Shown piece by piece: positions 1 to 55,468 of a stretch of DNA of 55,468 bases; the stretch's first letter is position 1, and each line of letters begins with the position of its first letter. Source of the stretch: a virus; IMG/VR virus record IMGVR_UViG_3300025401_000034, positions 1 through 55,468 of that record; one strand, given 5' to 3'. Both the position numbers and the translations under genes were made by a program. Below the pieces are notes generated by a model. It saw nothing but the letters and a program-made list of their open reading frames with translations. It was not told where the DNA came from and searched no databases.

Positions 1-833
1 AAAGCCTAACCCTAGCCGATTCTAGTACTGTAGTTACAGCTTTCCTAAGCGCTATTACAGAAAACCTAGATGCTGCCGATACCGCATCTGTATTAGCTAG
101 TTTTTTAAGTTCAATTTCTGAGGATATTCTTTCTGAGGCTGATGCCGAATCGGTTATTGCCACGTTCTCGGTAGCTGTTGTTGAATCAATTTTAGCGGAA
201 ACCGATAGCGAATCTGTAATTGCTACTTTTACTGCGGCTATATCCGAAGCTTTAAACATAGCGGATTTAGAGTCAGTTGTATTAGCTTTTAGTGCAGCAA
301 TCACAGAATCAACTACCCTAGATAATACCCAGACTGTCCAAGCCGCTTTTGCTGCCGCAGTACAAGAAGCCACAACCTTAACGGAAACCGAAACTGCTGT
401 AGCTACATTTAGGGTTGTTGTCTCAGAGAATTCTACCTTCGCCGATTCCCAGTCTGTTATAGCTAGTTTTGTATCTAGTATTGCCGAGGCGCTAGGAATA
501 GCCGAATCTGAAGTCGTAGTAAAAATCTACAACTCTGCCATCACAGAAGCCTTGAGCGCAGCAGATGCCCAAACAGCCCTAAAAATCTACAATGCCCTAA
601 TAGCGGAAAACATCAACCCCGCTGATACAATTACAGTAATTGCCTCATTTAGTAGCCAGATAGCCGAAAATTTGGTATTATTAGACAGCCCATTCCCTCG
701 TGGTTGGTTTAAAATTAATGATGGGCAGGCAGGCAGTTGGGTAGCAGTAAATAACACAGAATCAAGCACTTGGACAAGCATCAATGACGGACAAACAATA
801 GTTTGGGTACCTGTAAATAATAACTACCCATAA
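1..833 (+). CDS. Repeat-rich tail fibre/appendage protein (5' partial)
   Basis: The reading frame is open from base 3 of the window, so the N-terminus lies upstream. About 220 visible residues are tandem 20-21 residue units of the form [I/V]xExxxxADxxSVIAxFxxA. They are followed by a C-terminal cap with two W-x-x-[I/V]-N-[D/N] motifs (KINDGQ, SINDGQ). Such low-complexity beta/helix repeats before a small cap are typical of phage tail appendages, and the next genes are also tail-like. An internal ATG at 552 exists, but the repeat pattern runs well upstream of it, so it is not the true start. Repeat-based function is inferred; receptor binding is not shown. Confidence 0.75.
   Translation, partial: SLTLADSSTVVTAFLSAITENLDAADTASVLASFLSSISEDILSEADAESVIATFSVAVVESILAETDSESVIATFTAAISEALNIADLESVVLAFSAAITESTTLDNTQTVQAAFAAAVQEATTLTETETAVATFRVVVSENSTFADSQSVIASFVSSIAEALGIAESEVVVKIYNSAITEALSAADAQTALKIYNALIAENINPADTITVIASFSSQIAENLVLLDSPFPRGWFKINDGQAGSWVAVNNTESSTWTSINDGQTIVWVPVNNNYP
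66..684 (+). repeat. Tandem 60-63 bp coding repeats (about 10 units)
   Basis: Ten or more diverged units of 20-21 codons lie head to tail. The conserved protein core is ADxxSVIAxF followed by [I/V]xE. The DNA is clearly diverged between units, so the array is old or under selection only at protein level. Two late units replace SVIAxF by a KIYN variant. Confidence 0.7.
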
Positions 834-842
834 GGATAAAGA

Positions 843-1748
843 ATGGCATCTTCATACACCACATCGCTTAAGATACAGCAAATAGGCAGCGGCGAACAGT
901 CTAACGTCTGGGGTAGTACCACCAATACAAACTGGACCCTAATTGAGCAGGCGGTGTCTGGCGTACAAACCATCACGATGTCTAATGCCAACTATACCCT
1001 GACTAACTTAAATGGTGTATTAGACGAAGCCCGCAATATGGTGCTTGTGGTTTCTGGTACAAACTCAGGGATTTATCAGGTTATTGCCCCGTTAGTTAAC
1101 AAGATGTATGTGGTTACTAATAGCACTTCTGGCGGGTATGCAATCACTATTGGCGGGTCTACTGGTTCTGTTATTACTGTGCCTAATGGGGTTACAGTAC
1201 AGGTTTATTGTGATGGCACTAACTTTTATTCTGCCCAAACCGGTTCTGCTGGCAACTTTAACGTAAATGGTAATTTAACTGTAGCGGGTACTTCTAGCTT
1301 TACAGGGGCTATGACCGCTGCTGCTATTTCCGCTGCCGCTATTTCTGGCACAATAATTACTGCCTCTTCTCAGTTTACTGGTCCGGGTACTGGGCTTACT
1401 GGTACGGCGTCTGCTTTAACTGTGGGTGCTGCTGGTGTTGCTACTACAGCTACTAACGTTGCTAGTGGTGCTGCTAACCAAATCCTATACCAAACTGCAT
1501 CTAGTACTACTTCATTTTTAACTGCACCAACTTCAGCTAATACCGCCTTGGTTTGGAATGGTTCAGCTTTTGTTTGGGTTGCTGGTACTACCCCATTGGC
1601 AAATGGTTGCGTCTACGAAAATGGACAAACAATCACTTCTAACTATACAATGACATCTGGAAATAACGGAGAATCTGCTGGCCCAATTACAGTGGCTACT
1701 GGCGTAGTAGTTCAGATTCCTACAGGGTCTAGATGGGTTATTAACTAA
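843..1748 (+). CDS. Tail fibre-like structural protein
   Basis: A 301-residue protein rich in Thr, Ser, Ala and Gly with many beta-prone stretches and no catalytic motif. The start follows an AAGGATAAAG ribosome site 10 bases after the previous stop. The N-terminal part (SGEQSNVWG, TNTNWTLIEQAVSG) resembles the anchoring region found in many phage tail appendage proteins. The stop overlaps the start of the following GIY-YIG gene as TAATG. The role as virion surface protein is inferred from composition and from its place among tail and lysis genes. Confidence 0.7.
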   Translation: MASSYTTSLKIQQIGSGEQSNVWGSTTNTNWTLIEQAVSGVQTITMSNANYTLTNLNGVLDEARNMVLVVSGTNSGIYQVIAPLVNKMYVVTNSTSGGYAITIGGSTGSVITVPNGVTVQVYCDGTNFYSAQTGSAGNFNVNGNLTVAGTSSFTGAMTAAAISAAAISGTIITASSQFTGPGTGLTGTASALTVGAAGVATTATNVASGAANQILYQTASSTTSFLTAPTSANTALVWNGSAFVWVAGTTPLANGCVYENGQTITSNYTMTSGNNGESAGPITVATGVVVQIPTGSRWVIN

Positions 1749-2266
1749 TGTATTACACATACGCACACTACACTCCGAAAGGAGAAATTTTCTACATCGG
1801 AAAGGGTAAAGATGATAGGGCTTTTTCTCGTTCAGATAGAAGCTACAAGTGGCGTGAAGTAGTTAAGAAAGCTAGAGGAATATCCATTGAAATACTAGCA
1901 GACTGGAATACTGAAGAAGAAGCGTTTGACCACGAAAAACTATTGGTTGAATGCTTTAAAGATATGGGCGCTAACCTTGTAAACCAAACTGATGGTGGAA
2001 AAGGTCCAGAAAATTATATGCAGTCTCCAGAAACCCGTGAAAAAAAGGGTTTGAAAATGCGTGGTTACAAGTACAAAGTAGTCACTTGCCCATCGTGCAA
2101 TAAATCAGGTGGTGAAACATCGATGAAGCGATGGCATTTTGACAGATGTACTGGAAACAGACCATTTAAGGCTAGGACTACAAAAGATGGGAAAAGACAT
2201 TTTTTAGGCTATTTTGAGAGCAAAGAAGCTGTTAAAATTGCAATAGATAACTTTTTAAAAGTTTAA
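1748..2266 (+). CDS. GIY-YIG homing endonuclease-like protein
   Basis: The N-terminus carries the GIY-YIG signature (YTYAHYTPKG then FYIGKG) with a following Arg-rich segment. A middle NUMOD-like stretch (SPETREKKG) is followed by a zinc-finger-like C-P-x-C...H-x(3)-C motif. The C-terminus (GKRHFLGYFESKEAV) resembles the AP2-type DNA-binding tails of phage homing endonucleases. The gene sits exactly between two tail genes, overlapping the upstream stop as TAATG, as expected for a free-standing mobile endonuclease. Cleavage specificity cannot be read from sequence. Confidence 0.85.
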   Translation: MYYTYAHYTPKGEIFYIGKGKDDRAFSRSDRSYKWREVVKKARGISIEILADWNTEEEAFDHEKLLVECFKDMGANLVNQTDGGKGPENYMQSPETREKKGLKMRGYKYKVVTCPSCNKSGGETSMKRWHFDRCTGNRPFKARTTKDGKRHFLGYFESKEAVKIAIDNFLKV

Positions 2267-2275
2267 GGAAAAATT

Positions 2276-2653
2276 ATGGCTGGCACAATAGTAGCAAATA
2301 CATTAAATACTGATACTGGGGTTTTTAGTACTAATAATGCTTATACAGGCATTGCAGTAGCTTGGGTATATTTTGGTGGTATTTCTTCGGTAACAATTAA
2401 TGCTTCATTTAATGTAAGTTCAGTTACTCGAAATGCTACTGGAGATTACACAGTAAACTTTGCTACAGCCTTACCTGATGCTAATTATGCTGTTGCTGGT
2501 ATGGCTTCAAGAAATACTGCAACTACATCAACCTCATATTTAGGTATGTCTCCATCAACCACACATACAACAACTGCTTTTGAATTTTTTAATTCAAATG
2601 ATGGTGGAGCATTGGAAGATGCCGCTAGATGTGCAGTAATTGTTCATAGATAA
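2276..2653 (+). CDS. Small tail-associated protein, paralogue A
   Basis: A 125-residue beta-rich protein beginning MAGTIVANTL, preceded by AAGGAAAAAT. It is a paralogue of the next gene: both share the MAGTIVA start, an AWV[Y/Q]F segment, a SSVTRN[A/S]TG core and a [D/T]NY segment. This suggests tandem duplication of a small virion decoration or fibre-tip protein. The fold looks all-beta. No enzymatic motif is visible, and the specific function is unknown. Confidence 0.6.
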   Translation: MAGTIVANTLNTDTGVFSTNNAYTGIAVAWVYFGGISSVTINASFNVSSVTRNATGDYTVNFATALPDANYAVAGMASRNTATTSTSYLGMSPSTTHTTTAFEFFNSNDGGALEDAARCAVIVHR

Positions 2654-2662
2654 GGATAAATC

Positions 2663-3067
2663 ATGGCAGGAACAATAGTCGCTGATACTTTACAAGATGG
2701 TGCTGGTAATAGCACCGCAATGGATAATGCCATTTATGGTAGTGCAAAGGCTTGGGTGCAATTTGATGGATATACAGGAAGTGTTGCAACTGTTCAAGCA
2801 TCTTATAATATTTCTTCTGTAACAAGAAATAGCACAGGAATTTATACAATTAATTTTACTAATGCTTTTGTTGATACTAATTACAATGTTGTTACTGGAT
2901 GTTTAGCTAATGATACATCAGGCACTATTTCTACTTTTGTTGTTTATGGAAATAGAACAACTGGGCCAGCAACAAAAACAACTTCTGCAATTCAATTAGC
3001 TTCTGGTGCTCCCAATGCAAATACTTTTTGGGATAATAAATCTTTAAGCGCTACTTTTTATAGATAA
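2663..3067 (+). CDS. Small tail-associated protein, paralogue B
   Basis: A 134-residue beta-rich paralogue of the preceding gene with the same MAGTIVADTL start and central SSVTRNSTGIYTINF stretch. An AAGGATAAATC ribosome site lies just upstream. The two copies have diverged strongly outside the core, so this is not a recent duplication. A structural role near the tail tip is inferred only from its neighbours. Confidence 0.6.
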   Translation: MAGTIVADTLQDGAGNSTAMDNAIYGSAKAWVQFDGYTGSVATVQASYNISSVTRNSTGIYTINFTNAFVDTNYNVVTGCLANDTSGTISTFVVYGNRTTGPATKTTSAIQLASGAPNANTFWDNKSLSATFYR

Positions 3068-3081
3068 TTTAAGGAAAAATA

Positions 3082-3474
3082 ATGTCACAAGTAATCATTC
3101 ATGCAAACTCCAATGGTGGAGTATCTGTAACAGTACCAACTGGCGAATTGCCTATTAATGAAGTTTTAACAAAAGACTGCCCAGCAGGTGCAATTATTAT
3201 TGATGATTCAGTTCTTCCACAAGGTGCTGATTCGTCTTTTTTCGATGCTTGGGAATTGTCAGGCTCTACAGTAACAGTAAACTTTTCAAAAGCACAAGCT
3301 ATCAAGCTGGCTCAGTTCAATGCTGCTGCTGTTCAAGAAGCCCAAAAGCGCCAATTAAACACTTTGGCTGGTATTGCTAACGAAGTAGCTGATGCTGACT
3401 TTACTGCTAAGTTACAAGCTGACCGTGCTGCTATTGCTGCTGCTACAACTACTGCCGAATTAGTGGCTATTTAA
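3082..3474 (+). CDS. Hypothetical tail-module protein
   Basis: A 130-residue protein with a beta-like N-terminal half (VSVTVPTGELP) and an Ala-rich helical C-terminal half. Its layout resembles small phage tail fibre assembly or accessory proteins that carry a C-terminal coiled helix. The start follows AAGGAAAAATA. I recognise no specific family. Confidence 0.55.
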   Translation: MSQVIIHANSNGGVSVTVPTGELPINEVLTKDCPAGAIIIDDSVLPQGADSSFFDAWELSGSTVTVNFSKAQAIKLAQFNAAAVQEAQKRQLNTLAGIANEVADADFTAKLQADRAAIAAATTTAELVAI

Positions 3475-3483
3475 GGACATATT

Positions 3484-3951
3484 ATGTCAGTATCTTTATA
3501 TGGTAGCGGCCAGACAGTAATACAAGTAGTGCAAGCTATTTCGACTACTTCATCTACAACATCTTCTAGCTCTTATGTAACAACTGGATTTTCTGCAACG
3601 ATTACACCACAAAGCACAAACAGTAAAATTTTAGTAATGGCAGAAATTTCTTATTCAACTGGTTCGGCATCTGGAGCTGGTATGGGTTTTGCCATTTATA
3701 GAGGTGCAACTGCAATATGGACTCCAGCGGTAGCCGATGCTAGTGGTGCTTATGGAGCGGCTTATAGCCAAGCAGCAAATGGTAATAGAGGACAAAGCCC
3801 ACTAATTTATTTAGATTCTCCAGCTACAACTTCTGCCACTACTTATAACATATATTTTGCAATTCGTAATAGTTCTGGAACTTTTAACCCAACAGATGCT
3901 GTAAATAATGGTAGCAGTTCTTTAACATTATTAGAAATATCAGGAAGTTAA
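3484..3951 (+). CDS. Tail-module beta-sandwich-like protein
   Basis: A 155-residue Ser/Thr/Gly/Ala-rich protein. Alternating hydrophobic strands (SKILVMAEISYST, TTYNIYFAIRNSSG, SLTLLEISGS) suggest a jelly-roll or C1q-like virion protein. It lies in the unbroken rightward tail gene run, nine bases after its neighbour, with an AAGGACATATT ribosome site. The role as appendage or fibre-head protein is inferred. Confidence 0.55.
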   Translation: MSVSLYGSGQTVIQVVQAISTTSSTTSSSSYVTTGFSATITPQSTNSKILVMAEISYSTGSASGAGMGFAIYRGATAIWTPAVADASGAYGAAYSQAANGNRGQSPLIYLDSPATTSATTYNIYFAIRNSSGTFNPTDAVNNGSSSLTLLEISGS

Positions 3952-3952
3952 T

Positions 3953-4201
3953 ATGGCAAATTTACATGAAGCAATTCTTGCAATAAATCCAGCTATTGTT
4001 ACCATTCGTGGCGGTATCGCTTATGATAAAAATGAACAAGTAGTGCAATATGATTCTAGTGCCGCACAAGCTAAATTAGTAGAACTACAAACTGCCGAGG
4101 CACAAGCCGAACAAGATGCCATATCTGCAAAGGCTTCTGCACTAGCTAAACTAACTGCACTTGGTTTAACTGCTGATGAAATAAAAGCCCTAATTGGGTA
4201 A
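3953..4201 (+). CDS. Small helical tail-module protein
   Basis: An 82-residue protein with a short beta-like start (INPAIVTIRGGIAYD) followed by a long Ala/Gln/Glu-rich amphipathic helix and a small C-terminal helix (LTALGLTADEIKALIG). It starts two bases after the previous stop. This architecture occurs in small phage proteins lying between tail fibres and lysis genes, but the function is unknown. Confidence 0.55.
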   Translation: MANLHEAILAINPAIVTIRGGIAYDKNEQVVQYDSSAAQAKLVELQTAEAQAEQDAISAKASALAKLTALGLTADEIKALIG

Positions 4202-4207
4202 CAGCCC

Positions 4208-4435
4208 ATGCAAGAAGTATTAAAACAACTTCTGACTGGAAAAGACAATAAGACCTACGATTTGGGCAGGGTTACTTGGCTGCTTGGATTTGTTGCTGTT
4301 ATTTTTATGGCTGGATATGAAGTAATGCATGGCTCGGTTAACCTACGTGAATTAGCAGAAGCGCTTGGTATTGTGTCTGGCGCTAGTGGCGCTAGTGTAA
4401 TGATGAAATCTAAAACAGAACCGGGTGGGGAATAA
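4208..4435 (+). CDS. Putative holin (one membrane segment)
   Basis: A 75-residue protein with one clear membrane segment at about residues 22-42 (VTWLLGFVAVIFMAGYEVM) and a short polar C-terminus with a KSK cluster. It is the first gene of the lysis cassette and its TAA overlaps the Rz start as TAATG. Size, membrane segment and position before the spanins and endolysin support a holin. A single membrane span makes class assignment uncertain, and a pinholin or accessory membrane protein is possible. Confidence 0.6.
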   Translation: MQEVLKQLLTGKDNKTYDLGRVTWLLGFVAVIFMAGYEVMHGSVNLRELAEALGIVSGASGASVMMKSKTEPGGE

Positions 4436-4866
4436 TGTGGTCCTTAATTACTGCGGGTTTTTCTACATATGCTAATTACATCAAAGTTGGACTGGCTGTC
4501 GGTATTTGTGCTGGTATTTTCTTTTGCGGTTTCCATATCGGTAATAGTAGATACGTGGAATACAAGGCGAGAGTTGAAGCCACCGCCAAAGCGCAAGAAG
4601 AACACAATCAAGCAGTCGAACAAGAACACCAAATAATTAACCAAGGAATACAAAATGAATACGAAGGTAAGCTTGCTGCTTTGCGCAATTATTATGGCAG
4701 GATGCAGCTCAACCCCAGTAGCAGTCCAATGTCCGGCATTTCCCCAACCCCCAAAGGAACTGATGCAGCAACCGCCTACCCAGTACTTGTTGAACAATGT
4801 AGTCAATCAACATTAATGCTTGTTGAGTTACAAGAATGGGTTAGACAACAGTCAGAGATAAAGTAA
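4435..4866 (+). CDS. Rz-like inner-membrane spanin
   Basis: A 143-residue protein with an N-terminal signal anchor (about residues 15-35, VGLAVGICAGIFFCGFHIG). A long charged helical segment (about 40-90) follows, then a periplasmic C-terminus. This is the standard i-spanin layout: the subunit spans the periplasm and with its lipoprotein partner fuses inner and outer membranes at lysis. An Rz1 gene is embedded in the +1 frame. The gene lies between the holin candidate and the endolysin. Confidence 0.8.
   Translation: MWSLITAGFSTYANYIKVGLAVGICAGIFFCGFHIGNSRYVEYKARVEATAKAQEEHNQAVEQEHQIINQGIQNEYEGKLAALRNYYGRMQLNPSSSPMSGISPTPKGTDAATAYPVLVEQCSQSTLMLVELQEWVRQQSEIK
4655..4816 (+). CDS. Rz1-like outer-membrane spanin lipoprotein, nested in Rz
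   Basis: A 53-codon gene lies wholly inside Rz in the +1 frame, preceded by CCAAGGAATAC. The product starts MNTKVSLLL and has a lipobox IMAGC (Cys17) followed by SST. The mature part is Pro-rich (CPAFPQPPKELMQQPP). A short signal peptide, lipobox and proline-rich mature part nested within Rz are the classic Rz1 pattern. It indicates a Gram-negative host, since Rz1 sits in the outer membrane. Confidence 0.85.
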   Translation: MNTKVSLLLCAIIMAGCSSTPVAVQCPAFPQPPKELMQQPPTQYLLNNVVNQH

Positions 4867-5399
4867 TGCAAAAAACATGTAACAAGTGTGGTATAGTAAA
4901 ACCAACAACAGATTTCCATAAACAAGCTAGATGTTTGTTTGGAGTACGTTCTACGTGTAAAAATTGTGTTAGCCAAAGAAAAGCAAAACATTACCAAGAA
5001 AATAAAGAAGGCTATAAAGAGCGCTGGGCTTTATGGAAAGAAAAAACAGATAGAAGTGAATACTATGCTAAATACAGACAAGACAATAAAGAAAAAATAA
5101 AAGCCTATGAAATAAGTGTAAGGCATTTGTTTGCTAAAAACAGAGCAATTAGAAGAGCTAGATTGATACAAAGAACCCCTTCTTGGCTTACAGATGGTGA
5201 TTTATTTGAAATAGAATGCATCTATAAATACTGTAATTCTTTGCGTTCACTTGGATTAAACTACGAAGTAGATCACATTATTCCATTAGCTGGAAAGCTT
5301 GTTTCTGGGTTTCATGTACCAACTAATTTGCAAGTTATACCTACTTCTGAAAATAGAAAAAAAGCAAATAAAGTTAATGCACAGGTAGGAATTAAATGA
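4866..5399 (+). CDS. HNH endonuclease with N-terminal zinc motif
   Basis: The N-terminus has a C-x2-C...C-x2-C zinc motif (CNKCG and CKNC, residues about 5-34). A basic, Lys/Tyr-rich helix follows. The C-terminal HNH core reads VDHIIPLAGK, then TNLQVIP, then N-R-K-K-A-N. The gene is joined to its neighbours by TAATG at its start and ATGA at its end, and separates the spanins from the endolysin. It is most simply a homing-type selfish endonuclease inserted in the lysis cassette. Confidence 0.85.
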   Translation: MQKTCNKCGIVKPTTDFHKQARCLFGVRSTCKNCVSQRKAKHYQENKEGYKERWALWKEKTDRSEYYAKYRQDNKEKIKAYEISVRHLFAKNRAIRRARLIQRTPSWLTDGDLFEIECIYKYCNSLRSLGLNYEVDHIIPLAGKLVSGFHVPTNLQVIPTSENRKKANKVNAQVGIK

Positions 5400-5989
5400 A
5401 TAGCTCACAACTACAAGCACTCGGTATAGACCAAAAATGGCTTGAACCGCTAAATGAGGCGTTTCAGAAATACGATATTAGTACCCCCGTGCGTCAGGCT
5501 TTCTTTGTAGGTCAGTGCGCTCACGAATCAAACAACTTTACTCGTTTAGAAGAGGGGCTTAACTACTCTGCTTCTCGTCTTATGGCTGTTTGGCCTAGCC
5601 GTTTCCCAACACTTGACGCAGCCGCTCCTTATGCTAACAACCCAGAAAAGCTAGCCAATAAAGTATATGGCGGCAGGGCCGACCTTGGCAATAAAGAAGA
5701 TGGGGATGGGTTCAAGTTTCACGGAAGAGGCTGCATACAACTAACTGGGCGTGATTTATATGAGCGATGTGGAGAAGCTATTGGCGCTGACCTTATTAAT
5801 CAACCACAGCTTTTGGTTGAGCCTCATTATGCTGCTTTGTCGGCGGCGTGGTTTTGGAACAAGAAGGGGCTAAATGCCTTGGCTGATAGCAAAGATTACG
5901 ATACAATGACTAAGCGTATTAATGGCGGTTTAACTGGACTTGATGACCGCAAAGCTAAAATTGCCAAAGCCATATCCGTATTAGGGTAA
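5396..5989 (+). CDS. Endolysin, glycoside hydrolase family 19
   Basis: A 197-residue chitinase-like lysozyme that should cleave the peptidoglycan glycan backbone. Diagnostic motifs are CAHESNNFTRLEEGLNYSA (about 41-59, with the presumed catalytic Glu44) and FHGRGCIQLTGRDLY (about 108-122). The length matches a single-domain GH19 endolysin. There is no signal peptide, so release would depend on the holin. It overlaps the upstream HNH gene by ATGA. Confidence 0.9.
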   Translation: MNSSQLQALGIDQKWLEPLNEAFQKYDISTPVRQAFFVGQCAHESNNFTRLEEGLNYSASRLMAVWPSRFPTLDAAAPYANNPEKLANKVYGGRADLGNKEDGDGFKFHGRGCIQLTGRDLYERCGEAIGADLINQPQLLVEPHYAALSAAWFWNKKGLNALADSKDYDTMTKRINGGLTGLDDRKAKIAKAISVLG

Positions 5990-5992
5990 ACC

Positions 5993-8098
5993 ATGCCATT
6001 ACAAAAACTACAATTTAGACCCGGTCTTAACCGTGAAGGTACTGACTACAGCAACGAAGGCGGCTGGTATGACGGGGATAAAGTACGTTTTCGTTCAGGC
6101 TTTCCAGAAAAAATCGGTGGCTGGCAACAGATTACCAACAGCCAATTTAATGGAGTGTGTCGTTCTTTATGGGTCTGGGCAAGTGGAGATGCTGGTATAG
6201 GTAATGTTTATATAGGCTTAGGCACAAATACCAAGTACTATATTTATTACGGCGGTGTCTATAATGACATCACGCCTATTGTTCAAACAGATACGCTAAC
6301 AAACCCTTTTGGTACTACTTCGGGTTCAGCCACTGTTACTGTAACAGACGGCTCATATAACCCGAATGTAGGCGATTTTGTTTACTTTTCTGGGGCTACG
6401 GCTGTAGGTGGATTAACGATTGCTGGGGATTACCAAGTACAGACAGTCACATCTGGAACTACTTACACAATTACAGCCGCATCAAACGCTTCATCTACTG
6501 CTACTGGGGGCGGTACAGTTACTGCTCAATATGAGTACCCAACAGGAAATACGGTTTATACAATCGGCACGGGTTGGGGCGCAGGTCCTTGGAGTCGTGG
6601 CACTTGGGGGTCTAGCTATTCTGCTGGTATTGGGCAGCAGCTTCGCCTTTGGTCTAATGATAATTATGGTGCTGACCTTGTAATTGCCCCTCGTGGCGGT
6701 CCTATTTTCTATTGGCAAAACTCTAATGGGGTGAGTACTCGCGCGCAGTATTTAAGTAGTCTAGCGAATAGTACAACTGCTTTGACAGATAACTCTACTT
6801 TTACTAACGGTGTAACTTCTATTACAGTATCTTCAGCGGCAGCCCCAAATATATTCCCATATATGAAAATTACAGGTACTAATCTACCTGCTGGAACTGC
6901 CGTAGCTTCTTCATATATTACTGGCTCTACTACTGTACCGATTACAACAACTACTACTGGCGCAAGTTCAGGTACTTATAGTTTTTCTTATGCCGGTTCA
7001 TATGTTCCCACTGCGACTTACCAAGTAATTACTTCAGCTATCCAAGAGTTTGTGATTGCTTTTGGTGCCAACTCATACATACCTAATAACGCTAGTACTT
7101 CTTTTGATCCAATGCTTGTACGATGGTCAGATCAAGGTAATGCGTATCAATGGATACCACAGCTAACTAATCAATCAGGCGAATACTTACTTACAAACGG
7201 CTCATATATTATGACTGCCCGTGCAACCCGCCAAGAGATTCTAGTTTGGACTGATTCTTGCTTGTACTCTATGCAGTATTTAGGAGCTCCTTATGTTTGG
7301 GGCTTTCAAGTTTTGATGGACAATATATCTATCATCTCGCCTAACGCTGCTGTTACTGTTAATAATGTGACCTACTGGATGGGTCGAGACCGTTTCTATA
7401 TGTACTCTGGGCGTGTTGAGGTTTTACCTTGCTCACTGCGTCAATACATTTTTGCTGATATTAACCAAGACCAAGCGTACCAAGTTTTTACAGGTGCCAA
7501 TGAAGCGTTTAATGAGATATGGTGGTTTTATGTAAGCCAATCAAGCAGCAATACAGTTGTGGATAAATACGTTATATATAACTACTTAGACCGCGTTTGG
7601 TACTATGGAACTATGGGGCGCACTGCGTGGATACAAACGGGTATCGAGCAATTCCCTATTGCTGCAGATTATAACAGCCGACTTTTAAATCATGAAGTTG
7701 GATGCGATGATTTATCAACAACTGCTACTTTACCGATTGATGCTTACGTACAGTCTTCTGATTTTGATATCGGCGATGGGCATAACTTTGGTTTTGTGTG
7801 GCGCATATTACCTGACGTAAACTTTAACGGCTCTACCACAAACCAGCCAAGCGTTACAATGACCGTAAAGCCTCGTGAAAACTCTGGTACACCTTATGGG
7901 CAAGCGGACAACCCACAGGTTCAATCTGCGCAAAACTATACTACCGTACCGGAATACACTATTCAACAATTTGATGGTCAGGTCTATACACGTCTTCGTG
8001 GACGTCAGATGTCTTTTAGGATTGAGTCAACTGGTGTTGGTGTTGCTTGGCAGCTAGGTAGCCCTCGTATTGATATCCGTCCGGATGGTAGAAGATAA
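5993..8098 (+). CDS. Large virion structural protein (neck/tail candidate)
   Basis: A 701-residue beta-rich protein. Its N-terminal signature (LRPGLNREGTDYSNEGGWYD then KVRFRSGFPEKIGGW) recurs in podovirus-type head-completion or stabilisation proteins. The middle is Ser/Thr/Gly-rich; the C-terminal half has Trp/Tyr-rich strands. It starts three bases after the endolysin and its TAATG overlaps the next gene. A role at the portal or tail hub is inferred from family resemblance and position. Confidence 0.65.
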   Translation: MPLQKLQFRPGLNREGTDYSNEGGWYDGDKVRFRSGFPEKIGGWQQITNSQFNGVCRSLWVWASGDAGIGNVYIGLGTNTKYYIYYGGVYNDITPIVQTDTLTNPFGTTSGSATVTVTDGSYNPNVGDFVYFSGATAVGGLTIAGDYQVQTVTSGTTYTITAASNASSTATGGGTVTAQYEYPTGNTVYTIGTGWGAGPWSRGTWGSSYSAGIGQQLRLWSNDNYGADLVIAPRGGPIFYWQNSNGVSTRAQYLSSLANSTTALTDNSTFTNGVTSITVSSAAAPNIFPYMKITGTNLPAGTAVASSYITGSTTVPITTTTTGASSGTYSFSYAGSYVPTATYQVITSAIQEFVIAFGANSYIPNNASTSFDPMLVRWSDQGNAYQWIPQLTNQSGEYLLTNGSYIMTARATRQEILVWTDSCLYSMQYLGAPYVWGFQVLMDNISIISPNAAVTVNNVTYWMGRDRFYMYSGRVEVLPCSLRQYIFADINQDQAYQVFTGANEAFNEIWWFYVSQSSSNTVVDKYVIYNYLDRVWYYGTMGRTAWIQTGIEQFPIAADYNSRLLNHEVGCDDLSTTATLPIDAYVQSSDFDIGDGHNFGFVWRILPDVNFNGSTTNQPSVTMTVKPRENSGTPYGQADNPQVQSAQNYTTVPEYTIQQFDGQVYTRLRGRQMSFRIESTGVGVAWQLGSPRIDIRPDGRR

Positions 8099-8400
8099 TG
8101 ACTATTCCTGCGTATCAAAACTATAATGGCACGCCGTTAATTCCTGCGCCACCTAACTTACTTATTGCCCCGGCAGACTATAGCCAGCAGTATCAAGACC
8201 AAATGAACAACGCCCTGCGGCTGTATTTTACGTTGTTAAACAACTTTTCTCAGGCTTTGGCTACCCCAGACTACGGCACTACTACTCAGCGCCCTACGGT
8301 AAAGCAGTTAATTGGACAGCAGTTTTTTGATACTACGCTAGGTATTCCTATCTGGTGGGCAGGAACTAAATGGGTAAATGCTTCCGGAGCAACCGTTTAA
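8098..8400 (+). CDS. Small virion-associated protein
   Basis: A 100-residue protein with an N-terminal Pro-rich part, a central helix (YQDQMNNALRLYFTLLNNFSQAL) and a C-terminal module (GQQFFDTTLGIPIWWAGTKWVNASG). That last motif is widespread in phage tail proteins that bind or cap other virion parts. It overlaps its neighbour by TAATG. The exact role is unknown. Confidence 0.6.
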   Translation: MTIPAYQNYNGTPLIPAPPNLLIAPADYSQQYQDQMNNALRLYFTLLNNFSQALATPDYGTTTQRPTVKQLIGQQFFDTTLGIPIWWAGTKWVNASGATV

Positions 8401-8433
8401 ATGTTAAAATCAGGAAAAAGTAAAGGATAATAT

Positions 8434-9903
8434 ATGGCAGGCGGCGGATCAAGCGGTGGTGGTTTTGAAAGCTATTTACCGATAGCTGCGGCTTTGGCCG
8501 CTACAGTTATGACTGATGGCGCTGCTGCGCCTATGTTGACTGAAGAACTTGGCGCTACTGGCGCTGCGACTGTTATGGGTGGCGGTATTGGAGCGTTAAC
8601 CGGTGGTGGTGTAGCAGCCCTGACTGGCCAAGACGTAATGAAAAATGCCCTTATGGGCGGTATTGGTGGCGCTTCCCTTGGTTATGGAGGTCTCTATCAG
8701 GGGGCTGGTGACTTAGCGGCTGGTGCTCCTACAGCATTATCAACTTCTGGTGCGGCTGTTTCTCCTACTGTAGCTGCCGCCGATACTACTGGTGTGCAAG
8801 CAGGTTCAAATGCATTATTAAATTCTGGGGCTTCATTACCAGTTTCTTCTGGTGTACAGCTTGGAACAGCGACTCCTCAAATGATTAGCCAAGCAGTAGC
8901 AAACGGTACAATGACGGCCGAACAAGCAGCTACATATGGCCAAGCTTATACAAATGCTTTTGCGAACGTTCCAGCAAATTCAGTTCTCGGTGCCGCTGGT
9001 ACTGGTACAGCTGAAATGGGTTTTGGCACTAAAGCTGCTTTAGGTGGTTTAGGTTTGAGCGCTTTAATCGCTCAAGATAATAAGAGATATGGTGGTACAG
9101 CAGCCGCAGCTACTCCTTACACTGGTGGCAATCTAGCTAAGTTCCATTATGATCCAGCTAACTACCGCCCTGATGTGGTACAGCCCCCAAACCCCCTATA
9201 CCAAGCTGACTATAGTGGATATGCACGTCCGCCAGGATATGCCGGCGGTGGTTTACTAGACCCAAATTCTGAGCCTATTGATTTTATGGGCGGTGGTATG
9301 TATCCCCAAAGCCAACAAGTAAGTCCAGCTTACGCTACTCCAACACAAATGCCAACTTCGGCGCAACAGACAGCCGCTTTATACGAGCCTAAAACAAATC
9401 CACTAACGGGTGAGATGACCGCTAATATGGCTGCAGGCGGTACTGGTAAAGATGCTTTAATAGACTTGATGAATGCGCGCGACGCCATTGATAACTACAA
9501 AAGCCAGTACCAGTCAGACCCAACAGCGGTGGCTTCCAAAGCCCAAAGCGGTGACTATAATGCTATGTTGGCTTTGAATAAACTACGCGGCACCCCTAAC
9601 GCAAACTATGCTGGTGGAGGTATTGCTAATTTGGGAGGTTACTCTGATGGCGGACGTATGCTTAAAGGTCCTGGCGACGGTATGTCTGATAGCATCCCTG
9701 CTACTATTAGCGGTAAACAACCAGCGAGGTTGGCTGACAACGAGTTTGTTGTGCCTGCGGATGTTGTCTCTCATCTTGGGAATGGCTCTTCTGACGCTGG
9801 TGCTAAAAAACTATACGCTATGATGGACAAAGTAAGAAAGGCCAGAACTGGTAAGTCTAAGCAAGCTCCTGCAATTACAGCTGACAAGTACATGCCAGCA
9901 TGA
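8434..9903 (+). CDS. Gly/Ala-rich internal virion protein
   Basis: A 489-residue protein. Residues 1-90 are strongly Gly/Ala-rich with hydrophobic stretches (LPIAAALAATVM, GGGIGALTGGGVAALTG) that could interact with membrane. The C-terminus (DGMSDSIPATISGKQPARLADNEFVVPADVVSHLGNG) is a conserved module of phage internal or tail-associated proteins. A ribosome site (AAAGGATAATAT) precedes the start. Its place before the GNAT-like and giant proteins suggests an ejected internal protein; this is inference. Confidence 0.6.
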   Translation: MAGGGSSGGGFESYLPIAAALAATVMTDGAAAPMLTEELGATGAATVMGGGIGALTGGGVAALTGQDVMKNALMGGIGGASLGYGGLYQGAGDLAAGAPTALSTSGAAVSPTVAAADTTGVQAGSNALLNSGASLPVSSGVQLGTATPQMISQAVANGTMTAEQAATYGQAYTNAFANVPANSVLGAAGTGTAEMGFGTKAALGGLGLSALIAQDNKRYGGTAAAATPYTGGNLAKFHYDPANYRPDVVQPPNPLYQADYSGYARPPGYAGGGLLDPNSEPIDFMGGGMYPQSQQVSPAYATPTQMPTSAQQTAALYEPKTNPLTGEMTANMAAGGTGKDALIDLMNARDAIDNYKSQYQSDPTAVASKAQSGDYNAMLALNKLRGTPNANYAGGGIANLGGYSDGGRMLKGPGDGMSDSIPATISGKQPARLADNEFVVPADVVSHLGNGSSDAGAKKLYAMMDKVRKARTGKSKQAPAITADKYMPA

Positions 9904-10313
9904 GCCTCTTAATTCGCCATGTTCCTATTCAATATGTTAATCAAGCTTGGCCTTTGGTTGAAAAGTATATTGCAGACGCTGTGCAATATGGTGGGGATGA
10001 TTACACGCTGGATCAAGTCAGAGTTTACCTTGCGTCGGGCCAATGGCTTTTGGTGGTGGCATCAACTGAAGATGGTTCGATTAAAGGAGCGGCCACGATT
10101 AGCTTTAGTAATTATCCTAATGATCGTGTGGCTTTTGTTACATTTATTGGTGGTCGGTTAATTTCTAACCAAGAGACTTTTAAGCAATTTAAAGATTTAC
10201 TAAAGGCTAACGGAGCCACTAAAATACAGGGTGCAGCAAGAGAAGCAATAGCCCGGTTGTGGGGCCGTTATGGATTTGAAGAGCGTTACAGAATTGTAGA
10301 GACAAAAATATGA
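9900..10313 (+). CDS. GNAT-fold acetyltransferase-like virion-module protein
   Basis: A 137-residue protein with the GNAT layout: an N-terminal helix, central strands (WLLVVASTEDGSIKGAATIS), then FVTFIGGRLIS. The terminal motif ARLWGRYGFEER resembles the GNAT C-terminal strand-helix. Related GNAT-like proteins occur in podovirus virion modules (T7 gp13 type), where they need not acetylate. It is coupled by ATGA overlaps at both ends. Catalysis is not established. Confidence 0.65.
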   Translation: MSLLIRHVPIQYVNQAWPLVEKYIADAVQYGGDDYTLDQVRVYLASGQWLLVVASTEDGSIKGAATISFSNYPNDRVAFVTFIGGRLISNQETFKQFKDLLKANGATKIQGAAREAIARLWGRYGFEERYRIVETKI

Positions 10314-11665
10314 GATATACACTAGATTCAATGTTGCCTGAAAAGGCTTTCTCGCCACGCATGGGTCGTGGTTTTGGTGCTGGTGGTATGACTCTTGAAG
10401 GTGGTTCAGGTGGCGGTTCATCTGCGCCAGCTCCAGCTGCTCCTACGCAAACTACTGTTCAAAACACAAACATCCCTGACTATCTGCGACCTTATGCGGA
10501 AACGATGCTTGGCGCTACTCAGCAACAGTTATTTAATACACAAACAAATCCTGACACCGGTGAAGTAGATATTACTGGCGTTAAACCGTACGTACCATAT
10601 AGTTCAAATCCAGCAGACTATGTCGCTGGTTTTTCTCCAATGCAGCAAGCAGCTCAACAGCAAGCTGCCAACTTACAAGTACCGGGTCAGTACGGCGCAG
10701 CAACTCAGATGACCGGTATGGCTGGTCTAGGTTCTTTAGGTTTAGCTGGGCAAGAAGCACAAACAGGCAGTAACCTAGCACAAGCATCAACAAACCCAAA
10801 TGCAGTTGGTTCGTACATGAATCCGTACATCCAGAATGCATTAGCTCCATCAATGCAGCTTTTAAACCAACAATACGGTATGCAAGGTGCTTCTCAACAA
10901 GGTGCTGCTACCCAAGCTGGAGCTTTTGGCGGTTCCCGTAATGCATTAATGCAGGGTTTAAATCAACAAAACCAAATGTTGGCACAGAACCAATTGGTAG
11001 GAAATGCATATCAAAATGCATATGGCGCTGCGCAAAACCAGATGAATACAGTTTCCGCTCAAGGTTTAGCTGGACAACAAGCCGCTATGCAAGGCCTGGG
11101 TCAATACGGTGCTATGGGTAATCAGCTGGCTGGAATTGGTGGTCAACAATTAGGCGCGCAGCAAAATGTTATTGCAACGCAGAGCCAAGCCGGTCAGCAA
11201 CAGCAAACACAACAACAAAATATTCTTAACCAAGCTATTCAGAATTACGCTACTGCCCAGCAGTACCCAGAACAACAGCTTTCGTTTATGAATTCTATGT
11301 TGCGCGGTTTACCGACGCAGCAAACAACTACTGCTACATATCAAGCAGCGCCTAGCACACTAAATCAAGTTACTGGTTTGGGCATTGCAGGACTTGGCGC
11401 ATACAATGCATTTGGTGGTGGCGCTGCAGCTGGTTCAGATATTAACCTGAAAGAAAATATTGTGTTGTTATGGAAAGCTGACAACGGTTTGGGTATTTAT
11501 GAATTTGAATACAAACCAGAGTTTAAAGATCACGAGCTGTGCGGCCATGGTAAGTTTATTGGTTATATGGCACAAGAAGTTGAGCAGATTATTCCTGAAG
11601 CGGTATTTATTATGGACAACGGATACAAAGCCGTTAATTATGATTTAGTTGGGAGGGCTGCATAA
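10310..11665 (+). CDS. Gln/Ala-rich internal protein with C-terminal S74-type chaperone domain
   Basis: A 451-residue protein. The first ~370 residues are Gln/Ala/Gly-rich with repeated GMQGASQQGAATQ-like segments. From about Ser376 the sequence switches to an S74 intramolecular chaperone/auto-protease signature: SDINLKENI (candidate Ser376/Lys381 dyad), GYMAQEVEQIIPEAV and YKAVNYDLV. S74 domains normally fold and then cut themselves off tail spikes. Here the domain is short (~76 residues) and attached to an internal-type protein. ATGA and TAATG overlaps link it to its neighbours. Confidence 0.7.
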   Translation: MRYTLDSMLPEKAFSPRMGRGFGAGGMTLEGGSGGGSSAPAPAAPTQTTVQNTNIPDYLRPYAETMLGATQQQLFNTQTNPDTGEVDITGVKPYVPYSSNPADYVAGFSPMQQAAQQQAANLQVPGQYGAATQMTGMAGLGSLGLAGQEAQTGSNLAQASTNPNAVGSYMNPYIQNALAPSMQLLNQQYGMQGASQQGAATQAGAFGGSRNALMQGLNQQNQMLAQNQLVGNAYQNAYGAAQNQMNTVSAQGLAGQQAAMQGLGQYGAMGNQLAGIGGQQLGAQQNVIATQSQAGQQQQTQQQNILNQAIQNYATAQQYPEQQLSFMNSMLRGLPTQQTTTATYQAAPSTLNQVTGLGIAGLGAYNAFGGGAAAGSDINLKENIVLLWKADNGLGIYEFEYKPEFKDHELCGHGKFIGYMAQEVEQIIPEAVFIMDNGYKAVNYDLVGRAA

Positions 11666-13053
11666 TGCTCGGTATGGACCAAATGTATAAGATGGCGCTT
11701 GATCCGCGCATCTTCCCTGATCAACGTCTTTTGGCTATTATGCAGGGTAAAGATCAGTCTTTGCCTATGGCCGTTGCAATGGCGGCTAAACAACAACGCG
11801 ACAAGTTACACCAAGCTGCCCAAGGTCAACAAGCACAACAAGGCGCTAAACAGCCTACAGTTAAAGACCAGATGCTAGCTAAAGATTTACCAGCGGAATA
11901 CGCAGAGCATGCTGGCTTAGCTGCCCTCCCCGCAGAAAATATGCAAGGCATGGGCGAAGAAAAGATGATGGCTGGTGGTGGTATTGTGGCGTTTGAACAA
12001 GGAGGTTTTGGTTTAGATGCGCTGAATGATTTGTCTGAAAAAGATAAAGCAAATGTAAAAAATGCTTGGTTAGACGAAGCCAAGAAAAACCCCCCAGCGC
12101 CTTCAACCCCTTCATGGTTGGATAAACTCCCAGCAACACTTGCTGATAGACGGGGTGCTTCGACTGATGCGGCTATTGCACAAGCAAACGCAGATGCAGC
12201 CGCTCAAGATAAAGCTGCGGGTGTAGCTACACCTACAGGGCTTACTAACCCAGCAACGATAACCCCGCAGCAACAAGCGGTAATCAACGCGCATAATTCC
12301 AACAACCCTATTCAACCAGGTGGGGTAGGTACTCCCCCAGCCGGTCCAGGTAACGCCGCTGCAGCTGCAGCGCAACCACAAGCGGGTATTGGTCAGCCTC
12401 CCCAGCGCGTAGATAGCTTTGCGGGTTTAGGGGATACACAAGATGCATTTGATCAAAAAGTAGCTGATGAAAAACGCGCTGCAACTGGTGATTTCTTGAT
12501 GAATATGGGTCTTAAAATGATGACCACAGTAGGCCCATTAGGAAAAGCAGTTGGTGAAGGTGGTATGGCTGGGTTGCCAAGCCTAGCTGCTAGCCGTAAA
12601 TCTATTAATGAGCTTGAAAAAAACCGTAACGATTACCGTCTTAATATGGCTAAAGCACAAACTGCTGCCGATGAAGGCGATCAAGATTTGGCCCTTAAAT
12701 ATAAAACTTTGGCCGAGCAGTCTGTATACCATTCAGGTCTTGTAGCTGCTGATATGATTAAATCAAATGCTTATGCAGCTGGTGTTGGTAGTAAATCTGA
12801 TATTCGCCAAGACAAGTTGAACGAAGCAATCCTTAAAGGGGCTACGGATCTTCATGCTAAAAACATGACAAACCCCCTGTTTGCTACGAAGTTTGCTAAA
12901 ATGGACCCAACAAGCCAACAACAATATTTTGCAGGTTTACGTAATCAAGCATCAGCTTTAGCTGGGCAAGAAGTAAAAGGCGATTTAGGAAGTGGTTTTT
13001 CGATGGACGCTATAGATGCTGCCATCGCCCGTAAGGAAAAATCGAAGTCGTAG
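11665..13053 (+). CDS. Putative internal virion protein
   Basis: A 462-residue protein of mixed character. It has an N-terminal Gln/Ala/Lys-rich helical region, a short GGGIVAFEQGGFG motif also common in neighbouring phage virion proteins, a Pro/Ala-rich linker (about 200-250), and a helical C-terminal half ending in a basic tail. No catalytic motif is seen. It starts on the TAATG of the preceding gene and lies just before the giant protein. A role as internal or ejection protein is inferred from this position. Confidence 0.55.
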   Translation: MLGMDQMYKMALDPRIFPDQRLLAIMQGKDQSLPMAVAMAAKQQRDKLHQAAQGQQAQQGAKQPTVKDQMLAKDLPAEYAEHAGLAALPAENMQGMGEEKMMAGGGIVAFEQGGFGLDALNDLSEKDKANVKNAWLDEAKKNPPAPSTPSWLDKLPATLADRRGASTDAAIAQANADAAAQDKAAGVATPTGLTNPATITPQQQAVINAHNSNNPIQPGGVGTPPAGPGNAAAAAAQPQAGIGQPPQRVDSFAGLGDTQDAFDQKVADEKRAATGDFLMNMGLKMMTTVGPLGKAVGEGGMAGLPSLAASRKSINELEKNRNDYRLNMAKAQTAADEGDQDLALKYKTLAEQSVYHSGLVAADMIKSNAYAAGVGSKSDIRQDKLNEAILKGATDLHAKNMTNPLFATKFAKMDPTSQQQYFAGLRNQASALAGQEVKGDLGSGFSMDAIDAAIARKEKSKS

Positions 13054-13082
13054 TAACAAACACAATTTAGAAAGCTTTACTG

Positions 13083-16000
13083 ATGGATTTGGATAAACTG
13101 TCGCTTGACGACCTGAAAGCCCTGCGCAGCAATAACCTTGACGCGATGTCCCTAGAAGGGCTTCAGTATTTAAAATCTGCACGTGCCCCAGCCGCACCAG
13201 AAACCCCACCAGATACAGGATTTACTGGCGCATTAAAATCTAGCGCTGAACAAATCCAAGCTGACTATGAGCGTATCAAGGGCAAGCTAGGCATTAAGCC
13301 TATTGAAGAAGCTGAAAAAGCTGCTCAAGAACACGAAGACAAAGCGCAAAAAGTATTTAAACCTACCGAAGAAGGTTGGTTAGAAGCTCCTTGGACTAAA
13401 TTAAAAGAGACTGCTGGCGGTTCGTTGCCATATATGGCGTTGCCTGTTGCAGCTGGTGCCGCTACCCTTGCTCTTCCTGAAGCTGCTGCTGCCGCTCCTG
13501 TGTTGGGTGGTCTTGCTACTGCTGGTGAAGCCCTTGGTATGGGCGCTGCCGGTTTAACTTCTGCAGCTCAGTTCACTGGTTCTAACTTATCCCGCCAAGT
13601 ACAAGAAGGCAAATCGTTACAAGAAGCTAGTTTAGGAAAAGCTGCATTAGCGGCTATACCGCAGGCTGCTATGGATGTAGTAGGGTTGAAATATATTCCT
13701 GGCATCCAAAAAATCTTTAAATCAGTTGGCCAAGATATTACCGAAGAAGCTGCCAAAAAGATGATGGAGCAAGGCATTCTTCGTACAGCAGGGCAATACG
13801 TTGCTGGCGGGGCTAAGATTGCTGGTATTGAAGGCGCGAATGAAGCTGGACAACAGTTCTTTGAACGTTTACAAGCTGGTTTAAATATTGCAGACCCAGA
13901 TGCTCGTAAAGAATATATTGATAACTTTATTGGCGGCGCTGCGTTAGGAGCTGTAGCTGCTCCGTTTGGTGTTCACGGCCATCGTGCGGATGCACGTTCT
14001 GTATTAGATAAAGCACAAGCTGCTCGCGATGAACAAGCGTTTAAAGAACAAGAAGAAGCAGATAAACAAACACAAGAAACAGCCGCAGCCCAAAAAGAAA
14101 TGCAAGGCATGGCCCCTAAAGGCCCAACGGAAGTTGATGTTGAAAGAGACAGAATTCGTTTAGATCGTTCAGCTGCGCAAATTACAGAACAAAAGCGCGT
14201 ATTAGAAGATAAATTAAACGAACTCCGCACCCAAGCCAGTGAAGAAACTGATTTAGGTAAGCTAGAAACAATTACTACAGAAGCGCAAAAGTACCATACA
14301 GCACTAGATGATCTTGATGGCGATAAAGTTAAGAGCCAAATGCAGTCTTTACACAAAGACACGCAAAGCTTACGTAAGCAACTTACCAAAGTTAAAGATG
14401 ATCCAGAGGCGGCTGCTGAGATTCAAGCTAGCATAGATAAAAATACAGCTCAATTTGATACGTTAGCTGAGCGCTTTGACGCAATTGAACACGCTAACAA
14501 AAAAACTGCAACGGCAGAAGAGCTTGACAAACAACTAGCTAAAAAGCAAAAAGAGCTTGATAAAGCCAAAGAAACTGGTGACTTGCAATCTATGGGCAAA
14601 ATCATTGCCTCTATGAAAGCGTTGCAAGAGCAACATCCTGGTGATATTACCAAACAGCAAAGTTTGTTTGAAGGTGAAGGCGAAGATAGAACTTACCCTG
14701 AATATCAGAAACGTCTAGCCGCTGAACAGCGTGCGCGTGAAGCTAAGTCACAGGAAGTCCTAGACCAAGAAGCCATCCAGAACCAACAGCAGCAAGAGAT
14801 TGAACAATCTACCGGTGAGAAACCAAAACTTGCTAAATATAAAGAAGAAATGACGTCGGAGGAATATACCGACTTATTAGCACATAAACTAGTTGACCTG
14901 CATACGCGCCCAGACACACACGTACCTGCTCCTTTATCTCCTGCACAAAAAGCAGCGGAGACTAAGCGTGTAAATGCTATCAATGCAGCTAAAGTAGAGT
15001 TTGAGGCTAAGAATAAAGAATACCAAGATTTAATATCTCAAGTTGACGAGCAAGGCGGTAGGGGTAGAGCAATATACACAGCCCGTGGTGACGTAGCTGC
15101 TATGGGTAAAAAATTAGCGGAGGCCAAAAAAGCAGTAGATGCAGCTAAAGCCAAAATGATTGGCGCTATTCCTGATGGTACTAAAACTGTAGTTGAGTCT
15201 GGCCGTGCTAGCGAAGCAGCACAAGATGTACACCTTTTAGACCTAACAGACACTATAGATAGTATGCGTAAGGGCGAATGGTTTGGTGGTGCAAATCCCA
15301 AAGCCGCATCAAGTATGTTGAGCACTTTAGCTACAAAAGCGCGTAGTTCGTTAGATAAGTATATCCAAGCAACAGTAAGTAACATTAACTATACGCGTCT
15401 AGCTAAGGGGATGGACCGTCTTAGCGAAGCTGAAAAAGAAATTATTGTTAAACATATTGATATCTTAATGGGCCATAAGATTGAACGTGCTACTGGTAAA
15501 AAAGCTAGTGCAATGGTTCTTGCTGAGCGCATTAAAAACCCCCTTAAAACAGATTTAGCTGATGTAGAAGCTAAAATGGAACCGCTTAGAAAGCAAGGCT
15601 ATACTGCAAAGTCATCGCCTGTTGTTTATGCGGCGTTAGAAAATAAAGCAAATGAAATCAAGGCCGCTATTGCTAAGGTAGATGCCGCTGTTGAAAATGG
15701 AACTATAGATCAGATAGCAAATCAGTATGGTATGGATACAACTTCTATGCCAAATGCTTTACGGAGAGCTGGTTTTAGAACTACAGAACAAGAAGTTAAA
15801 ACTGGTTTCCATAGAAACGAATACAAAGATGTTCAACGTGACATTGCGCAGCTAAAAGAACAGTATACTCAACCTGCAGCTAAAGAACGTGGCCGGTTAC
15901 AAAAAATAACACCAGAAGCCGCTAGCCAATATGCTGGGCAAAAAGCGCTTACACAACGCCAAGCACAGAAGAACGCTAAGGCGGCAAAGCCTGTTCAAGC

Positions 16001-19000
16001 TAAAACAGATCAAGAAATTACAGAAGCTCGTGAAAAAGCCGCTAAACAACAAACTGGTTTAGGTATAGAGTCTGGCGTTAAGAGAGAAACTGTTGCTCCT
16101 AAGGCTGGCTATACTGAAGCCGCTTTACCGCATGAATATAAGGCTGTTCAAGCCGCATTTAACTTTGCTAAGCAATATTACAAAGAGATGCTTTCGCGCC
16201 GGAGCATGGTTATGAATAAAAAACAGCGCGAGGCTTTAAAAGAAACACGTAAAAAATATAAAGAAGCACGAGTAAAACTTAACGAGTTGTTTAAAGATCA
16301 CAAGGTAAACCACCAAATAGCTCGAATTATGAATTGGCAAGTTACTGCCGATGAAAAAACACGTAATTACAGACGGGCCGATAACCTTATCTTAGGTATT
16401 GAAGAAAAGATGCAACGTCAAGCTGCAGCGCGGCAGCCTAAAGTAAAAACTACCGAATTTGGTCGTGTTGATGAAAAAGCTGAAGCGGAAATTCGTAAAG
16501 TAATTGGTCAGTATTCTGAAGAAGAAGTTGAAACGCCTAAGTCCCCGCCCGAAAAAGCAGCGGATAAAATTAGTGAAACTCAGCTAGCTGCGGTAAATAC
16601 AAAACTTAAAGAACGCCTTAAAGAAGTACGAGATCGTATTTATGGGCTTGGCATCCAAGCTAAAGAAGAAACTGCTGCCGAACGTGCAGCTTTGGCTAAA
16701 GAACAAACCAAACTAGAAGAACAAACAAAAGATATAGATAAAGTTTTGAGTGCCCGTCGTGTAGGTATGATAGTTGGCGAAGCCCAAGAAGAAAAAGGTG
16801 CTAAGCGGTATAAAGCTACTGACACCGAAAAGAAAATGGTTAAAGAAGGCAAGTTTAATAAAGCTGGAGTTGCGCCGCTTGTCTATGCCAACGTAGTTAA
16901 AACTGTACGCCAGATTGAATCTGAACGTGCCCAAGCTAAGCCAAAGAAAAAAGCAGCTCCGATAGCTAAGGCAGCTAGGGATAAGATTAAAGAGTTGGCT
17001 GCAGTTGAAGTTGACCTAGCGCATGCTAAAGATGCATCTGAAAAAGGTGTGTTGACCAAGCGCCGTAACGCATTGCAAAAAGAAATTGCAGAAGAAGCTA
17101 ATAAGAAAGCTAAGAGCTTAGCCGACTTATTCAAACAAGAGGCTGAAGAAGCTGGCATAGACGAAGACGCATTCTTTGAAATTGCTGATGATATGGAGGC
17201 TGGTGATTTTGAGCCACGTATTGGTCTTGGTAAGTCTTCTGGAATCCAGATGTTACGTTCTGCAGCTCAGGCTGTAGTAGATAAAATTAAGCTTCCAAAA
17301 GGGCTTAAGATGCACGTGGTTCAAGAGCTATCAGCTACTATGAAGAACTATATCCTCGAGCGGGGTCTTGATCCTGAGTTTACTAAGGGCTTTATCACAA
17401 AGAATGGTCACGTAGTTATCGTTGCTAGCGCTCATAAAACTGCAGGAGAAGTTGCTGAGACTATAGCGCACGAAGTTACAGGACACTTAGGTGTTGAGCA
17501 GGTGCTTGGCGAACAAGGCATGAAGTCTTTGGTAAATAAAATTACCAAGCAAGAAGGCGGTATTCAGCAGCTTGCTAACAAGCTGGGTGTTGGAGAAGAG
17601 GTTGCTGCAATCCGTAATGCTGCAATTACAGCGGGTGATACAGAGGCAGAAGCCGATGAAAAAGCTGTGCACGAAATGATTGCACATACCGCGGAGAAAC
17701 GCCCAACTAAAGACTGGGTAGCTAAGGCTAATGAATTTATTAAAGCGTTAGTCGGTGAATTTAGAACAGCTTTACGGCGCATGGGTATCAATCTAGATAC
17801 CAGCACATCTGACATTTACAAAATTCTTCGTGATGCACGTAAAGACTTTAAGGAAGTTAATCCTGGCGCGTATCGTGAAGCTAACGGTAATATTCAGTTT
17901 AGCAGCAAGCCTAAATTTAACGACAAGTTTAAGGACTTAGGTAGCGACGTTAGTAAAATTGTTCACGCTAATAAGACGACTAATGACAAGGTACGCGCAG
18001 TTGCTGCTGGCTTTAAAACTCCTAAAGACATTATTAAAACTGGGGGTATACTGTCCCCCCAAAACCGCCTAGCTCTGCGGACTCGTTATGTAGATAGATT
18101 TGCACCAATGGAAAAGGTAGCCGAAAAGCTTACCGCAAAACTGCAAAGCTCGCTTGAAGGCACTCAGTTGATGTACTACCTCCGTATGTTTGACCAAGGT
18201 ATTAACTGGGTAGCTCAGACTGCTTCGCACGGCCCAATGAGCATCATTGAAAAGAAACGCGCGGACGGTAAGCTCGAGCGCATTATCGAAACCAAAGATG
18301 GCGCCAGCCTTCTTAAAGTATCCCAGGCTCTTAAAGAAGCCGATGTGGGCGATGCTAATGCGGCTAACCAGTTGTTTACATTCTACTTGGCTGCTAAACG
18401 TGCTAAACGCGTGGGCTTAAATACCCTTAATTTTGGTGACGATGTTACCCAAGAGATGCTAGATAAGGTGACAAGTCGCATCAATTCCGATGCTAAAACT
18501 AAAGCAGCGTTTGAAAAAGCAGCTACTATCTACAACGAGTACAACAAAGGTTTGATTGAATTTGGTGTGCAGACTGGTCGATTCTCTAAAGAAGAAGCCG
18601 CAAAGTTGCTGAAAGAAAATGATTATGTTCCGTTCTATAGAATTGATAGGAGCGGTAATGTATCTCTAGATATTGGCGGAGCCAACCCAATTAGCATTGG
18701 TAACGTTAAAGACCAGCCGTATTTGCATGAGCTAGTTGGCGACAATAAGCCTATTCTTGACGTATTTACTAGCGCTTTGCAAAACACTCGCATGCTAACA
18801 GATATGGCTTTGCGTAACTTGGCGTCTCGTAATGCTGCATTTAGCTTGCAACAAATTGGTGGTTTAGAAACTAAAGTAACCCGCGCCGGTAAAGAATTTG
18901 GCTCTGGTATATACCAAGGTAAAGGCGAGGCTAACCCCAACGTTATTCGGTTTAAGATTGATGGCGTAGACCACCACGCTATTGTTGATACAGAGACTAT

Positions 19001-20561
19001 GGGAATCCCAGCGGACTTGCTGGTAAAAGGATTGGATGGCGTACAGGTTTCTATCCCTAATTTGGTTAAGGTTGCAGGGTACCCAGCCAAGTTATTGCGT
19101 TCATTTATTACCCGTAATCCAGCATACGCTATTCGTCAGATTGCACGTGACTCCTTATCTAACGCCTTTATAACTGGTGCTGATTCTATTCCTATCATTG
19201 ATAACATGAAGCAACTAGGCTCTATGCTAAAAGGCGTTAATGAGGGCGAATTGCTTTTAAAGAAACGCGGTATCCTTGGCGGGCAAGTTTTAGGTAACGC
19301 TTCAGATGCTATGCAAAAAGCTATGCTTCAGATTATTGATGGCAAACCAGGTTGGGAAAAAGCTATGGCCTACCTAGACCACGTTGCTATGATGGGCGAT
19401 GCGTCTTCCCGTGTTACTTCCTATAATAGCTTTGTTAAGCAAGGTTTGTCTGATATGGAAGCCACGTTAGCATCTTTAGAAGCCATGAACTTTAGCAAGA
19501 AGGGTACATCACCTAGCTTGTATTTGCTTAACCAAATGGTTCCATTCTTAAATGCGCAGATTCAAGGTATGGATGTTCTTTATAAAGCCTTTGCTGGTAA
19601 GATGCCGTTTGCTGACAAGCTAGATATTAAGTCTAAGATTTGGAAACGCGGTGCTATGATGGCTGCATTTACTATGGCGTACACAGCTATGTCATACGAC
19701 GATGACGACTACAAGAACGCAACAGCGGCTGAAAGAATTGGTAACTGGTTTATTAAAGTGCCAGGAATTGACGAGAAAGTTAAAGTACCTATTCCATTTG
19801 AAGTTGGCGGTATATTCAAGATGCTTCCTGAAATGCTTTACTCAACAGCATTTAAAGACAAGAAGCTTAGCGAAGCGGCTGCAGAAACATCTAAGTATGT
19901 TGTGGATAACTTTATTCCATCCTTTATGCCAACAGCCATTAAACCTGTAATTGAAATGGGAGCTAATTACTCATTCTTTACTGGTAAACCTATTGAAAGC
20001 CAGCGCTTAATGGAGCTAGCTCCAGGCCAACGCGCATATGCAAATACGCCAGAGGCATTAAAAGCCCTTGGCGAAGCGACTAACATTTCACCAGTAAAAA
20101 TGGAGTATTTATTACGTTCCTATACTGGTTCGTTCCCATTAGCTATGATGGCCTTGGCAAATCCAGTTTCAAGTGGGGCTGAAGCCCCCGAAGGGCGCGG
20201 CGCATTAAGCAGCACAACCCCAGTTATTGGCGCGTTTTTCCAGCCTAAAGATGCAAACGGTTTAATTGATAAAGCTTACCAGCAAATGCAGGATGTAATT
20301 CAAGCTGATAGGACATTCAAAAACTACATTGAAAGTGGGCGAGACGAAGAGGCTGAAGCGTTCTTAACTAAAGAAGCTGATCTACTTGGTATGGCTACCT
20401 TCTCAGGAAACTTTAGAAAGCAAATGGGAGATTTAGCTAAACAAGAACGCGCTATTCGTTCTATGACTGGTATTACTGGTGCTGAAAAACGTAAGATGCT
20501 AGACGATATTAAAGAAGCTAAGATAGAAATATCAAAAGCGTTTATCAGCGCACGCGAGTAA
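13083..20561 (+). CDS. Giant polyvalent virion/ejection protein (2492 aa)
   Basis: This single gene covers 7.5 kb. The N-terminus has a helical repeat (LSLDDLKALRSNNLDAMSLEGL) and an Ala-rich hydrophobic stretch (about 115-160). Residues about 300-1350 are largely charged coiled-coil with many Lys/Glu/Ala heptads. Around 1460 lies AHEVTGHLG (His1463), a metallopeptidase-like signature with one residue more than HExxH. The C-terminal ~900 residues are less charged and contain FITRNPAYAIRQIARD, typical of large polyvalent proteins of phages. The likely role is an internal protein injected with DNA; protease activity is only possible. The end overlaps the convergent gene by 17 bases. Confidence 0.75.
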   Translation: MDLDKLSLDDLKALRSNNLDAMSLEGLQYLKSARAPAAPETPPDTGFTGALKSSAEQIQADYERIKGKLGIKPIEEAEKAAQEHEDKAQKVFKPTEEGWLEAPWTKLKETAGGSLPYMALPVAAGAATLALPEAAAAAPVLGGLATAGEALGMGAAGLTSAAQFTGSNLSRQVQEGKSLQEASLGKAALAAIPQAAMDVVGLKYIPGIQKIFKSVGQDITEEAAKKMMEQGILRTAGQYVAGGAKIAGIEGANEAGQQFFERLQAGLNIADPDARKEYIDNFIGGAALGAVAAPFGVHGHRADARSVLDKAQAARDEQAFKEQEEADKQTQETAAAQKEMQGMAPKGPTEVDVERDRIRLDRSAAQITEQKRVLEDKLNELRTQASEETDLGKLETITTEAQKYHTALDDLDGDKVKSQMQSLHKDTQSLRKQLTKVKDDPEAAAEIQASIDKNTAQFDTLAERFDAIEHANKKTATAEELDKQLAKKQKELDKAKETGDLQSMGKIIASMKALQEQHPGDITKQQSLFEGEGEDRTYPEYQKRLAAEQRAREAKSQEVLDQEAIQNQQQQEIEQSTGEKPKLAKYKEEMTSEEYTDLLAHKLVDLHTRPDTHVPAPLSPAQKAAETKRVNAINAAKVEFEAKNKEYQDLISQVDEQGGRGRAIYTARGDVAAMGKKLAEAKKAVDAAKAKMIGAIPDGTKTVVESGRASEAAQDVHLLDLTDTIDSMRKGEWFGGANPKAASSMLSTLATKARSSLDKYIQATVSNINYTRLAKGMDRLSEAEKEIIVKHIDILMGHKIERATGKKASAMVLAERIKNPLKTDLADVEAKMEPLRKQGYTAKSSPVVYAALENKANEIKAAIAKVDAAVENGTIDQIANQYGMDTTSMPNALRRAGFRTTEQEVKTGFHRNEYKDVQRDIAQLKEQYTQPAAKERGRLQKITPEAASQYAGQKALTQRQAQKNAKAAKPVQAKTDQEITEAREKAAKQQTGLGIESGVKRETVAPKAGYTEAALPHEYKAVQAAFNFAKQYYKEMLSRRSMVMNKKQREALKETRKKYKEARVKLNELFKDHKVNHQIARIMNWQVTADEKTRNYRRADNLILGIEEKMQRQAAARQPKVKTTEFGRVDEKAEAEIRKVIGQYSEEEVETPKSPPEKAADKISETQLAAVNTKLKERLKEVRDRIYGLGIQAKEETAAERAALAKEQTKLEEQTKDIDKVLSARRVGMIVGEAQEEKGAKRYKATDTEKKMVKEGKFNKAGVAPLVYANVVKTVRQIESERAQAKPKKKAAPIAKAARDKIKELAAVEVDLAHAKDASEKGVLTKRRNALQKEIAEEANKKAKSLADLFKQEAEEAGIDEDAFFEIADDMEAGDFEPRIGLGKSSGIQMLRSAAQAVVDKIKLPKGLKMHVVQELSATMKNYILERGLDPEFTKGFITKNGHVVIVASAHKTAGEVAETIAHEVTGHLGVEQVLGEQGMKSLVNKITKQEGGIQQLANKLGVGEEVAAIRNAAITAGDTEAEADEKAVHEMIAHTAEKRPTKDWVAKANEFIKALVGEFRTALRRMGINLDTSTSDIYKILRDARKDFKEVNPGAYREANGNIQFSSKPKFNDKFKDLGSDVSKIVHANKTTNDKVRAVAAGFKTPKDIIKTGGILSPQNRLALRTRYVDRFAPMEKVAEKLTAKLQSSLEGTQLMYYLRMFDQGINWVAQTASHGPMSIIEKKRADGKLERIIETKDGASLLKVSQALKEADVGDANAANQLFTFYLAAKRAKRVGLNTLNFGDDVTQEMLDKVTSRINSDAKTKAAFEKAATIYNEYNKGLIEFGVQTGRFSKEEAAKLLKENDYVPFYRIDRSGNVSLDIGGANPISIGNVKDQPYLHELVGDNKPILDVFTSALQNTRMLTDMALRNLASRNAAFSLQQIGGLETKVTRAGKEFGSGIYQGKGEANPNVIRFKIDGVDHHAIVDTETMGIPADLLVKGLDGVQVSIPNLVKVAGYPAKLLRSFITRNPAYAIRQIARDSLSNAFITGADSIPIIDNMKQLGSMLKGVNEGELLLKKRGILGGQVLGNASDAMQKAMLQIIDGKPGWEKAMAYLDHVAMMGDASSRVTSYNSFVKQGLSDMEATLASLEAMNFSKKGTSPSLYLLNQMVPFLNAQIQGMDVLYKAFAGKMPFADKLDIKSKIWKRGAMMAAFTMAYTAMSYDDDDYKNATAAERIGNWFIKVPGIDEKVKVPIPFEVGGIFKMLPEMLYSTAFKDKKLSEAAAETSKYVVDNFIPSFMPTAIKPVIEMGANYSFFTGKPIESQRLMELAPGQRAYANTPEALKALGEATNISPVKMEYLLRSYTGSFPLAMMALANPVSSGAEAPEGRGALSSTTPVIGAFFQPKDANGLIDKAYQQMQDVIQADRTFKNYIESGRDEEAEAFLTKEADLLGMATFSGNFRKQMGDLAKQERAIRSMTGITGAEKRKMLDDIKEAKIEISKAFISARE

Positions 20562-20736
20562 ACCAAACGCCTATCTTACCGTCCTTGCGCCCTATCTCTG
20601 CCTTGGCTTGTACTCGGTGGTAAAGGGCGGCTTTTAAACCGTTTACCTTTACCTCCTCGAACTTTAATGTAGGAACAAAGAAGCCCCCATGAGCGGGGAC
20701 TTCTAACCACGGGTAGTGCACCTTAATCTTCCTCAC
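20545..20736 (-). CDS. Small hypothetical protein
   Basis: A 63-residue basic protein (KVHYPWLEVPAHGGFFVP, then VQAKAEIGRKDGKIGVWFTRVR). The start is GTG and overlaps the end of the primase-helicase gene by 14 bases, suggesting translational coupling. Its stop overlaps the 3' end of the convergent giant gene. It is the last gene of the leftward block. No family recognised. Confidence 0.55.
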   Translation of the reverse strand: MRKIKVHYPWLEVPAHGGFFVPTLKFEEVKVNGLKAALYHRVQAKAEIGRKDGKIGVWFTRVR

Positions 20737-23581
20737 TTATCACCAATGGGCGTGTGATTCTAATTACGTTAACTCGCATTGATGGACCTCTAGTCTTAGC
20801 CAGCATATCTTTGCGCATGTACCCAATCTTGTAATTAGGCAATGATTCGAGCTCTTTCTTTAAGTCGGAGTAACCGTAACTCATAGTAGAGCAATGCTGT
20901 TTAAGAAGCTGTTCTTCAATGTAGTAGTCAACATGCCCTGGGGTCATCTCATGCTCAACCCTTCCAGCCACATCCGACCTAGTTAGCGACTGGTCAATCT
21001 CGTTATGCCCACCTAGGGTAGCTTTGGTAATTCCGTCAATGGCTTTAACAACCACAAACTTACCGTAGCACTCACGGGTGTAGGCGTTAAGAACATCCTC
21101 AGCGGAACGGCGATTGCCTCGCACAGCCGCTCTAGCCTCGTTAACCATTCCACGAAGCGTCTCAATAATTGGACGGATAGGTACATCAATAATGTTTGCG
21201 TATTTTTTACCCATAAGGATCACTATAGCTACGATGGCGGCATTACCAGCAGTCCAATAACGCTCGTCATCTGATGAATTAAATTCCGCTTTTAACTTCT
21301 CGCGGGTCTCGTTGTACACCTGTACTGCTGTTTCTCTATTGCGGACAATCCAGCGAATCAATTCACGACCTACGACACCGTAATTTGATTTCAGAATATC
21401 TACCGTACTGCTCTCAGTTGAGGATGCCCATTGAACTTCCTTGGCTGGTTTAACTTCTAACATACGAAGCATCTCAGCTTGGGATGTGTGCTTACGCCCC
21501 CCTGATAAGAAGTCATAAATGTGAGTGTTGCTTGAAAACAACACCATCAAGTTCCACACAGTAGTATTTAACCGCTCCTTATTGGCGCCTTGTTCCATGC
21601 GCTCTTTGCCCTTACCTTGAGTTAAGTCTAGTAAGAACTGGGGCAGCCACTCAAATGACTCGCGGTTCTTGTTGGTAATCTCGTCCATTACAAGCGGCAG
21701 GCTATTTAATAGGCCCTGTCTTTGCTGTGCAGCTACTGCTGAAGTCGATTGCGTAACCCTGTAGAGCTCTGGATGACCCCAAAAACTAGCTGCAAGGGCT
21801 AGGGCAAGCGACTTACCACGACCTGAGCCCGAAGACCCAAGGTGATAAACAACGCCCCTAAAGCCCGAGAAGTGCATCAGAATCGAAGCAGGACCTACCA
21901 TACCCATGGTGACAATCTCCCATAGCTCCTTGGCAATGTACATATTAAGGACTTTCTTCCATTCCTCAATGGTGCCCATTGGTTTAGTAGCGTAGTTGAC
22001 GTTAGCCATTCCTGGGGTTGGAACATAAAGCTCCTTGCCATCAGGGGAGAAGATAGTGCTGTCATACACAAATGAGTTGTCTTCTTGCCAACCACAACTA
22101 TGAGGAACCTTAACCGCTACCTTGTTAGAGCTGGCATATTCCACACAACCACGGATGTACTCATATAAGTGAACGTCGTTGCCCTTGCCGTAGACCGCAA
22201 TAATATTGTGGCTAGCTAGCATCTTTACCGTTTCGTCCTTACTTACTGCCGATTTTTGCGGCATGATGATATCCGAAGTACCATTTGGGCGGCAGACTAC
22301 CATGTGGATAAGATGCTCATCGCCGTTATTTAGGATGTCAACAACGAACAAGTCGTAAGGCAAAATCATTACCTGCTTCTTAACCTTCTCGCCACCTTCT
22401 TCCTCAACTACCTTGTCGATAAATATCCCGCCATTTGCCCCATAGCTAAATCCGCGTGGCGGAATTGGGCGCGTAATCATTATCTGCTCGGCTGGTTTAG
22501 TATCAGTAGCCGCTTTAGTTTCAACAATGATTTCTTTTGGCTTGTTATCGACCTTGATCTCACGACCTAAAGCTAGCGGATTAGTAATCTTTCCAAAGTG
22601 TGGGCAACCTTTACAGACCCCTGGATTTGCCTCGTCAAGCTTCAAGCAGCTGTATGGTCCTTTGATTTGGTTCCACTTGGTGTTGTGGCGATCCATATCG
22701 TAGGGGTGCATGGCGGATAAAGCTTGACCTTCTTCCTCACCATCTTCGCAGTACTTAGCTATGCTGAGGATACCCCGCCACAAAGGTTCCATGCCGTCAT
22801 CTTTAGCGTGCTCTATGTAATGATTAATCTGCTTACATTTAGGCGCAAGATTTTTGAAGAACGTAATGCTGTTCTCTACCATCTTGACGTTTGATGCCGT
22901 GCCTTTTAAGTCTGGACGTTTTCCAGGAAGGTCAAATTTTGGAAGCAGCTCATGGGAATCTTCCCCGACTTTTTCTTTGATGACCGTAGCTAATGCCTCA
23001 AACTCAAAGGTTGTACCAACCACCTTAATAGATACAGCCCGTGGCTTTTCTTGCTTGTAGTTCTGTGTATCAGGAACGCGTAATACCCGAGCGGCATCGC
23101 CAGTAACCATAGCGTCAATATTCAAGCCCTCTTTCTTACATAAGCGCTTGAGGTTCTCTGCTACTGGTTTCCATGTAGCTATATCTACTTCTTCTGTGAA
23201 TGGCCAGTATACGTGCAGTCCACCGCCACTAGATACGACGTATGGGGTTCCGAGGCTATCTAACGAAGTTTCAGACAAAAATGTCCCCAGTGCCGCTGCT
23301 GCCGCCTGTTTATTAGGATAATCCTTTCCTTCTCCACAATCAATATCCAAGAATAAAGATTTTATTTTTACTGCGTTTGTAGCTAAACGCTTGCCGCTTG
23401 TGTTAAATGATGCTAGTGCATAAAAAGCATTAAGCCCTTCACCGCTAAAGTGTGCAGCGTTGCTATACAGTTCATCAATCGTATCAACAAATACGTGTTC
23501 TTTTTTTGCTGTGCTTAGTTCGCAGGCGCAATACTTACCCGAAGACGGAAGCACAGTCGCTAGGAATTCCTGCGACTTCAT
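20723..23581 (-). CDS. Primase-helicase (AEP-like primase plus P-loop helicase)
   Basis: A 952-residue two-part replication protein. The N-terminal part has archaeo-eukaryotic primase-like motifs FLDIDCG (Asp79, Asp81) and SSGGGLHVYWPF (Ser118, His123). A Cys cluster follows (C312, C323, C326, in a PGVCKGCPHFG context). The C-terminal part resembles DUF927-type helicases: Walker A GSSGSGRGKS (582-591) and Walker B LPLVMDEI (628-635). It should synthesise primers and unwind DNA at the fork, with the phage polymerase encoded upstream in the same leftward block. Confidence 0.85.
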   Translation of the reverse strand: MKSQEFLATVLPSSGKYCACELSTAKKEHVFVDTIDELYSNAAHFSGEGLNAFYALASFNTSGKRLATNAVKIKSLFLDIDCGEGKDYPNKQAAAAALGTFLSETSLDSLGTPYVVSSGGGLHVYWPFTEEVDIATWKPVAENLKRLCKKEGLNIDAMVTGDAARVLRVPDTQNYKQEKPRAVSIKVVGTTFEFEALATVIKEKVGEDSHELLPKFDLPGKRPDLKGTASNVKMVENSITFFKNLAPKCKQINHYIEHAKDDGMEPLWRGILSIAKYCEDGEEEGQALSAMHPYDMDRHNTKWNQIKGPYSCLKLDEANPGVCKGCPHFGKITNPLALGREIKVDNKPKEIIVETKAATDTKPAEQIMITRPIPPRGFSYGANGGIFIDKVVEEEGGEKVKKQVMILPYDLFVVDILNNGDEHLIHMVVCRPNGTSDIIMPQKSAVSKDETVKMLASHNIIAVYGKGNDVHLYEYIRGCVEYASSNKVAVKVPHSCGWQEDNSFVYDSTIFSPDGKELYVPTPGMANVNYATKPMGTIEEWKKVLNMYIAKELWEIVTMGMVGPASILMHFSGFRGVVYHLGSSGSGRGKSLALALAASFWGHPELYRVTQSTSAVAAQQRQGLLNSLPLVMDEITNKNRESFEWLPQFLLDLTQGKGKERMEQGANKERLNTTVWNLMVLFSSNTHIYDFLSGGRKHTSQAEMLRMLEVKPAKEVQWASSTESSTVDILKSNYGVVGRELIRWIVRNRETAVQVYNETREKLKAEFNSSDDERYWTAGNAAIVAIVILMGKKYANIIDVPIRPIIETLRGMVNEARAAVRGNRRSAEDVLNAYTRECYGKFVVVKAIDGITKATLGGHNEIDQSLTRSDVAGRVEHEMTPGHVDYYIEEQLLKQHCSTMSYGYSDLKKELESLPNYKIGYMRKDMLAKTRGPSMRVNVIRITRPLVISEED

Positions 23582-23596
23582 ATGATGCTCCTTGGG

Positions 23597-23752
23597 TTAA
23601 CCGTTAATGCGTCTGTCGAATCTTTTTAAAAGTTCCTTCTGAAAACTTAACGGCATGCCAGTATCAAGGTAGCGTTCTGCAAAGCTAATCAGTTCTTTAT
23701 CGGTTAATGCTTGTGGGGAAATCACTGCTTCGTTTATTTTTTCTGATTGCAT
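23597..23752 (-). CDS. Small hypothetical protein (51 aa)
   Basis: A 51-codon gene between the HTH gene and the primase-helicase. The product is acidic then basic (ISPQALTDKELISFAERY, then a C-terminal KRFDRRING). Its ATG lies within the last 19 bases of the HTH gene, with a GAGG ribosome site about 12 bases upstream, so translation is probably coupled. No family recognised. Confidence 0.55.
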   Translation of the reverse strand: MQSEKINEAVISPQALTDKELISFAERYLDTGMPLSFQKELLKRFDRRING

Positions 23753-24000
23753 TTTTTCATTGCCTCTTCAACGGTGCTGCTTGTTTGTAATATGCGCAAC
23801 AGATTGGTTACGCTTGTTCTATATGATGGAGTAACTTCGGTTCCTGAGAACCAGTTATAAACCGTCTGTCTTGTTGCTCCTGTGTACTGCGAAATCTGAA
23901 TCACAGGAAAATTCAATTTAATAGCCCATCGACCTAGCTGATTGCCTAGGGTCTTTTCTGCCTTGGCGGTGGACTGTCGTATTGTTTCTGAGTAAGCCAT
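23734..24000 (-). CDS. HTH DNA-binding regulator
   Basis: An 88-residue protein with a Cro/CI-like helix-turn-helix in its middle: FPVIQISQYTGATRQTVYNWF (about 31-51), then a conserved polar segment and a C-terminal helix. It probably binds operator DNA as a dimer. It lies between the small lipoprotein gene and the primase-helicase. The targets are unknown; the palindromes in the 39-45 kb region are candidates, without proof. Confidence 0.7.
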   Translation of the reverse strand: MAYSETIRQSTAKAEKTLGNQLGRWAIKLNFPVIQISQYTGATRQTVYNWFSGTEVTPSYRTSVTNLLRILQTSSTVEEAMKKCNQKK

Positions 24001-24090
24001 TTTCTTTTCTTTGTTGTGGGTGGGGAGACAGTCTTTTTAGTCGTTCGTCCTCGAGTACTTGAGCTGAATAGTGTCAGCCTCCCCTAAACT

Positions 24091-24240
24091 TTATCCTGAG
24101 CAGGTCGTAAAACAGTTACCAGACCCATCACAGCAAATAGTACAGATTCGTCCTGTTTGCATATCAGTGTTTGTCATACATCCAGCATAAACAATGGATG
24201 CCGCCAAGAATAGCCCTAGGGCTAAAGCAAGCTTACTCAT
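24091..24240 (-). CDS. Small Cys-rich lipoprotein (49 aa)
   Basis: A 49-residue product with a clean signal sequence (LALALGLFLAASIVY) and lipobox YAGC (Cys21). The mature part contains five more cysteines, in RICTICCDG and NCFTTCSG. The ATG overlaps the stop of the upstream gene. A lipoprotein placed among replication genes may act on the host envelope, for example in superinfection exclusion, but no function is demonstrated. Confidence 0.65.
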   Translation of the reverse strand: MSKLALALGLFLAASIVYAGCMTNTDMQTGRICTICCDGSGNCFTTCSG

Positions 24241-25123
24241 CGTCAGTATCCCACTCATCAACAACAGAAGCTAAGTCGCCAGTCTTTTTCTTTGGAACCG
24301 CTGATGGTTTAGGAGTTACCTTACGCTTCTCAGGCTCATCGAATGACTCGGCTTCTTCCTTTGGCGCCGCTAAGGCTGGAGCCGCTTTTGCTTTCTTACC
24401 GATACCGCTACCAAAGCTCATAACAACTGCTTGCTTAGCTTCAGTAGACTCACTCTTTTCCTTAACTGTTTCATATTCGTCTTCGGATAACCAGCGCATT
24501 GGTTGGAAGAATAACTTAGGCACAGCAGCTTTAGTGTCGAAACGCAAACGGGTAACAACAGTCTCAGGGCTAATGCTTTGCGCGGCTAGGAATCTAGCAT
24601 ACGCCTGTAGTGGGCGCTTGTCGCCTTCTTCTTTACCGAAGATTGATGTGGCAGATAGAGTTAACTGCATAATATCGCCGCCTACATCGTTAGCCAATAC
24701 AACTGCTAAGCGCTGACTGAAACGGCATGCGCGTGAATTACCTTGACCAGACCCAGCGGCATTCTGTGGGCATGATGCGCAGTTGCTAGCTTGTGGTTCT
24801 TTAACTGAACTATCAGGTGTTTCACCATCTGCTGACCAGCACTCAGGTCCTTTGCTAGCGCCTTCTTCGTATGTGCCTGCATAAAATGTACGGCTGATCT
24901 TAGGTGCAGCTTGAACAACAACTACATCAAGATGGCGATCATCAATCGAAGCTACTTCTTCGCTACCCGCTAATAAACGGAATACACCGCCTTTAATGGA
25001 AATACGCTTGCCGTTACCACCACCGCCACCACCAGCCAAACTCTTGGCGAGGTCAGACAGTTCTACATTTTTAGCAAATGATGGAAGTTGTGAGGGGTTA
25101 AATGCTGTGAGTTCTTTACTCAT
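24233..25123 (-). CDS. Candidate ssDNA-binding/replication accessory protein
   Basis: A 296-residue protein. Following a Gly-rich loop (31-38), a compact beta-rich region carries four cysteines (C95, C115, C118, C133; P-E-C-W, NCASCPQN, ACRF) likely to bind zinc. The C-terminal 80 residues are disordered, Lys/Pro/Ala-rich, and end in an acidic tail (DEWDTDDE) like those of single-stranded DNA-binding proteins. Position upstream of the primase-helicase agrees with that role. Sequence alone does not prove DNA binding. Confidence 0.55.
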   Translation of the reverse strand: MSKELTAFNPSQLPSFAKNVELSDLAKSLAGGGGGGNGKRISIKGGVFRLLAGSEEVASIDDRHLDVVVVQAAPKISRTFYAGTYEEGASKGPECWSADGETPDSSVKEPQASNCASCPQNAAGSGQGNSRACRFSQRLAVVLANDVGGDIMQLTLSATSIFGKEEGDKRPLQAYARFLAAQSISPETVVTRLRFDTKAAVPKLFFQPMRWLSEDEYETVKEKSESTEAKQAVVMSFGSGIGKKAKAAPALAAPKEEAESFDEPEKRKVTPKPSAVPKKKTGDLASVVDEWDTDDE

Positions 25124-25340
25124 TTGTTACTGCTCCTGTACTAGTTGGTTTGGCAACTGCCGCACCTGTTTGTAAAAATTGTAAGAATACTGCTGCTGTT
25201 TCTGTAACCTCAAAGGCGCTACCTTCGTACATGCTTTTTGCGGCGGTATCTAATGCCATTCTGCGTAGGTCAAGTTCGAGCATAATATTCCGAGCCGCTT
25301 GTTGTACGGCTTGCTCTTCGGGTGTTAGTGGTGCATTCAT
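25116..25340 (-). CDS. Small helical hypothetical protein
   Basis: A 74-residue mostly helical protein (PEEQAVQQAARNIMLELDLRR, then AAVFLQFLQTGAAVA). It has a good AAGGAGAAGTAA ribosome site and overlaps the following gene by eight bases. No known family is evident. Operon position between two replication-associated proteins is the only functional hint. Confidence 0.55.
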   Translation of the reverse strand: MNAPLTPEEQAVQQAARNIMLELDLRRMALDTAAKSMYEGSAFEVTETAAVFLQFLQTGAAVAKPTSTGAVTNE

Positions 25341-25350
25341 TTACTTCTCC

Positions 25351-25755
25351 TTATTTGGTTGGTTTACGTACTGATACTGAAACTTCGGACATAGAGTTTA
25401 ACCCCATAGGTACAACGCCAGGGTTTTCCTCTAAGAACATCGCCATATTTTTCTGAGCAATGCGCTTCTCAAACAAATCGAGCGCATCGTTCTCTACCAC
25501 AAACGTCTTGAATGAATCCCAGTCATCTGTGTAATAGCGTGTTTTCTGTGACAGGATAATTGTGCCTTCATCTGTTTTTACAGACTGAAGACCGAGTGCC
25601 ACCATCTGATCCTTCATGGCATTCTTGATTTCTTCCTGTTGTGCTTTAAGTTCTTCGAGCTGTGTTTCATACTGCGTGGTTAGCTCGTTAGTCTTCGCGT
25701 ATATCTTGCGATATATTTTTGCTAGCTTGTCTAGCGGAATTGCTTCGTCTGACAT
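25351..25755 (-). CDS. Conserved-type phage protein with N-terminal coiled coil
   Basis: A 134-residue protein. Residues about 15-55 form a charged coiled coil (TTQYETQLEELKAQQEEIKNA). A C-terminal domain follows (RYYTDDWDSFKTFVVEND, then RIAQKNMAMFLEENPG). The layout is known in hypothetical proteins of phage early regions. A GGAGG ribosome site precedes the ATG. The function is unknown; a scaffold or nuclease-inhibitor role would be a guess. Confidence 0.6.
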   Translation of the reverse strand: MSDEAIPLDKLAKIYRKIYAKTNELTTQYETQLEELKAQQEEIKNAMKDQMVALGLQSVKTDEGTIILSQKTRYYTDDWDSFKTFVVENDALDLFEKRIAQKNMAMFLEENPGVVPMGLNSMSEVSVSVRKPTK

Positions 25756-25817
25756 ACTTCCTCCTTTGTCAATAATTATACATCAATGCAGACAGTTGTA
25801 CAACCCAATACAGGGTT

Positions 25818-27380
25818 TTATTTTTCGCCAATCTCCTCCTTATACAGATTGAGCAGAATGTCGTGACCTTCTACACGCTTCTCTAGTTGCGCAAACATCC
25901 GCTTTTCTATATCGCTACCTTGTAAGTGTATCACAGTAACATTCGTACCTGTCTGTCCAATACGATCTGCTCTAGCAATGCACTGTAGGTAAGTCTCTAC
26001 AGACATAACGGGACCATAAAATACTACCGTATCCGCGGCTGTAAGCGTAACCCCATGAGATGCTGATTGAGGTTGAACTACTAGTATACGCGGGTTTGGT
26101 TCTGTTTGAAACCGCTTAAAGATATCGGTACGCTTATTAACCGATACGTCGCCATGAATTACCTCTGCGCCCACATTGTGCTTGAGAAGGAACTCGTGGA
26201 TGGTTTCAATGCTGTGCCTAAAGGGTGCAAAAATAATAACTTTTCTGTTGGTTTCTTGCAACACTTCTAGCAGGACGTTTAGTCGTGGGGCGCAATCAAA
26301 TTCAACAACCTCATGGGCATCCGTATATGCGGCACCTGCTGAAATTTGTAGCAACTTAGATACGCCAGCCGCGGCATTAACTGCCGTGATTGTTTCACCC
26401 GAAGCCTGCATAACCATGCGCTCCTTGAGAAGCTTATAGTACTTGACCTGCTGGGGTGTTAGTGGTATCTCGCGAGTCTCAGTAAGCACAGGCGGTAAGT
26501 CGGTACACTCTTCTTTAGTAAACCTAATGGCTGGTTGCAATGCCGCAAATACAGCCTCAGCTGCACCGCTCTTAGGAACCCACTTAAACTGCGTGAGCTT
26601 TTTCATCACCTTGTCACGCCATGCAGTGGCAAACTTAGGAACGCCAGTTGGGTTAACCAGCTTAGCTAAACCATACGCATCAACAGGGGACTGAGCTGAG
26701 GGAGTACCAGTCATCATCCATAGTAGTGAATCAGGACGAACGATTTTGTTGAGCGACTTCCATCGTTTAGTTGATGAGTTTTTATAGGCGTTAGCTTCGT
26801 CTACTATAACCAAGTCAAACCGCCCATCGCGTGCAACTTCTTCAGCGATTAAGTTTAATCCGTCGTAATTAACAATTACAAACTCATAGTCACCCTGAAC
26901 CATCTCGATACGCCGACTAGCTTGAGAATGGTGCGCCACAATTGCAGACCTGTGAATAACGCTATTAGATATACCACTCATCCAAGCGTCATGCATGATT
27001 GACAACGGGCACAAAATTAAACAACGTCTTACTTTCTTTAACCGCATTAAGTAGTCTGCTGCCCATAAAGCGCTCAGCGTCTTACCAGTCCCTGGGTCAT
27101 TAAATACAAACGCTTTGGGATTAAGCGTTAGAAAAGAAGCTGTTTCAATTTGGTGTGCAAAAGGTTTGTGTCGACCCGGCCATTCATAACGTGCCGTTAT
27201 CGGTGATGCTAAATCTTTTACTCCTAAGTTTCTTAATACTCTTACTTCTTCTAAACCCCAAAACACTGCCATCTCGTAGACACCATTATTTTCTCCAACT
27301 ACTTTACTGCGGGGAATAATGCTGTACTTATCGGGGTCGCGTGTCCTAAATACTAGAGCCTTGTTCTCTATTATTTCCAT
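25818..27380 (-). CDS. SNF2-type DNA helicase/translocase
   Basis: A 520-residue superfamily 2 enzyme. Seen motifs are a Q-like HQIETA (76-81), Walker A NDPGTGKTL (94-102), a DEAN box (IVDEANAYKN), MTGTPSAQ (motif III), and a C-terminal helicase part ending in ARADRIGQ (motif VI). The short spacing and RIGQ motif indicate the SNF2 group. It would translocate on duplex DNA and could remodel replication or recombination intermediates. It lies in the leftward replication block. Confidence 0.9.
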   Translation of the reverse strand: MEIIENKALVFRTRDPDKYSIIPRSKVVGENNGVYEMAVFWGLEEVRVLRNLGVKDLASPITARYEWPGRHKPFAHQIETASFLTLNPKAFVFNDPGTGKTLSALWAADYLMRLKKVRRCLILCPLSIMHDAWMSGISNSVIHRSAIVAHHSQASRRIEMVQGDYEFVIVNYDGLNLIAEEVARDGRFDLVIVDEANAYKNSSTKRWKSLNKIVRPDSLLWMMTGTPSAQSPVDAYGLAKLVNPTGVPKFATAWRDKVMKKLTQFKWVPKSGAAEAVFAALQPAIRFTKEECTDLPPVLTETREIPLTPQQVKYYKLLKERMVMQASGETITAVNAAAGVSKLLQISAGAAYTDAHEVVEFDCAPRLNVLLEVLQETNRKVIIFAPFRHSIETIHEFLLKHNVGAEVIHGDVSVNKRTDIFKRFQTEPNPRILVVQPQSASHGVTLTAADTVVFYGPVMSVETYLQCIARADRIGQTGTNVTVIHLQGSDIEKRMFAQLEKRVEGHDILLNLYKEEIGEK

Positions 27381-27573
27381 CTTCGTTTCTCTCTTCTTTT
27401 TGGTCGATGTAATCTTTTAATGTTGTTTGTTTTTTCTTCCCAAAGATTGCTTCAAAGTTTCTATCAAACGTTTCCATGGGTACACCTAATGGGCGAGGTG
27501 TGTCGCCTTTACCGCCATCTCTCATATCACTTGCTCCACTATCTACTATGTTGGTTGGTACGTCGTGTTTCAC
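27346..27573 (-). CDS. Small hypothetical protein
   Basis: A 75-residue charged protein with the core RPLGVPMETFDRNFEAIFGKK, a pattern I associate with short phage early proteins. The start is GTG, overlapping the upstream stop as GTGA. Its C-terminus overlaps the helicase start by 35 bases. No enzymatic motif is visible. Confidence 0.55.
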   Translation of the reverse strand: MKHDVPTNIVDSGASDMRDGGKGDTPRPLGVPMETFDRNFEAIFGKKKQTTLKDYIDQKEERNEDGNNREQGSSI

Positions 27574-27689
27574 CTTATTCTCCAGTACCTGTCCTTCGGG
27601 TTATTAAGCATTGCTTTAATAAGCTCATCTGTATTAAAGAACCATTGAATAACTTTCATGCCATCATGCTGCACGATTTCAAAGCTCAT
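27570..27689 (-). CDS. Tiny protein, paralogue of the one at 55.1 kb (39 aa)
   Basis: A 39-codon gene with ATG overlapping the upstream MazZ-like stop and its own TGA overlapping the next start as GTGA. The product shares MSF-x-I-x-QHDGMKVIQWF and then MLNNPKDRY with a 43-residue gene near the right end of the window. Conservation of an almost identical 12-residue core in two distant places indicates a real protein. Function unknown. Confidence 0.65.
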   Translation of the reverse strand: MSFEIVQHDGMKVIQWFFNTDELIKAMLNNPKDRYWRIR

Positions 27690-28138
27690 TCCATGTACTC
27701 CTTTGGTGGGCGATCATCGCCCTCGGGGTATGTTTTTGCATACAAAGTTAGCATGCGGATATTACACATCACATGTGCTAAGTGCGGTTGACCTGACTCA
27801 GGATCTATCTCTTCTCCGCGTTGCCACGCAGCTAAGTGTCGCATAGCACAAGCATAAGGCACAGACCAAGGCATTCCTTTAGCCCAGTTCCATGCATTGT
27901 ATTTTTTAGTGCCGTAGTCCCACACCCTAGCTTCATCTTCTAAAGTCCACAAGGGTATCAAACTCATGTTAGGTTTGTTGCTGTTATATCTAGCACCCGA
28001 ACCTTTAACAGTACTATTAACATCACCAATACCTTCTAATGGTGTTGCAGTAAATGAACCGTCTTTTTCTTTAACTACTAATACCGTATCATCTGAGAAC
28101 CAGCTATATTCTGTTCCCGCTCCTTCGTTTGGCATCAT
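27686..28138 (-). CDS. MazZ-like dATP/dGTP pyrophosphohydrolase (DUF5664 type)
   Basis: A 150-residue protein. Its core (GARYNSNKPNMSLIPLWTLE, EARVWDYGTKKY, MRHLAAWQRGEEID, ESGQPHLAHVMCN) matches the all-alpha MazG-related family that converts dATP or dGTP to monophosphates. In 2-aminoadenine (Z) phages this activity supplies dGMP and depletes dATP. No PurZ is present in the window, so this more likely serves nucleotide pool control. An AAGGAGG site sits one base before the first ATG, so translation may start at the second ATG (28135). Confidence 0.7.
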   Translation of the reverse strand: MMPNEGAGTEYSWFSDDTVLVVKEKDGSFTATPLEGIGDVNSTVKGSGARYNSNKPNMSLIPLWTLEDEARVWDYGTKKYNAWNWAKGMPWSVPYACAMRHLAAWQRGEEIDPESGQPHLAHVMCNIRMLTLYAKTYPEGDDRPPKEYME

Positions 28139-28144
28139 TCCTCC

Positions 28145-28402
28145 TTATTTGATAGAGCCATCTGACTTTCTTGGAAAACTTCTATTGGCGCTAGCGCTCT
28201 TAACTCGTAGGTTACTTCGCACCGTCTTACCACCTTTACTTAACGGCTTAGTGTGGTCTACATCGAGGTTATCCCCCTTATGCACTAGCCCTTCCTTTTC
28301 CATAATTCTACGAGCTTTGTTTCGTTGCGCTCTTTTCTTTTTTACTTTTTCTGTGCCGTCGTACGCTAGGTACTCGGCACGAAAATCTCTTTTGTAAACC
28401 AT
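28145..28402 (-). CDS. HNH-type nuclease-like protein
   Basis: An 85-residue basic protein. The C-terminal half reads DVDHTKPLSKGG, then NLRVKSASANRSF, which fits the first His, the Asn and the last Asn/Arg positions of an HNH core. The N-terminal half is highly basic. The compact domain without a zinc ribbon could nick DNA or be a degenerate DNA-binding version. It lies in the tight leftward block. Confidence 0.65.
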   Translation of the reverse strand: MVYKRDFRAEYLAYDGTEKVKKKRAQRNKARRIMEKEGLVHKGDNLDVDHTKPLSKGGKTVRSNLRVKSASANRSFPRKSDGSIK

Positions 28403-28411
28403 AACTACTCC

Positions 28412-28900
28412 TTATCTATTGTGCTCCGCTACCGCTTTGCACCAATCAATGAACTCCTCAACTGAGGTATTACTTCTAAAACCATTTACTGCTCTACATA
28501 CTAGCTGTATATTATCCGCCGTATAACTTCCGCCAGCAACTATTCTATCAATAGATGCGTTAGTTTTTGTTACTTTTCCTTTTTCTAGATAGCAGGTCAA
28601 ATCTCTGCCTGTAAGCGCGCATTTAAAATTTTGTTTTTCTAGTTGCGCAAGCACAATCTCGACGCTAAGTGCATCCCTTTTTCGACCTCCGTAGTACAAA
28701 AGTCTAGAGGCGTACCTTCTCCAATTACCACTTATCTTGTTGTACTGGTTTTCTGTACTTTCTGTTCCAGTTATGTACTTCCACTTGCCTTTACAAGACG
28801 TAGAACAAAACTTATGCACCCCCGATCTAGGCAAAAACTCTGTCTTACACACGGCGCAGTTTTTTCGTTTGAAAGTTTGAGGAGTCGCCCAACGCGGCAT
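28412..28900 (-). CDS. HNH endonuclease-like protein with zinc ribbon
   Basis: A 162-residue protein. Near the N-terminus lies a C-x2-C...C-x3-C ribbon (CAVCKTEF, FCSTSCKGKW). The C-terminal part (CALTGRDLTC, then SIDRIVAGGSYTADNIQLVC) is an HNH-like beta-beta-alpha core in which the first His is replaced by a D-R pair, as known in several phage HNH relatives. A selfish or host-DNA-degrading nuclease is plausible; activity is uncertain. Confidence 0.7.
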   Translation of the reverse strand: MPRWATPQTFKRKNCAVCKTEFLPRSGVHKFCSTSCKGKWKYITGTESTENQYNKISGNWRRYASRLLYYGGRKRDALSVEIVLAQLEKQNFKCALTGRDLTCYLEKGKVTKTNASIDRIVAGGSYTADNIQLVCRAVNGFRSNTSVEEFIDWCKAVAEHNR

Positions 28901-28908
28901 ATTATTTC

Positions 28909-29577
28909 CTATCTTCTTTTAGTGTTAAACTCGCACGACTTTACTGCGCACCAGCCGCATAACGGCGTACTAGTGGGGTTCCAAACATCATTAGCATAGC
29001 TAGCGGCTAGCTTTGCAACTCGCTCACGGTAGCGCCACCAATGAAATTCTACCTCGTCTAGGGTCATTTTGTGCTTAACTGCGCTACCTTTTACCACAAA
29101 TAACAGGGCTGAATTAACTTGCCGTATGTGGGGGAAGTGAGCAAACACCATCAAAGACATTAAAATTAGCTGGTCTTTGTCGGGGTACTTGTCATTGCCT
29201 GTCTTATAGTCAATGACCCAAGCCTTTAAGCCATCGTCATCAATGATAAGTAGATCGGCAATACCGCGTACCCAAACATCATCTGCCTTGAAGTCACAAG
29301 GGGATAGGTCTTCCCTAACCCCCATCTCATATTCGGCAAGCTTACGCCCTTCTTTCTTAAGCAGGCTATCCAAGATAGGCTTCATGAACTCGTGCTCAGG
29401 GGGTAATTGCTTACCGTCCCTGATATAAAACTCTGCTGATTCATGTACCTGTTTACCATAGATAGTGTGGACGGTATCGGTGAAGGGGTAGTTTTTAAGT
29501 ACCTTGACTTCATGGTAACGACGTGCGCATCCTTCGTAATCTTTGAGCCCTGAATGGCTCCACTTAATTGGTGTCAT
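28909..29577 (-). CDS. Cas4/RecB-like PD-(D/E)XK exonuclease
   Basis: A 222-residue nuclease. The N-terminal Cys17 (KDYEGCARRY) and a C-terminal cluster C207, C210, C215 (PLCGWCAVKSCEF) make the four-cysteine iron-sulfur pattern of Cas4/AddB. The active site is GIADLLI (Asp108), VIDYKTG (Asp123, Lys125) and Gln136. GKQVHESAEF supplies the helical His. It probably resects DNA ends during phage recombination and replication. It overlaps the next gene by one base (TAATG). Confidence 0.85.
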   Translation of the reverse strand: MTPIKWSHSGLKDYEGCARRYHEVKVLKNYPFTDTVHTIYGKQVHESAEFYIRDGKQLPPEHEFMKPILDSLLKKEGRKLAEYEMGVREDLSPCDFKADDVWVRGIADLLIIDDDGLKAWVIDYKTGNDKYPDKDQLILMSLMVFAHFPHIRQVNSALLFVVKGSAVKHKMTLDEVEFHWWRYRERVAKLAASYANDVWNPTSTPLCGWCAVKSCEFNTKRR

Positions 29578-29873
29578 TAGAATTTCGCTGTTCGTATGGC
29601 TTGTTCAAGGCGGTCGGCAAACCCACTAACGAATGACTCGCGGTGGTTAAGCTTGGATTCGCCCATGTCGTACAAGATAGCATGAACAATCTCATGCCAT
29701 AAAGTATTATGCTGACGCGTTGCCGCTTGTTTAGCGACGGCAATACGACCTGCTTCATAATCAAATGCGCCGCGGCATTCTTCAGTACCGACAAACACTT
29801 GATCGCACAACTCTACTTTAATCTTGCGCTTGCCGATTGTTACTGCCGTTGGTACTGCATATTGTTTGGTCAC
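29577..29873 (-). CDS. Small zinc metallopeptidase-like protein
   Basis: A 98-residue protein with a canonical HExxH motif (TLWHEIVHAIL, His60-Glu61-His64). An antiparallel strand pair (KIKVELCDQVFV) precedes it, as in SprT/ImmA-type minimal metallopeptidases. The start is GTG, overlapping the upstream stop. SprT-like enzymes can process DNA-protein crosslinks, which would fit the nuclease/polymerase context, but the substrate is unknown. Confidence 0.7.
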   Translation of the reverse strand: MTKQYAVPTAVTIGKRKIKVELCDQVFVGTEECRGAFDYEAGRIAVAKQAATRQHNTLWHEIVHAILYDMGESKLNHRESFVSGFADRLEQAIRTAKF

Positions 29874-30136
29874 TTCGTTAGCTCCTTTATTTGATTGATG
29901 TGTGGTAGTAAAAGTTCTAGCATACGTCCAGCGTCTTTACTATGCGCTGTATTTTTATCTATATACTCAGCTGCGGCAAGCAGTCTTCTTTCAGACCTTT
30001 TCAATATACCAGCAACGGTTGTCTTGCTACGATCAATGTGCTTTGCTATCTTATCTAGACTTGCACCCGTAGCCCTCATAGTCCTAACTATTCTTTCTCT
30101 GGGAGTTAAACAATCCCATATTTCATCATTTATCAC
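29870..30136 (-). CDS. HTH protein (sigma region 4/LuxR-like)
   Basis: An 88-residue protein with LTPRERIVRTMRATGASLDKIAKHIDRSKTTVAGILKRSERRL, a helix-turn-helix similar to the terminal HTH of sigma and LuxR factors. A helical tail follows. GTG start overlaps the polymerase stop. It may regulate transcription or help position the replication machinery. Direct evidence is limited to the HTH. Confidence 0.65.
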   Translation of the reverse strand: MINDEIWDCLTPRERIVRTMRATGASLDKIAKHIDRSKTTVAGILKRSERRLLAAAEYIDKNTAHSKDAGRMLELLLPHINQIKELTK

Positions 30137-32121
30137 TTCGCTTCTCCATATCGTTTGGCACAGCCAGTATCAGCGTCAAGAGGAATTCCTGACATATATT
30201 TAGGATCTGTTACCATCTGCGCGTGTACCCAAGTTTCAGCTTCTTCGGCTTCTGACTCGGGGACTAGTACTACAACTTCATCATGCACGGTTAATACACA
30301 CGGATACTTCTTTTGTATCCGTAACATACCATCCGTCATAACACATCGTGCTACTGCTTGCACAATATTTTCTACAATTTTACCACCATATAACCGCTTA
30401 GGTTTGTTCTTGTCGTCGCCCCCATACTGCCATTGGATTCTACCCTTGTTATCAGCGTGTCCTTCAAGGTTGGGGTAACGGATAGCCAAGCCATTAGGTA
30501 GTTCAATACCCTCTTTCCTAAACTTAATGCACTTATACTCAAACTCATTACCCCTAGATAAGCACGATAGAATAGAGTCATTACACAACTGCCAAAAAGC
30601 AACAACATCCTGCGATGTGTTGCGGTAGATATCAATAATCTTCTTGGCTGATACACAATGAATCAATAGCTCATCCTTTGTGCAGGTGTGCGGTATCTCT
30701 GCCATCTTCTCAAGGTTCTTCTCCCAACCAATAAAGTTTTCGATGTCCTGCCCAGTAACACCAAGCTGTTTAGCAAATGCTTTATCGTACATAGTGGGTG
30801 GAGCGCCAAGGAATCCAGTCAATAGCTGAGCCGCAAAGCTAGCCCAACCCATACCATAGCCACAACCTAAGAGAGCTGACTTAGCTGACTGGCGAAGATC
30901 AGGGTGCGATTCTTTTGTGAGGTTCGGGATACCGAACATCTGCGCACCGAACGCCGCATACGCATCCTTACCCGAGGAGAAGATACCAAGGAGGGCATCA
31001 TAGTCCGCGAGATACGCGAGAACGCGAGGTTCGATTTGGGATAGATCGCAGACCACGAGGGTATAACCTTTCGGAGCTTGAATAGCTTTGCGTAAGAAAG
31101 AGCCCCGCTTGAGGTTTTGAAGATTAAGCCCCGAACCCTTTGACGCAGACCAACGACCCGTGTGGGCTCCGTAGTAATTGAGCGGGACAGGTAGCGTACC
31201 TCGTTCTGAAATATCCACGAACCTTTGCGCTCGTGTGCGCTCAAGTGTCGACTTAACTTTAAGGCGCGCTTCACATATAAGCGATATGTCCTCATTGTTT
31301 GAATTAAGCAACGCTTGGAAGAGGGCGTCTGTTTTAGCGAACGCGTAAGTTTCTTTACCAGTAGTTTTGCTAATTTTTCTTGGTGGGGATACCCCCAATG
31401 ATATAAGCACTTCAGCAAACTGATCGTTACTAGCCAACGCCGTTTCATCAACGTTAACTTTTTCAAGGATCGCTTCGCGCTTGGCACGCTCATCAGCAAT
31501 GGCTTCATCTAACATTTCCTTATCAAGTTCAAGAACAGGGTTGATGAACATCTTTAGTGTGAGGTCAATAAGCTTTAGCTCACCCTTTGGGAATCCCCCT
31601 TCTAGTTCTTCGTTCAAACAATCAAATACCGCTTCACATAAGTAAACATCATGAAGACAGTATTCCGCAAGCTCTTCTTCTATGTTTAGCGGTAGCTCTT
31701 CCAAGCCGTCGGTAGAGTAGACTGCGTTGCCTTTTGGTGGGAGCTCGTAGTATTCTGCAAGCTTTGCGAGGCTGTTCCCGACTTCGACGCCCCTAAGAGC
31801 GCGAGCCATAGATAGAGAGTCAAAAATAAAAGCAGGACGCGCCCCATAAATCCACGACAGAATCGCCACATCAAACTGGGCATTGTGCGCAAGCACCGCC
31901 GTCCTACTCCAATCAATGTCATCCACCCATGAAGGCAGATTATCGTGAGTGACCCAATGCATCTGTTCGCCACCGTATTCTTTCCAGCCAATACCAAACG
32001 CTTTAAATCTATCATCGCGTATGTATTCCTCCGTAGTCATTTTGGAAAGGGTGTAATTAGCCCTGTCCCATCTTGTTTCAAAATCCACGACCAGTATGCG
32101 GTCGAATGGTTTGCTTGACAT
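30133..32121 (-). CDS. DNA polymerase, family A, with proofreading exonuclease
   Basis: A 662-residue replicative polymerase. The exonuclease domain has VVDFET (Asp13, Glu15), AHNAQFDVAIL (Asp84) and YCLHDVYL (Asp158). The polymerase domain has YYGAHTGRWS, motif A VVCDLSQIEPRV (Asp359), motif B RQSAKSALLGCGYG (Lys414, Tyr422) and motif C VHDE (613-615). There is no N-terminal 5'-3' nuclease domain, as in T7-like enzymes. It works with the primase-helicase encoded downstream in the same transcription direction. Confidence 0.95.
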   Translation of the reverse strand: MSSKPFDRILVVDFETRWDRANYTLSKMTTEEYIRDDRFKAFGIGWKEYGGEQMHWVTHDNLPSWVDDIDWSRTAVLAHNAQFDVAILSWIYGARPAFIFDSLSMARALRGVEVGNSLAKLAEYYELPPKGNAVYSTDGLEELPLNIEEELAEYCLHDVYLCEAVFDCLNEELEGGFPKGELKLIDLTLKMFINPVLELDKEMLDEAIADERAKREAILEKVNVDETALASNDQFAEVLISLGVSPPRKISKTTGKETYAFAKTDALFQALLNSNNEDISLICEARLKVKSTLERTRAQRFVDISERGTLPVPLNYYGAHTGRWSASKGSGLNLQNLKRGSFLRKAIQAPKGYTLVVCDLSQIEPRVLAYLADYDALLGIFSSGKDAYAAFGAQMFGIPNLTKESHPDLRQSAKSALLGCGYGMGWASFAAQLLTGFLGAPPTMYDKAFAKQLGVTGQDIENFIGWEKNLEKMAEIPHTCTKDELLIHCVSAKKIIDIYRNTSQDVVAFWQLCNDSILSCLSRGNEFEYKCIKFRKEGIELPNGLAIRYPNLEGHADNKGRIQWQYGGDDKNKPKRLYGGKIVENIVQAVARCVMTDGMLRIQKKYPCVLTVHDEVVVLVPESEAEEAETWVHAQMVTDPKYMSGIPLDADTGCAKRYGEAK

Positions 32122-32129
32122 TTGTTTCC

Positions 32130-32333
32130 TTAGTTAAATAAAAATACGCCGAATACGATTAAGATGACCGTACTAATATAAATAGCCCATGCCGCTCGCT
32201 GGCGTTTAATGGCTGGTATGTCCCCTATGAATGCCGTTTGTAATAGCTCCATATCACCATCAATTGCTGGGCGCAAGTCAGGGTTGTAGTTACTGCCGAT
32301 TTTAACTTTGCCTGTATCGTATGGAACTCTCAT
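32130..32333 (-). CDS. Small C-terminally anchored membrane protein
   Basis: A 67-residue protein with a polar N-terminal part and a terminal membrane segment (WAIYISTVILIVFGVFLF). The start overlaps the upstream small gene by ATGA. Tail-anchored proteins in phage early regions sometimes alter host membranes or exclude other phages; no specific evidence here. Confidence 0.55.
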   Translation of the reverse strand: MRVPYDTGKVKIGSNYNPDLRPAIDGDMELLQTAFIGDIPAIKRQRAAWAIYISTVILIVFGVFLFN

Positions 32334-32503
32334 ACACGACCTTCAGTTACCAAGCTTGGGGTATTTCGATAGGTTTCTAAATCGCGTTCGCGCGGGTGTG
32401 CCGTTGGTTTGTATACAGTATGTGGGTTAGGTGTTCGTGGTTGTGCCCATTTAATCGGGTCTGATTTGTTTTCTTCGATTACTTTTTTGTGGTTATTACT
32501 CAT
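32330..32503 (-). CDS. Small hypothetical protein (57 aa)
   Basis: A 57-residue charged protein rich in Pro, Thr and Arg (WAQPRTPNPHTVYKPTAHP). AGGAGG lies six bases before the ATG and the TGA overlaps the next ATG. The strong ribosome site and coupling support a real gene. Function unknown. Confidence 0.6.
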   Translation of the reverse strand: MSNNHKKVIEENKSDPIKWAQPRTPNPHTVYKPTAHPRERDLETYRNTPSLVTEGRV

Positions 32504-32517
32504 ACATCCTCCTTTGG

Positions 32518-32715
32518 TTATTCTTTGGGTCGTGACCCGCTTCGTACTACTTCTGATACTACTTGTTCAATGCTTATGTCAGAGTACTTTGTGATACCTC
32601 GATTACGCAGTTCCTTTTGTATTTTATATAAAGCTTTCTTTTCGATTTGCCTTACTCGTTCTCTAGTTACACCCAATGCAATTGCAATTTCTTCTAGCGT
32701 CATCCCAGTATCCAT
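32518..32715 (-). CDS. Stand-alone sigma-70 region 4 protein
   Basis: A 65-residue protein. Residues 4-36 match the -35-recognising region 4.2 of housekeeping sigma factors (MTLEEIAIALGVTRERVRQI, then EKKALYKIQKELRNRG). No region 2 or 3 is present. It could bind RNA polymerase at the beta flap and redirect -35 recognition, or act as an anti-sigma mimic or repressor. The next gene upstream lies eight bases away. Confidence 0.8.
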   Translation of the reverse strand: MDTGMTLEEIAIALGVTRERVRQIEKKALYKIQKELRNRGITKYSDISIEQVVSEVVRSGSRPKE

Positions 32716-32723
32716 AGCTGTCC

Positions 32724-32951
32724 TTAATTAAGAGTTCGGTTTGCCATATGTTGGTCAACATAATAGCCAGTAGTTACTGCCGCATCGTGTAACAGATCAG
32801 GGACTTCCCATTCTTCAATGTTAATTCCATAAATCCTAACCATCTGCGTCTCGTAGTCATAGCCAACCACAATAGCACAGGCATTAGACTCTTCATCCAT
32901 GCAGTCTTTTAAAATACTTTCTACTGCTTTAAATGTTTCATTCTGATCCAT
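32724..32951 (-). CDS. Small acidic hypothetical protein
   Basis: A 75-residue acidic protein (VESILKDCMDEESNACAIVVGYD, then INIEEWEVPDLLHDAAVTTGYY). An alpha-beta fold seems likely. It overlaps the VRR-NUC gene by 14 bases. No family recognised. Confidence 0.55.
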   Translation of the reverse strand: MDQNETFKAVESILKDCMDEESNACAIVVGYDYETQMVRIYGINIEEWEVPDLLHDAAVTTGYYVDQHMANRTLN

Positions 32952-33243
32952 AGAGAGCCTTTATTTCTAGTAGAGCGTCGGTGACATCGTATATGTTGTC
33001 TTCGTTTACTACAAGCGTGCGACCTTTAGCCGTTCTTATTTGCGCCATTTGTGCTTCTTGTAAAGGAGTTGGTTTGTTATTACCCGCTTTACATTCGATA
33101 GCAATAAACTGACCAAGGTAACAGCCCACAATATCAGGTACACCACTACGCCCAAAGCCTCCAGTAACAGGGTAGAAATAATACGCCCCAAAATTCTTAA
33201 GAACATTGACAACTTTCTTCTTTACTTTGGCTTCGGGTGTCAT
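32938..33243 (-). CDS. VRR-NUC domain nuclease
   Basis: A 101-residue minimal PD-(D/E)XK nuclease of the VRR-NUC type: GRSGVPDIVGCYLGQFIAIE (Asp37, Glu50), then CKAG (Lys52) and TPLQEAQM (Gln62). Phage stand-alone VRR-NUC proteins cut structured or crossover DNA intermediates. Together with the Cas4-like and SNF2 proteins it suggests an active recombination-dependent replication mode. Confidence 0.85.
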   Translation of the reverse strand: MTPEAKVKKKVVNVLKNFGAYYFYPVTGGFGRSGVPDIVGCYLGQFIAIECKAGNNKPTPLQEAQMAQIRTAKGRTLVVNEDNIYDVTDALLEIKALYGSE

Positions 33244-33437
33244 TGTAATTCCGCATTGCGTTTCCTTACTTCATCTATGCGTTGTAGACAAATGGCTATA
33301 TGGTTGAGCTGGTTTTGTAGAATCTCCTGCTCGTTGTAATAATAGGCTTTTAATGCAACGATAACCTCAGCTTCAAGGTTACATAGTGCCGCATTCTCTT
33401 TCATTATCTTGAGCATCTCAAGTTCACTTAACTGCAT
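33240..33437 (-). CDS. Small helical hypothetical protein
   Basis: A 65-residue predominantly helical protein (LEAEVIVALKAYYYNEQEILQNQLNHI region). Start lies inside the MarR-like gene's end, and its stop overlaps the VRR-NUC start (ATGA). Likely coupled; function unknown. Confidence 0.5.
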   Translation of the reverse strand: MQLSELEMLKIMKENAALCNLEAEVIVALKAYYYNEQEILQNQLNHIAICLQRIDEVRKRNAELQ

Positions 33438-33717
33438 TTTTTAATTCCTTTATCATTTTTTCTCCTTTTGCTGTAAGAGTGTAATGGATTAAGCGCATGT
33501 CTTTCTTGTCTGCTGTTCTTAAAACCAAACCTTTTTCAACCAAAGACTTAAGATACTTGTTGGCGGATGCTGAAGTAACCGCCTTTTGTTTATTAACCAA
33601 GGCGGCAATGCGACTGTAAATAGTTGGGGAAGTGCTGTCAATCAAGCCCAGCACATAGTCTTCCCCCCAACTTAGCCCAGCACTATCACGGATATACTGT
33701 GCGTCAAATATGCTCAT
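33424..33717 (-). CDS. MarR-like winged-helix regulator
   Basis: A 97-residue protein with a winged-helix core: a recognition segment (TSASANKYLKSLVEKGLVLR), a wing (DKKDMRLIHYTLT) and a C-terminal helix (AKGEKMIKELKNAV). It lacks the long dimerisation helices of full MarR proteins. A DNA-binding regulator of phage or host genes is likely; the ligand and operator are unknown. Confidence 0.7.
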   Translation of the reverse strand: MSIFDAQYIRDSAGLSWGEDYVLGLIDSTSPTIYSRIAALVNKQKAVTSASANKYLKSLVEKGLVLRTADKKDMRLIHYTLTAKGEKMIKELKNAVK

Positions 33718-34295
33718 TACTTCCCTTGCTTACCAAACACAATATCAAGTAGCTGATACACATGGCGAGCGTCATAGATGTTTAGGCTACTAACGAACTC
33801 CTCAGCATTGAACTTGGTCTTGCTAGTATGAGTAGCGGGTGCCGCAGGTGTTTGCCGAGTGATATGTCCGTTTGTTTCAGGCACGCCTTTAGCTATACTC
33901 TGCTGTTTCTTAGCAACGATGTTCACATTCTTTTTCTTCTTGCTATACAAGCCTTTGATTTGTAGCTCGTAGGTGTTAGCAACCGCCCAATACACGAAGA
34001 TAACCCGTCTACCGTAGCCTTTAAACTCAGGATTGTCGATTGCTACACGCCCAATTAGCTTGCGGTCGTATAAGGTCTTGAGTGTTGAGGCAATAGATGC
34101 GTCGTCTTTGTTGGTGATGTTAAAAGCCTTACGGATACTAGGCATAGAGCATTTTGGATTGGTCTTAATAAAGTCGTAGACTTGTTCACTAAATGATTTT
34201 TCTTTTTCTGTAATAACAGTTTTTTCTTCTAGTCTTAGCTCTGGTGTTGTCCATTTGGTTAAGACTTTCTTTACTTCAGTTTGCATATCTGGCAT
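33717..34295 (-). CDS. Winged-helix protein
   Basis: A 192-residue protein. Residues about 34-105 look like a winged helix (EQVYDFIKTNPKCSMPSIRKAF, then LYDRKLIGRVA). A basic linker (KKKKNVN) and a second small C-terminal domain (FVSSLNIYDARHVYQLLDIVF) follow. It overlaps the MarR-like gene by one base and may act with it. Possible roles are replication initiation or transcription control; neither is proved. Confidence 0.6.
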   Translation of the reverse strand: MPDMQTEVKKVLTKWTTPELRLEEKTVITEKEKSFSEQVYDFIKTNPKCSMPSIRKAFNITNKDDASIASTLKTLYDRKLIGRVAIDNPEFKGYGRRVIFVYWAVANTYELQIKGLYSKKKKNVNIVAKKQQSIAKGVPETNGHITRQTPAAPATHTSKTKFNAEEFVSSLNIYDARHVYQLLDIVFGKQGK

Positions 34296-34371
34296 ATAAA
34301 CTCCTTGTTTGTTAGTTGCCGTTATTATTTTACTACAGTTTTTTACTTAACTTTCTTATGTTGTTTTTACG

Positions 34372-34569
34372 CTACTTCCTTTCGAGTAGCTTAAACAGTT
34401 TTTCCATGGTGTCGTCTGAGTCTAGAGATAGGTTGATTAGTTGGAGCAGGCTTGAGTTGAATTGGGTTTGTTCTTCGGAGTAGTCTCTACCTTTCATTGC
34501 CTTTTCCGTTATTTCAACTTGCACCCTTTTTATTTCCGAGCCGAGCTCGTTGATCCTTTGTTTGTTCAT
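34372..34569 (-). CDS. Small coiled-coil hypothetical protein
   Basis: A 65-residue protein with two helical heptad stretches (ELGSEIKRVQVEITEKAM; SSLLQLINLSLDSDDTMEKL). Its ATG overlaps the stop of the Cys-containing neighbour. Function unknown. Confidence 0.5.
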   Translation of the reverse strand: MNKQRINELGSEIKRVQVEITEKAMKGRDYSEEQTQFNSSLLQLINLSLDSDDTMEKLFKLLERK

Positions 34570-34751
34570 TCGCAGTTCTTTCTTAATCGTTTAGTTTTAT
34601 CTTCGTTATCGCTAAAGTATTTACATTCTTTACCTTGGCGTGGACTATCCACAAAGTAAGATTGGTACTCGGGTGTTGCTCTAGCAGTAAAGCGATAGCA
34701 CCTTTCACGCTTCTTGCAAGTTTCATCACGGCACATTGTTATATCAGCCAT
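34566..34751 (-). CDS. Small Cys-containing hypothetical protein
   Basis: A 61-residue protein with cysteines in CRDETCKKRERCYRF and KECKYF, spaced as a small zinc site. The pattern is familiar in unknown phage early proteins. Starts within the coiled-coil gene's end. Function unknown. Confidence 0.6.
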   Translation of the reverse strand: MADITMCRDETCKKRERCYRFTARATPEYQSYFVDSPRQGKECKYFSDNEDKTKRLRKNCE

Positions 34752-35160
34752 TCTCTTGTGCCTTTACATTAATATTCATAAACTGCTTAATAGTAGGTGA
34801 CCATGTATCACGCCAGTCCTCTAAAAATGCCACCTGTTGTTTCAACGCCTCTATTTCAGCTTGTTGCTGGCGTGTTTTTTCTACAAGCTCTTCTTTTTCT
34901 GACTCTAGCATTTCAACCAAATTCTCAAATCCTTCTTGCTCAAACTCTAATTCTTGTATCTTTAAAATACATCTATTAGCCATTGCTCTTACTTCTGCCA
35001 TTTCAGAATTATTAGTTCCGGCCCAAGTTGTATTAAAACCGTTTTTCAACGCCTCTATTTCAGCTTGTTGCTGGCGTAGCATGATGGCTATTTCTTCCCT
35101 AGTTACCAGCTTATACCAACTGTCAACTTCTAATAAATTGGCTAGTTCATTTGCGTTCAT
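34744..35160 (-). CDS. Coiled-coil protein with internal duplication
   Basis: A 138-residue, mostly helical protein. The heptad block RQQQAEIEALK occurs twice, at about residues 29-39 and 96-106, with nearly identical DNA. It probably dimerises. The surrounding sequence is different between the two copies, so this may be a local duplication or a conversion event. Function unknown. Confidence 0.6.
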   Translation of the reverse strand: MNANELANLLEVDSWYKLVTREEIAIMLRQQQAEIEALKNGFNTTWAGTNNSEMAEVRAMANRCILKIQELEFEQEGFENLVEMLESEKEELVEKTRQQQAEIEALKQQVAFLEDWRDTWSPTIKQFMNINVKAQENG

Positions 35161-35299
35161 CTTTTTTCCTTACCTTTCCGCAAAACATTCGGTTGCTTAA
35201 CTCATCTAATGCCCTTTGTCTTGCTTTATCGTCAGGCATTTTTGCTAATTGTTTATTTAATTTCTTAGTTAGTTCCTCTACTACTTGTTTTGTGTTCAT
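35147..35299 (-). CDS. Small charged hypothetical protein (50 aa)
   Basis: A 50-residue basic protein (TKKLNKQLAKMPDDKARQRA). An upstream in-frame ATG at 35356 exists, but the ATG at 35299 overlaps the previous stop as ATGA and gives the usual operon spacing, so I prefer it. Function unknown. Confidence 0.5.
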   Translation of the reverse strand: MNTKQVVEELTKKLNKQLAKMPDDKARQRALDELSNRMFCGKVRKKDERK

Positions 35300-35577
35300 T
35301 TCTCTTGTGCCTTTCTTATTGCTTCTTTCCAGCGTATTAACTGTTCTTTTTTCCACTCATCACGCAATTCAAGGTCAAACTTCAATACACCTTCATCAGT
35401 TTCACAATAAAAATCAAATGCTTTATTCCATTCCTCATCTGTTAGTGTCTTTGCTGGATGGGTGTAGAGAAATTCACCTTCAACTCTGGTCTGCCAATCA
35501 CTACCACTTCCTGAGTCCATATATTGATAACCGTAACCATCAAAGTCATATCGTATTGCTACTGGTTCATTGTTCAT
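35296..35577 (-). CDS. Hypothetical protein
   Basis: A 93-residue acidic protein with aromatic-rich strands (DFDGYGYQYMDSGSGSDW) and a C-terminal charged helix (RDEWKKEQLIRWKEAIRKAQ). It overlaps both neighbours by four bases (ATGA). No family recognised. Confidence 0.55.
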   Translation of the reverse strand: MNNEPVAIRYDFDGYGYQYMDSGSGSDWQTRVEGEFLYTHPAKTLTDEEWNKAFDFYCETDEGVLKFDLELRDEWKKEQLIRWKEAIRKAQEK

Positions 35578-35792
35578 CCTAAATACTCCTTTGCCATGTT
35601 CTCTTCATAAGTTAACCAAGGCTTCCACGCTCTGCGTATTTCACCAAATGAGTAGTGGTGCGGGTTACCTTCTAATACCAAGGCGCGTTTCTCCTCCAAT
35701 GTTTCTGCTTGAGGTATGGTTGTAAACAAAGAGTTTTGATTGGCTTCATTGATCTTGTTCTTTTTACTGCGTGGGCTTAATCTATTTTCCAC
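35574..35792 (-). CDS. Small hypothetical protein
   Basis: A 72-residue protein with a helical centre (LEEKRALVLEGNPHHYSFGE) and a Trp-containing end (AWKPWLTYEENMA). It overlaps the upstream gene by 11 bases and the downstream gene by four. Function unknown. Confidence 0.5.
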   Translation of the reverse strand: MENRLSPRSKKNKINEANQNSLFTTIPQAETLEEKRALVLEGNPHHYSFGEIRRAWKPWLTYEENMAKEYLG

Positions 35793-36093
35793 AGTCGTCT
35801 TCTCCGTTTTTGCGTAGGGTTGGTGGTCGGCTTGCCATAATTGATGCGTCAGCCAATTGTTTTAGCGTAGTCAGTTCGGCTCTCATTTTATTGATGACCG
35901 TAGATAAAGCTTGTAGTTGGGAGCACACCCCGTTAATGATTTGGGTTACTTCTTGTGCTTGCGGGCTGGTGTCCATAAACTGATACTGTGCACCCGTTGC
36001 CCCTTGTATTACCCTATCGTCTTGCGACGATATTAGTTTGTTTTGTGCTGGTTGTTGCGTGTTGATTCTGTCTTCTGTTGTGAATGTTGTCAT
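35782..36093 (-). CDS. Hypothetical protein
   Basis: A 103-residue polar protein with a central amphipathic helix (VTQIINGVCSQLQALSTVI, then MRAELTTLKQLAD). It starts one base from the lipoprotein gene's stop. No known family. Confidence 0.5.
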   Translation of the reverse strand: MTTFTTEDRINTQQPAQNKLISSQDDRVIQGATGAQYQFMDTSPQAQEVTQIINGVCSQLQALSTVINKMRAELTTLKQLADASIMASRPPTLRKNGEDDCGK

Positions 36094-36094
36094 A

Positions 36095-36592
36095 TTAGTT
36101 TCCTAGTGGGATTGGGGAGACAATAACTCGAGGCTCTACATAAATTACTTTTGGCTTACCACTCTTAGGGTCTACGCACTGCACCCATGTTCCATCAGCA
36201 GATGCTGGGGAATACAAACCATTAGGGTCAGCCTGTGGCAATACATAAATGCTCCCGCCATCGGTTGTACGCTGTGGCATTTGTGGGTTGGTGTATTGAG
36301 TCGCGTAAGGTAAGCCATATCCTACTGAGTTACATAGCTTATGAAGATCACCATTCATGCCTACAATATAAGTTGTTGTGGCTACATCTTGGTCACGAAT
36401 TTCAAGGATGTCTTTCATCATGCGCTTCTCAGCAAAGTTCACAATGGCTGGCATACCTACCTGAGTTATTGCTTGTAGGCTCATTTCTCCTTGCTTTTGT
36501 CGTTCGATTTGAGCCGCTGTTTGTGATGCAGTCTGAGGACCACATGCAGTCAATACACTTGCTACTGCCAATAATAGAAAAATCTTTTTCAT
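36095..36592 (-). CDS. Putative lipoprotein (165 aa)
   Basis: The product starts MKKIFLLLAVASVLTACG, a textbook signal peptide with lipobox LTAC (Cys17). I chose the ATG at 36592 because it puts the signal peptide at the N-terminus and lies two bases after the upstream stop; an in-frame ATG upstream would bury it. The mature part has helices then a beta-rich Gly/Pro end. Envelope location is expected; function unknown. Confidence 0.65.
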   Translation of the reverse strand: MKKIFLLLAVASVLTACGPQTASQTAAQIERQKQGEMSLQAITQVGMPAIVNFAEKRMMKDILEIRDQDVATTTYIVGMNGDLHKLCNSVGYGLPYATQYTNPQMPQRTTDGGSIYVLPQADPNGLYSPASADGTWVQCVDPKSGKPKVIYVEPRVIVSPIPLGN

Positions 36593-36593
36593 T

Positions 36594-36929
36594 TTATTTT
36601 CCTTGTTTGAGTTGATTGTAAAAACTGCGTAGGTTATAAGGCAAACGGTTCTCGTCATAAACACTAAAGCGATGCAATATGATTGCGCGTAATGCTAACT
36701 TGTGGTCGGCATCTGCGTTCATATACTCCATCTGCAAATTTTCTAGGTCACGAATCATACCATCGTTGTATTGCTCTGACTCTTTAAACACCTTGTTCTC
36801 TGTTGCTCGATACTTAGGTGCAAAGTAATCGTATGAAGCCCAGCCTAAATAAGACAAGCCGCAGATTAACGATACAAAAGCTACTAGCCCAACCGCACTA
36901 CTAAATGCTACTTTAAAAAACTCCTTCAT
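36594..36929 (-). CDS. Membrane protein with N-terminal anchor
   Basis: A 111-residue protein with a membrane segment at about residues 9-32 (SSAVGLVAFVSLICGLSYLG) and a helical periplasmic or cytoplasmic C-terminal region. It sits next to the lipoprotein gene and may form an envelope pair with it. Function unknown. Confidence 0.55.
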   Translation of the reverse strand: MKEFFKVAFSSAVGLVAFVSLICGLSYLGWASYDYFAPKYRATENKVFKESEQYNDGMIRDLENLQMEYMNADADHKLALRAIILHRFSVYDENRLPYNLRSFYNQLKQGK

Positions 36930-37108
36930 ACTTCCTCCCTTTTATCCAATGATTCTTTAATTGACATAGCCATGTCTACCATAGCCAATGCCCGTTTAAC
37001 TTCATGCACCTTGCCAGCGATAAAGCCAGCCTCCCACTCTTTGCTGACTAAACCGCTAGCCATATACTCATCGTAGGTTTTGGGTATTACTTTTTCTTGT
37101 TCGCTCAT
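36926..37108 (-). CDS. Small hypothetical protein
   Basis: A 60-residue charged helical protein (TYDEYMASGLVSKEWEAGFI). It overlaps the ATP-grasp gene by four bases and the membrane protein gene by four. Function unknown. Confidence 0.5.
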   Translation of the reverse strand: MSEQEKVIPKTYDEYMASGLVSKEWEAGFIAGKVHEVKRALAMVDMAMSIKESLDKREEV

Positions 37109-37878
37109 ACAACCTCCTTAATTGCTTGAACATATTTATGCACAGTCGAACCCTCTAGACCGCACGCGGTATTAACTTCCAAAACAAAACATCTATCTAA
37201 CCCTTCACTCCATATAACATCTACTGCACCGAAGTCTAGACCTAATGCACTAACGGCAGATGTAGCCACGCCCCTAAGATCATGAGGTTCTTCGATATCA
37301 CCCCGACAAAAGACATACCCGTTTGCATGGTTTCGAATATAAGGGTGGTGGTCAGCAACACTAGAACTCCTACGCTTTTCTTGTATGTCAATAATTTTAC
37401 TATTAAATACATGGACTCTAAACTCCTTTTGTTTGCGTATGTATTTGGTATACAACGGGGCGTCTACTAACTGATCGTGTTGCTTGGCTACAACAATACC
37501 CTGACCTGAGTGAGCAGACAGAAGGGTGCGACACATAACCTTGTGCCCGTTGTCTATCCATTCTTTTGCTACATCTATACTGCCTGTGAATACAGGGCAC
37601 GGCACATTGTTAAACGCTAAGCCCGTTAGAGTAGTCCATTTGTTAGCCGCTTTAGATACAGCAGTTGGATGATTGAGAATACGACAGCCCCCCTCATAGT
37701 CCACGCCACTACTACCCCAGTTAATAACGATACGACTAGGCTTGCACAAGGCTACCCGCTCAGGCTGAATGAATAAAACATTGCGACCCAGCTCTTGCGT
37801 TAGTGCATCACGCAGTAACCTTGCACTTCTACTGCCCCGCTTGTATGGGGCTATGGCTACCCTTGATGTGTTTGTCAT
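37105..37878 (-). CDS. ATP-grasp carboxylate-amine ligase
   Basis: A 257-residue ATP-grasp fold enzyme. Seen are a substrate-side N-domain, the nucleotide-binding loop region (MCRTLLSAHSGQGIVVA, 115-131), the EFRVHVFN strand (152-159), and the metal-binding C-terminal part (DFGAVDVIW, 215-223; FVLEVNTACG, 231-240). ATP-grasp ligases activate a carboxylate with ATP and join it to an amine. It lies 0.7 kb downstream of a GATase II gene and 2 kb from an amidoligase gene, on the same strand, suggesting a shared pathway. Substrate unknown. Confidence 0.85.
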   Translation of the reverse strand: MTNTSRVAIAPYKRGSRSARLLRDALTQELGRNVLFIQPERVALCKPSRIVINWGSSGVDYEGGCRILNHPTAVSKAANKWTTLTGLAFNNVPCPVFTGSIDVAKEWIDNGHKVMCRTLLSAHSGQGIVVAKQHDQLVDAPLYTKYIRKQKEFRVHVFNSKIIDIQEKRRSSSVADHHPYIRNHANGYVFCRGDIEEPHDLRGVATSAVSALGLDFGAVDVIWSEGLDRCFVLEVNTACGLEGSTVHKYVQAIKEVV

Positions 37879-37879
37879 A

Positions 37880-38101
37880 CTATTTGTGCTCCCTTAATGT
37901 AACTTCGTGATCACCCATATCAACAGACATACGCCCATCGGGGTGTAACTTTAATTCAGCTTCGCCCTTTGCAACAGACTCAATGATCATGCAAAGTATT
38001 ACTCCTCCTTTCATAGCCTTGCGTAAGTTAGTATGAAAATAGCCCGCCGCAATTGTAGCCACGCAAGCCCATGCCAATAAAAACAATTCACTCAATTCCA
38101 T
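37880..38101 (-). CDS. Small membrane protein in ligase cluster
   Basis: A 73-residue protein with an N-terminal membrane segment (ELFLLAWACVATIAAGYFH) and a short charged C-terminus (HPDGRMSVDMGDHEVTL). It is one base from the ATP-grasp gene and inside the ligase cluster. Function unknown; it could anchor or receive the product. Confidence 0.5.
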   Translation of the reverse strand: MELSELFLLAWACVATIAAGYFHTNLRKAMKGGVILCMIIESVAKGEAELKLHPDGRMSVDMGDHEVTLREHK

Positions 38102-38405
38102 ATGCCACCTCTTCTAAGTTTTTAATTTGCTTAAGCAGATCCCGTATCTGCTCTTCGTTTTGATACCTGAATACATCGGTAGTTAGCCCAGTTGAATAGT
38201 CTAAGTAGTATTCATCATCATCTATAAATCTAATGACAGCTAGCTCATAAGGGGCATGTGCGTTGTCACGCATGAATGTTAAGTCCCCACCCCACACAAT
38301 ACTAGCCCCATAGTTATTAGGGAATTTATATATGCGTTGGGTTGCACTACCTATGTTTAGGTGAGGTCTTTCGACCTTGATGTGTTCTTCATGATACTTC
38401 TTCAT
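38088..38405 (-). CDS. Hypothetical protein in ligase cluster
   Basis: A 105-residue alpha-beta protein (GASIVWGGDLTFMRDN; DEYYLDYSTGLTTDVF). Its ends overlap both neighbours. A compact soluble domain with no recognised motif, located between the ATP-grasp and GATase genes. Confidence 0.5.
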   Translation of the reverse strand: MKKYHEEHIKVERPHLNIGSATQRIYKFPNNYGASIVWGGDLTFMRDNAHAPYELAVIRFIDDDEYYLDYSTGLTTDVFRYQNEEQIRDLLKQIKNLEEVAYGIE

Positions 38406-38595
38406 CTAACCACCCTCCTTCTAGTGCTTCTTTCTTTGTGTATGTAGCGTAGTGTTCGTAGTTGTCGCTTTGATATGCAAACTTCCAACCATCAGGCGAT
38501 TCGTATGAAATTTTCTCTGCTCGTTCTTTTGTGTCAGCAACAACCCGCTTAAATTCAAAACGAGTTGCCGCAGTTATTACATAAAATACAGCCAT
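38389..38595 (-). CDS. Small hypothetical protein in ligase cluster
   Basis: A 68-residue protein with an N-terminal strand (AVFYVITAATRFEF) and a basic helix. Starts 9 bases after the GATase gene and overlaps the following gene by 17 bases. Function unknown. Confidence 0.5.
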   Translation of the reverse strand: MAVFYVITAATRFEFKRVVADTKERAEKISYESPDGWKFAYQSDNYEHYATYTKKEALEGGWLDEEVS

Positions 38596-38604
38596 ACTAC
38601 CTCC

Positions 38605-39774
38605 TTAGTTAATTGCTAAACGCTCAGGCTTGGTGCGCTCAAGCCAAGGGAATGCCTCGCGTGCTAACGCAAAGTCTGTGATGATACGCTCATACCAACC
38701 GCTATCAATCATGTCATCTAGCGCCATGTAAGACACCTCCATGAAGTTGTCGATACCGAACTTCTCAACGAACTCATACGCAGACACACGGCTGATATGC
38801 TGGATCTCGAACTGCGCCTCGATCTCTAACAACAAGTCCTCCATTACATCGTCAGCCTCTTGAGCTGATACGCCATACACCTCGGTGCGAGCAACGCCAT
38901 CTTCGCCAACAACTGAATACTCTGCGTCAACGAAGTCGCTATCGTCATCACCTAAGCCACCGACAGGGGGCACATACACAGGGCGATCATACTGCTGGGC
39001 TTGCTTACCCCATGTGCCAGTCTTGCTGTCATACTTCTCCCAATAGTCTTCGTCATCGTATGCCTCGTAGCCAGTCATATAACCCGTAGACCATTTCTTG
39101 TAGCTACTATTGGCAGACTTATACGATGGCTTGTATGGTGCTGCCTCGATCTCGTCAATGGCTAAGTCGTGGTCGTCTTTGAAAGTCTTAGATGCATTGA
39201 GCGGACTAGACCATGCATAAGTATTAGATAACCAACGACCGCCCCAAAATACACCAGCGTCTTGATTGACAGTCTGAGTGCGACCATTGCTATCCATGAG
39301 CACGAACTTATTAGACCCGCCGATATGATCGCCAATGATGTCAGCAAACGCATCGGTAAATATAAAGTCAATGTTGTTGGCAAGCATAGGGCGCAAGTAG
39401 TCACGGATGTAGTGCCATGTATCTGACTTGGTTGTGTCGCCCGCATTACCTGTGGACAAGATGCCGTTGTGCATGAGCCATACATCTACACCGTGCTCGG
39501 CTTTGTTGAACACCTCATACGGGTGGCAATTCTCCATGTCGATATTGCCGTGGGTTTTCATACGCAAGTGGAACGCGCAGTCATGTCCGTCAATATGGTT
39601 GCGATAGAAATCTACAAACTCCTGTGCGTTTTTGGGTAATATTTTTTCTATCAGGAGTTCCCCTTCTACGCTACGCATAATACCAACGCCGTCAGAGTTA
39701 GACGCATAGAAATCCTCGAGCCATGCTTGAGTTAATGAAGGGGCTGTTGCTGGTTGAACGACTAATAAACACAT
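38605..39774 (-). CDS. Class II glutamine amidotransferase-like protein
   Basis: A 389-residue protein with the N-terminal nucleophile GATase fold. Met1-Cys2 would expose Cys2 after Met removal. Fingerprint motifs are NSDGVGI (26-32), FHLRMKTHG (68-76), CHPYE (83-87) and MHNG (101-104). It should release ammonia from glutamine. The ~200 C-terminal residues are acidic and not recognised. An AAAGGA site precedes the start. It is sandwiched between amidoligase and ATP-grasp genes, which fits ammonia supply for amide-bond formation. Confidence 0.85.
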   Translation of the reverse strand: MCLLVVQPATAPSLTQAWLEDFYASNSDGVGIMRSVEGELLIEKILPKNAQEFVDFYRNHIDGHDCAFHLRMKTHGNIDMENCHPYEVFNKAEHGVDVWLMHNGILSTGNAGDTTKSDTWHYIRDYLRPMLANNIDFIFTDAFADIIGDHIGGSNKFVLMDSNGRTQTVNQDAGVFWGGRWLSNTYAWSSPLNASKTFKDDHDLAIDEIEAAPYKPSYKSANSSYKKWSTGYMTGYEAYDDEDYWEKYDSKTGTWGKQAQQYDRPVYVPPVGGLGDDDSDFVDAEYSVVGEDGVARTEVYGVSAQEADDVMEDLLLEIEAQFEIQHISRVSAYEFVEKFGIDNFMEVSYMALDDMIDSGWYERIITDFALAREAFPWLERTKPERLAIN

Positions 39775-39814
39775 ATGATTTCCTTTATTTAGATTGTTTT
39801 GTTTGTATTACTTG

Positions 39815-39830
39815 GGACAGGTTTCTGTCC
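39815..39830. repeat. GGACAG-N4-CTGTCC palindrome, copy 1
   Basis: Reads GGACAGGTTTCTGTCC on the plus strand. In leftward transcripts it starts two bases after the amidoligase stop and 41 bases upstream of the GATase start, and could fold as a six-base-pair hairpin with a four-base loop. Confidence 0.8.
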
Positions 39831-39832
39831 GC

Positions 39833-41485
39833 TTAGGCTTCGGTTGTGTGAAGTTGCTTGGTTTGCTCAATGCGTGGGTTGGGCTTGACCACCGCTTGTT
39901 TATCTAGCATGAAGCCCTTAGACCGCAAGAATGACCGTAGATAGATGGTGTCCTTGCGTTGGTCGGGTTGGCAGATAAACTTGATAAAGTTCTCGGAGGT
40001 TAAGTCTTGTTGCCCTGTGTCACGAGTAAAGAACCATGAGGCATATGTAAACTCCAAGCAAGCCATGATGGTCTCGTAGCGTAGCGTGCCCTTGAACAGG
40101 CGGAACTCGACTGTGCGTTCGGGTTGGAAGTTGACTGACTCATAGCGATCCTCGTTGAGCCTACGCATACCGTCTGACTTAGCGTGCTTGACCCATGAAT
40201 AGTCAGCCGTCTTGTTCTTGACTTGGCTATATCTACTAGAGTCACGGCGTGCGATAGCTTTGAACAGGCGTTGATTACGGCTGTCGTGCATGAACAAGAT
40301 TAACTTAGCGGCATGGAACATAGACATACCCTTCTTACAGATATGCACATGAAGACCGCAAGTCTTGGTATCGTGCGACTTCATGCCCTCAAATGGTTTC
40401 TTGAAGAACGATAACTGCTTGGCATGAACATCAAGACCCGTATAGCCTGTGACCATCTCGAAGCCGTGATTAAGTGAGCCGTCTTGCTCGAGCAGTGCAT
40501 AGGTATAGTGCTTGCCTGTCGCATCGTCTTTGTATTCCTTGACCGATTGTAGTAAGTGCTCAGCACGCTCACGCCGTGAGGCATCGCCGTCAGACATCTC
40601 CATCTCTAGCTCTAAGCCCATATACACAGGGGTTTTTCTAAGAGAGTATTTGGTTGGGATGAACCCTAGCTTGGACTTACTACTGTGATAGCTACCGATC
40701 GGACCGACATCTTCTTCATCCTCATCGTCATCATCTTGATCAGGCTCATCGTCATCCTCGTGCACCACGCAGTCATGGTAGTCAGACCAGCGATAGTTAT
40801 TGTCACGACAATCTGAGCAAATCCAGCGATCGCCGTTGTATACCCATGTGCCATCGTCCTCGCACTCGATGTAGTCGCAGTCAGAACAGTAGTTATAGTC
40901 GGGTGCGTTGGGGAATTTGTCGACATCATTGAGTATCTCGCACCACTCACCAGCACCTAGTTTGTCCCTGATAGTGGTGTTGTCGTTGAGGATACTAACT
41001 AGCTCGCTGTCGTCTTGAGTGCGGAAGCAGTCGGCTATCATCTTGCCGATCTCGTAGAAGTGACGGCGCTGGTTCATAAGACTCTCGTAGTGGCGTTTCT
41101 CAGAGCCACCGATATAAATGCGATACGATCGAATGTTTCTCTCCATATTGCGCTTGAGTTGCCCCTTGGCGATGGATAGATACTCAGACCTTGTCCATAA
41201 CTCTGGACGGCGCACATGCTCTAGCTTGTATCGTAAGAACTCGGTGAGCAGAGGCTTTTGTGAATCTCTTGCTCGGTTGTATTGTGTTTCTACTGCGTTG
41301 ATTTGTGCTGATGTGTATGTTGGTGTTGGCATGGTTTGATATGCTCCTGTGATGGTTGATGTTGCGTAAGTGTATGTGTCTACTGCGGTTGATGTGGTTA
41401 AAGGGTTTGGTATGGTTGTCCATGTGACTGGATTTTCGGGGGTGGTGTAATAAATAACCCCCTCATTTGATAGCCTTGTTGTCAT
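39833..41485 (-). CDS. Putative amidoligase (PF12224-like)
   Basis: A 550-residue protein. The N-terminal 180 residues are helical. A four-Cys zinc ribbon (C200, C203, C223, C226) follows, then an acidic linker (about 243-260). The C-terminal catalytic part has GLELEME (290-296), EQDGSLN (333-339), TCGLHVH (375-381) and RTVEFRLFKGTLR (457-469). These are the glutamine-synthetase-like metal-binding motifs of amidoligases. Such enzymes form amide bonds and often neighbour GATase-like or ATP-grasp genes. Both are present here. Substrate unknown. Confidence 0.85.
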   Translation of the reverse strand: MTTRLSNEGVIYYTTPENPVTWTTIPNPLTTSTAVDTYTYATSTITGAYQTMPTPTYTSAQINAVETQYNRARDSQKPLLTEFLRYKLEHVRRPELWTRSEYLSIAKGQLKRNMERNIRSYRIYIGGSEKRHYESLMNQRRHFYEIGKMIADCFRTQDDSELVSILNDNTTIRDKLGAGEWCEILNDVDKFPNAPDYNYCSDCDYIECEDDGTWVYNGDRWICSDCRDNNYRWSDYHDCVVHEDDDEPDQDDDDEDEEDVGPIGSYHSSKSKLGFIPTKYSLRKTPVYMGLELEMEMSDGDASRRERAEHLLQSVKEYKDDATGKHYTYALLEQDGSLNHGFEMVTGYTGLDVHAKQLSFFKKPFEGMKSHDTKTCGLHVHICKKGMSMFHAAKLILFMHDSRNQRLFKAIARRDSSRYSQVKNKTADYSWVKHAKSDGMRRLNEDRYESVNFQPERTVEFRLFKGTLRYETIMACLEFTYASWFFTRDTGQQDLTSENFIKFICQPDQRKDTIYLRSFLRSKGFMLDKQAVVKPNPRIEQTKQLHTTEA

Positions 41486-41488
41486 ACC

Positions 41489-41599
41489 CTACCCCCTAAA
41501 CAACAGAACTACTAGATAACGAACTACTTGAGCTACTATAAAAATACTGCAAAGCAATAAAGCTATACGGCTATACAACTCAAACCTGTTGTAATTCAT
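41489..41599 (-). CDS. Tiny membrane protein upstream of amidoligase (36 aa)
   Basis: A 36-residue single-span membrane protein (ALLLCSIFIVAQVVRYLVVL). An AAAAGGAGG ribosome site lies five bases before the ATG, and its TAG lies three bases before the amidoligase ATG. The strong site and spacing support translation. Function unknown. Confidence 0.6.
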   Translation of the reverse strand: MNYNRFELYSRIALLLCSIFIVAQVVRYLVVLLFRG

Positions 41600-41614
41600 A
41601 CTGCCTCCTTTTGT

Positions 41615-42073
41615 TTACCTACGAATAATCCGATACTTCATGATGTCGCCACCAGCCTCACCCGATACATTCCAGTCCCAAGATGATGCGTGCCTGTGGT
41701 CGGGTTGTGGTTCGTTGTAGTCGCGTAGCCATACTTGAGTGAGGGCTGTCGGGCTTAGCCCCGTGGGTATACCGCCTTGGGTGTCGAGGTTCTCTCCTGC
41801 ATCAAACCTATTACCCCAATCAATCCACCCTTTCTCCAGCTTGATAATCTTATACGCCACGATTGTTCCGTCTTCGTGCGGTCTATCACCCCACCACATA
41901 CGCCTACCTAAACTTTGACCTTGATCGCCGTTGCGTAGTATGTATTTGATAGTGGTGCTCATCTCTACCCCTGCAGGTCGCAAGTCTTCCTTGTTTACTG
42001 CTTGGGCAGGGTCAAGTGGGTGTAGCCTTCGGTATGCGTTGGGGATTTTTACCCCTGAGCTTGTAGTGCTCAT
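41615..42073 (-). CDS. Hypothetical protein upstream of ligase cluster
   Basis: A 152-residue protein with many Trp and Gly (WWGDRPHEDGTIVAYKI; ASSWDWNVSGEAGGDIM). The compact alpha-beta character suggests a folded domain, but I recognise no family. An AAAGGAAAG ribosome site precedes the start. It is the leftward gene just before the ligase cluster and may be co-transcribed. Confidence 0.6.
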   Translation of the reverse strand: MSTTSSGVKIPNAYRRLHPLDPAQAVNKEDLRPAGVEMSTTIKYILRNGDQGQSLGRRMWWGDRPHEDGTIVAYKIIKLEKGWIDWGNRFDAGENLDTQGGIPTGLSPTALTQVWLRDYNEPQPDHRHASSWDWNVSGEAGGDIMKYRIIRR

Positions 42074-42102
42074 ATGCTTTCCTTTCGTTTGTTAGTGGTT
42101 GT

Positions 42103-42696
42103 TTACTTGTTGTTGCGTTGGTCGTATTCGTATAACTTCTCCTTTCGTTTTTGTTGGGTAAATCTATATTGCTCTTGCAAAACCGCCAAGTGGGCAAGGC
42201 GCTGTTGTATTAAATCTTGTCTTTCTTGTTCGCTGTTCCACTTGGTCTGTCTTGTTTGCTTGATGGGGCAGGTTTCTGTCCGTCTTTTGTATGCTGAGTA
42301 GGTGCTCTTGGCTCGGTTTACTTCTTTATCTAGGCTTGCCTTGAGTTCGGCTCGCTCCTTGCCTTTCTCTTTTTGCCACCTCTCTTTCATGTGGCGGGAT
42401 CTTGTTTTGTTGATTGCTTGGCGTTTCTCCTCTATCAGGGCTTCCCCCAGCTTCTCGTTTATGCGTTTGTTTGTGATCTTGTTGCGTAGTTGCTTGAGGG
42501 TGAGCTTTGCCCTCGGCTTGCGTTTTGGCTGGCAGTTTTTGCACAGAGAGCTGATGACCGTAGTTCCTGTTTCTACTCTCCTATTTAGGGCTTTGCTGTA
42601 TTCTTCGGCAGTCATGCGTCTTTTAAATTCATTTCGCTCCTTAGTTTCCCCGCATTTTTTGCAGGTGAGTTGTTCGTGTTTGGTTAGTTTTTTCAT
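42103..42696 (-). CDS. Zinc-finger, basic coiled-coil protein
   Basis: A 197-residue very basic protein. The N-terminal C-x2-C...C-x2-C ribbon (CKKCG, LCKNC; residues about 11-54) resembles the ribbons attached to phage HNH nucleases, but no HNH core follows; the rest is a Lys/Arg/Glu/Gln-rich helix. I chose ATG 42696 because GGAG lies eight bases upstream; a TTG at 42708 is possible but unlikely. One GGACAG palindrome lies in its leader and another within its coding sequence. Confidence 0.65.
   Translation of the reverse strand: MKKLTKHEQLTCKKCGETKERNEFKRRMTAEEYSKALNRRVETGTTVISSLCKNCQPKRKPRAKLTLKQLRNKITNKRINEKLGEALIEEKRQAINKTRSRHMKERWQKEKGKERAELKASLDKEVNRAKSTYSAYKRRTETCPIKQTRQTKWNSEQERQDLIQQRLAHLAVLQEQYRFTQQKRKEKLYEYDQRNNK
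42266..42281. repeat. GGACAG-N4-CTGTCC palindrome, copy 2 (imperfect)
   Basis: One arm is GGGCAG, so this copy has one mismatch. It is inside the coding sequence of the zinc-finger/coiled-coil protein, encoding part of RTETCP. Confidence 0.65.
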
Positions 42697-42713
42697 ACGA
42701 TTCTCCAATGTTC

Positions 42714-42729
42714 GGACAGGTTTCTGTCC
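42714..42729. repeat. GGACAG-N4-CTGTCC palindrome, copy 3
   Basis: Perfect arms with a GTTT centre. It lies 17 bases upstream of the chosen ATG of the zinc-finger protein gene and 14 bases downstream of a leftward TATACT, so it would be at the extreme 5' end of the transcript. Confidence 0.8.
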
Positions 42730-42743
42730 CGTTTAGCCATAAA

Positions 42744-42749
42744 AGTATA
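42744..42749 (-). promoter_or_regulatory. Candidate leftward -10 element (TATACT)
   Basis: TATACT on the minus strand, 48 bases upstream of the zinc-finger protein ATG. The -35 is not consensus. A second TATACT lies 66 bases further upstream. The call rests on recurrence of TATACT at several module starts. Confidence 0.35.
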
Positions 42750-43041
42750 CTAATGTCCACTTGGCAGACCTATGTTGTCCACAGTAGTTGTCAGGTGTTT
42801 GAGCCTTATAGTATACAGGGTTGTCCCACTTCCATCACACATGTCTACGCAATTCCAGCAATTTAAGGACTAAGAAAGTAAGACACAAAAGAAAGAGTCC
42901 ACTTATTTACCCTTATATATATATATTTAGAATTTAGTATTTATATATATAGGTGTGTTGGGAATGTGGTAGACGCACATAGGATAAAGGGTTGCGGGCG
43001 TCAAGGTAGTGTCCACATGCTAAATAAACTAGACAATTACC

Positions 43042-43064
43042 ATATGCACAATAAGCGTGCATAT
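43042..43064. repeat. 8-bp inverted repeat
   Basis: ATATGCAC and GTGCATAT flank a 7-base spacer. Perfect arms and intergenic location suggest an operator or a small RNA hairpin near the 3' end of the gene at 43108. Confidence 0.5.
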
Positions 43065-43076
43065 CCTAGATAAACG

Positions 43077-43092
43077 GGACAGAAACCTGTCC
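43077..43092. repeat. GGACAG-N4-CTGTCC palindrome, copy 4
   Basis: Perfect arms with an AAAC centre and an extra flanking G/C pair. It lies 15 bases beyond the stop of the leftward gene at 43108-43383, so it could form a 3' hairpin, though no U-run follows. Confidence 0.8.
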
Positions 43093-43107
43093 CAAACATA
43101 CCTCTAA

Positions 43108-43383
43108 TCAAAGCCAAACGAAGCTAGAACGAGCTAACTCATCTGAGGTAATGATGCACCAGCCACTATCTTGCCCGTCTTGTTTAACGAGCTTACGATA
43201 GGCTTGCGTAGCCCTTGCTAAAGAGGTGAAGTCGTGGGGCTTATTGCCTTTGAACTTAATCTCGCCTACTTCACCGTTCCGCTTGCGGACTACGACCCAT
43301 ACATTAGAACGATTGCCTGTGGCTTTGCCTGATACCATGAGTTGGAGGTATGTGGTGTTTGGGTGTAATTGGATTGATTTCAT
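43108..43383 (-). CDS. Small hypothetical protein
   Basis: A 91-residue alpha-beta protein (TTYLQLMVSGKATGNRSNVW, VVVRKRNGEVGEIKF) with a basic middle. A TAAGGAGCATGAC ribosome context precedes the ATG. It lies downstream of the small HTH-like gene in the leftward operon. No family recognised. Confidence 0.6.
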   Translation of the reverse strand: MKSIQLHPNTTYLQLMVSGKATGNRSNVWVVVRKRNGEVGEIKFKGNKPHDFTSLARATQAYRKLVKQDGQDSGWCIITSDELARSSFVWL

Positions 43384-43393
43384 GTCATGCTCC

Positions 43394-43537
43394 TTAGTTG
43401 GTTGGGGTTATGTAATTACAGACTACTTCGTTTACTTCTTTCATACTGAGCTTGAGCTCACGGGATATGGCTAGGATTGTGTAGCCCTCTCGATACAAAT
43501 GGATTATGTCCATCACTAGGTCTTTCATCTTACTCAT
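43394..43537 (-). CDS. Small HTH-like protein (47 aa)
   Basis: A 47-residue protein whose centre (LYREGYTILAISRELKLSMK) looks like a transposase/resolvase-type helix-turn-helix. Its ATG overlaps the preceding stop as ATGA. It may bind DNA near its own promoter region. Too small for a full regulator, so a dimer or partner is expected. Confidence 0.55.
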   Translation of the reverse strand: MSKMKDLVMDIIHLYREGYTILAISRELKLSMKEVNEVVCNYITPTN

Positions 43538-43704
43538 TCGTATTTCCCCTGTTTGTATGAGTTAAGGTTAAAGGTCATAAACACTTCGCCCATTGTTATG
43601 GGCTTGTGGCGGTCAGGCTTGGACTTGGTGTCGGACAGAATCCTGTCCCGTTGTTCCCTGACCATTTGGCGCATGGCTAACTGCTGTGCTTTGGTTAAAT
43701 GCAT
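43534..43704 (-). CDS. Small basic hypothetical protein (56 aa)
   Basis: A 56-residue protein (MHLTKAQQLAMRQMVREQ, then DRILSDTKSKPDRH). The DRILS segment is encoded by one of the GGACAG palindromes. It is coupled to the HTH-like gene by ATGA. An AGGAGTAATC site precedes the start. Function unknown. Confidence 0.6.
   Translation of the reverse strand: MHLTKAQQLAMRQMVREQRDRILSDTKSKPDRHKPITMGEVFMTFNLNSYKQGKYE
43633..43648. repeat. GGACAG-N4-CTGTCC palindrome, copy 5
   Basis: Perfect arms with an AATC centre, within the 56-residue gene. The in-frame product is DRILS, the same peptide and same frame as copy 6 in the neighbouring gene. Confidence 0.8.
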
Positions 43705-43752
43705 GATTACTCCTGTGGTTTGACATTAAATTAAACTGCGTAGAAGCCACGC

Positions 43753-44193
43753 TTACTTGACGATACGCATGAACTTGGCTTGCTCGGCTTTACTCAACTG
43801 CTCAAACAACTCGATAACCTTGTCAAGAGATACTTTGGTTTGCTTAAAGGCTTTTGGCATATCTTCAGGTCTGACAATGTGATACGAGAACTTCGAATTG
43901 GCTCGCTTGTAGGCTTTCTGTTGCTCGCTTGTTCGCTTATCTCGTGGAAGGGACAGAATTCTGTCCGCTTCCTTACTTGATACACCTAGATTGCCCATGA
44001 GGTATTGGTGTTGCCACTCGTGCAACCATTCCTTGCGAGCTTCAGGGCTTTCGGTTAGGTATTGCTTATGCCATATGATTGACTCGTCAAGTGTCAAGCG
44101 GTCTTGCTGTCCGATACCAAAAGCGAACTGGTCATATGTGATTGCCTCGTTTGTTTTAGCGTTGAGGTATGTGCCTTTAACTATTGTTGCCAT
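43753..44193 (-). CDS. Hypothetical protein, first gene of the leftward operon
   Basis: A 146-residue protein. The region KEWLHEWQHQYLMGNLGVSS carries an H-x-x-x-H pattern without a recognised catalytic frame. A basic middle is followed by a C-terminal helix (LDKVIELFEQLSKAEQAKFM). A GGAGCATTACATC ribosome context precedes the ATG. As first leftward gene next to the control region it is probably made early. Family unknown. Confidence 0.6.
   Translation of the reverse strand: MATIVKGTYLNAKTNEAITYDQFAFGIGQQDRLTLDESIIWHKQYLTESPEARKEWLHEWQHQYLMGNLGVSSKEADRILSLPRDKRTSEQQKAYKRANSKFSYHIVRPEDMPKAFKQTKVSLDKVIELFEQLSKAEQAKFMRIVK
43951..43966. repeat. GGACAG-N4-CTGTCC palindrome, copy 6 (perfect 16-bp)
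   Basis: GGACAGAATTCTGTCC is a perfect 16-bp palindrome within the 146-residue gene. It encodes DRILS in the gene's frame. Confidence 0.85.
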
Positions 44194-44242
44194 GATGTAA
44201 TGCTCCTATAAAAGAACCTAGCTAATCGGCTAGGCAACGATT

Positions 44243-44258
44243 GGACAGCAATCTGTCC
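44243..44258. repeat. GGACAG-N4-CTGTCC palindrome, copy 7
   Basis: Perfect arms with a CAAT centre. It lies 50 bases upstream of the first leftward gene and eight bases beyond a leftward TATACT hexamer (44272-44267), again placing it at a transcript 5' end. Confidence 0.8.
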
Positions 44259-44266
44259 ATGTAAAC

Positions 44267-44272
44267 AGTATA
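44267..44272 (-). promoter_or_regulatory. Candidate leftward -10 element for the early operon
   Basis: TATACT on the minus strand upstream of the first leftward gene. No good -35 stands 16-18 bases away, so the assignment rests on the hexamer, position and the palindrome just downstream, as at 42744. Confidence 0.35.
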
Positions 44273-44484
44273 GGTCTAGGGTCAATTCCCCCCTTCGTCA
44301 TGGCTATATGGCGACCCCACTAGGGGGGTATCCAGCCGTTTGGTGGGAGTGGTGACATGGTCACTAGATCATTGTTCCTTAGCCGCACAGCTAAAAAATG
44401 TCAAAAGTTGTAAAATTTTCTATAAAAATCAAGGGGTTACATGTCTAATATTTGACCAAACATGTGACATCGCGCCCCACAAAA

Positions 44485-44531
44485 TGATACCTATAGGTGT
44501 AAAACCCAGCGCCCAATTGATACCCATAGGT
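44485..44531. repeat. Direct repeat TGATACC[T/C]ATAGGT, two copies
   Basis: The copies start at 44485 and 44518, 33 bases apart. Each is partly palindromic (ACC-x-ATAGGT). They may bind a dimeric protein on one DNA face (about three helical turns). Confidence 0.55.
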
Positions 44532-44538
44532 ATTAAAA

Positions 44539-44588
44539 GACTCATTAATAAGGCTTTAAGGTAGTTAAGGACTCTTTAATAAGTCTTT
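44539..44588. repeat. Direct repeat of about 19 bp, two copies
   Basis: GACTCxTTAATAAGxCTTT occurs at 44539 and 44570, 31 bases apart, with two mismatches. AT-rich repeats at this place could assist strand opening or protein binding. Confidence 0.5.
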
Positions 44589-44653
44589 TTCGCTAGCCGG
44601 TTAACAAAAATCTGTGGTGTAGGAACCACATAGCACACCTAAACCAATCCTAT

Positions 44654-44720
44654 ATGTATAAAAAACCGCAAAAAGTGTACATAACAGAAAAACATGTATA
44701 AAAAACCGCAAAAAATGTAC
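44654..44720. repeat. 27-bp direct repeat, two copies 40 bp apart
   Basis: The copies at 44654-44680 and 44694-44720 differ at one base. Each starts ATGTATA, has the core AAAAAACCGCAAAAA and ends TGTAC, so the ends are partly inverted. The 40-bp period is near four helical turns, typical for cooperative protein binding. Confidence 0.75.
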
Positions 44721-44767
44721 ACATCCCCAGTTTCCCAGTAAAACTAAAATCGGCAATAAGTACCTAA

Positions 44768-44786
44768 AGGTTCCAAAAAGGAACCT
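44768..44786. repeat. Inverted repeat AGGTTCC-A5-GGAACCT
   Basis: A perfect 7-bp stem with a five-A loop directly before the iteron-like repeats. It could form a cruciform or bind a dimeric protein. Confidence 0.55.
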
Positions 44787-44790
44787 ACAA

Positions 44791-44865
44791 AACTTTACAA
44801 TCCCAGCAGTTTAACTTTACAACCCCTTCAGTTTAACTTTACAATCCCGCGCCAAAACTTTACAA
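44791..44865. repeat. Iteron-like array, four AACTTTACAA repeats
   Basis: AACTTTACAA starts at 44791, 44813, 44835 and 44856, a period of 22, 22 and 21 bases. The first two units match in 19 of 22 positions, including a CAGTTT tail; CCC follows the core in the first three units. Regular two-turn spacing is characteristic of initiator-protein iterons or a multi-site operator. The last unit ends 18 bases before the -35 of a rightward promoter. Confidence 0.75.
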
Positions 44866-44881
44866 AAAATCCCCAGACAAA

Positions 44882-44896
44882 TGTTGCACTGCAACA
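44882..44896. promoter_or_regulatory. Operator-like palindrome over the -35
   Basis: TGTTGCA-C-TGCAACA is a perfect 7-bp inverted repeat with a one-base centre. It covers the TTGCAC -35 hexamer, so a bound dimer would block RNA polymerase. The regulator is not identified. Confidence 0.6.
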
Positions 44897-44912
44897 AAAT
44901 GTATCGTATACT
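44884..44912 (+). promoter_or_regulatory. Rightward sigma-70-type promoter
   Basis: TTGCAC (44884-44889), a 17-base spacer, and TATACT (44907-44912). Start of transcription is expected near 44919, giving a leader of about 47 bases to the 42-residue gene at 44966. Spacing and both hexamers fit a sigma-70 promoter well. Confidence 0.65.
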
Positions 44913-44965
44913 ACACAAAATCCCAGAAACGTACAGTATGGGAAACAACCTAGAAAGGAAACACC

Positions 44966-45094
44966 ATGTTTGATTTTTATAAAGAGTGGGACAAAGCCTA
45001 CGCCAAAGCCCAAGAAGTAACTGAGCAAGTAAAGCAGGTAAACGAGTTCTGGATCAACGCCGTGATCTCTAGCCTCAAGCAACTAACCAAGTAA
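44966..45094 (+). CDS. Small helical protein of the rightward promoter (42 aa)
   Basis: A 42-residue helical protein (MFDFYKEWDKAYAKAQ, then EQVKQVNEFWINAVI). AAAGGA lies eight bases before the ATG, downstream of a good promoter. The product could be a small regulator of the adjacent origin/operator, but no family is recognised. Confidence 0.6.
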   Translation: MFDFYKEWDKAYAKAQEVTEQVKQVNEFWINAVISSLKQLTK

Positions 45095-45102
45095 AAAAAA
45101 AA

Positions 45103-45127
45103 CCCCCGGGCGTTTTAAGTCCGGGGG
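45103..45127 (-). terminator. GC-rich hairpin, terminator for leftward RNA
   Basis: CCCCCGG and CCGGGGG form a perfect 7-bp stem with an 11-base loop. The plus strand has ten A before the stem, so leftward RNA would read hairpin then U10, a strong intrinsic terminator. Rightward RNA has no U-run after the stem. This is odd because no leftward gene lies just to the right. Confidence 0.65.
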
Positions 45128-45221
45128 CCAAACCATCACATCAAAGGAGTTTCACGTATAGCCCAAACGAAGGAGGAAAAGCTACACGCAAAAGAAGTAT
45201 ACACTAAAAATAAAACTGTTG

Positions 45222-45227
45222 TATACT
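45222..45227 (+). promoter_or_regulatory. Candidate -10 (TATACT) before terminase
   Basis: TATACT lies 44 bases upstream of the terminase small subunit start. A fitting -35 is not evident, so the call is weak. A related GTATACACT stands 25 bases upstream. Confidence 0.3.
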
Positions 45228-45270
45228 GCCAACATTCGCTCACCCCAGCGCAACCAAGGAGGTAGTTAGT

Positions 45271-45891
45271 TTGCTTTTAGAGCATTTAGTTTCAGCCGAC
45301 TTTGCTGACTTCACCCCAGAGATTACTCCGGGTGCGGGAGACTTTGCCCCATTAGAAGACTTAACTGCCCCCCAAACCCTTGGCGCCCAAAAACAAACAG
45401 CCGAGTGGTTAAACCAGTTTGCCGACGAGGAAGAAGAAGCACAAATCCTCTCTAACGCGCAAGAACAACAAGTGGCCAACGCATTCGCGGCCCTAGCTAC
45501 AAATTCCCCAGACGCAAAGAACCAACTACTCAATCTACAGGTCCCAGAAGAAATCGTAAGTGCCGTGGCTATGGTCAGCGGCTATCAGTGGGAGTTTGTA
45601 AAGCAGGCTAACGAGTTGCGCTCAATGAGTGTGGCCAAAATCGTAAAAGAAACTGAGCATCCGGATGCACGCATCAGATTAAAAGCGCTGGAGTTGCTGG
45701 GTAAAGTAACTGAGGTTGCCTTGTTTACAGACCGAGTTGAGGTTAAAAGTGCTGAAGTTTCCGACGAAGAGCTGGAAAAACGAATCCGCGAGAAGTTAAG
45801 CCGCTATATGGGCAAGGTTGACGTGGTAGAAGTTGATGAGATCGTGGAAACAAAAACTACAGCGCCTGAATACAAGCGCGACGACGAATGA
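45271..45891 (+). CDS. Terminase small subunit (candidate)
   Basis: A 206-residue acidic protein with a helical core (VAMVSGYQWEFVKQANELRS, KETEHPDARIRLKALELLGK) and a charged C-terminus. The start is TTG with a near-perfect AAGGAGGT seven bases upstream. It directly precedes the large terminase and overlaps it by ATGA, which is the main basis for the call. Small subunits recognise phage DNA and deliver it to the motor. Confidence 0.7.
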   Translation: MLLEHLVSADFADFTPEITPGAGDFAPLEDLTAPQTLGAQKQTAEWLNQFADEEEEAQILSNAQEQQVANAFAALATNSPDAKNQLLNLQVPEEIVSAVAMVSGYQWEFVKQANELRSMSVAKIVKETEHPDARIRLKALELLGKVTEVALFTDRVEVKSAEVSDEELEKRIREKLSRYMGKVDVVEVDEIVETKTTAPEYKRDDE

Positions 45892-47420
45892 AACTAGACT
45901 TTCTAACCCCAGAAGAGGCTCTTGCTGCGCAACTAGCGCTAAAAGACATGAGCACGGAAGAAAAGTTAGCGTTTTTAGCAGATTTAGAAGAACAAGAACA
46001 TCGCACGCACCTCAATCGTGCACAGAATCAACCCCTAGAGTTTGCAAAAGCAGTGTACCCAGGCTTTAAGATAGGGCCCCAGCACCGCAAATTAGCTAAA
46101 ATCTTCCAAGATGTGGTCGAGGGCAAGAAGAAACGGGTCATTATTAATATTGCACCACGTATGGGCAAGTCCGAGTTTTCGTCCTATCTGTTTCCGGCAT
46201 ACTTTCTAGGTCAGTACCCCGAGAAGAAAATCATTATGGCCACGCATACCGCGGGCCTCTCGGAAGACTTTGGACGGAGAGTGAGGAATTTAATTGATTC
46301 GGATGAATACAAGGCAGTGTTCCCAGGAACAGTCGTCGCCGACGACCAAAAAGCTGCGGGTAAGTGGAGTACAAGTGCTGGTGGCCAGTATTATGCTGCT
46401 GGTGTGGGGGGCGCCTTGGCAGGACGAGGCGCTGATCTGTTTGTTATTGACGACCCTCATTCTGAACAGGACATGAAAGCGAACTCCAGGCTAGCGTTTG
46501 ATACTGCTTGGAGTTGGTTTCAAACTGGTCCGCTGCAACGGTTAATGCCAGGAGGTGCGATCATTGTGATCATGACTCGCTGGAGTCTGCTAGACCTAAC
46601 AGGTCGAATAATCGACTACAACATAAAAAACCCCCACACTACCCCATGGGAAATTGTGGAACTACCAGCGATCCTTAACGAGGATACCGAACAAGAAAAG
46701 TCCTTGTGGCCAGAACAGTGGCCGCTTGAAACGCTTAAAGCTACAAAAGCAGTACTAGATCCCCGTTACTGGAACGCCCAGTACATGCAGAACCCCACCA
46801 GCGACATGAGCGCTATCATTGGTCGAAAAGACTGGATGATGTGGGAAAAAGACGAGCCACCTCAGGTAGAGTACATAATTCAGTCTTGGGATACAGCGTT
46901 TGAAACAAAGACAACATCTGACTACTCCGCATGCACAACATGGGGAGTTTGGTATAACGAGGAAGATGGGAATAGCCCAAACCTAATACTGCTCGACGCA
47001 TTTAAAGACCGGATGGCGTTCCCAGAACTAAAAGCTACCGCGCTAAAGCATTACAAAGAATGGCAACCAGATGCGTTCATTGTGGAGAAAAAAGCTTCGG
47101 GAGCCCCGCTAATTCAAGAACTTAGGATGATGGGCATACCAGTCCAAGAGACAAACCCGTCGCGCGGTAATGACAAGATGGTTCGATTAAATGCGGTATC
47201 TGATTTATTTTCCAGCGGTAAAGTCTGGGCTCCAGATAGGCGGTGGGCCCGCGACGTAATAGAAGAATTGGCGGCGTTCCCGGTTGGCGAGCATGATGAC
47301 TATGTGGATACGACAACCCAAGCGCTTATGCGCTACCGCCAGGGCGGGTTTATTAGTTTAGACTCCGACGAGAAAGACGACCTGCAGTACAAATACAGAC
47401 GGAAGGCGGCGTACTACTGA
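45888..47420 (+). CDS. terL: Terminase large subunit
   Basis: A 510-residue DNA-packaging motor. The ATPase part has Walker A APRMGKS (89-95), Walker B LFVIDD (184-189) and coupling motif MTRWS (229-233). The RNase H-like nuclease part has SWDTAF (Asp335), FIVEKK (Glu400) and GEHDDYVD (Asp470-474). Length and motifs are those of full TerL. It overlaps the small-subunit gene by ATGA and the next gene by one base. Confidence 0.95.
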   Translation: MKLDFLTPEEALAAQLALKDMSTEEKLAFLADLEEQEHRTHLNRAQNQPLEFAKAVYPGFKIGPQHRKLAKIFQDVVEGKKKRVIINIAPRMGKSEFSSYLFPAYFLGQYPEKKIIMATHTAGLSEDFGRRVRNLIDSDEYKAVFPGTVVADDQKAAGKWSTSAGGQYYAAGVGGALAGRGADLFVIDDPHSEQDMKANSRLAFDTAWSWFQTGPLQRLMPGGAIIVIMTRWSLLDLTGRIIDYNIKNPHTTPWEIVELPAILNEDTEQEKSLWPEQWPLETLKATKAVLDPRYWNAQYMQNPTSDMSAIIGRKDWMMWEKDEPPQVEYIIQSWDTAFETKTTSDYSACTTWGVWYNEEDGNSPNLILLDAFKDRMAFPELKATALKHYKEWQPDAFIVEKKASGAPLIQELRMMGIPVQETNPSRGNDKMVRLNAVSDLFSSGKVWAPDRRWARDVIEELAAFPVGEHDDYVDTTTQALMRYRQGGFISLDSDEKDDLQYKYRRKAAYY

Positions 47421-47659
47421 TGATTAAATGGCTAAAAACCTGGTGGAAAGTCAAAAAAATGTCACGCGCTATTTGGCGTCAGGTTAAAATCGAGCAACAA
47501 CGCGACTCAAAACATGCAGAGCATACCGCTGAACGGGTTAATGCGTGGCTAGAACGCAACGAATTTGGGTTAACTCGTGCTCAGTTAGAAACACATTGCG
47601 TAAGCAGAGTTGAAAGAAATCATGCAAGAAACATAGATAGGGAAATGACATGCCAGTAG
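47420..47659 (+). CDS. Small basic protein between terminase and portal
   Basis: A 79-residue basic, Trp-rich helical protein (MIKWLKTWWKVKKMSRAIW). It overlaps terminase by one base and the portal by 10 bases. Small basic packaging-associated proteins are common here, but no specific function is known. Confidence 0.55.
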   Translation: MIKWLKTWWKVKKMSRAIWRQVKIEQQRDSKHAEHTAERVNAWLERNEFGLTRAQLETHCVSRVERNHARNIDREMTCQ

Positions 47660-50157
47660 ATAAAGGTTTATACCAAGCGCCGCAAGGCCTAGAAACGCTG
47701 ACTCAGAACGAGCCAGATATTGAAATTGAAATTGAAGATCCAGAAGCGGTTCATATCGCTGGTGATGGTTTTGAGCTTGACATCGAGAAGATGGGTGAAG
47801 TTGATGGTAGCGAAGAGTTTAACGCTAACTTAGCGGAAGAGCTTGATGGCGGCGCACTAGAGTCCCTTGCGTCTGAACTAACAGAAGATATTGATAACGA
47901 CTTAACTTCCAGAAAAGACTGGGAGCAGATGTATAAGGACGGTATTACCCTGCTTGGTTTGAAATTTGAAGAGCGCGTAGAACCATGGGATGGTGCTTGT
48001 GGTGTATTCCACCCAATGATTACAGAAGCTGTTGTACGTTTCCAGTCAGAAACAATTATGGAGACTTTCCCTGCTAAGGGGCCAGTGCGTACTCAGATTA
48101 TTGGTAAAGAGACCCGCGAAAAAATGGAAGCGGCCCAGCGTGTCGAAGCTGACATGAATTACCAGTTAACAGAAAAAATGCCTGAGTTCAGAAATGAGCA
48201 TGAGCGCATGTTGTGGAACTTGCCATCTGCTGGTTCTGCGTTTAAAAAAGTGTACTATGACCCAAGCATCGGCCGTCAGATTTCAATTTTTATTCCAGCC
48301 GAAGATATTATGTTGCCTTACGGCGCGAGTGAGATTGCTTCATGCCACCGTGTTACGCATCGTATGCGTAAAACAAAACAGGACATCATTAAGTTACAAC
48401 GCGCTGGGTTTTACATGGACGTTGAGCTTGGTGAGCCACAGAAGTTCCGCACTGAGATTCAAGAAAAGAAAGATAAAGAGACCGGCTTTACAGCTACTTA
48501 CGACGACCGCTTTGAGTTATACGAAGCACACGTTGATTTAAATTTGCCAGGTTTTGAAGATAAGGACGAAGATGGAGAAGAAACAGGCATTGCGCTCCCA
48601 TATGTTGTCACTATGGTACGCGGCACAAACCAGATTTTGTCGATTCGTAGAAACTGGAAAGAAGAAGATCCGCTACGGCTTAAGAGACAGCACTTTGTTC
48701 ATTATCAGTATATTCCTGGTTACGGCGCCTATGGTTTCGGTTTGTTCCATCTTGTTGGTGGGTTTGCTAAATCTGCCACTTCCATCTTGCGCCAACTCGT
48801 TGACGCAGGGACCTTATCGAATCTGCCGGGTGGCTTAAAGTCTCGCGGGTTACGTATTAAAGGAGATGACACTCCGATTGCTCCAGGTGAATTCCGTGAC
48901 GTAGATGTTGGTTCAGGAACAATTCGCGATAACATTCTGCCATTGCCGTACAAAGAACCATCTGCTGTTTTAGCTGGTTTGATGGATAAGATTATTGAAG
49001 AAGGTCGTCGCTTCGCGGCTACTTCTGATATGCAGGTCTCTGACATGTCGGCTAACGCCCCTGTTGGTACTACTTTGGCTATCTTGGAGCGTACTCTCAA
49101 GGTTATGTCAGCTGTTCAGGCTCGCGTACACTACGCACTGCGTCAAGAACTTAAATTGCTTGCGGGTATTATCCGTGACTACACAGACGACGAGTACAAC
49201 TATGAGCCAGAGCATGGCGACATGCAGGTTAAGCGGGCTGACTACAAACACGTAGACATCCTACCAGTATCAGACCCCAACGCGGCCACACTGTCTCAAC
49301 GTGTTGTCCAGTATCAAGCGGTTATTCAGTTAGCCCAGTCAGCTCCACAGATTTACAACTTACCAGAACTACACCGTCAGATGCTAGACGTGCTTGGTAT
49401 TAAGAATGCTGACAAGCTAGTTCCACTTGATGATGACCAAAAACCGAAAGATCCTGTAAGCGAAAATATGGCTGCACTAAAAGGCAAGCCAATGAAAGCG
49501 TTTATGTTCCAGGATCACGAAGCTCATATCAAGGTCCACCAGATGGCTATGCAAGACCCGATTGTTCAACAGCTTATCGGCCAAAACCCACAAGTTCAAG
49601 TAATTATGGGTGCAATGCAGGCTCATATTGCTGAGCACGTTGGTTATGCATACCGCCAGAAGATTGAAGACGCAATGGGCGCTTCGCTCCCATCACCAAA
49701 AGAAGAGCTATCACCAGATTTGGAAGTTCAACTTTCTCGTTTGATTGCGGAAGCAGCTCCTCAAGTATTGGCTCAATCTCAAGCTACGGCTGCCCAACAG
49801 CAAGCCCAGCAAAATGCGCAAGACCCAGTAATGCAAGCTGAGTTGATTGATCAGCAAGTTAAACAAGGTGAGTTGCAACGCAAGGTTGCTAAAGACAAAG
49901 CTGATGAACAGTTTAGAGCTCAAGAACTTGCGCTTAAAGCACAGGAACTGCAGTCTAAGAAGGTTCAAGCGGGCGTTACAACGGCCACTAACTTTATCAA
50001 CCAGCAACAGCAGCACCAAAACGCTAAACGTCAAACTTTAACTTCCGGTGCTTTGCAGTTGGCACAATTAGCGCAGCAAGCTCATGAACATAGAATAGAT
50101 ACAGCTACCGACTTATTATCCCAGCAGCAAAAACCTAAAGGAGATACTACCAAGTGA
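47650..50157 (+). CDS. Portal protein
   Basis: An 835-residue protein downstream of TerL. The central part carries portal-like features: WDGACGVFHPMITEAVVRFQ near residue 115, RYIPGYGAYGFGLFHLVGG-type segments near 355, and a long C-terminal helix region. Residues about 700-835 are Gln/Ala-rich coiled coil. Large size and location indicate the dodecameric DNA-entry ring of a podovirus-like head. A motif-level match is moderate; synteny is strong. Confidence 0.85.
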   Translation: MPVDKGLYQAPQGLETLTQNEPDIEIEIEDPEAVHIAGDGFELDIEKMGEVDGSEEFNANLAEELDGGALESLASELTEDIDNDLTSRKDWEQMYKDGITLLGLKFEERVEPWDGACGVFHPMITEAVVRFQSETIMETFPAKGPVRTQIIGKETREKMEAAQRVEADMNYQLTEKMPEFRNEHERMLWNLPSAGSAFKKVYYDPSIGRQISIFIPAEDIMLPYGASEIASCHRVTHRMRKTKQDIIKLQRAGFYMDVELGEPQKFRTEIQEKKDKETGFTATYDDRFELYEAHVDLNLPGFEDKDEDGEETGIALPYVVTMVRGTNQILSIRRNWKEEDPLRLKRQHFVHYQYIPGYGAYGFGLFHLVGGFAKSATSILRQLVDAGTLSNLPGGLKSRGLRIKGDDTPIAPGEFRDVDVGSGTIRDNILPLPYKEPSAVLAGLMDKIIEEGRRFAATSDMQVSDMSANAPVGTTLAILERTLKVMSAVQARVHYALRQELKLLAGIIRDYTDDEYNYEPEHGDMQVKRADYKHVDILPVSDPNAATLSQRVVQYQAVIQLAQSAPQIYNLPELHRQMLDVLGIKNADKLVPLDDDQKPKDPVSENMAALKGKPMKAFMFQDHEAHIKVHQMAMQDPIVQQLIGQNPQVQVIMGAMQAHIAEHVGYAYRQKIEDAMGASLPSPKEELSPDLEVQLSRLIAEAAPQVLAQSQATAAQQQAQQNAQDPVMQAELIDQQVKQGELQRKVAKDKADEQFRAQELALKAQELQSKKVQAGVTTATNFINQQQQHQNAKRQTLTSGALQLAQLAQQAHEHRIDTATDLLSQQQKPKGDTTK

Positions 50158-50363
50158 TGGACCTACTCACGGCTGATTTCATAGCCGCAATGCGTGATAA
50201 GTTGCGCACAGATATGAATAACTACACTGACGATTTGGCAAACGGACAGTGCACAAGTTTTGACCAATACAAAGAGCTCTGCGGCGTGATTCGAGGCCTA
50301 GCGTTTGCAGAGCGCCACTTACTTGACCTCGCTGACCACATGAAAGAAGACAACGATGAGTGA
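50154..50363 (+). CDS. Small helical protein
   Basis: A 69-residue helical protein (FIAAMRDKLRTDMNNYTDDL, then CGVIRGLAFAERHLLDLADH). It overlaps the portal by four bases and the GroES-like gene by eight. It resembles small capsid-module proteins, with no known function. Confidence 0.6.
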   Translation: MMDLLTADFIAAMRDKLRTDMNNYTDDLANGQCTSFDQYKELCGVIRGLAFAERHLLDLADHMKEDNDE

Positions 50364-50808
50364 CACCATCGCTTTACCCCCACAAGGGCTAGTATTACCG
50401 GATGGCAGTTTGCATTCGCTAGAAGCAGTAAATGAAGTAGCAGAGCCAACACCTGAAGAAGTTCAGGCACAGATGGCAAAGCAGTTACCAGAACCCCGCG
50501 GTTGGAGGATTTTGTGCTCGTTAGTAACGGTTGCAGATCAATACGACAGCGGTTTGCTCAAAGCTGATGAGACAAAGAAGATTGAGGAGTTGACTTCCCC
50601 AGTACTGTTTGTCTTAAAAATGGGCGATCTGGCATACAAAGATGAGGCTAAATTTCCAACAGGTGCTTGGTGTAAAGAGGGCGATTTTGTAATTACTCGT
50701 CCTTATACGGGAACCAGGATCATGATTTATGGAAAAGAGTTTCGAGTAATCTACGATGACCAAGTAGAAGCAGTAGTCGAGGACCCAAGGGGAATTACGC
50801 GTGCGTAA
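50356..50808 (+). CDS. GroES-like co-chaperonin
   Basis: A 150-residue protein. After a disordered N-terminal region, residues about 47-145 match the Cpn10/GroES beta barrel: PRGWRILCSLV, a mobile-loop-like SGLLKADETKK, VLKMGDLAY, WCKEGDFVITRPYTG and FRVIYDDQVEAVV. Phage co-chaperonins (T4 gp31-like) pair with host GroEL to fold the capsid protein. Its place just before the scaffold and capsid genes supports this. Confidence 0.75.
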   Translation: MSDTIALPPQGLVLPDGSLHSLEAVNEVAEPTPEEVQAQMAKQLPEPRGWRILCSLVTVADQYDSGLLKADETKKIEELTSPVLFVLKMGDLAYKDEAKFPTGAWCKEGDFVITRPYTGTRIMIYGKEFRVIYDDQVEAVVEDPRGITRA

Positions 50809-51253
50809 TAGAACCGAATATCTTAGAGCTTGGAGAGCAGCAAACCCCGAAAAGGTTAAAGCGGCTAAACGAAAGTATTACTCTTCTGAAAAAGGTAAAG
50901 CACAAAAACGGAAAGAAGACGCAGCCTATGTAGTAGCTGGTGGTAAGGCAGCATATGAAAAACGTAGAAGTGCTAAACCGCTTTCTGAAGCTAGAAAACA
51001 AGCAAAACTAAGGTATCAGCTCGTTCGCCGTAGTTTTGAAAAAAATTTAGCAGAGCTTGATAGGCTAGTTCTTACTGAAGCGGTAGATCTTATGCGTAAG
51101 CGAAGTGCTATTACTGGCTTTTCTTGGCATGTAGATCATATTGTTCCGGTATCAAAAGGCGGAACAAGTGGTGCTAATAACCTGCAAGTTGTACCAGCTT
51201 TATGGAATCGCAAGAAATCCAACGCGCACACCGAGCGCTTTTTCGGTGCTTAA
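50801..51253 (+). CDS. HNH endonuclease in capsid module
   Basis: A 150-residue protein with a basic N-terminal helical region and a C-terminal HNH core (WHVDHIVPVSKGGTSG, NNLQVVPALWNRKKSN). GTG start overlaps the GroES-like gene. It interrupts the GroES-like and scaffold genes, consistent with a homing endonuclease. Nuclease residues appear intact. Confidence 0.85.
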   Translation: MRNRTEYLRAWRAANPEKVKAAKRKYYSSEKGKAQKRKEDAAYVVAGGKAAYEKRRSAKPLSEARKQAKLRYQLVRRSFEKNLAELDRLVLTEAVDLMRKRSAITGFSWHVDHIVPVSKGGTSGANNLQVVPALWNRKKSNAHTERFFGA

Positions 51254-51267
51254 AATAAGGAGCAAGT

Positions 51268-52239
51268 ATGGCGTATCAGTTTCCGGATGAGCAAGACGAT
51301 TTCGACAAAAAACCGGATGTCGAATTAGATGTAACTGCCGAAGGCGATGTTATTGAGGCGGATATCGTTGTTGAAGACGATACCCCTGAACAAGACCGCA
51401 AGGCCCAGCCCTTAAACCGTAATGTTGAAGATCCTTCTGACGAAGAGATCGAAGGCTACACTAAAGGCGTTCAATCCCGTATTAAAGAGCTTACCCATGC
51501 CCGTCATGACGAGCGCCGTGCAAAAGAAGCAGCACAACGCGAACGTGAAGAAGCCATTCGTTTAGCGCAACAAGCCTTGGAAGAAAACAAAAAACTGAAG
51601 CAGTACGTTCAGTCTGGCGAGACTTCCTATCAGGAAATGATGCGCGAAAAAGCTGAGGCCGAGTTAAATAGTGCACGTGATAAGTTCAAAAAAGCGTCCG
51701 AAGAGTACGATTCTGAAGCCCTTCTAGCAGCACAAGAAGCGCTGACTGAAGCTAAGATGAAAATTGAAGCAGCAAAAAATTTTCGTCCAAGTACTTTACA
51801 AGCTCAAGAAAATGATGTACAAATACAACATACGGCTCCAGATGTACCCAAGCCCGACGAAAAAACCTTGCGCTGGCAAGCAAAAAACCAGTGGTTCGGT
51901 TCTCCTGGGTACGAAGAGATGACGGCTTTTGCATTAGGCCTGCATCAAAAATTGGTTGCCACGGGTTTCGATCCGCGTAGTGAAGAATACTTCGAGAAAA
52001 TTGATTCTCGCTTAAAGTCTGTGTTCCCTGATTTGCTTCAGGATGACGAACCAGCTAGCCGTAGAACCGGTGAACCTAGTAAAAAGCCGGCAACAGTCGT
52101 GGCTTCTGCTACCCGTTCAACGGGAGCAAAGAAAACTATCAAACTTACAGCAACCCAAGCGGCTCTCGCTGACAAGTTAGGTATCCCACGTGAATTGTAT
52201 GCTAAGGAATTTTTAAAACAGGAGGCCCGTAATGGCTAA
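51268..52239 (+). CDS. Capsid scaffold protein
   Basis: A 323-residue acidic then highly charged helical protein. Its N-terminus is Asp/Glu-rich; residues about 65-180 are coiled coil (KEAAQREREEAIRLAQQALE); the C-terminus is basic. This is the typical composition of scaffolds that guide procapsid assembly and then leave. It lies directly upstream of the capsid gene cluster with a good AAGGAGCAAGT ribosome site. Confidence 0.75.
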   Translation: MAYQFPDEQDDFDKKPDVELDVTAEGDVIEADIVVEDDTPEQDRKAQPLNRNVEDPSDEEIEGYTKGVQSRIKELTHARHDERRAKEAAQREREEAIRLAQQALEENKKLKQYVQSGETSYQEMMREKAEAELNSARDKFKKASEEYDSEALLAAQEALTEAKMKIEAAKNFRPSTLQAQENDVQIQHTAPDVPKPDEKTLRWQAKNQWFGSPGYEEMTAFALGLHQKLVATGFDPRSEEYFEKIDSRLKSVFPDLLQDDEPASRRTGEPSKKPATVVASATRSTGAKKTIKLTATQAALADKLGIPRELYAKEFLKQEARNG

Positions 52240-52684
52240 TACTCGTAACTCACGCGATCTCGAGAATCGCGAAAAAGCTTCAACCCGTCCAGTTTACCGC
52301 CCAGCGGCAACTCTCCCTGATCCTACTCCAGAACCTGGTTATAGCTTCAGATGGGTCGCTAAAGAGGTATTAGGACAAGCGGTTCCAACTAACGTTTCCC
52401 AAAAGTTTCGTGATGGTTGGGTACCGGTTAAAGCAGTGGATCATCCAGAACTTATGATTGTGGGCGATCCAAACGGAAATGTAGAGATCGGTGGTTTGAT
52501 CTTGTGCAAAATCTTAACTGAGCAGCTCGCAGCACAAAAAGAGTACTACGAGTCACAAGCACAAAATCAGATGGATTCGGTTGATAACCATTTCATGCGT
52601 AATAACGATGCACGTATGCCTTTATATAGTGAGCGTAAAAGCACAGTAAGTAAGGGTGGCGGCTTCGGAAGTGGTACACGTTAA
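52232..52684 (+). CDS. Capsid-module hypothetical protein
   Basis: A 150-residue protein overlapping the scaffold gene by eight bases. The centre (GYSFRWVAKEVLGQAVPTNV, FRDGWVPVKAVDHPELMIVG) is a conserved-type domain between scaffold and capsid genes in related phages. A role in capsid assembly or maturation is likely from context only. Confidence 0.6.
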   Translation: MANTRNSRDLENREKASTRPVYRPAATLPDPTPEPGYSFRWVAKEVLGQAVPTNVSQKFRDGWVPVKAVDHPELMIVGDPNGNVEIGGLILCKILTEQLAAQKEYYESQAQNQMDSVDNHFMRNNDARMPLYSERKSTVSKGGGFGSGTR

Positions 52685-52705
52685 TTAATTTTTTAGGAGA
52701 CCTTT

Positions 52706-53362
52706 ATGTCTACAGTATCAAGTCCTTATGGACTAAAACCTGTTAGCCTGATTGGTGGTCAATCCTTCACTGGCGGCACAATCCGCGAGTATTTACTGAC
52801 TACTAACAACACTGCGCCAATTTACACTGGCGACTTAGTGCAATTAGGCGCGTCCGTTGCTGGACAACCAACTGTTGTAGCTGCAACCCCAACAACTAGC
52901 TCTGCTGGTATTGCTGGTGTTTGCGTTGGCGTTCGCTACCAGTTATCTGGTCAGCAACTTGGCTATCCTTTGTATGCAGAGTATTTACCTGCAAACGCTG
53001 TGACAGCTGGTTACACCAACATTTTCATCCGCGTTGTTGAAGATCCAGATCAACTGTATCAAGTACAGTCTTTGGGTTCTGTTGGCTACGGCTCAATCGG
53101 CAAAACAGTTGCTTTGGCAAACTTTACTGCTGGTACAGGCTCTACAACTGGTAATAGCACTTCTGGTAACTCAGTTGTTGCATTGTCAGCTACTATTGCT
53201 AACACAAACGCGTTGGCTGTTAAGATTGTTGATTTGGTTAACTCCAGCTCTACATTCGGCGGCAACTTCCCTTCTAACCCCGGTGACGCATATACCGATT
53301 GCATCGTTAAGTTGAACTTTGGCGTGCATCAGTACTATCAGTCCGCTGGTACATCTAACTAA
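52706..53362 (+). CDS. Capsid-associated/decoration protein
   Basis: A 218-residue beta-rich protein (SPYGLKPVSLIGGQSFTGG start; Ala/Thr/Ser-rich interior). It lies immediately before the major capsid gene. Similar proteins are head decoration or accessory shell proteins. A TTAGGAGACC ribosome site precedes the start, suggesting strong expression. The exact role is inferred. Confidence 0.7.
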   Translation: MSTVSSPYGLKPVSLIGGQSFTGGTIREYLLTTNNTAPIYTGDLVQLGASVAGQPTVVAATPTTSSAGIAGVCVGVRYQLSGQQLGYPLYAEYLPANAVTAGYTNIFIRVVEDPDQLYQVQSLGSVGYGSIGKTVALANFTAGTGSTTGNSTSGNSVVALSATIANTNALAVKIVDLVNSSSTFGGNFPSNPGDAYTDCIVKLNFGVHQYYQSAGTSN

Positions 53363-53377
53363 TAAAGGAGCTATAAC

Positions 53378-54289
53378 ATGGCTATTTCACGTTCACAGCT
53401 CTTAAAAGAGTTACTCCCAGGACTAAACGCGTTGTTCGGTTTAGAGTACAAGCGCTATGGCGAAGAGCATAAAGAGATTTATGAGATCGAAGCCTCTGAG
53501 CGTTCATTTGAAGAAGAGACAAAACTGTCTGGTTTCTCAGCCGCTCCGGTTAAGAACGAAGGCGGTGCAATTTCTTACGATAATGCACAAGAAGCTTTTA
53601 CAGCTCGCTACTCACACGAAACTATCGCTTTGGGCTTCTCAATCACTGAAGAAGCGATTGAAGATAACTTGTATGACTCTTTGTCTGCTCGTTACACCAA
53701 AGCATTGGCTCGCGCTATGTCTTACACCAAGCAAGTTAAAGGTGCTTCTGTATTGAATAACGGTTTCAGCTCTAGCTACCTTGGTGGCGACGGTGTTGCA
53801 TTGTTCTCTACAGCCCATCCATTGGTAAACGGTGGTACAAACAGCAATACTGCTGCTACCCCTGTTGATTTGAACGAGACTTCTTTGGAAGCCGCAACAA
53901 TTCAAATCGCTGCCTGGACTGATGAGCGCGGTCTCTTGATCGCTGCTAAGCCACGCAAACTGGTGATCCCACCTGCTTTGATGTTCGTTGCTACTCGTCT
54001 GTTGGAAACTAACCTCCGTGTTGGTACAAACAACAACGATATCAATGCATTGAAAAACAATGGCACAATCCCAGAAGGCTACGCTGTTAACCACTTCTTG
54101 ACCGATACAAACGCATGGTTTATTTTGACCGACGTTCCAAACGGCCTGAAAATGTTTGAGCGTACACCACTCCAGAATTCTATGGACGGTGACTTCGATA
54201 CTGGTAACGTTCGTTACAAGTCTCGTGAGCGTTACAGCTTCGGTTGGTCCGATCCCCTCGGAGCATGGGGCTCAAGCGGTTCATTCTAA
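53378..54289 (+). CDS. Major capsid protein
   Basis: A 303-residue protein of the Mu gpT/HK97-fold group: an E-loop-like N-terminal part (EASERSFEEETKLSGFSAAP), a YSHETIALGFSITEEAIEDN spine helix region, and the C-terminal segment (PNGLKMFERTPLQNSMDGDF). Codon choice is regular and an AAAGGAG site precedes ATG, fitting high expression. A strong terminator follows 16 bases after the stop. Confidence 0.9.
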   Translation: MAISRSQLLKELLPGLNALFGLEYKRYGEEHKEIYEIEASERSFEEETKLSGFSAAPVKNEGGAISYDNAQEAFTARYSHETIALGFSITEEAIEDNLYDSLSARYTKALARAMSYTKQVKGASVLNNGFSSSYLGGDGVALFSTAHPLVNGGTNSNTAATPVDLNETSLEAATIQIAAWTDERGLLIAAKPRKLVIPPALMFVATRLLETNLRVGTNNNDINALKNNGTIPEGYAVNHFLTDTNAWFILTDVPNGLKMFERTPLQNSMDGDFDTGNVRYKSRERYSFGWSDPLGAWGSSGSF

Positions 54290-54305
54290 TCTGAATGTGC
54301 CCAAT

Positions 54306-54337
54306 AAAAACCCCAGCTCACAAGGCTGGGGTTTTTT
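54306..54337. terminator. Bidirectional intrinsic terminator after capsid gene
   Basis: AAAAA-CCCCAGC, a seven-base loop, GCTGGGG-TTTTTT. The 7-bp GC stem extends to 12 bp with A/T arms and gives U-runs in both directions. It ends the rightward capsid operon and the convergent HNH gene, whose stop codon lies within the loop. Confidence 0.9.
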
Positions 54338-54668
54338 CATCGTAGTGGAGTTTTCTGTGGCAGTTGGCGCATAACACGATACACTTTTTAACTTCTTTGT
54401 ACGCTTTGGTAAACATCTTGGAACTAATTAGAGCACTTACTTCATACTCTTTTTCGCTTGGGTTTATGTGGTGAAAGTCCATACAGGCTATGTGGTTCTC
54501 ATTACACCGAGCGCAATGCAGACTCCCCTTGAACAGATCCCACTTTTCTTTACCCCGCTTGGAGTTCTTGGTTGTGGTAGCTAAAACTTTCTCTTTGTTC
54601 TTTTCGTAGTACTTACGGCTATACTCGGCGTGCTTTTCTTTGCGTACTATAGGGTCTTTATAGGGCAT
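54318..54668 (-). CDS. HNH endonuclease
   Basis: A 116-residue protein with a basic N-terminus and an HNH core that also carries two zinc-knuckle pairs: CARCNENHIACMDFHHINP and CIVLCANCHRKLHY. The last residues are encoded by one arm of the shared terminator. It overlaps the proteasome-like gene by 11 bases and is likely another mobile endonuclease. Confidence 0.85.
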   Translation of the reverse strand: MPYKDPIVRKEKHAEYSRKYYEKNKEKVLATTTKNSKRGKEKWDLFKGSLHCARCNENHIACMDFHHINPSEKEYEVSALISSKMFTKAYKEVKKCIVLCANCHRKLHYDEKTPAL

Positions 54669-55095
54669 TTTTGTCGTCTAGGGAGTAGGTTTTAATTGGC
54701 TCGTGGCTATTTACATCTACATTACACGCCCATTTAACTGCTTCTTCTGCTGGTAACCCCATACGCATACACACTTCGGCAGCCATAGCCCCGCTACCGA
54801 TAGCCATAAAAGTTCTAACTCTTTCCCATTCAAGGTCATCCCCGCATGAGAAAAGGCCTTCTTTAGTTAGTTTTAAAAAAGAGCTGTCTGATTTTAGTTT
54901 TGGCTTCGTTTTGTTTTTCTTATTTAGGTAGTCCAGCACTTTTTCAGCATCGCAGTAATTACCCGCAACCCCCAGCCAGCCGCCGTCTATAGCAAATATC
55001 TTGTCTTCAAAATATTTAATACCAGCATCGCTATCTGTAAACTGGCTGTCCGCAACCAGTATTTTATTATTCCAGTCACCGATGATTGTTGTCAT
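54658..55095 (-). CDS. HslV/proteasome-like Ntn-hydrolase
   Basis: A 145-residue protein. I chose the ATG at 55095 because it gives the N-terminus M-TTIIGD, so Met removal would expose a Thr nucleophile as in HslV. Further matches are LVADSQ (Asp16), a DKIFAID segment (Lys32) and GSGAMAAEVC with an Ala-rich helix. Phage relatives of proteasome beta subunits are known but their substrates are not. A longer start at 55146 would hide the Thr. Confidence 0.75.
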   Translation of the reverse strand: MTTIIGDWNNKILVADSQFTDSDAGIKYFEDKIFAIDGGWLGVAGNYCDAEKVLDYLNKKNKTKPKLKSDSSFLKLTKEGLFSCGDDLEWERVRTFMAIGSGAMAAEVCMRMGLPAEEAVKWACNVDVNSHEPIKTYSLDDKNAL

Positions 55096-55207
55096 TTCTG
55101 TGGTACCTATCTTTTGGGTTATTGAGCATACTATTAATAAGCTCATCCATAGTACTAAACCACTGAATCACTTTCATGCCGTCGTGCTGCATGATTGTAA
55201 AGCTCAT
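55076..55207 (-). CDS. Tiny protein, paralogue of the one at 27.6 kb (43 aa)
   Basis: A 43-residue product that shares QHDGMKVIQWF and MLNNPKDRY with the 39-residue protein near 27.6 kb. Its ATG overlaps the previous stop as ATGA and its 3' end overlaps the Ntn-hydrolase start by 20 bases. The two copies border different genes, so the small gene travels or was duplicated alone. Function unknown. Confidence 0.65.
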   Translation of the reverse strand: MSFTIMQHDGMKVIQWFSTMDELINSMLNNPKDRYHRNDNNHR

Positions 55208-55350
55208 TTGGTAGCCATAATATATAAACCTACGTTGGAAAAAGCGTATCCGCTATATACCACCGCCATAGCCCAGTTACCTTTTATACCCTGCTCACAG
55301 GCGATGTATCCGTATATTAGCCCAGTCACTATAATAAGCCAGGAGCTCAT
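55204..55350 (-). CDS. Small membrane protein (48 aa)
   Basis: A 48-residue protein with two hydrophobic stretches (WLIIVTGLIYGYIA; AMAVVYSGYAFSNVGLYIM). GAAAGGA lies seven bases before the ATG. It is the first gene of the leftward three- to four-gene module. Function unknown. Confidence 0.6.
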   Translation of the reverse strand: MSSWLIIVTGLIYGYIACEQGIKGNWAMAVVYSGYAFSNVGLYIMATK

Positions 55351-55371
55351 TGGGTTCCTTTCGTTTTTTGA

Positions 55372-55377
55372 AGTATA
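55372..55377 (-). promoter_or_regulatory. Candidate leftward -10 (TATACT)
   Basis: TATACT on the minus strand, 22 bases before the first gene of the leftward module. It repeats the hexamer seen at other module starts. A fitting -35 is not obvious. Confidence 0.35.
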
Positions 55378-55395
55378 CCCATTTTACTAAAATAA

Positions 55396-55423
55396 TTGCA
55401 CAAATCGTAAAATAGTGTAGAAT
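55396..55423 (+). promoter_or_regulatory. Candidate rightward promoter at window edge
   Basis: TTGCAC, a 16-base spacer and TAGAAT. The -35 hexamer is identical to the one at 44884. It would drive genes beyond the right edge. From a TTG at 55440 the bases read M-L-I-P-P-L-P-Q-Q, which recalls tail-fibre N-termini, but too little is visible to call a gene. Confidence 0.45.
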
Positions 55424-55468
55424 TACAACAACTGGGTGATTGCTTATTCCGCCACTGCCCCAGCAGAC

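Follow-up and report, generated by a model that had tools for sequence, protein, structure and literature searches.

A mosaic amidoligase, glutamine amidotransferase-like and ATP-grasp gene cassette in a freshwater phage

Do three neighbouring amide-bond enzyme genes in a freshwater phage form a new modification system, and on what kind of molecule might they act? The initial annotation of the window (the whole 55,468-nucleotide stretch of IMG/VR record IMGVR_UViG_3300025401_000034 analysed here) had described an amidoligase, a class II glutamine amidotransferase (GATII) with an exposed Cys2, an ATP-grasp ligase and several small ORFs on one strand. This gene content was confirmed with catalytic residues intact, and every quoted motif was recovered at its position and strand. 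The cassette genes and small ORFs all lie on the minus strand, with intergenic gaps of 58, 9 and 1 bp and small overlaps elsewhere:

41489..41599, minus strand: hydrophobic 36-aa ORF upstream of the amidoligase, predicted from sequence
39833..41485, minus strand: amidoligase (PF12224), 550-aa ORF, predicted GS/GCS fold
38605..39774, minus strand: class II glutamine amidotransferase-like protein (GATII), Ntn glutaminase domain at about residues 1-200
38389..38595, minus strand: s68, 68 aa, restricted to the window phage clade
38088..38405, minus strand: s105, 105 aa, match to phrog_4074 (7e-20)
37880..38101, minus strand: s73, 73 aa, one hydrophobic N-terminal segment
37105..37878, minus strand: RimK-like ATP-grasp ligase, 257 aa, match to phrog_2599
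36926..37108, minus strand: s60, 60 aa, overlapping the stop end of the ATP-grasp gene by 4 bp

The amidoligase was assessed by the PF12224 profile check that the initial annotation had proposed, and scored above the gathering cut-off in a Pfam search (23.8 versus 22 bits). It carries the motifs GLELEME, EQDGSLN, CGLHVH and RTVEFRLFKGTLR, and comprises an all-helical N-terminal domain, a CxxC...CxxC zinc ribbon (200-CSDC...CSDC-226, numbered on the 550-aa ORF), an acidic linker and a catalytic domain with ExE, DGS, HxH, R, N and ExR. Twelve residues are invariant across relatives (G290, E292, E294, D335, S337, E343, H379, H381, R414, N452, E460 and R462). The true start is probably 41332 (499 aa), as a 98%-identical relative starts there; a plausible ribosome-binding site is also present upstream of 41485. 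A PDB sequence search returned chance-level matches only. The AlphaFold2 model (pLDDT 81), built like that of GATII from alignments of IMG/VR loci only, matched 1tt4 in Foldseek at E 5e-6, followed by GmaS, GS and PafA/Dop, with low TM-scores owing to the extra domains. The modelled protein has a GS/GCS fold, with acidic, His and Arg residues predicted to bind metal and ATP.

Identification of GATII and the ATP-grasp depended on family profiles, single-protein Pfam matches being below cut-off for both. The GATII family profile matched GlmS at 4e-17 in a reverse search against PDB, and on this basis we assign the protein as a divergent GATII-like domain despite the single-protein scores (14.9 versus 23 bits for PF13230; 14.8 versus 381 for PRK00331). 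It bears an N-terminal MC and the motifs NSDGVGI, NCHP and HNG. Residues M1, C2, H69, R71, T74, G76, N82, H84, P85, H102, N103 and G104 are invariant across relatives, and C2, R71, T74, G76, N103 and G104 belong to the class II signature (the Cys after Met, and the R, NG and HG motif residues). Beyond the glutaminase domain come a linker of low complexity and a C-terminal tail that is helical; no synthase domain was recognised in the protein. Its AlphaFold2 model was poor (pLDDT 57).

The ATP-grasp matched the phage-specific family phrog_2599 at 1.3e-71. RimK-type glutamate ligases were its closest solved relatives in a PDB profile search (4e-11), and the two share the ATP-grasp catalytic residues, here K80, R117, E152/R154/H156, R182, D220 and E234/N236. 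In contrast to the RimK family, the phage protein is shorter and falls below the Pfam RimK and TIGR00768 cut-offs (42.4 bits, E 5e-11, against a curated 143.4 for the latter). An R2K label was rejected by score (PF14243, 16.7 versus 26.3; PF18299, 14.2 versus 26.2). The amidoligase score above the gathering cut-off, the phrog_2599 and GlmS matches and the invariance of key residues across diverse relatives together indicate that this gene set is not a product of chance.

The claim of an unknown system did not hold in that form. According to papers that cite Iyer 2009 and Hardies 2013, phiEco32-, LUZ24- and RIO-1-like phages carry a predicted "peptide-ligase / peptidoglycan-modification" module; the prediction dates from 2009, and published phage genomes label the module as a cassette for peptidoglycan modification. 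Its role in superinfection exclusion or at the cell wall appears in the literature as a proposal that is itself inferential. The proposal was made for modules that also encode PF14395, GGCT and other enzymes missing here. Our cassette shares with this canonical module its three kinds of enzyme, their order (amidoligase first, then GATII, small ORFs and finally the ATP-grasp) and a location in the early gene region, and its ATP-grasp is a true member of the canonical ATP-grasp family. It differs in that its amidoligase and GATII share just 12-20% identity with their canonical counterparts, across a long, fully supported branch. The zinc ribbon is also carried by a different partner: it lies on the amidoligase in 22/22 members of the window subfamily versus 0/68 canonical proteins, and on GATII in 1/18 versus 32/54. 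The architecture is new, while the enzyme set and its order had already been predicted.

Canonical contigs with enough flank carry the PF14395 COOH-NH2 ligase, amidoligase and GATII alongside the ATP-grasp in every case (35/35). GGCT accompanies them in 22/35 contigs, and 24/35 encode a class I GATase resembling peptidase C26. None of PF14395, GGCT or C26 was found in the window or in its near-complete 64-67 kb relatives, in searches where positive controls worked. On these grounds, and with the amidoligase and GATII grouping elsewhere, membership of the canonical module was rejected. The same result bears on a role in gamma-glutamyl small-molecule metabolism, by which amines or polyamines would be joined to, or freed from, gamma-glutamyl groups to provide a resource or a protective metabolite. 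GGCT and the C26-like GATase are both gamma-glutamyl-handling families, and the fold matches of the amidoligase include gamma-glutamylmethylamide synthetase and a YbdK-like ligase. However, these two and the gamma-glutamyl-type PF14395 ligase are evidently not needed here, being undetected in the window and its near-complete relatives, and we judge this reading to be quite improbable.

The co-occurrence of the three genes in related phages, whose failure the initial annotation had named as one refuting outcome, was borne out: all three are present in 13/13 window-clade contigs holding the ATP-grasp. Together with the conserved active-site residues, this upholds the view that the three amide-bond enzymes belong together. 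They are, however, not one ancestral unit. The gene immediately after the amidoligase is GATII in every subfamily phage contig long enough to tell and in 21/24 bacterial contigs (one truncated), and no fused protein was seen among the collected ORFs. No ATP-grasp lay within the flanks of those bacterial contigs, and whole-genome searches of nine of these bacteria gave partial matches only, within reading frames of 745-856 aa. One such pair, in Polynucleobacter, adjoins a SIR2-HerA defence locus. In the ATP-grasp tree the window clade is nested among the canonical sequences (100/98 and 98/98 support), which are themselves non-monophyletic in 100% of bootstrap trees. In the amidoligase and GATII trees it instead groups with two-gene phages (100* SH-aLRT). 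Two of these relatives (L038 and L022) have s73 adjoining w35782 at the position where the window clade holds the ATP-grasp segment. These opposed placements and the segment-free relatives show that the window phage clade is a mosaic, in which an ATP-grasp of canonical type was later inserted beside a divergent two-gene pair. Pairs of this kind, found in mycobacteriophage Marvin, Methylophilales phage MEP402 and integrative elements or prophages, belong to the same subfamily, with the same gene order and the ribbon on the amidoligase; the window clade differs by the added ATP-grasp and small ORFs.

Separate gain of the ATP-grasp speaks for a reading of the genes as unrelated morons kept adjacent by chance, with no joint pathway. 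Amidoligase-GATII adjacency extends across phages and bacterial phyla, however, and members of the ATP-grasp family accompany amidoligase and GATII in two divergent contexts, so we give chance association almost no credence. That one ATP-grasp family has been coupled independently to two widely differing amidoligase-GATII lineages instead argues that the three enzymes act in one pathway.

The small ORFs and the ribbon had been put forward as parts that might define the substrate. For the ribbon the suggestion has gained ground: it is conserved, most canonical modules have it on the partner enzyme, and a part in specificity or docking is more credible for it than for the small ORFs. For the small proteins it was unsupported. 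Unrelated phages of Listeria, Bacillus and Pseudomonas carry members of the s105 family outside the module, and s105 is probably a hitchhiker. Neither s68 nor s105 was detected beside the amidoligase-GATII pair in outgroup phages, and s111 is confined to a single lineage. In the two-gene relatives L021, L022 and L038, s73 also adjoins GATII; s60 lies in the s73-to-w35782 segment, missing from L038 and L022, and is thus part of the ATP-grasp segment. The small proteins were also rejected as substrates, given the wide range of s105, the single lineage of s111 and the location of s60. The small ORFs look mostly incidental.

Our preferred reading, which we hold with a slight lean in its favour, takes the cassette as a reduced mosaic form of the amidoligase/GATII/ATP-grasp module already known from phages, comprising a split amide synthase and an added ligase that would alter a host peptide-like molecule or protein. 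GATII would hydrolyse glutamine and presumably pass the ammonia to the amidoligase, which, with ATP and metal, would activate a carboxylate for amide formation; the pair would thereby act as a split glutamine-dependent amide synthase. A second amide bond would come from the RimK-like ATP-grasp, attaching an amino acid to that substrate or to one linked to it, in a presumed order; analogy with RimK suggests that this amino acid is glutamate-like. The ribbon, on either core partner, may dock the partners or recognise the substrate. These steps are supported by the nearest folds or solved relatives, namely GCS/GS/PafA, the GlmS glutaminase and RimK. The product would most likely be a host protein or a peptide-like host molecule, such as a surface peptide or peptidoglycan precursor, in modified form; it would arise during host takeover and plausibly serve superinfection exclusion. 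An envelope peptide or a protein is the most likely candidate substrate. Against this reading, the cassette holds no peptidoglycan-specific gene, amidoligase-GATII fusions were not seen, and the literature searched yielded no biochemical test of any module member.

A protein target was considered in its own right, with the RimK-like ATP-grasp and the pair adding amino acids or amides to a host ribosome, RNA polymerase or receptor rather than to a cell-wall peptide. The RimK-type relatives of the ATP-grasp are consistent with this, as is the amidoligase match to PafA/Dop, the Pup ligase and depupylase, and a protein-target role has been proposed for R2K ATP-grasps, present in some phages (PMC4431377). 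The window ATP-grasp, however, is not R2K by score and keeps the usual ExN motif, and the genes have no conserved candidate target or tag peptide next to them. RimK chemistry is also not core, as the ATP-grasp is missing from most two-gene relatives. We consider such tagging unlikely. Amide-linked DNA hypermodification was a further option, with the cassette on the early or replication gene strand and a precedent in CmoX/CmoY, whose phage-encoded ligase attaches glycine to 5-carboxymethylcytosine (PMC12783734). That precedent concerns another ligase type, CmoY being an asparagine-synthetase homologue, and a DNA carboxymethyltransferase is missing here. With no C5-methyltransferase or thymidylate-synthase-type gene detected in the window and seven relatives searched, DNA hypermodification is disfavoured and very improbable.

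A broader reading, which we advance tentatively and with considerable doubt, takes the pair as a stand-alone mobile glutamine-dependent amide synthase common to phages and integrative elements. It would label a host molecule with a so far undescribed amide mark in inter-element conflict, and ATP-grasps coupled to it more than once would give different products. PADLOC returned no defence-family match for the three window enzymes. The phage amidoligase module is present in hundreds of sequenced phages, including those of E. coli and Pseudomonas. The window clade and its two-gene relatives show that the PF14395 ligase, GGCT and C26 can be dispensed with. As the amidoligase-GATII pair persists alone, it is the probable minimal unit.

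The window virus record (55,468 bp) carries DNA polymerase A, terminase, portal and DNA-ejection genes, which identify it as a tailed phage, podovirus-like judged by its ejection protein. Its close IMG/VR relatives reach 64-67 kb. Its host may plausibly be Polynucleobacter-like. The single-strand cluster of amidoligase, class II glutamine amidotransferase (GATII), ATP-grasp and small ORFs described in the initial annotation was confirmed at 37105-41599 (-). Transcription order is 36-aa ORF, amidoligase, GATII, s68, s105, s73, ATP-grasp and s60 (s numbers denote small proteins by length in aa), with short intergenic distances and overlap between several ORFs. The principal features are:

41489-41599 (-), hydrophobic ORF of 36 aa, first in transcription order
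39833-41485 (-), PF12224 amidoligase; a start at 41332 fits homologues better
38605-39774 (-), GATII
37105-37878 (-), RimK-like ATP-grasp

Elsewhere in the window, a predicted lipoprotein (36095-36664 (-), phrog_24725, signal then LTAC) lies a few genes downstream of the ATP-grasp. A 952-aa protein (20723-23581 (-)) weakly matches LigD-type prim-pol (PF21686, below cut-off) and DUF927 (PF06048, above cut-off) and is a primase/helicase-like replication protein. A 2492-aa protein without assigned function (13083-20561 (+)), on the structural gene strand, matches phrog_9854 and phrog_18222 near its C-terminus. The product of 27686-28138 (-) has a dATP/dGTP diphosphohydrolase N-terminal domain (PF18909, 5e-29), a family known in phages with altered nucleotide pools.

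All three enzymes are intact by sequence. Twelve amidoligase residues (ExE, DGS, HxH, R, N, ExR) are invariant in 25 sequences with identity down to 15%. Its AF2 model (pLDDT 81) gave significant E-values in the PDB only to GS/GCS-superfamily proteins: YbdK-like ligase (1tt4), gamma-glutamylmethylamide synthetase, glutamine synthetase and PafA/Dop. TM-scores were low, as nothing in these matches corresponds to the helical N-terminal domain, the zinc ribbon or the acidic linker. In GATII, Cys2 and residues of the R, THG, NxHP and HNG motifs are invariant, and the family profile matched the GlmS glutaminase domain (4e-17); its AF2 model was too poor for use. In the ATP-grasp, the Lys, Arg, E-x-R, D and E-x-N positions expected of it are conserved in >80 homologues; among solved structures it lies nearest to RimK-type glutamate ligases.

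The initial annotation named this enzyme set a candidate unknown modification system, yet as a kind it was already predicted. ATP-grasp tblastn matched 310 phage records, including phiEco32, LUZ24, PA11, CVT22 and RIO-1, whose annotated neighbourhoods combine it with a PF14395 ligase, an amidoligase and GATII, and in most cases also with GGCT. Papers citing Iyer et al. 2009 and Hardies et al. 2013 give cell-wall modification and superinfection prevention as proposed roles, and no experimental test was found in the literature searched. What is new is the window variant. Among 35 canonical (phiEco32/LUZ24/RIO-1-type) IMG/VR contigs whose flanks are long enough, the ATP-grasp is accompanied in 35/35 by each of amidoligase, GATII and PF14395, and in 22 by GGCT. 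In contrast, all 13 window-clade contigs that hold the ATP-grasp have amidoligase and GATII, and none has PF14395, GGCT or the C26-like GATase. Nor did searches over the full length of the window and of seven relatives (43-67 kb, four from the window clade; records not certified complete) find any of these three, while positive controls worked. The peptidase C26-like class I GATase beside GGCT in canonical modules (e.g. L045:3423-4046), frequent at 24/35, is rarely mentioned in the literature searched.

A CxxC...CxxC zinc ribbon occurs in the amidoligase of 22/22 phages with the two-gene (no ATP-grasp) or three-gene (window-clade) arrangement versus 0/68 canonical ones, and in GATII of 32/54 canonical versus 1/18 two-/three-gene proteins, against 107/593 among all ORFs of that size; these counts include some near-duplicate rows.

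The module is of mosaic origin. Its ATP-grasp nests within the canonical family, sister to L045/L046 (support 100/98), and canonical sequences were non-monophyletic in 100% of bootstrap trees (rooted, long outgroup branch). In the amidoligase and GATII trees (quick search, SH-aLRT support only), the window clade groups with two-gene phages, and the canonical set is apart on long, fully supported branches. Identities to the canonical locus L045 display this discordance directly: 53% for ATP-grasp versus 20% for amidoligase and 12% for GATII. In the two-gene phages L038 and L022, of the same broader group, GATII, s73 and w35782 (the gene beyond the ATP-grasp segment) are directly joined; in the window clade the ATP-grasp segment lies between s73 and w35782, and only there do s68 and s105 separate GATII from s73. 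The segment could instead have been lost in L038/L022, but two-gene lineages surround the three-gene clade, making gain by the window clade the simpler reading.

The core pair also occurs in bacteria. Scanning a genome collection turned up 24 contigs with the amidoligase; their sources are three Polynucleobacter isolates (45-49% identity), Pelistega, Ruminococcus, Eggerthellaceae and others. GATII directly follows in 21; one contig is truncated, and GATII was not detected in two (L140, L141). Nine of these genomes yielded no phage-type ATP-grasp of module size, only partial matches inside 745-856-aa reading frames. Integrases, recombinases or relaxases adjoin several copies. From GATII adjacency, the missing module-size ATP-grasp and these neighbours, the pair emerges as the minimal, independently mobile unit. 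In Polynucleobacter L127 (7860-13613) and L128 (7860-13640), an integrase/relaxase-bearing element holds the pair, with a SIR2-HerA anti-phage locus directly after it (L127 PADLOC: SIR2 3e-85, HerA 1e-176). L129 has the same integrase-pair-relaxase layout, with an unrelated 416-aa protein (10771-12018) filling the SIR2-HerA slot; without Pfam, PHROG or PADLOC match, it is a candidate defence or cargo gene.

Gene content, catalytic residues, pairing and mosaic origin are established. Beyond these, in the most likely mechanism GATII would make ammonia, the amidoligase would amidate an activated carboxylate and the ATP-grasp would add an amino acid. In our judgement, an envelope peptide or murein precursor has somewhat under an even chance of being the substrate; a protein is a rather unlikely target and a small gamma-glutamyl-type metabolite an unlikely one. 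For modification of DNA another ligase family, CmoY, offers a real precedent, but we consider it highly improbable here, where searches of the window and seven relatives detected neither a C5-methyltransferase nor a thymidylate-synthase-type gene. The initial interpretation, amide-bond formation on a peptide, wall precursor or small molecule with the small proteins perhaps defining the substrate, is partly supported: the catalytic residues stand, but the module kind was not new and s105 (phrog_4074) also occurs in unrelated phages, at sites apart from modules of this type. The s68 protein is restricted to the window clade, and s60 lies within the ATP-grasp segment. As the only small protein kept beside the pair where ATP-grasp is lacking, s73, with its single hydrophobic segment, is the best candidate accessory part. 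The value of the window module is that of a natural experiment in deletion and recombination, one that singles out the amidoligase-GATII core.
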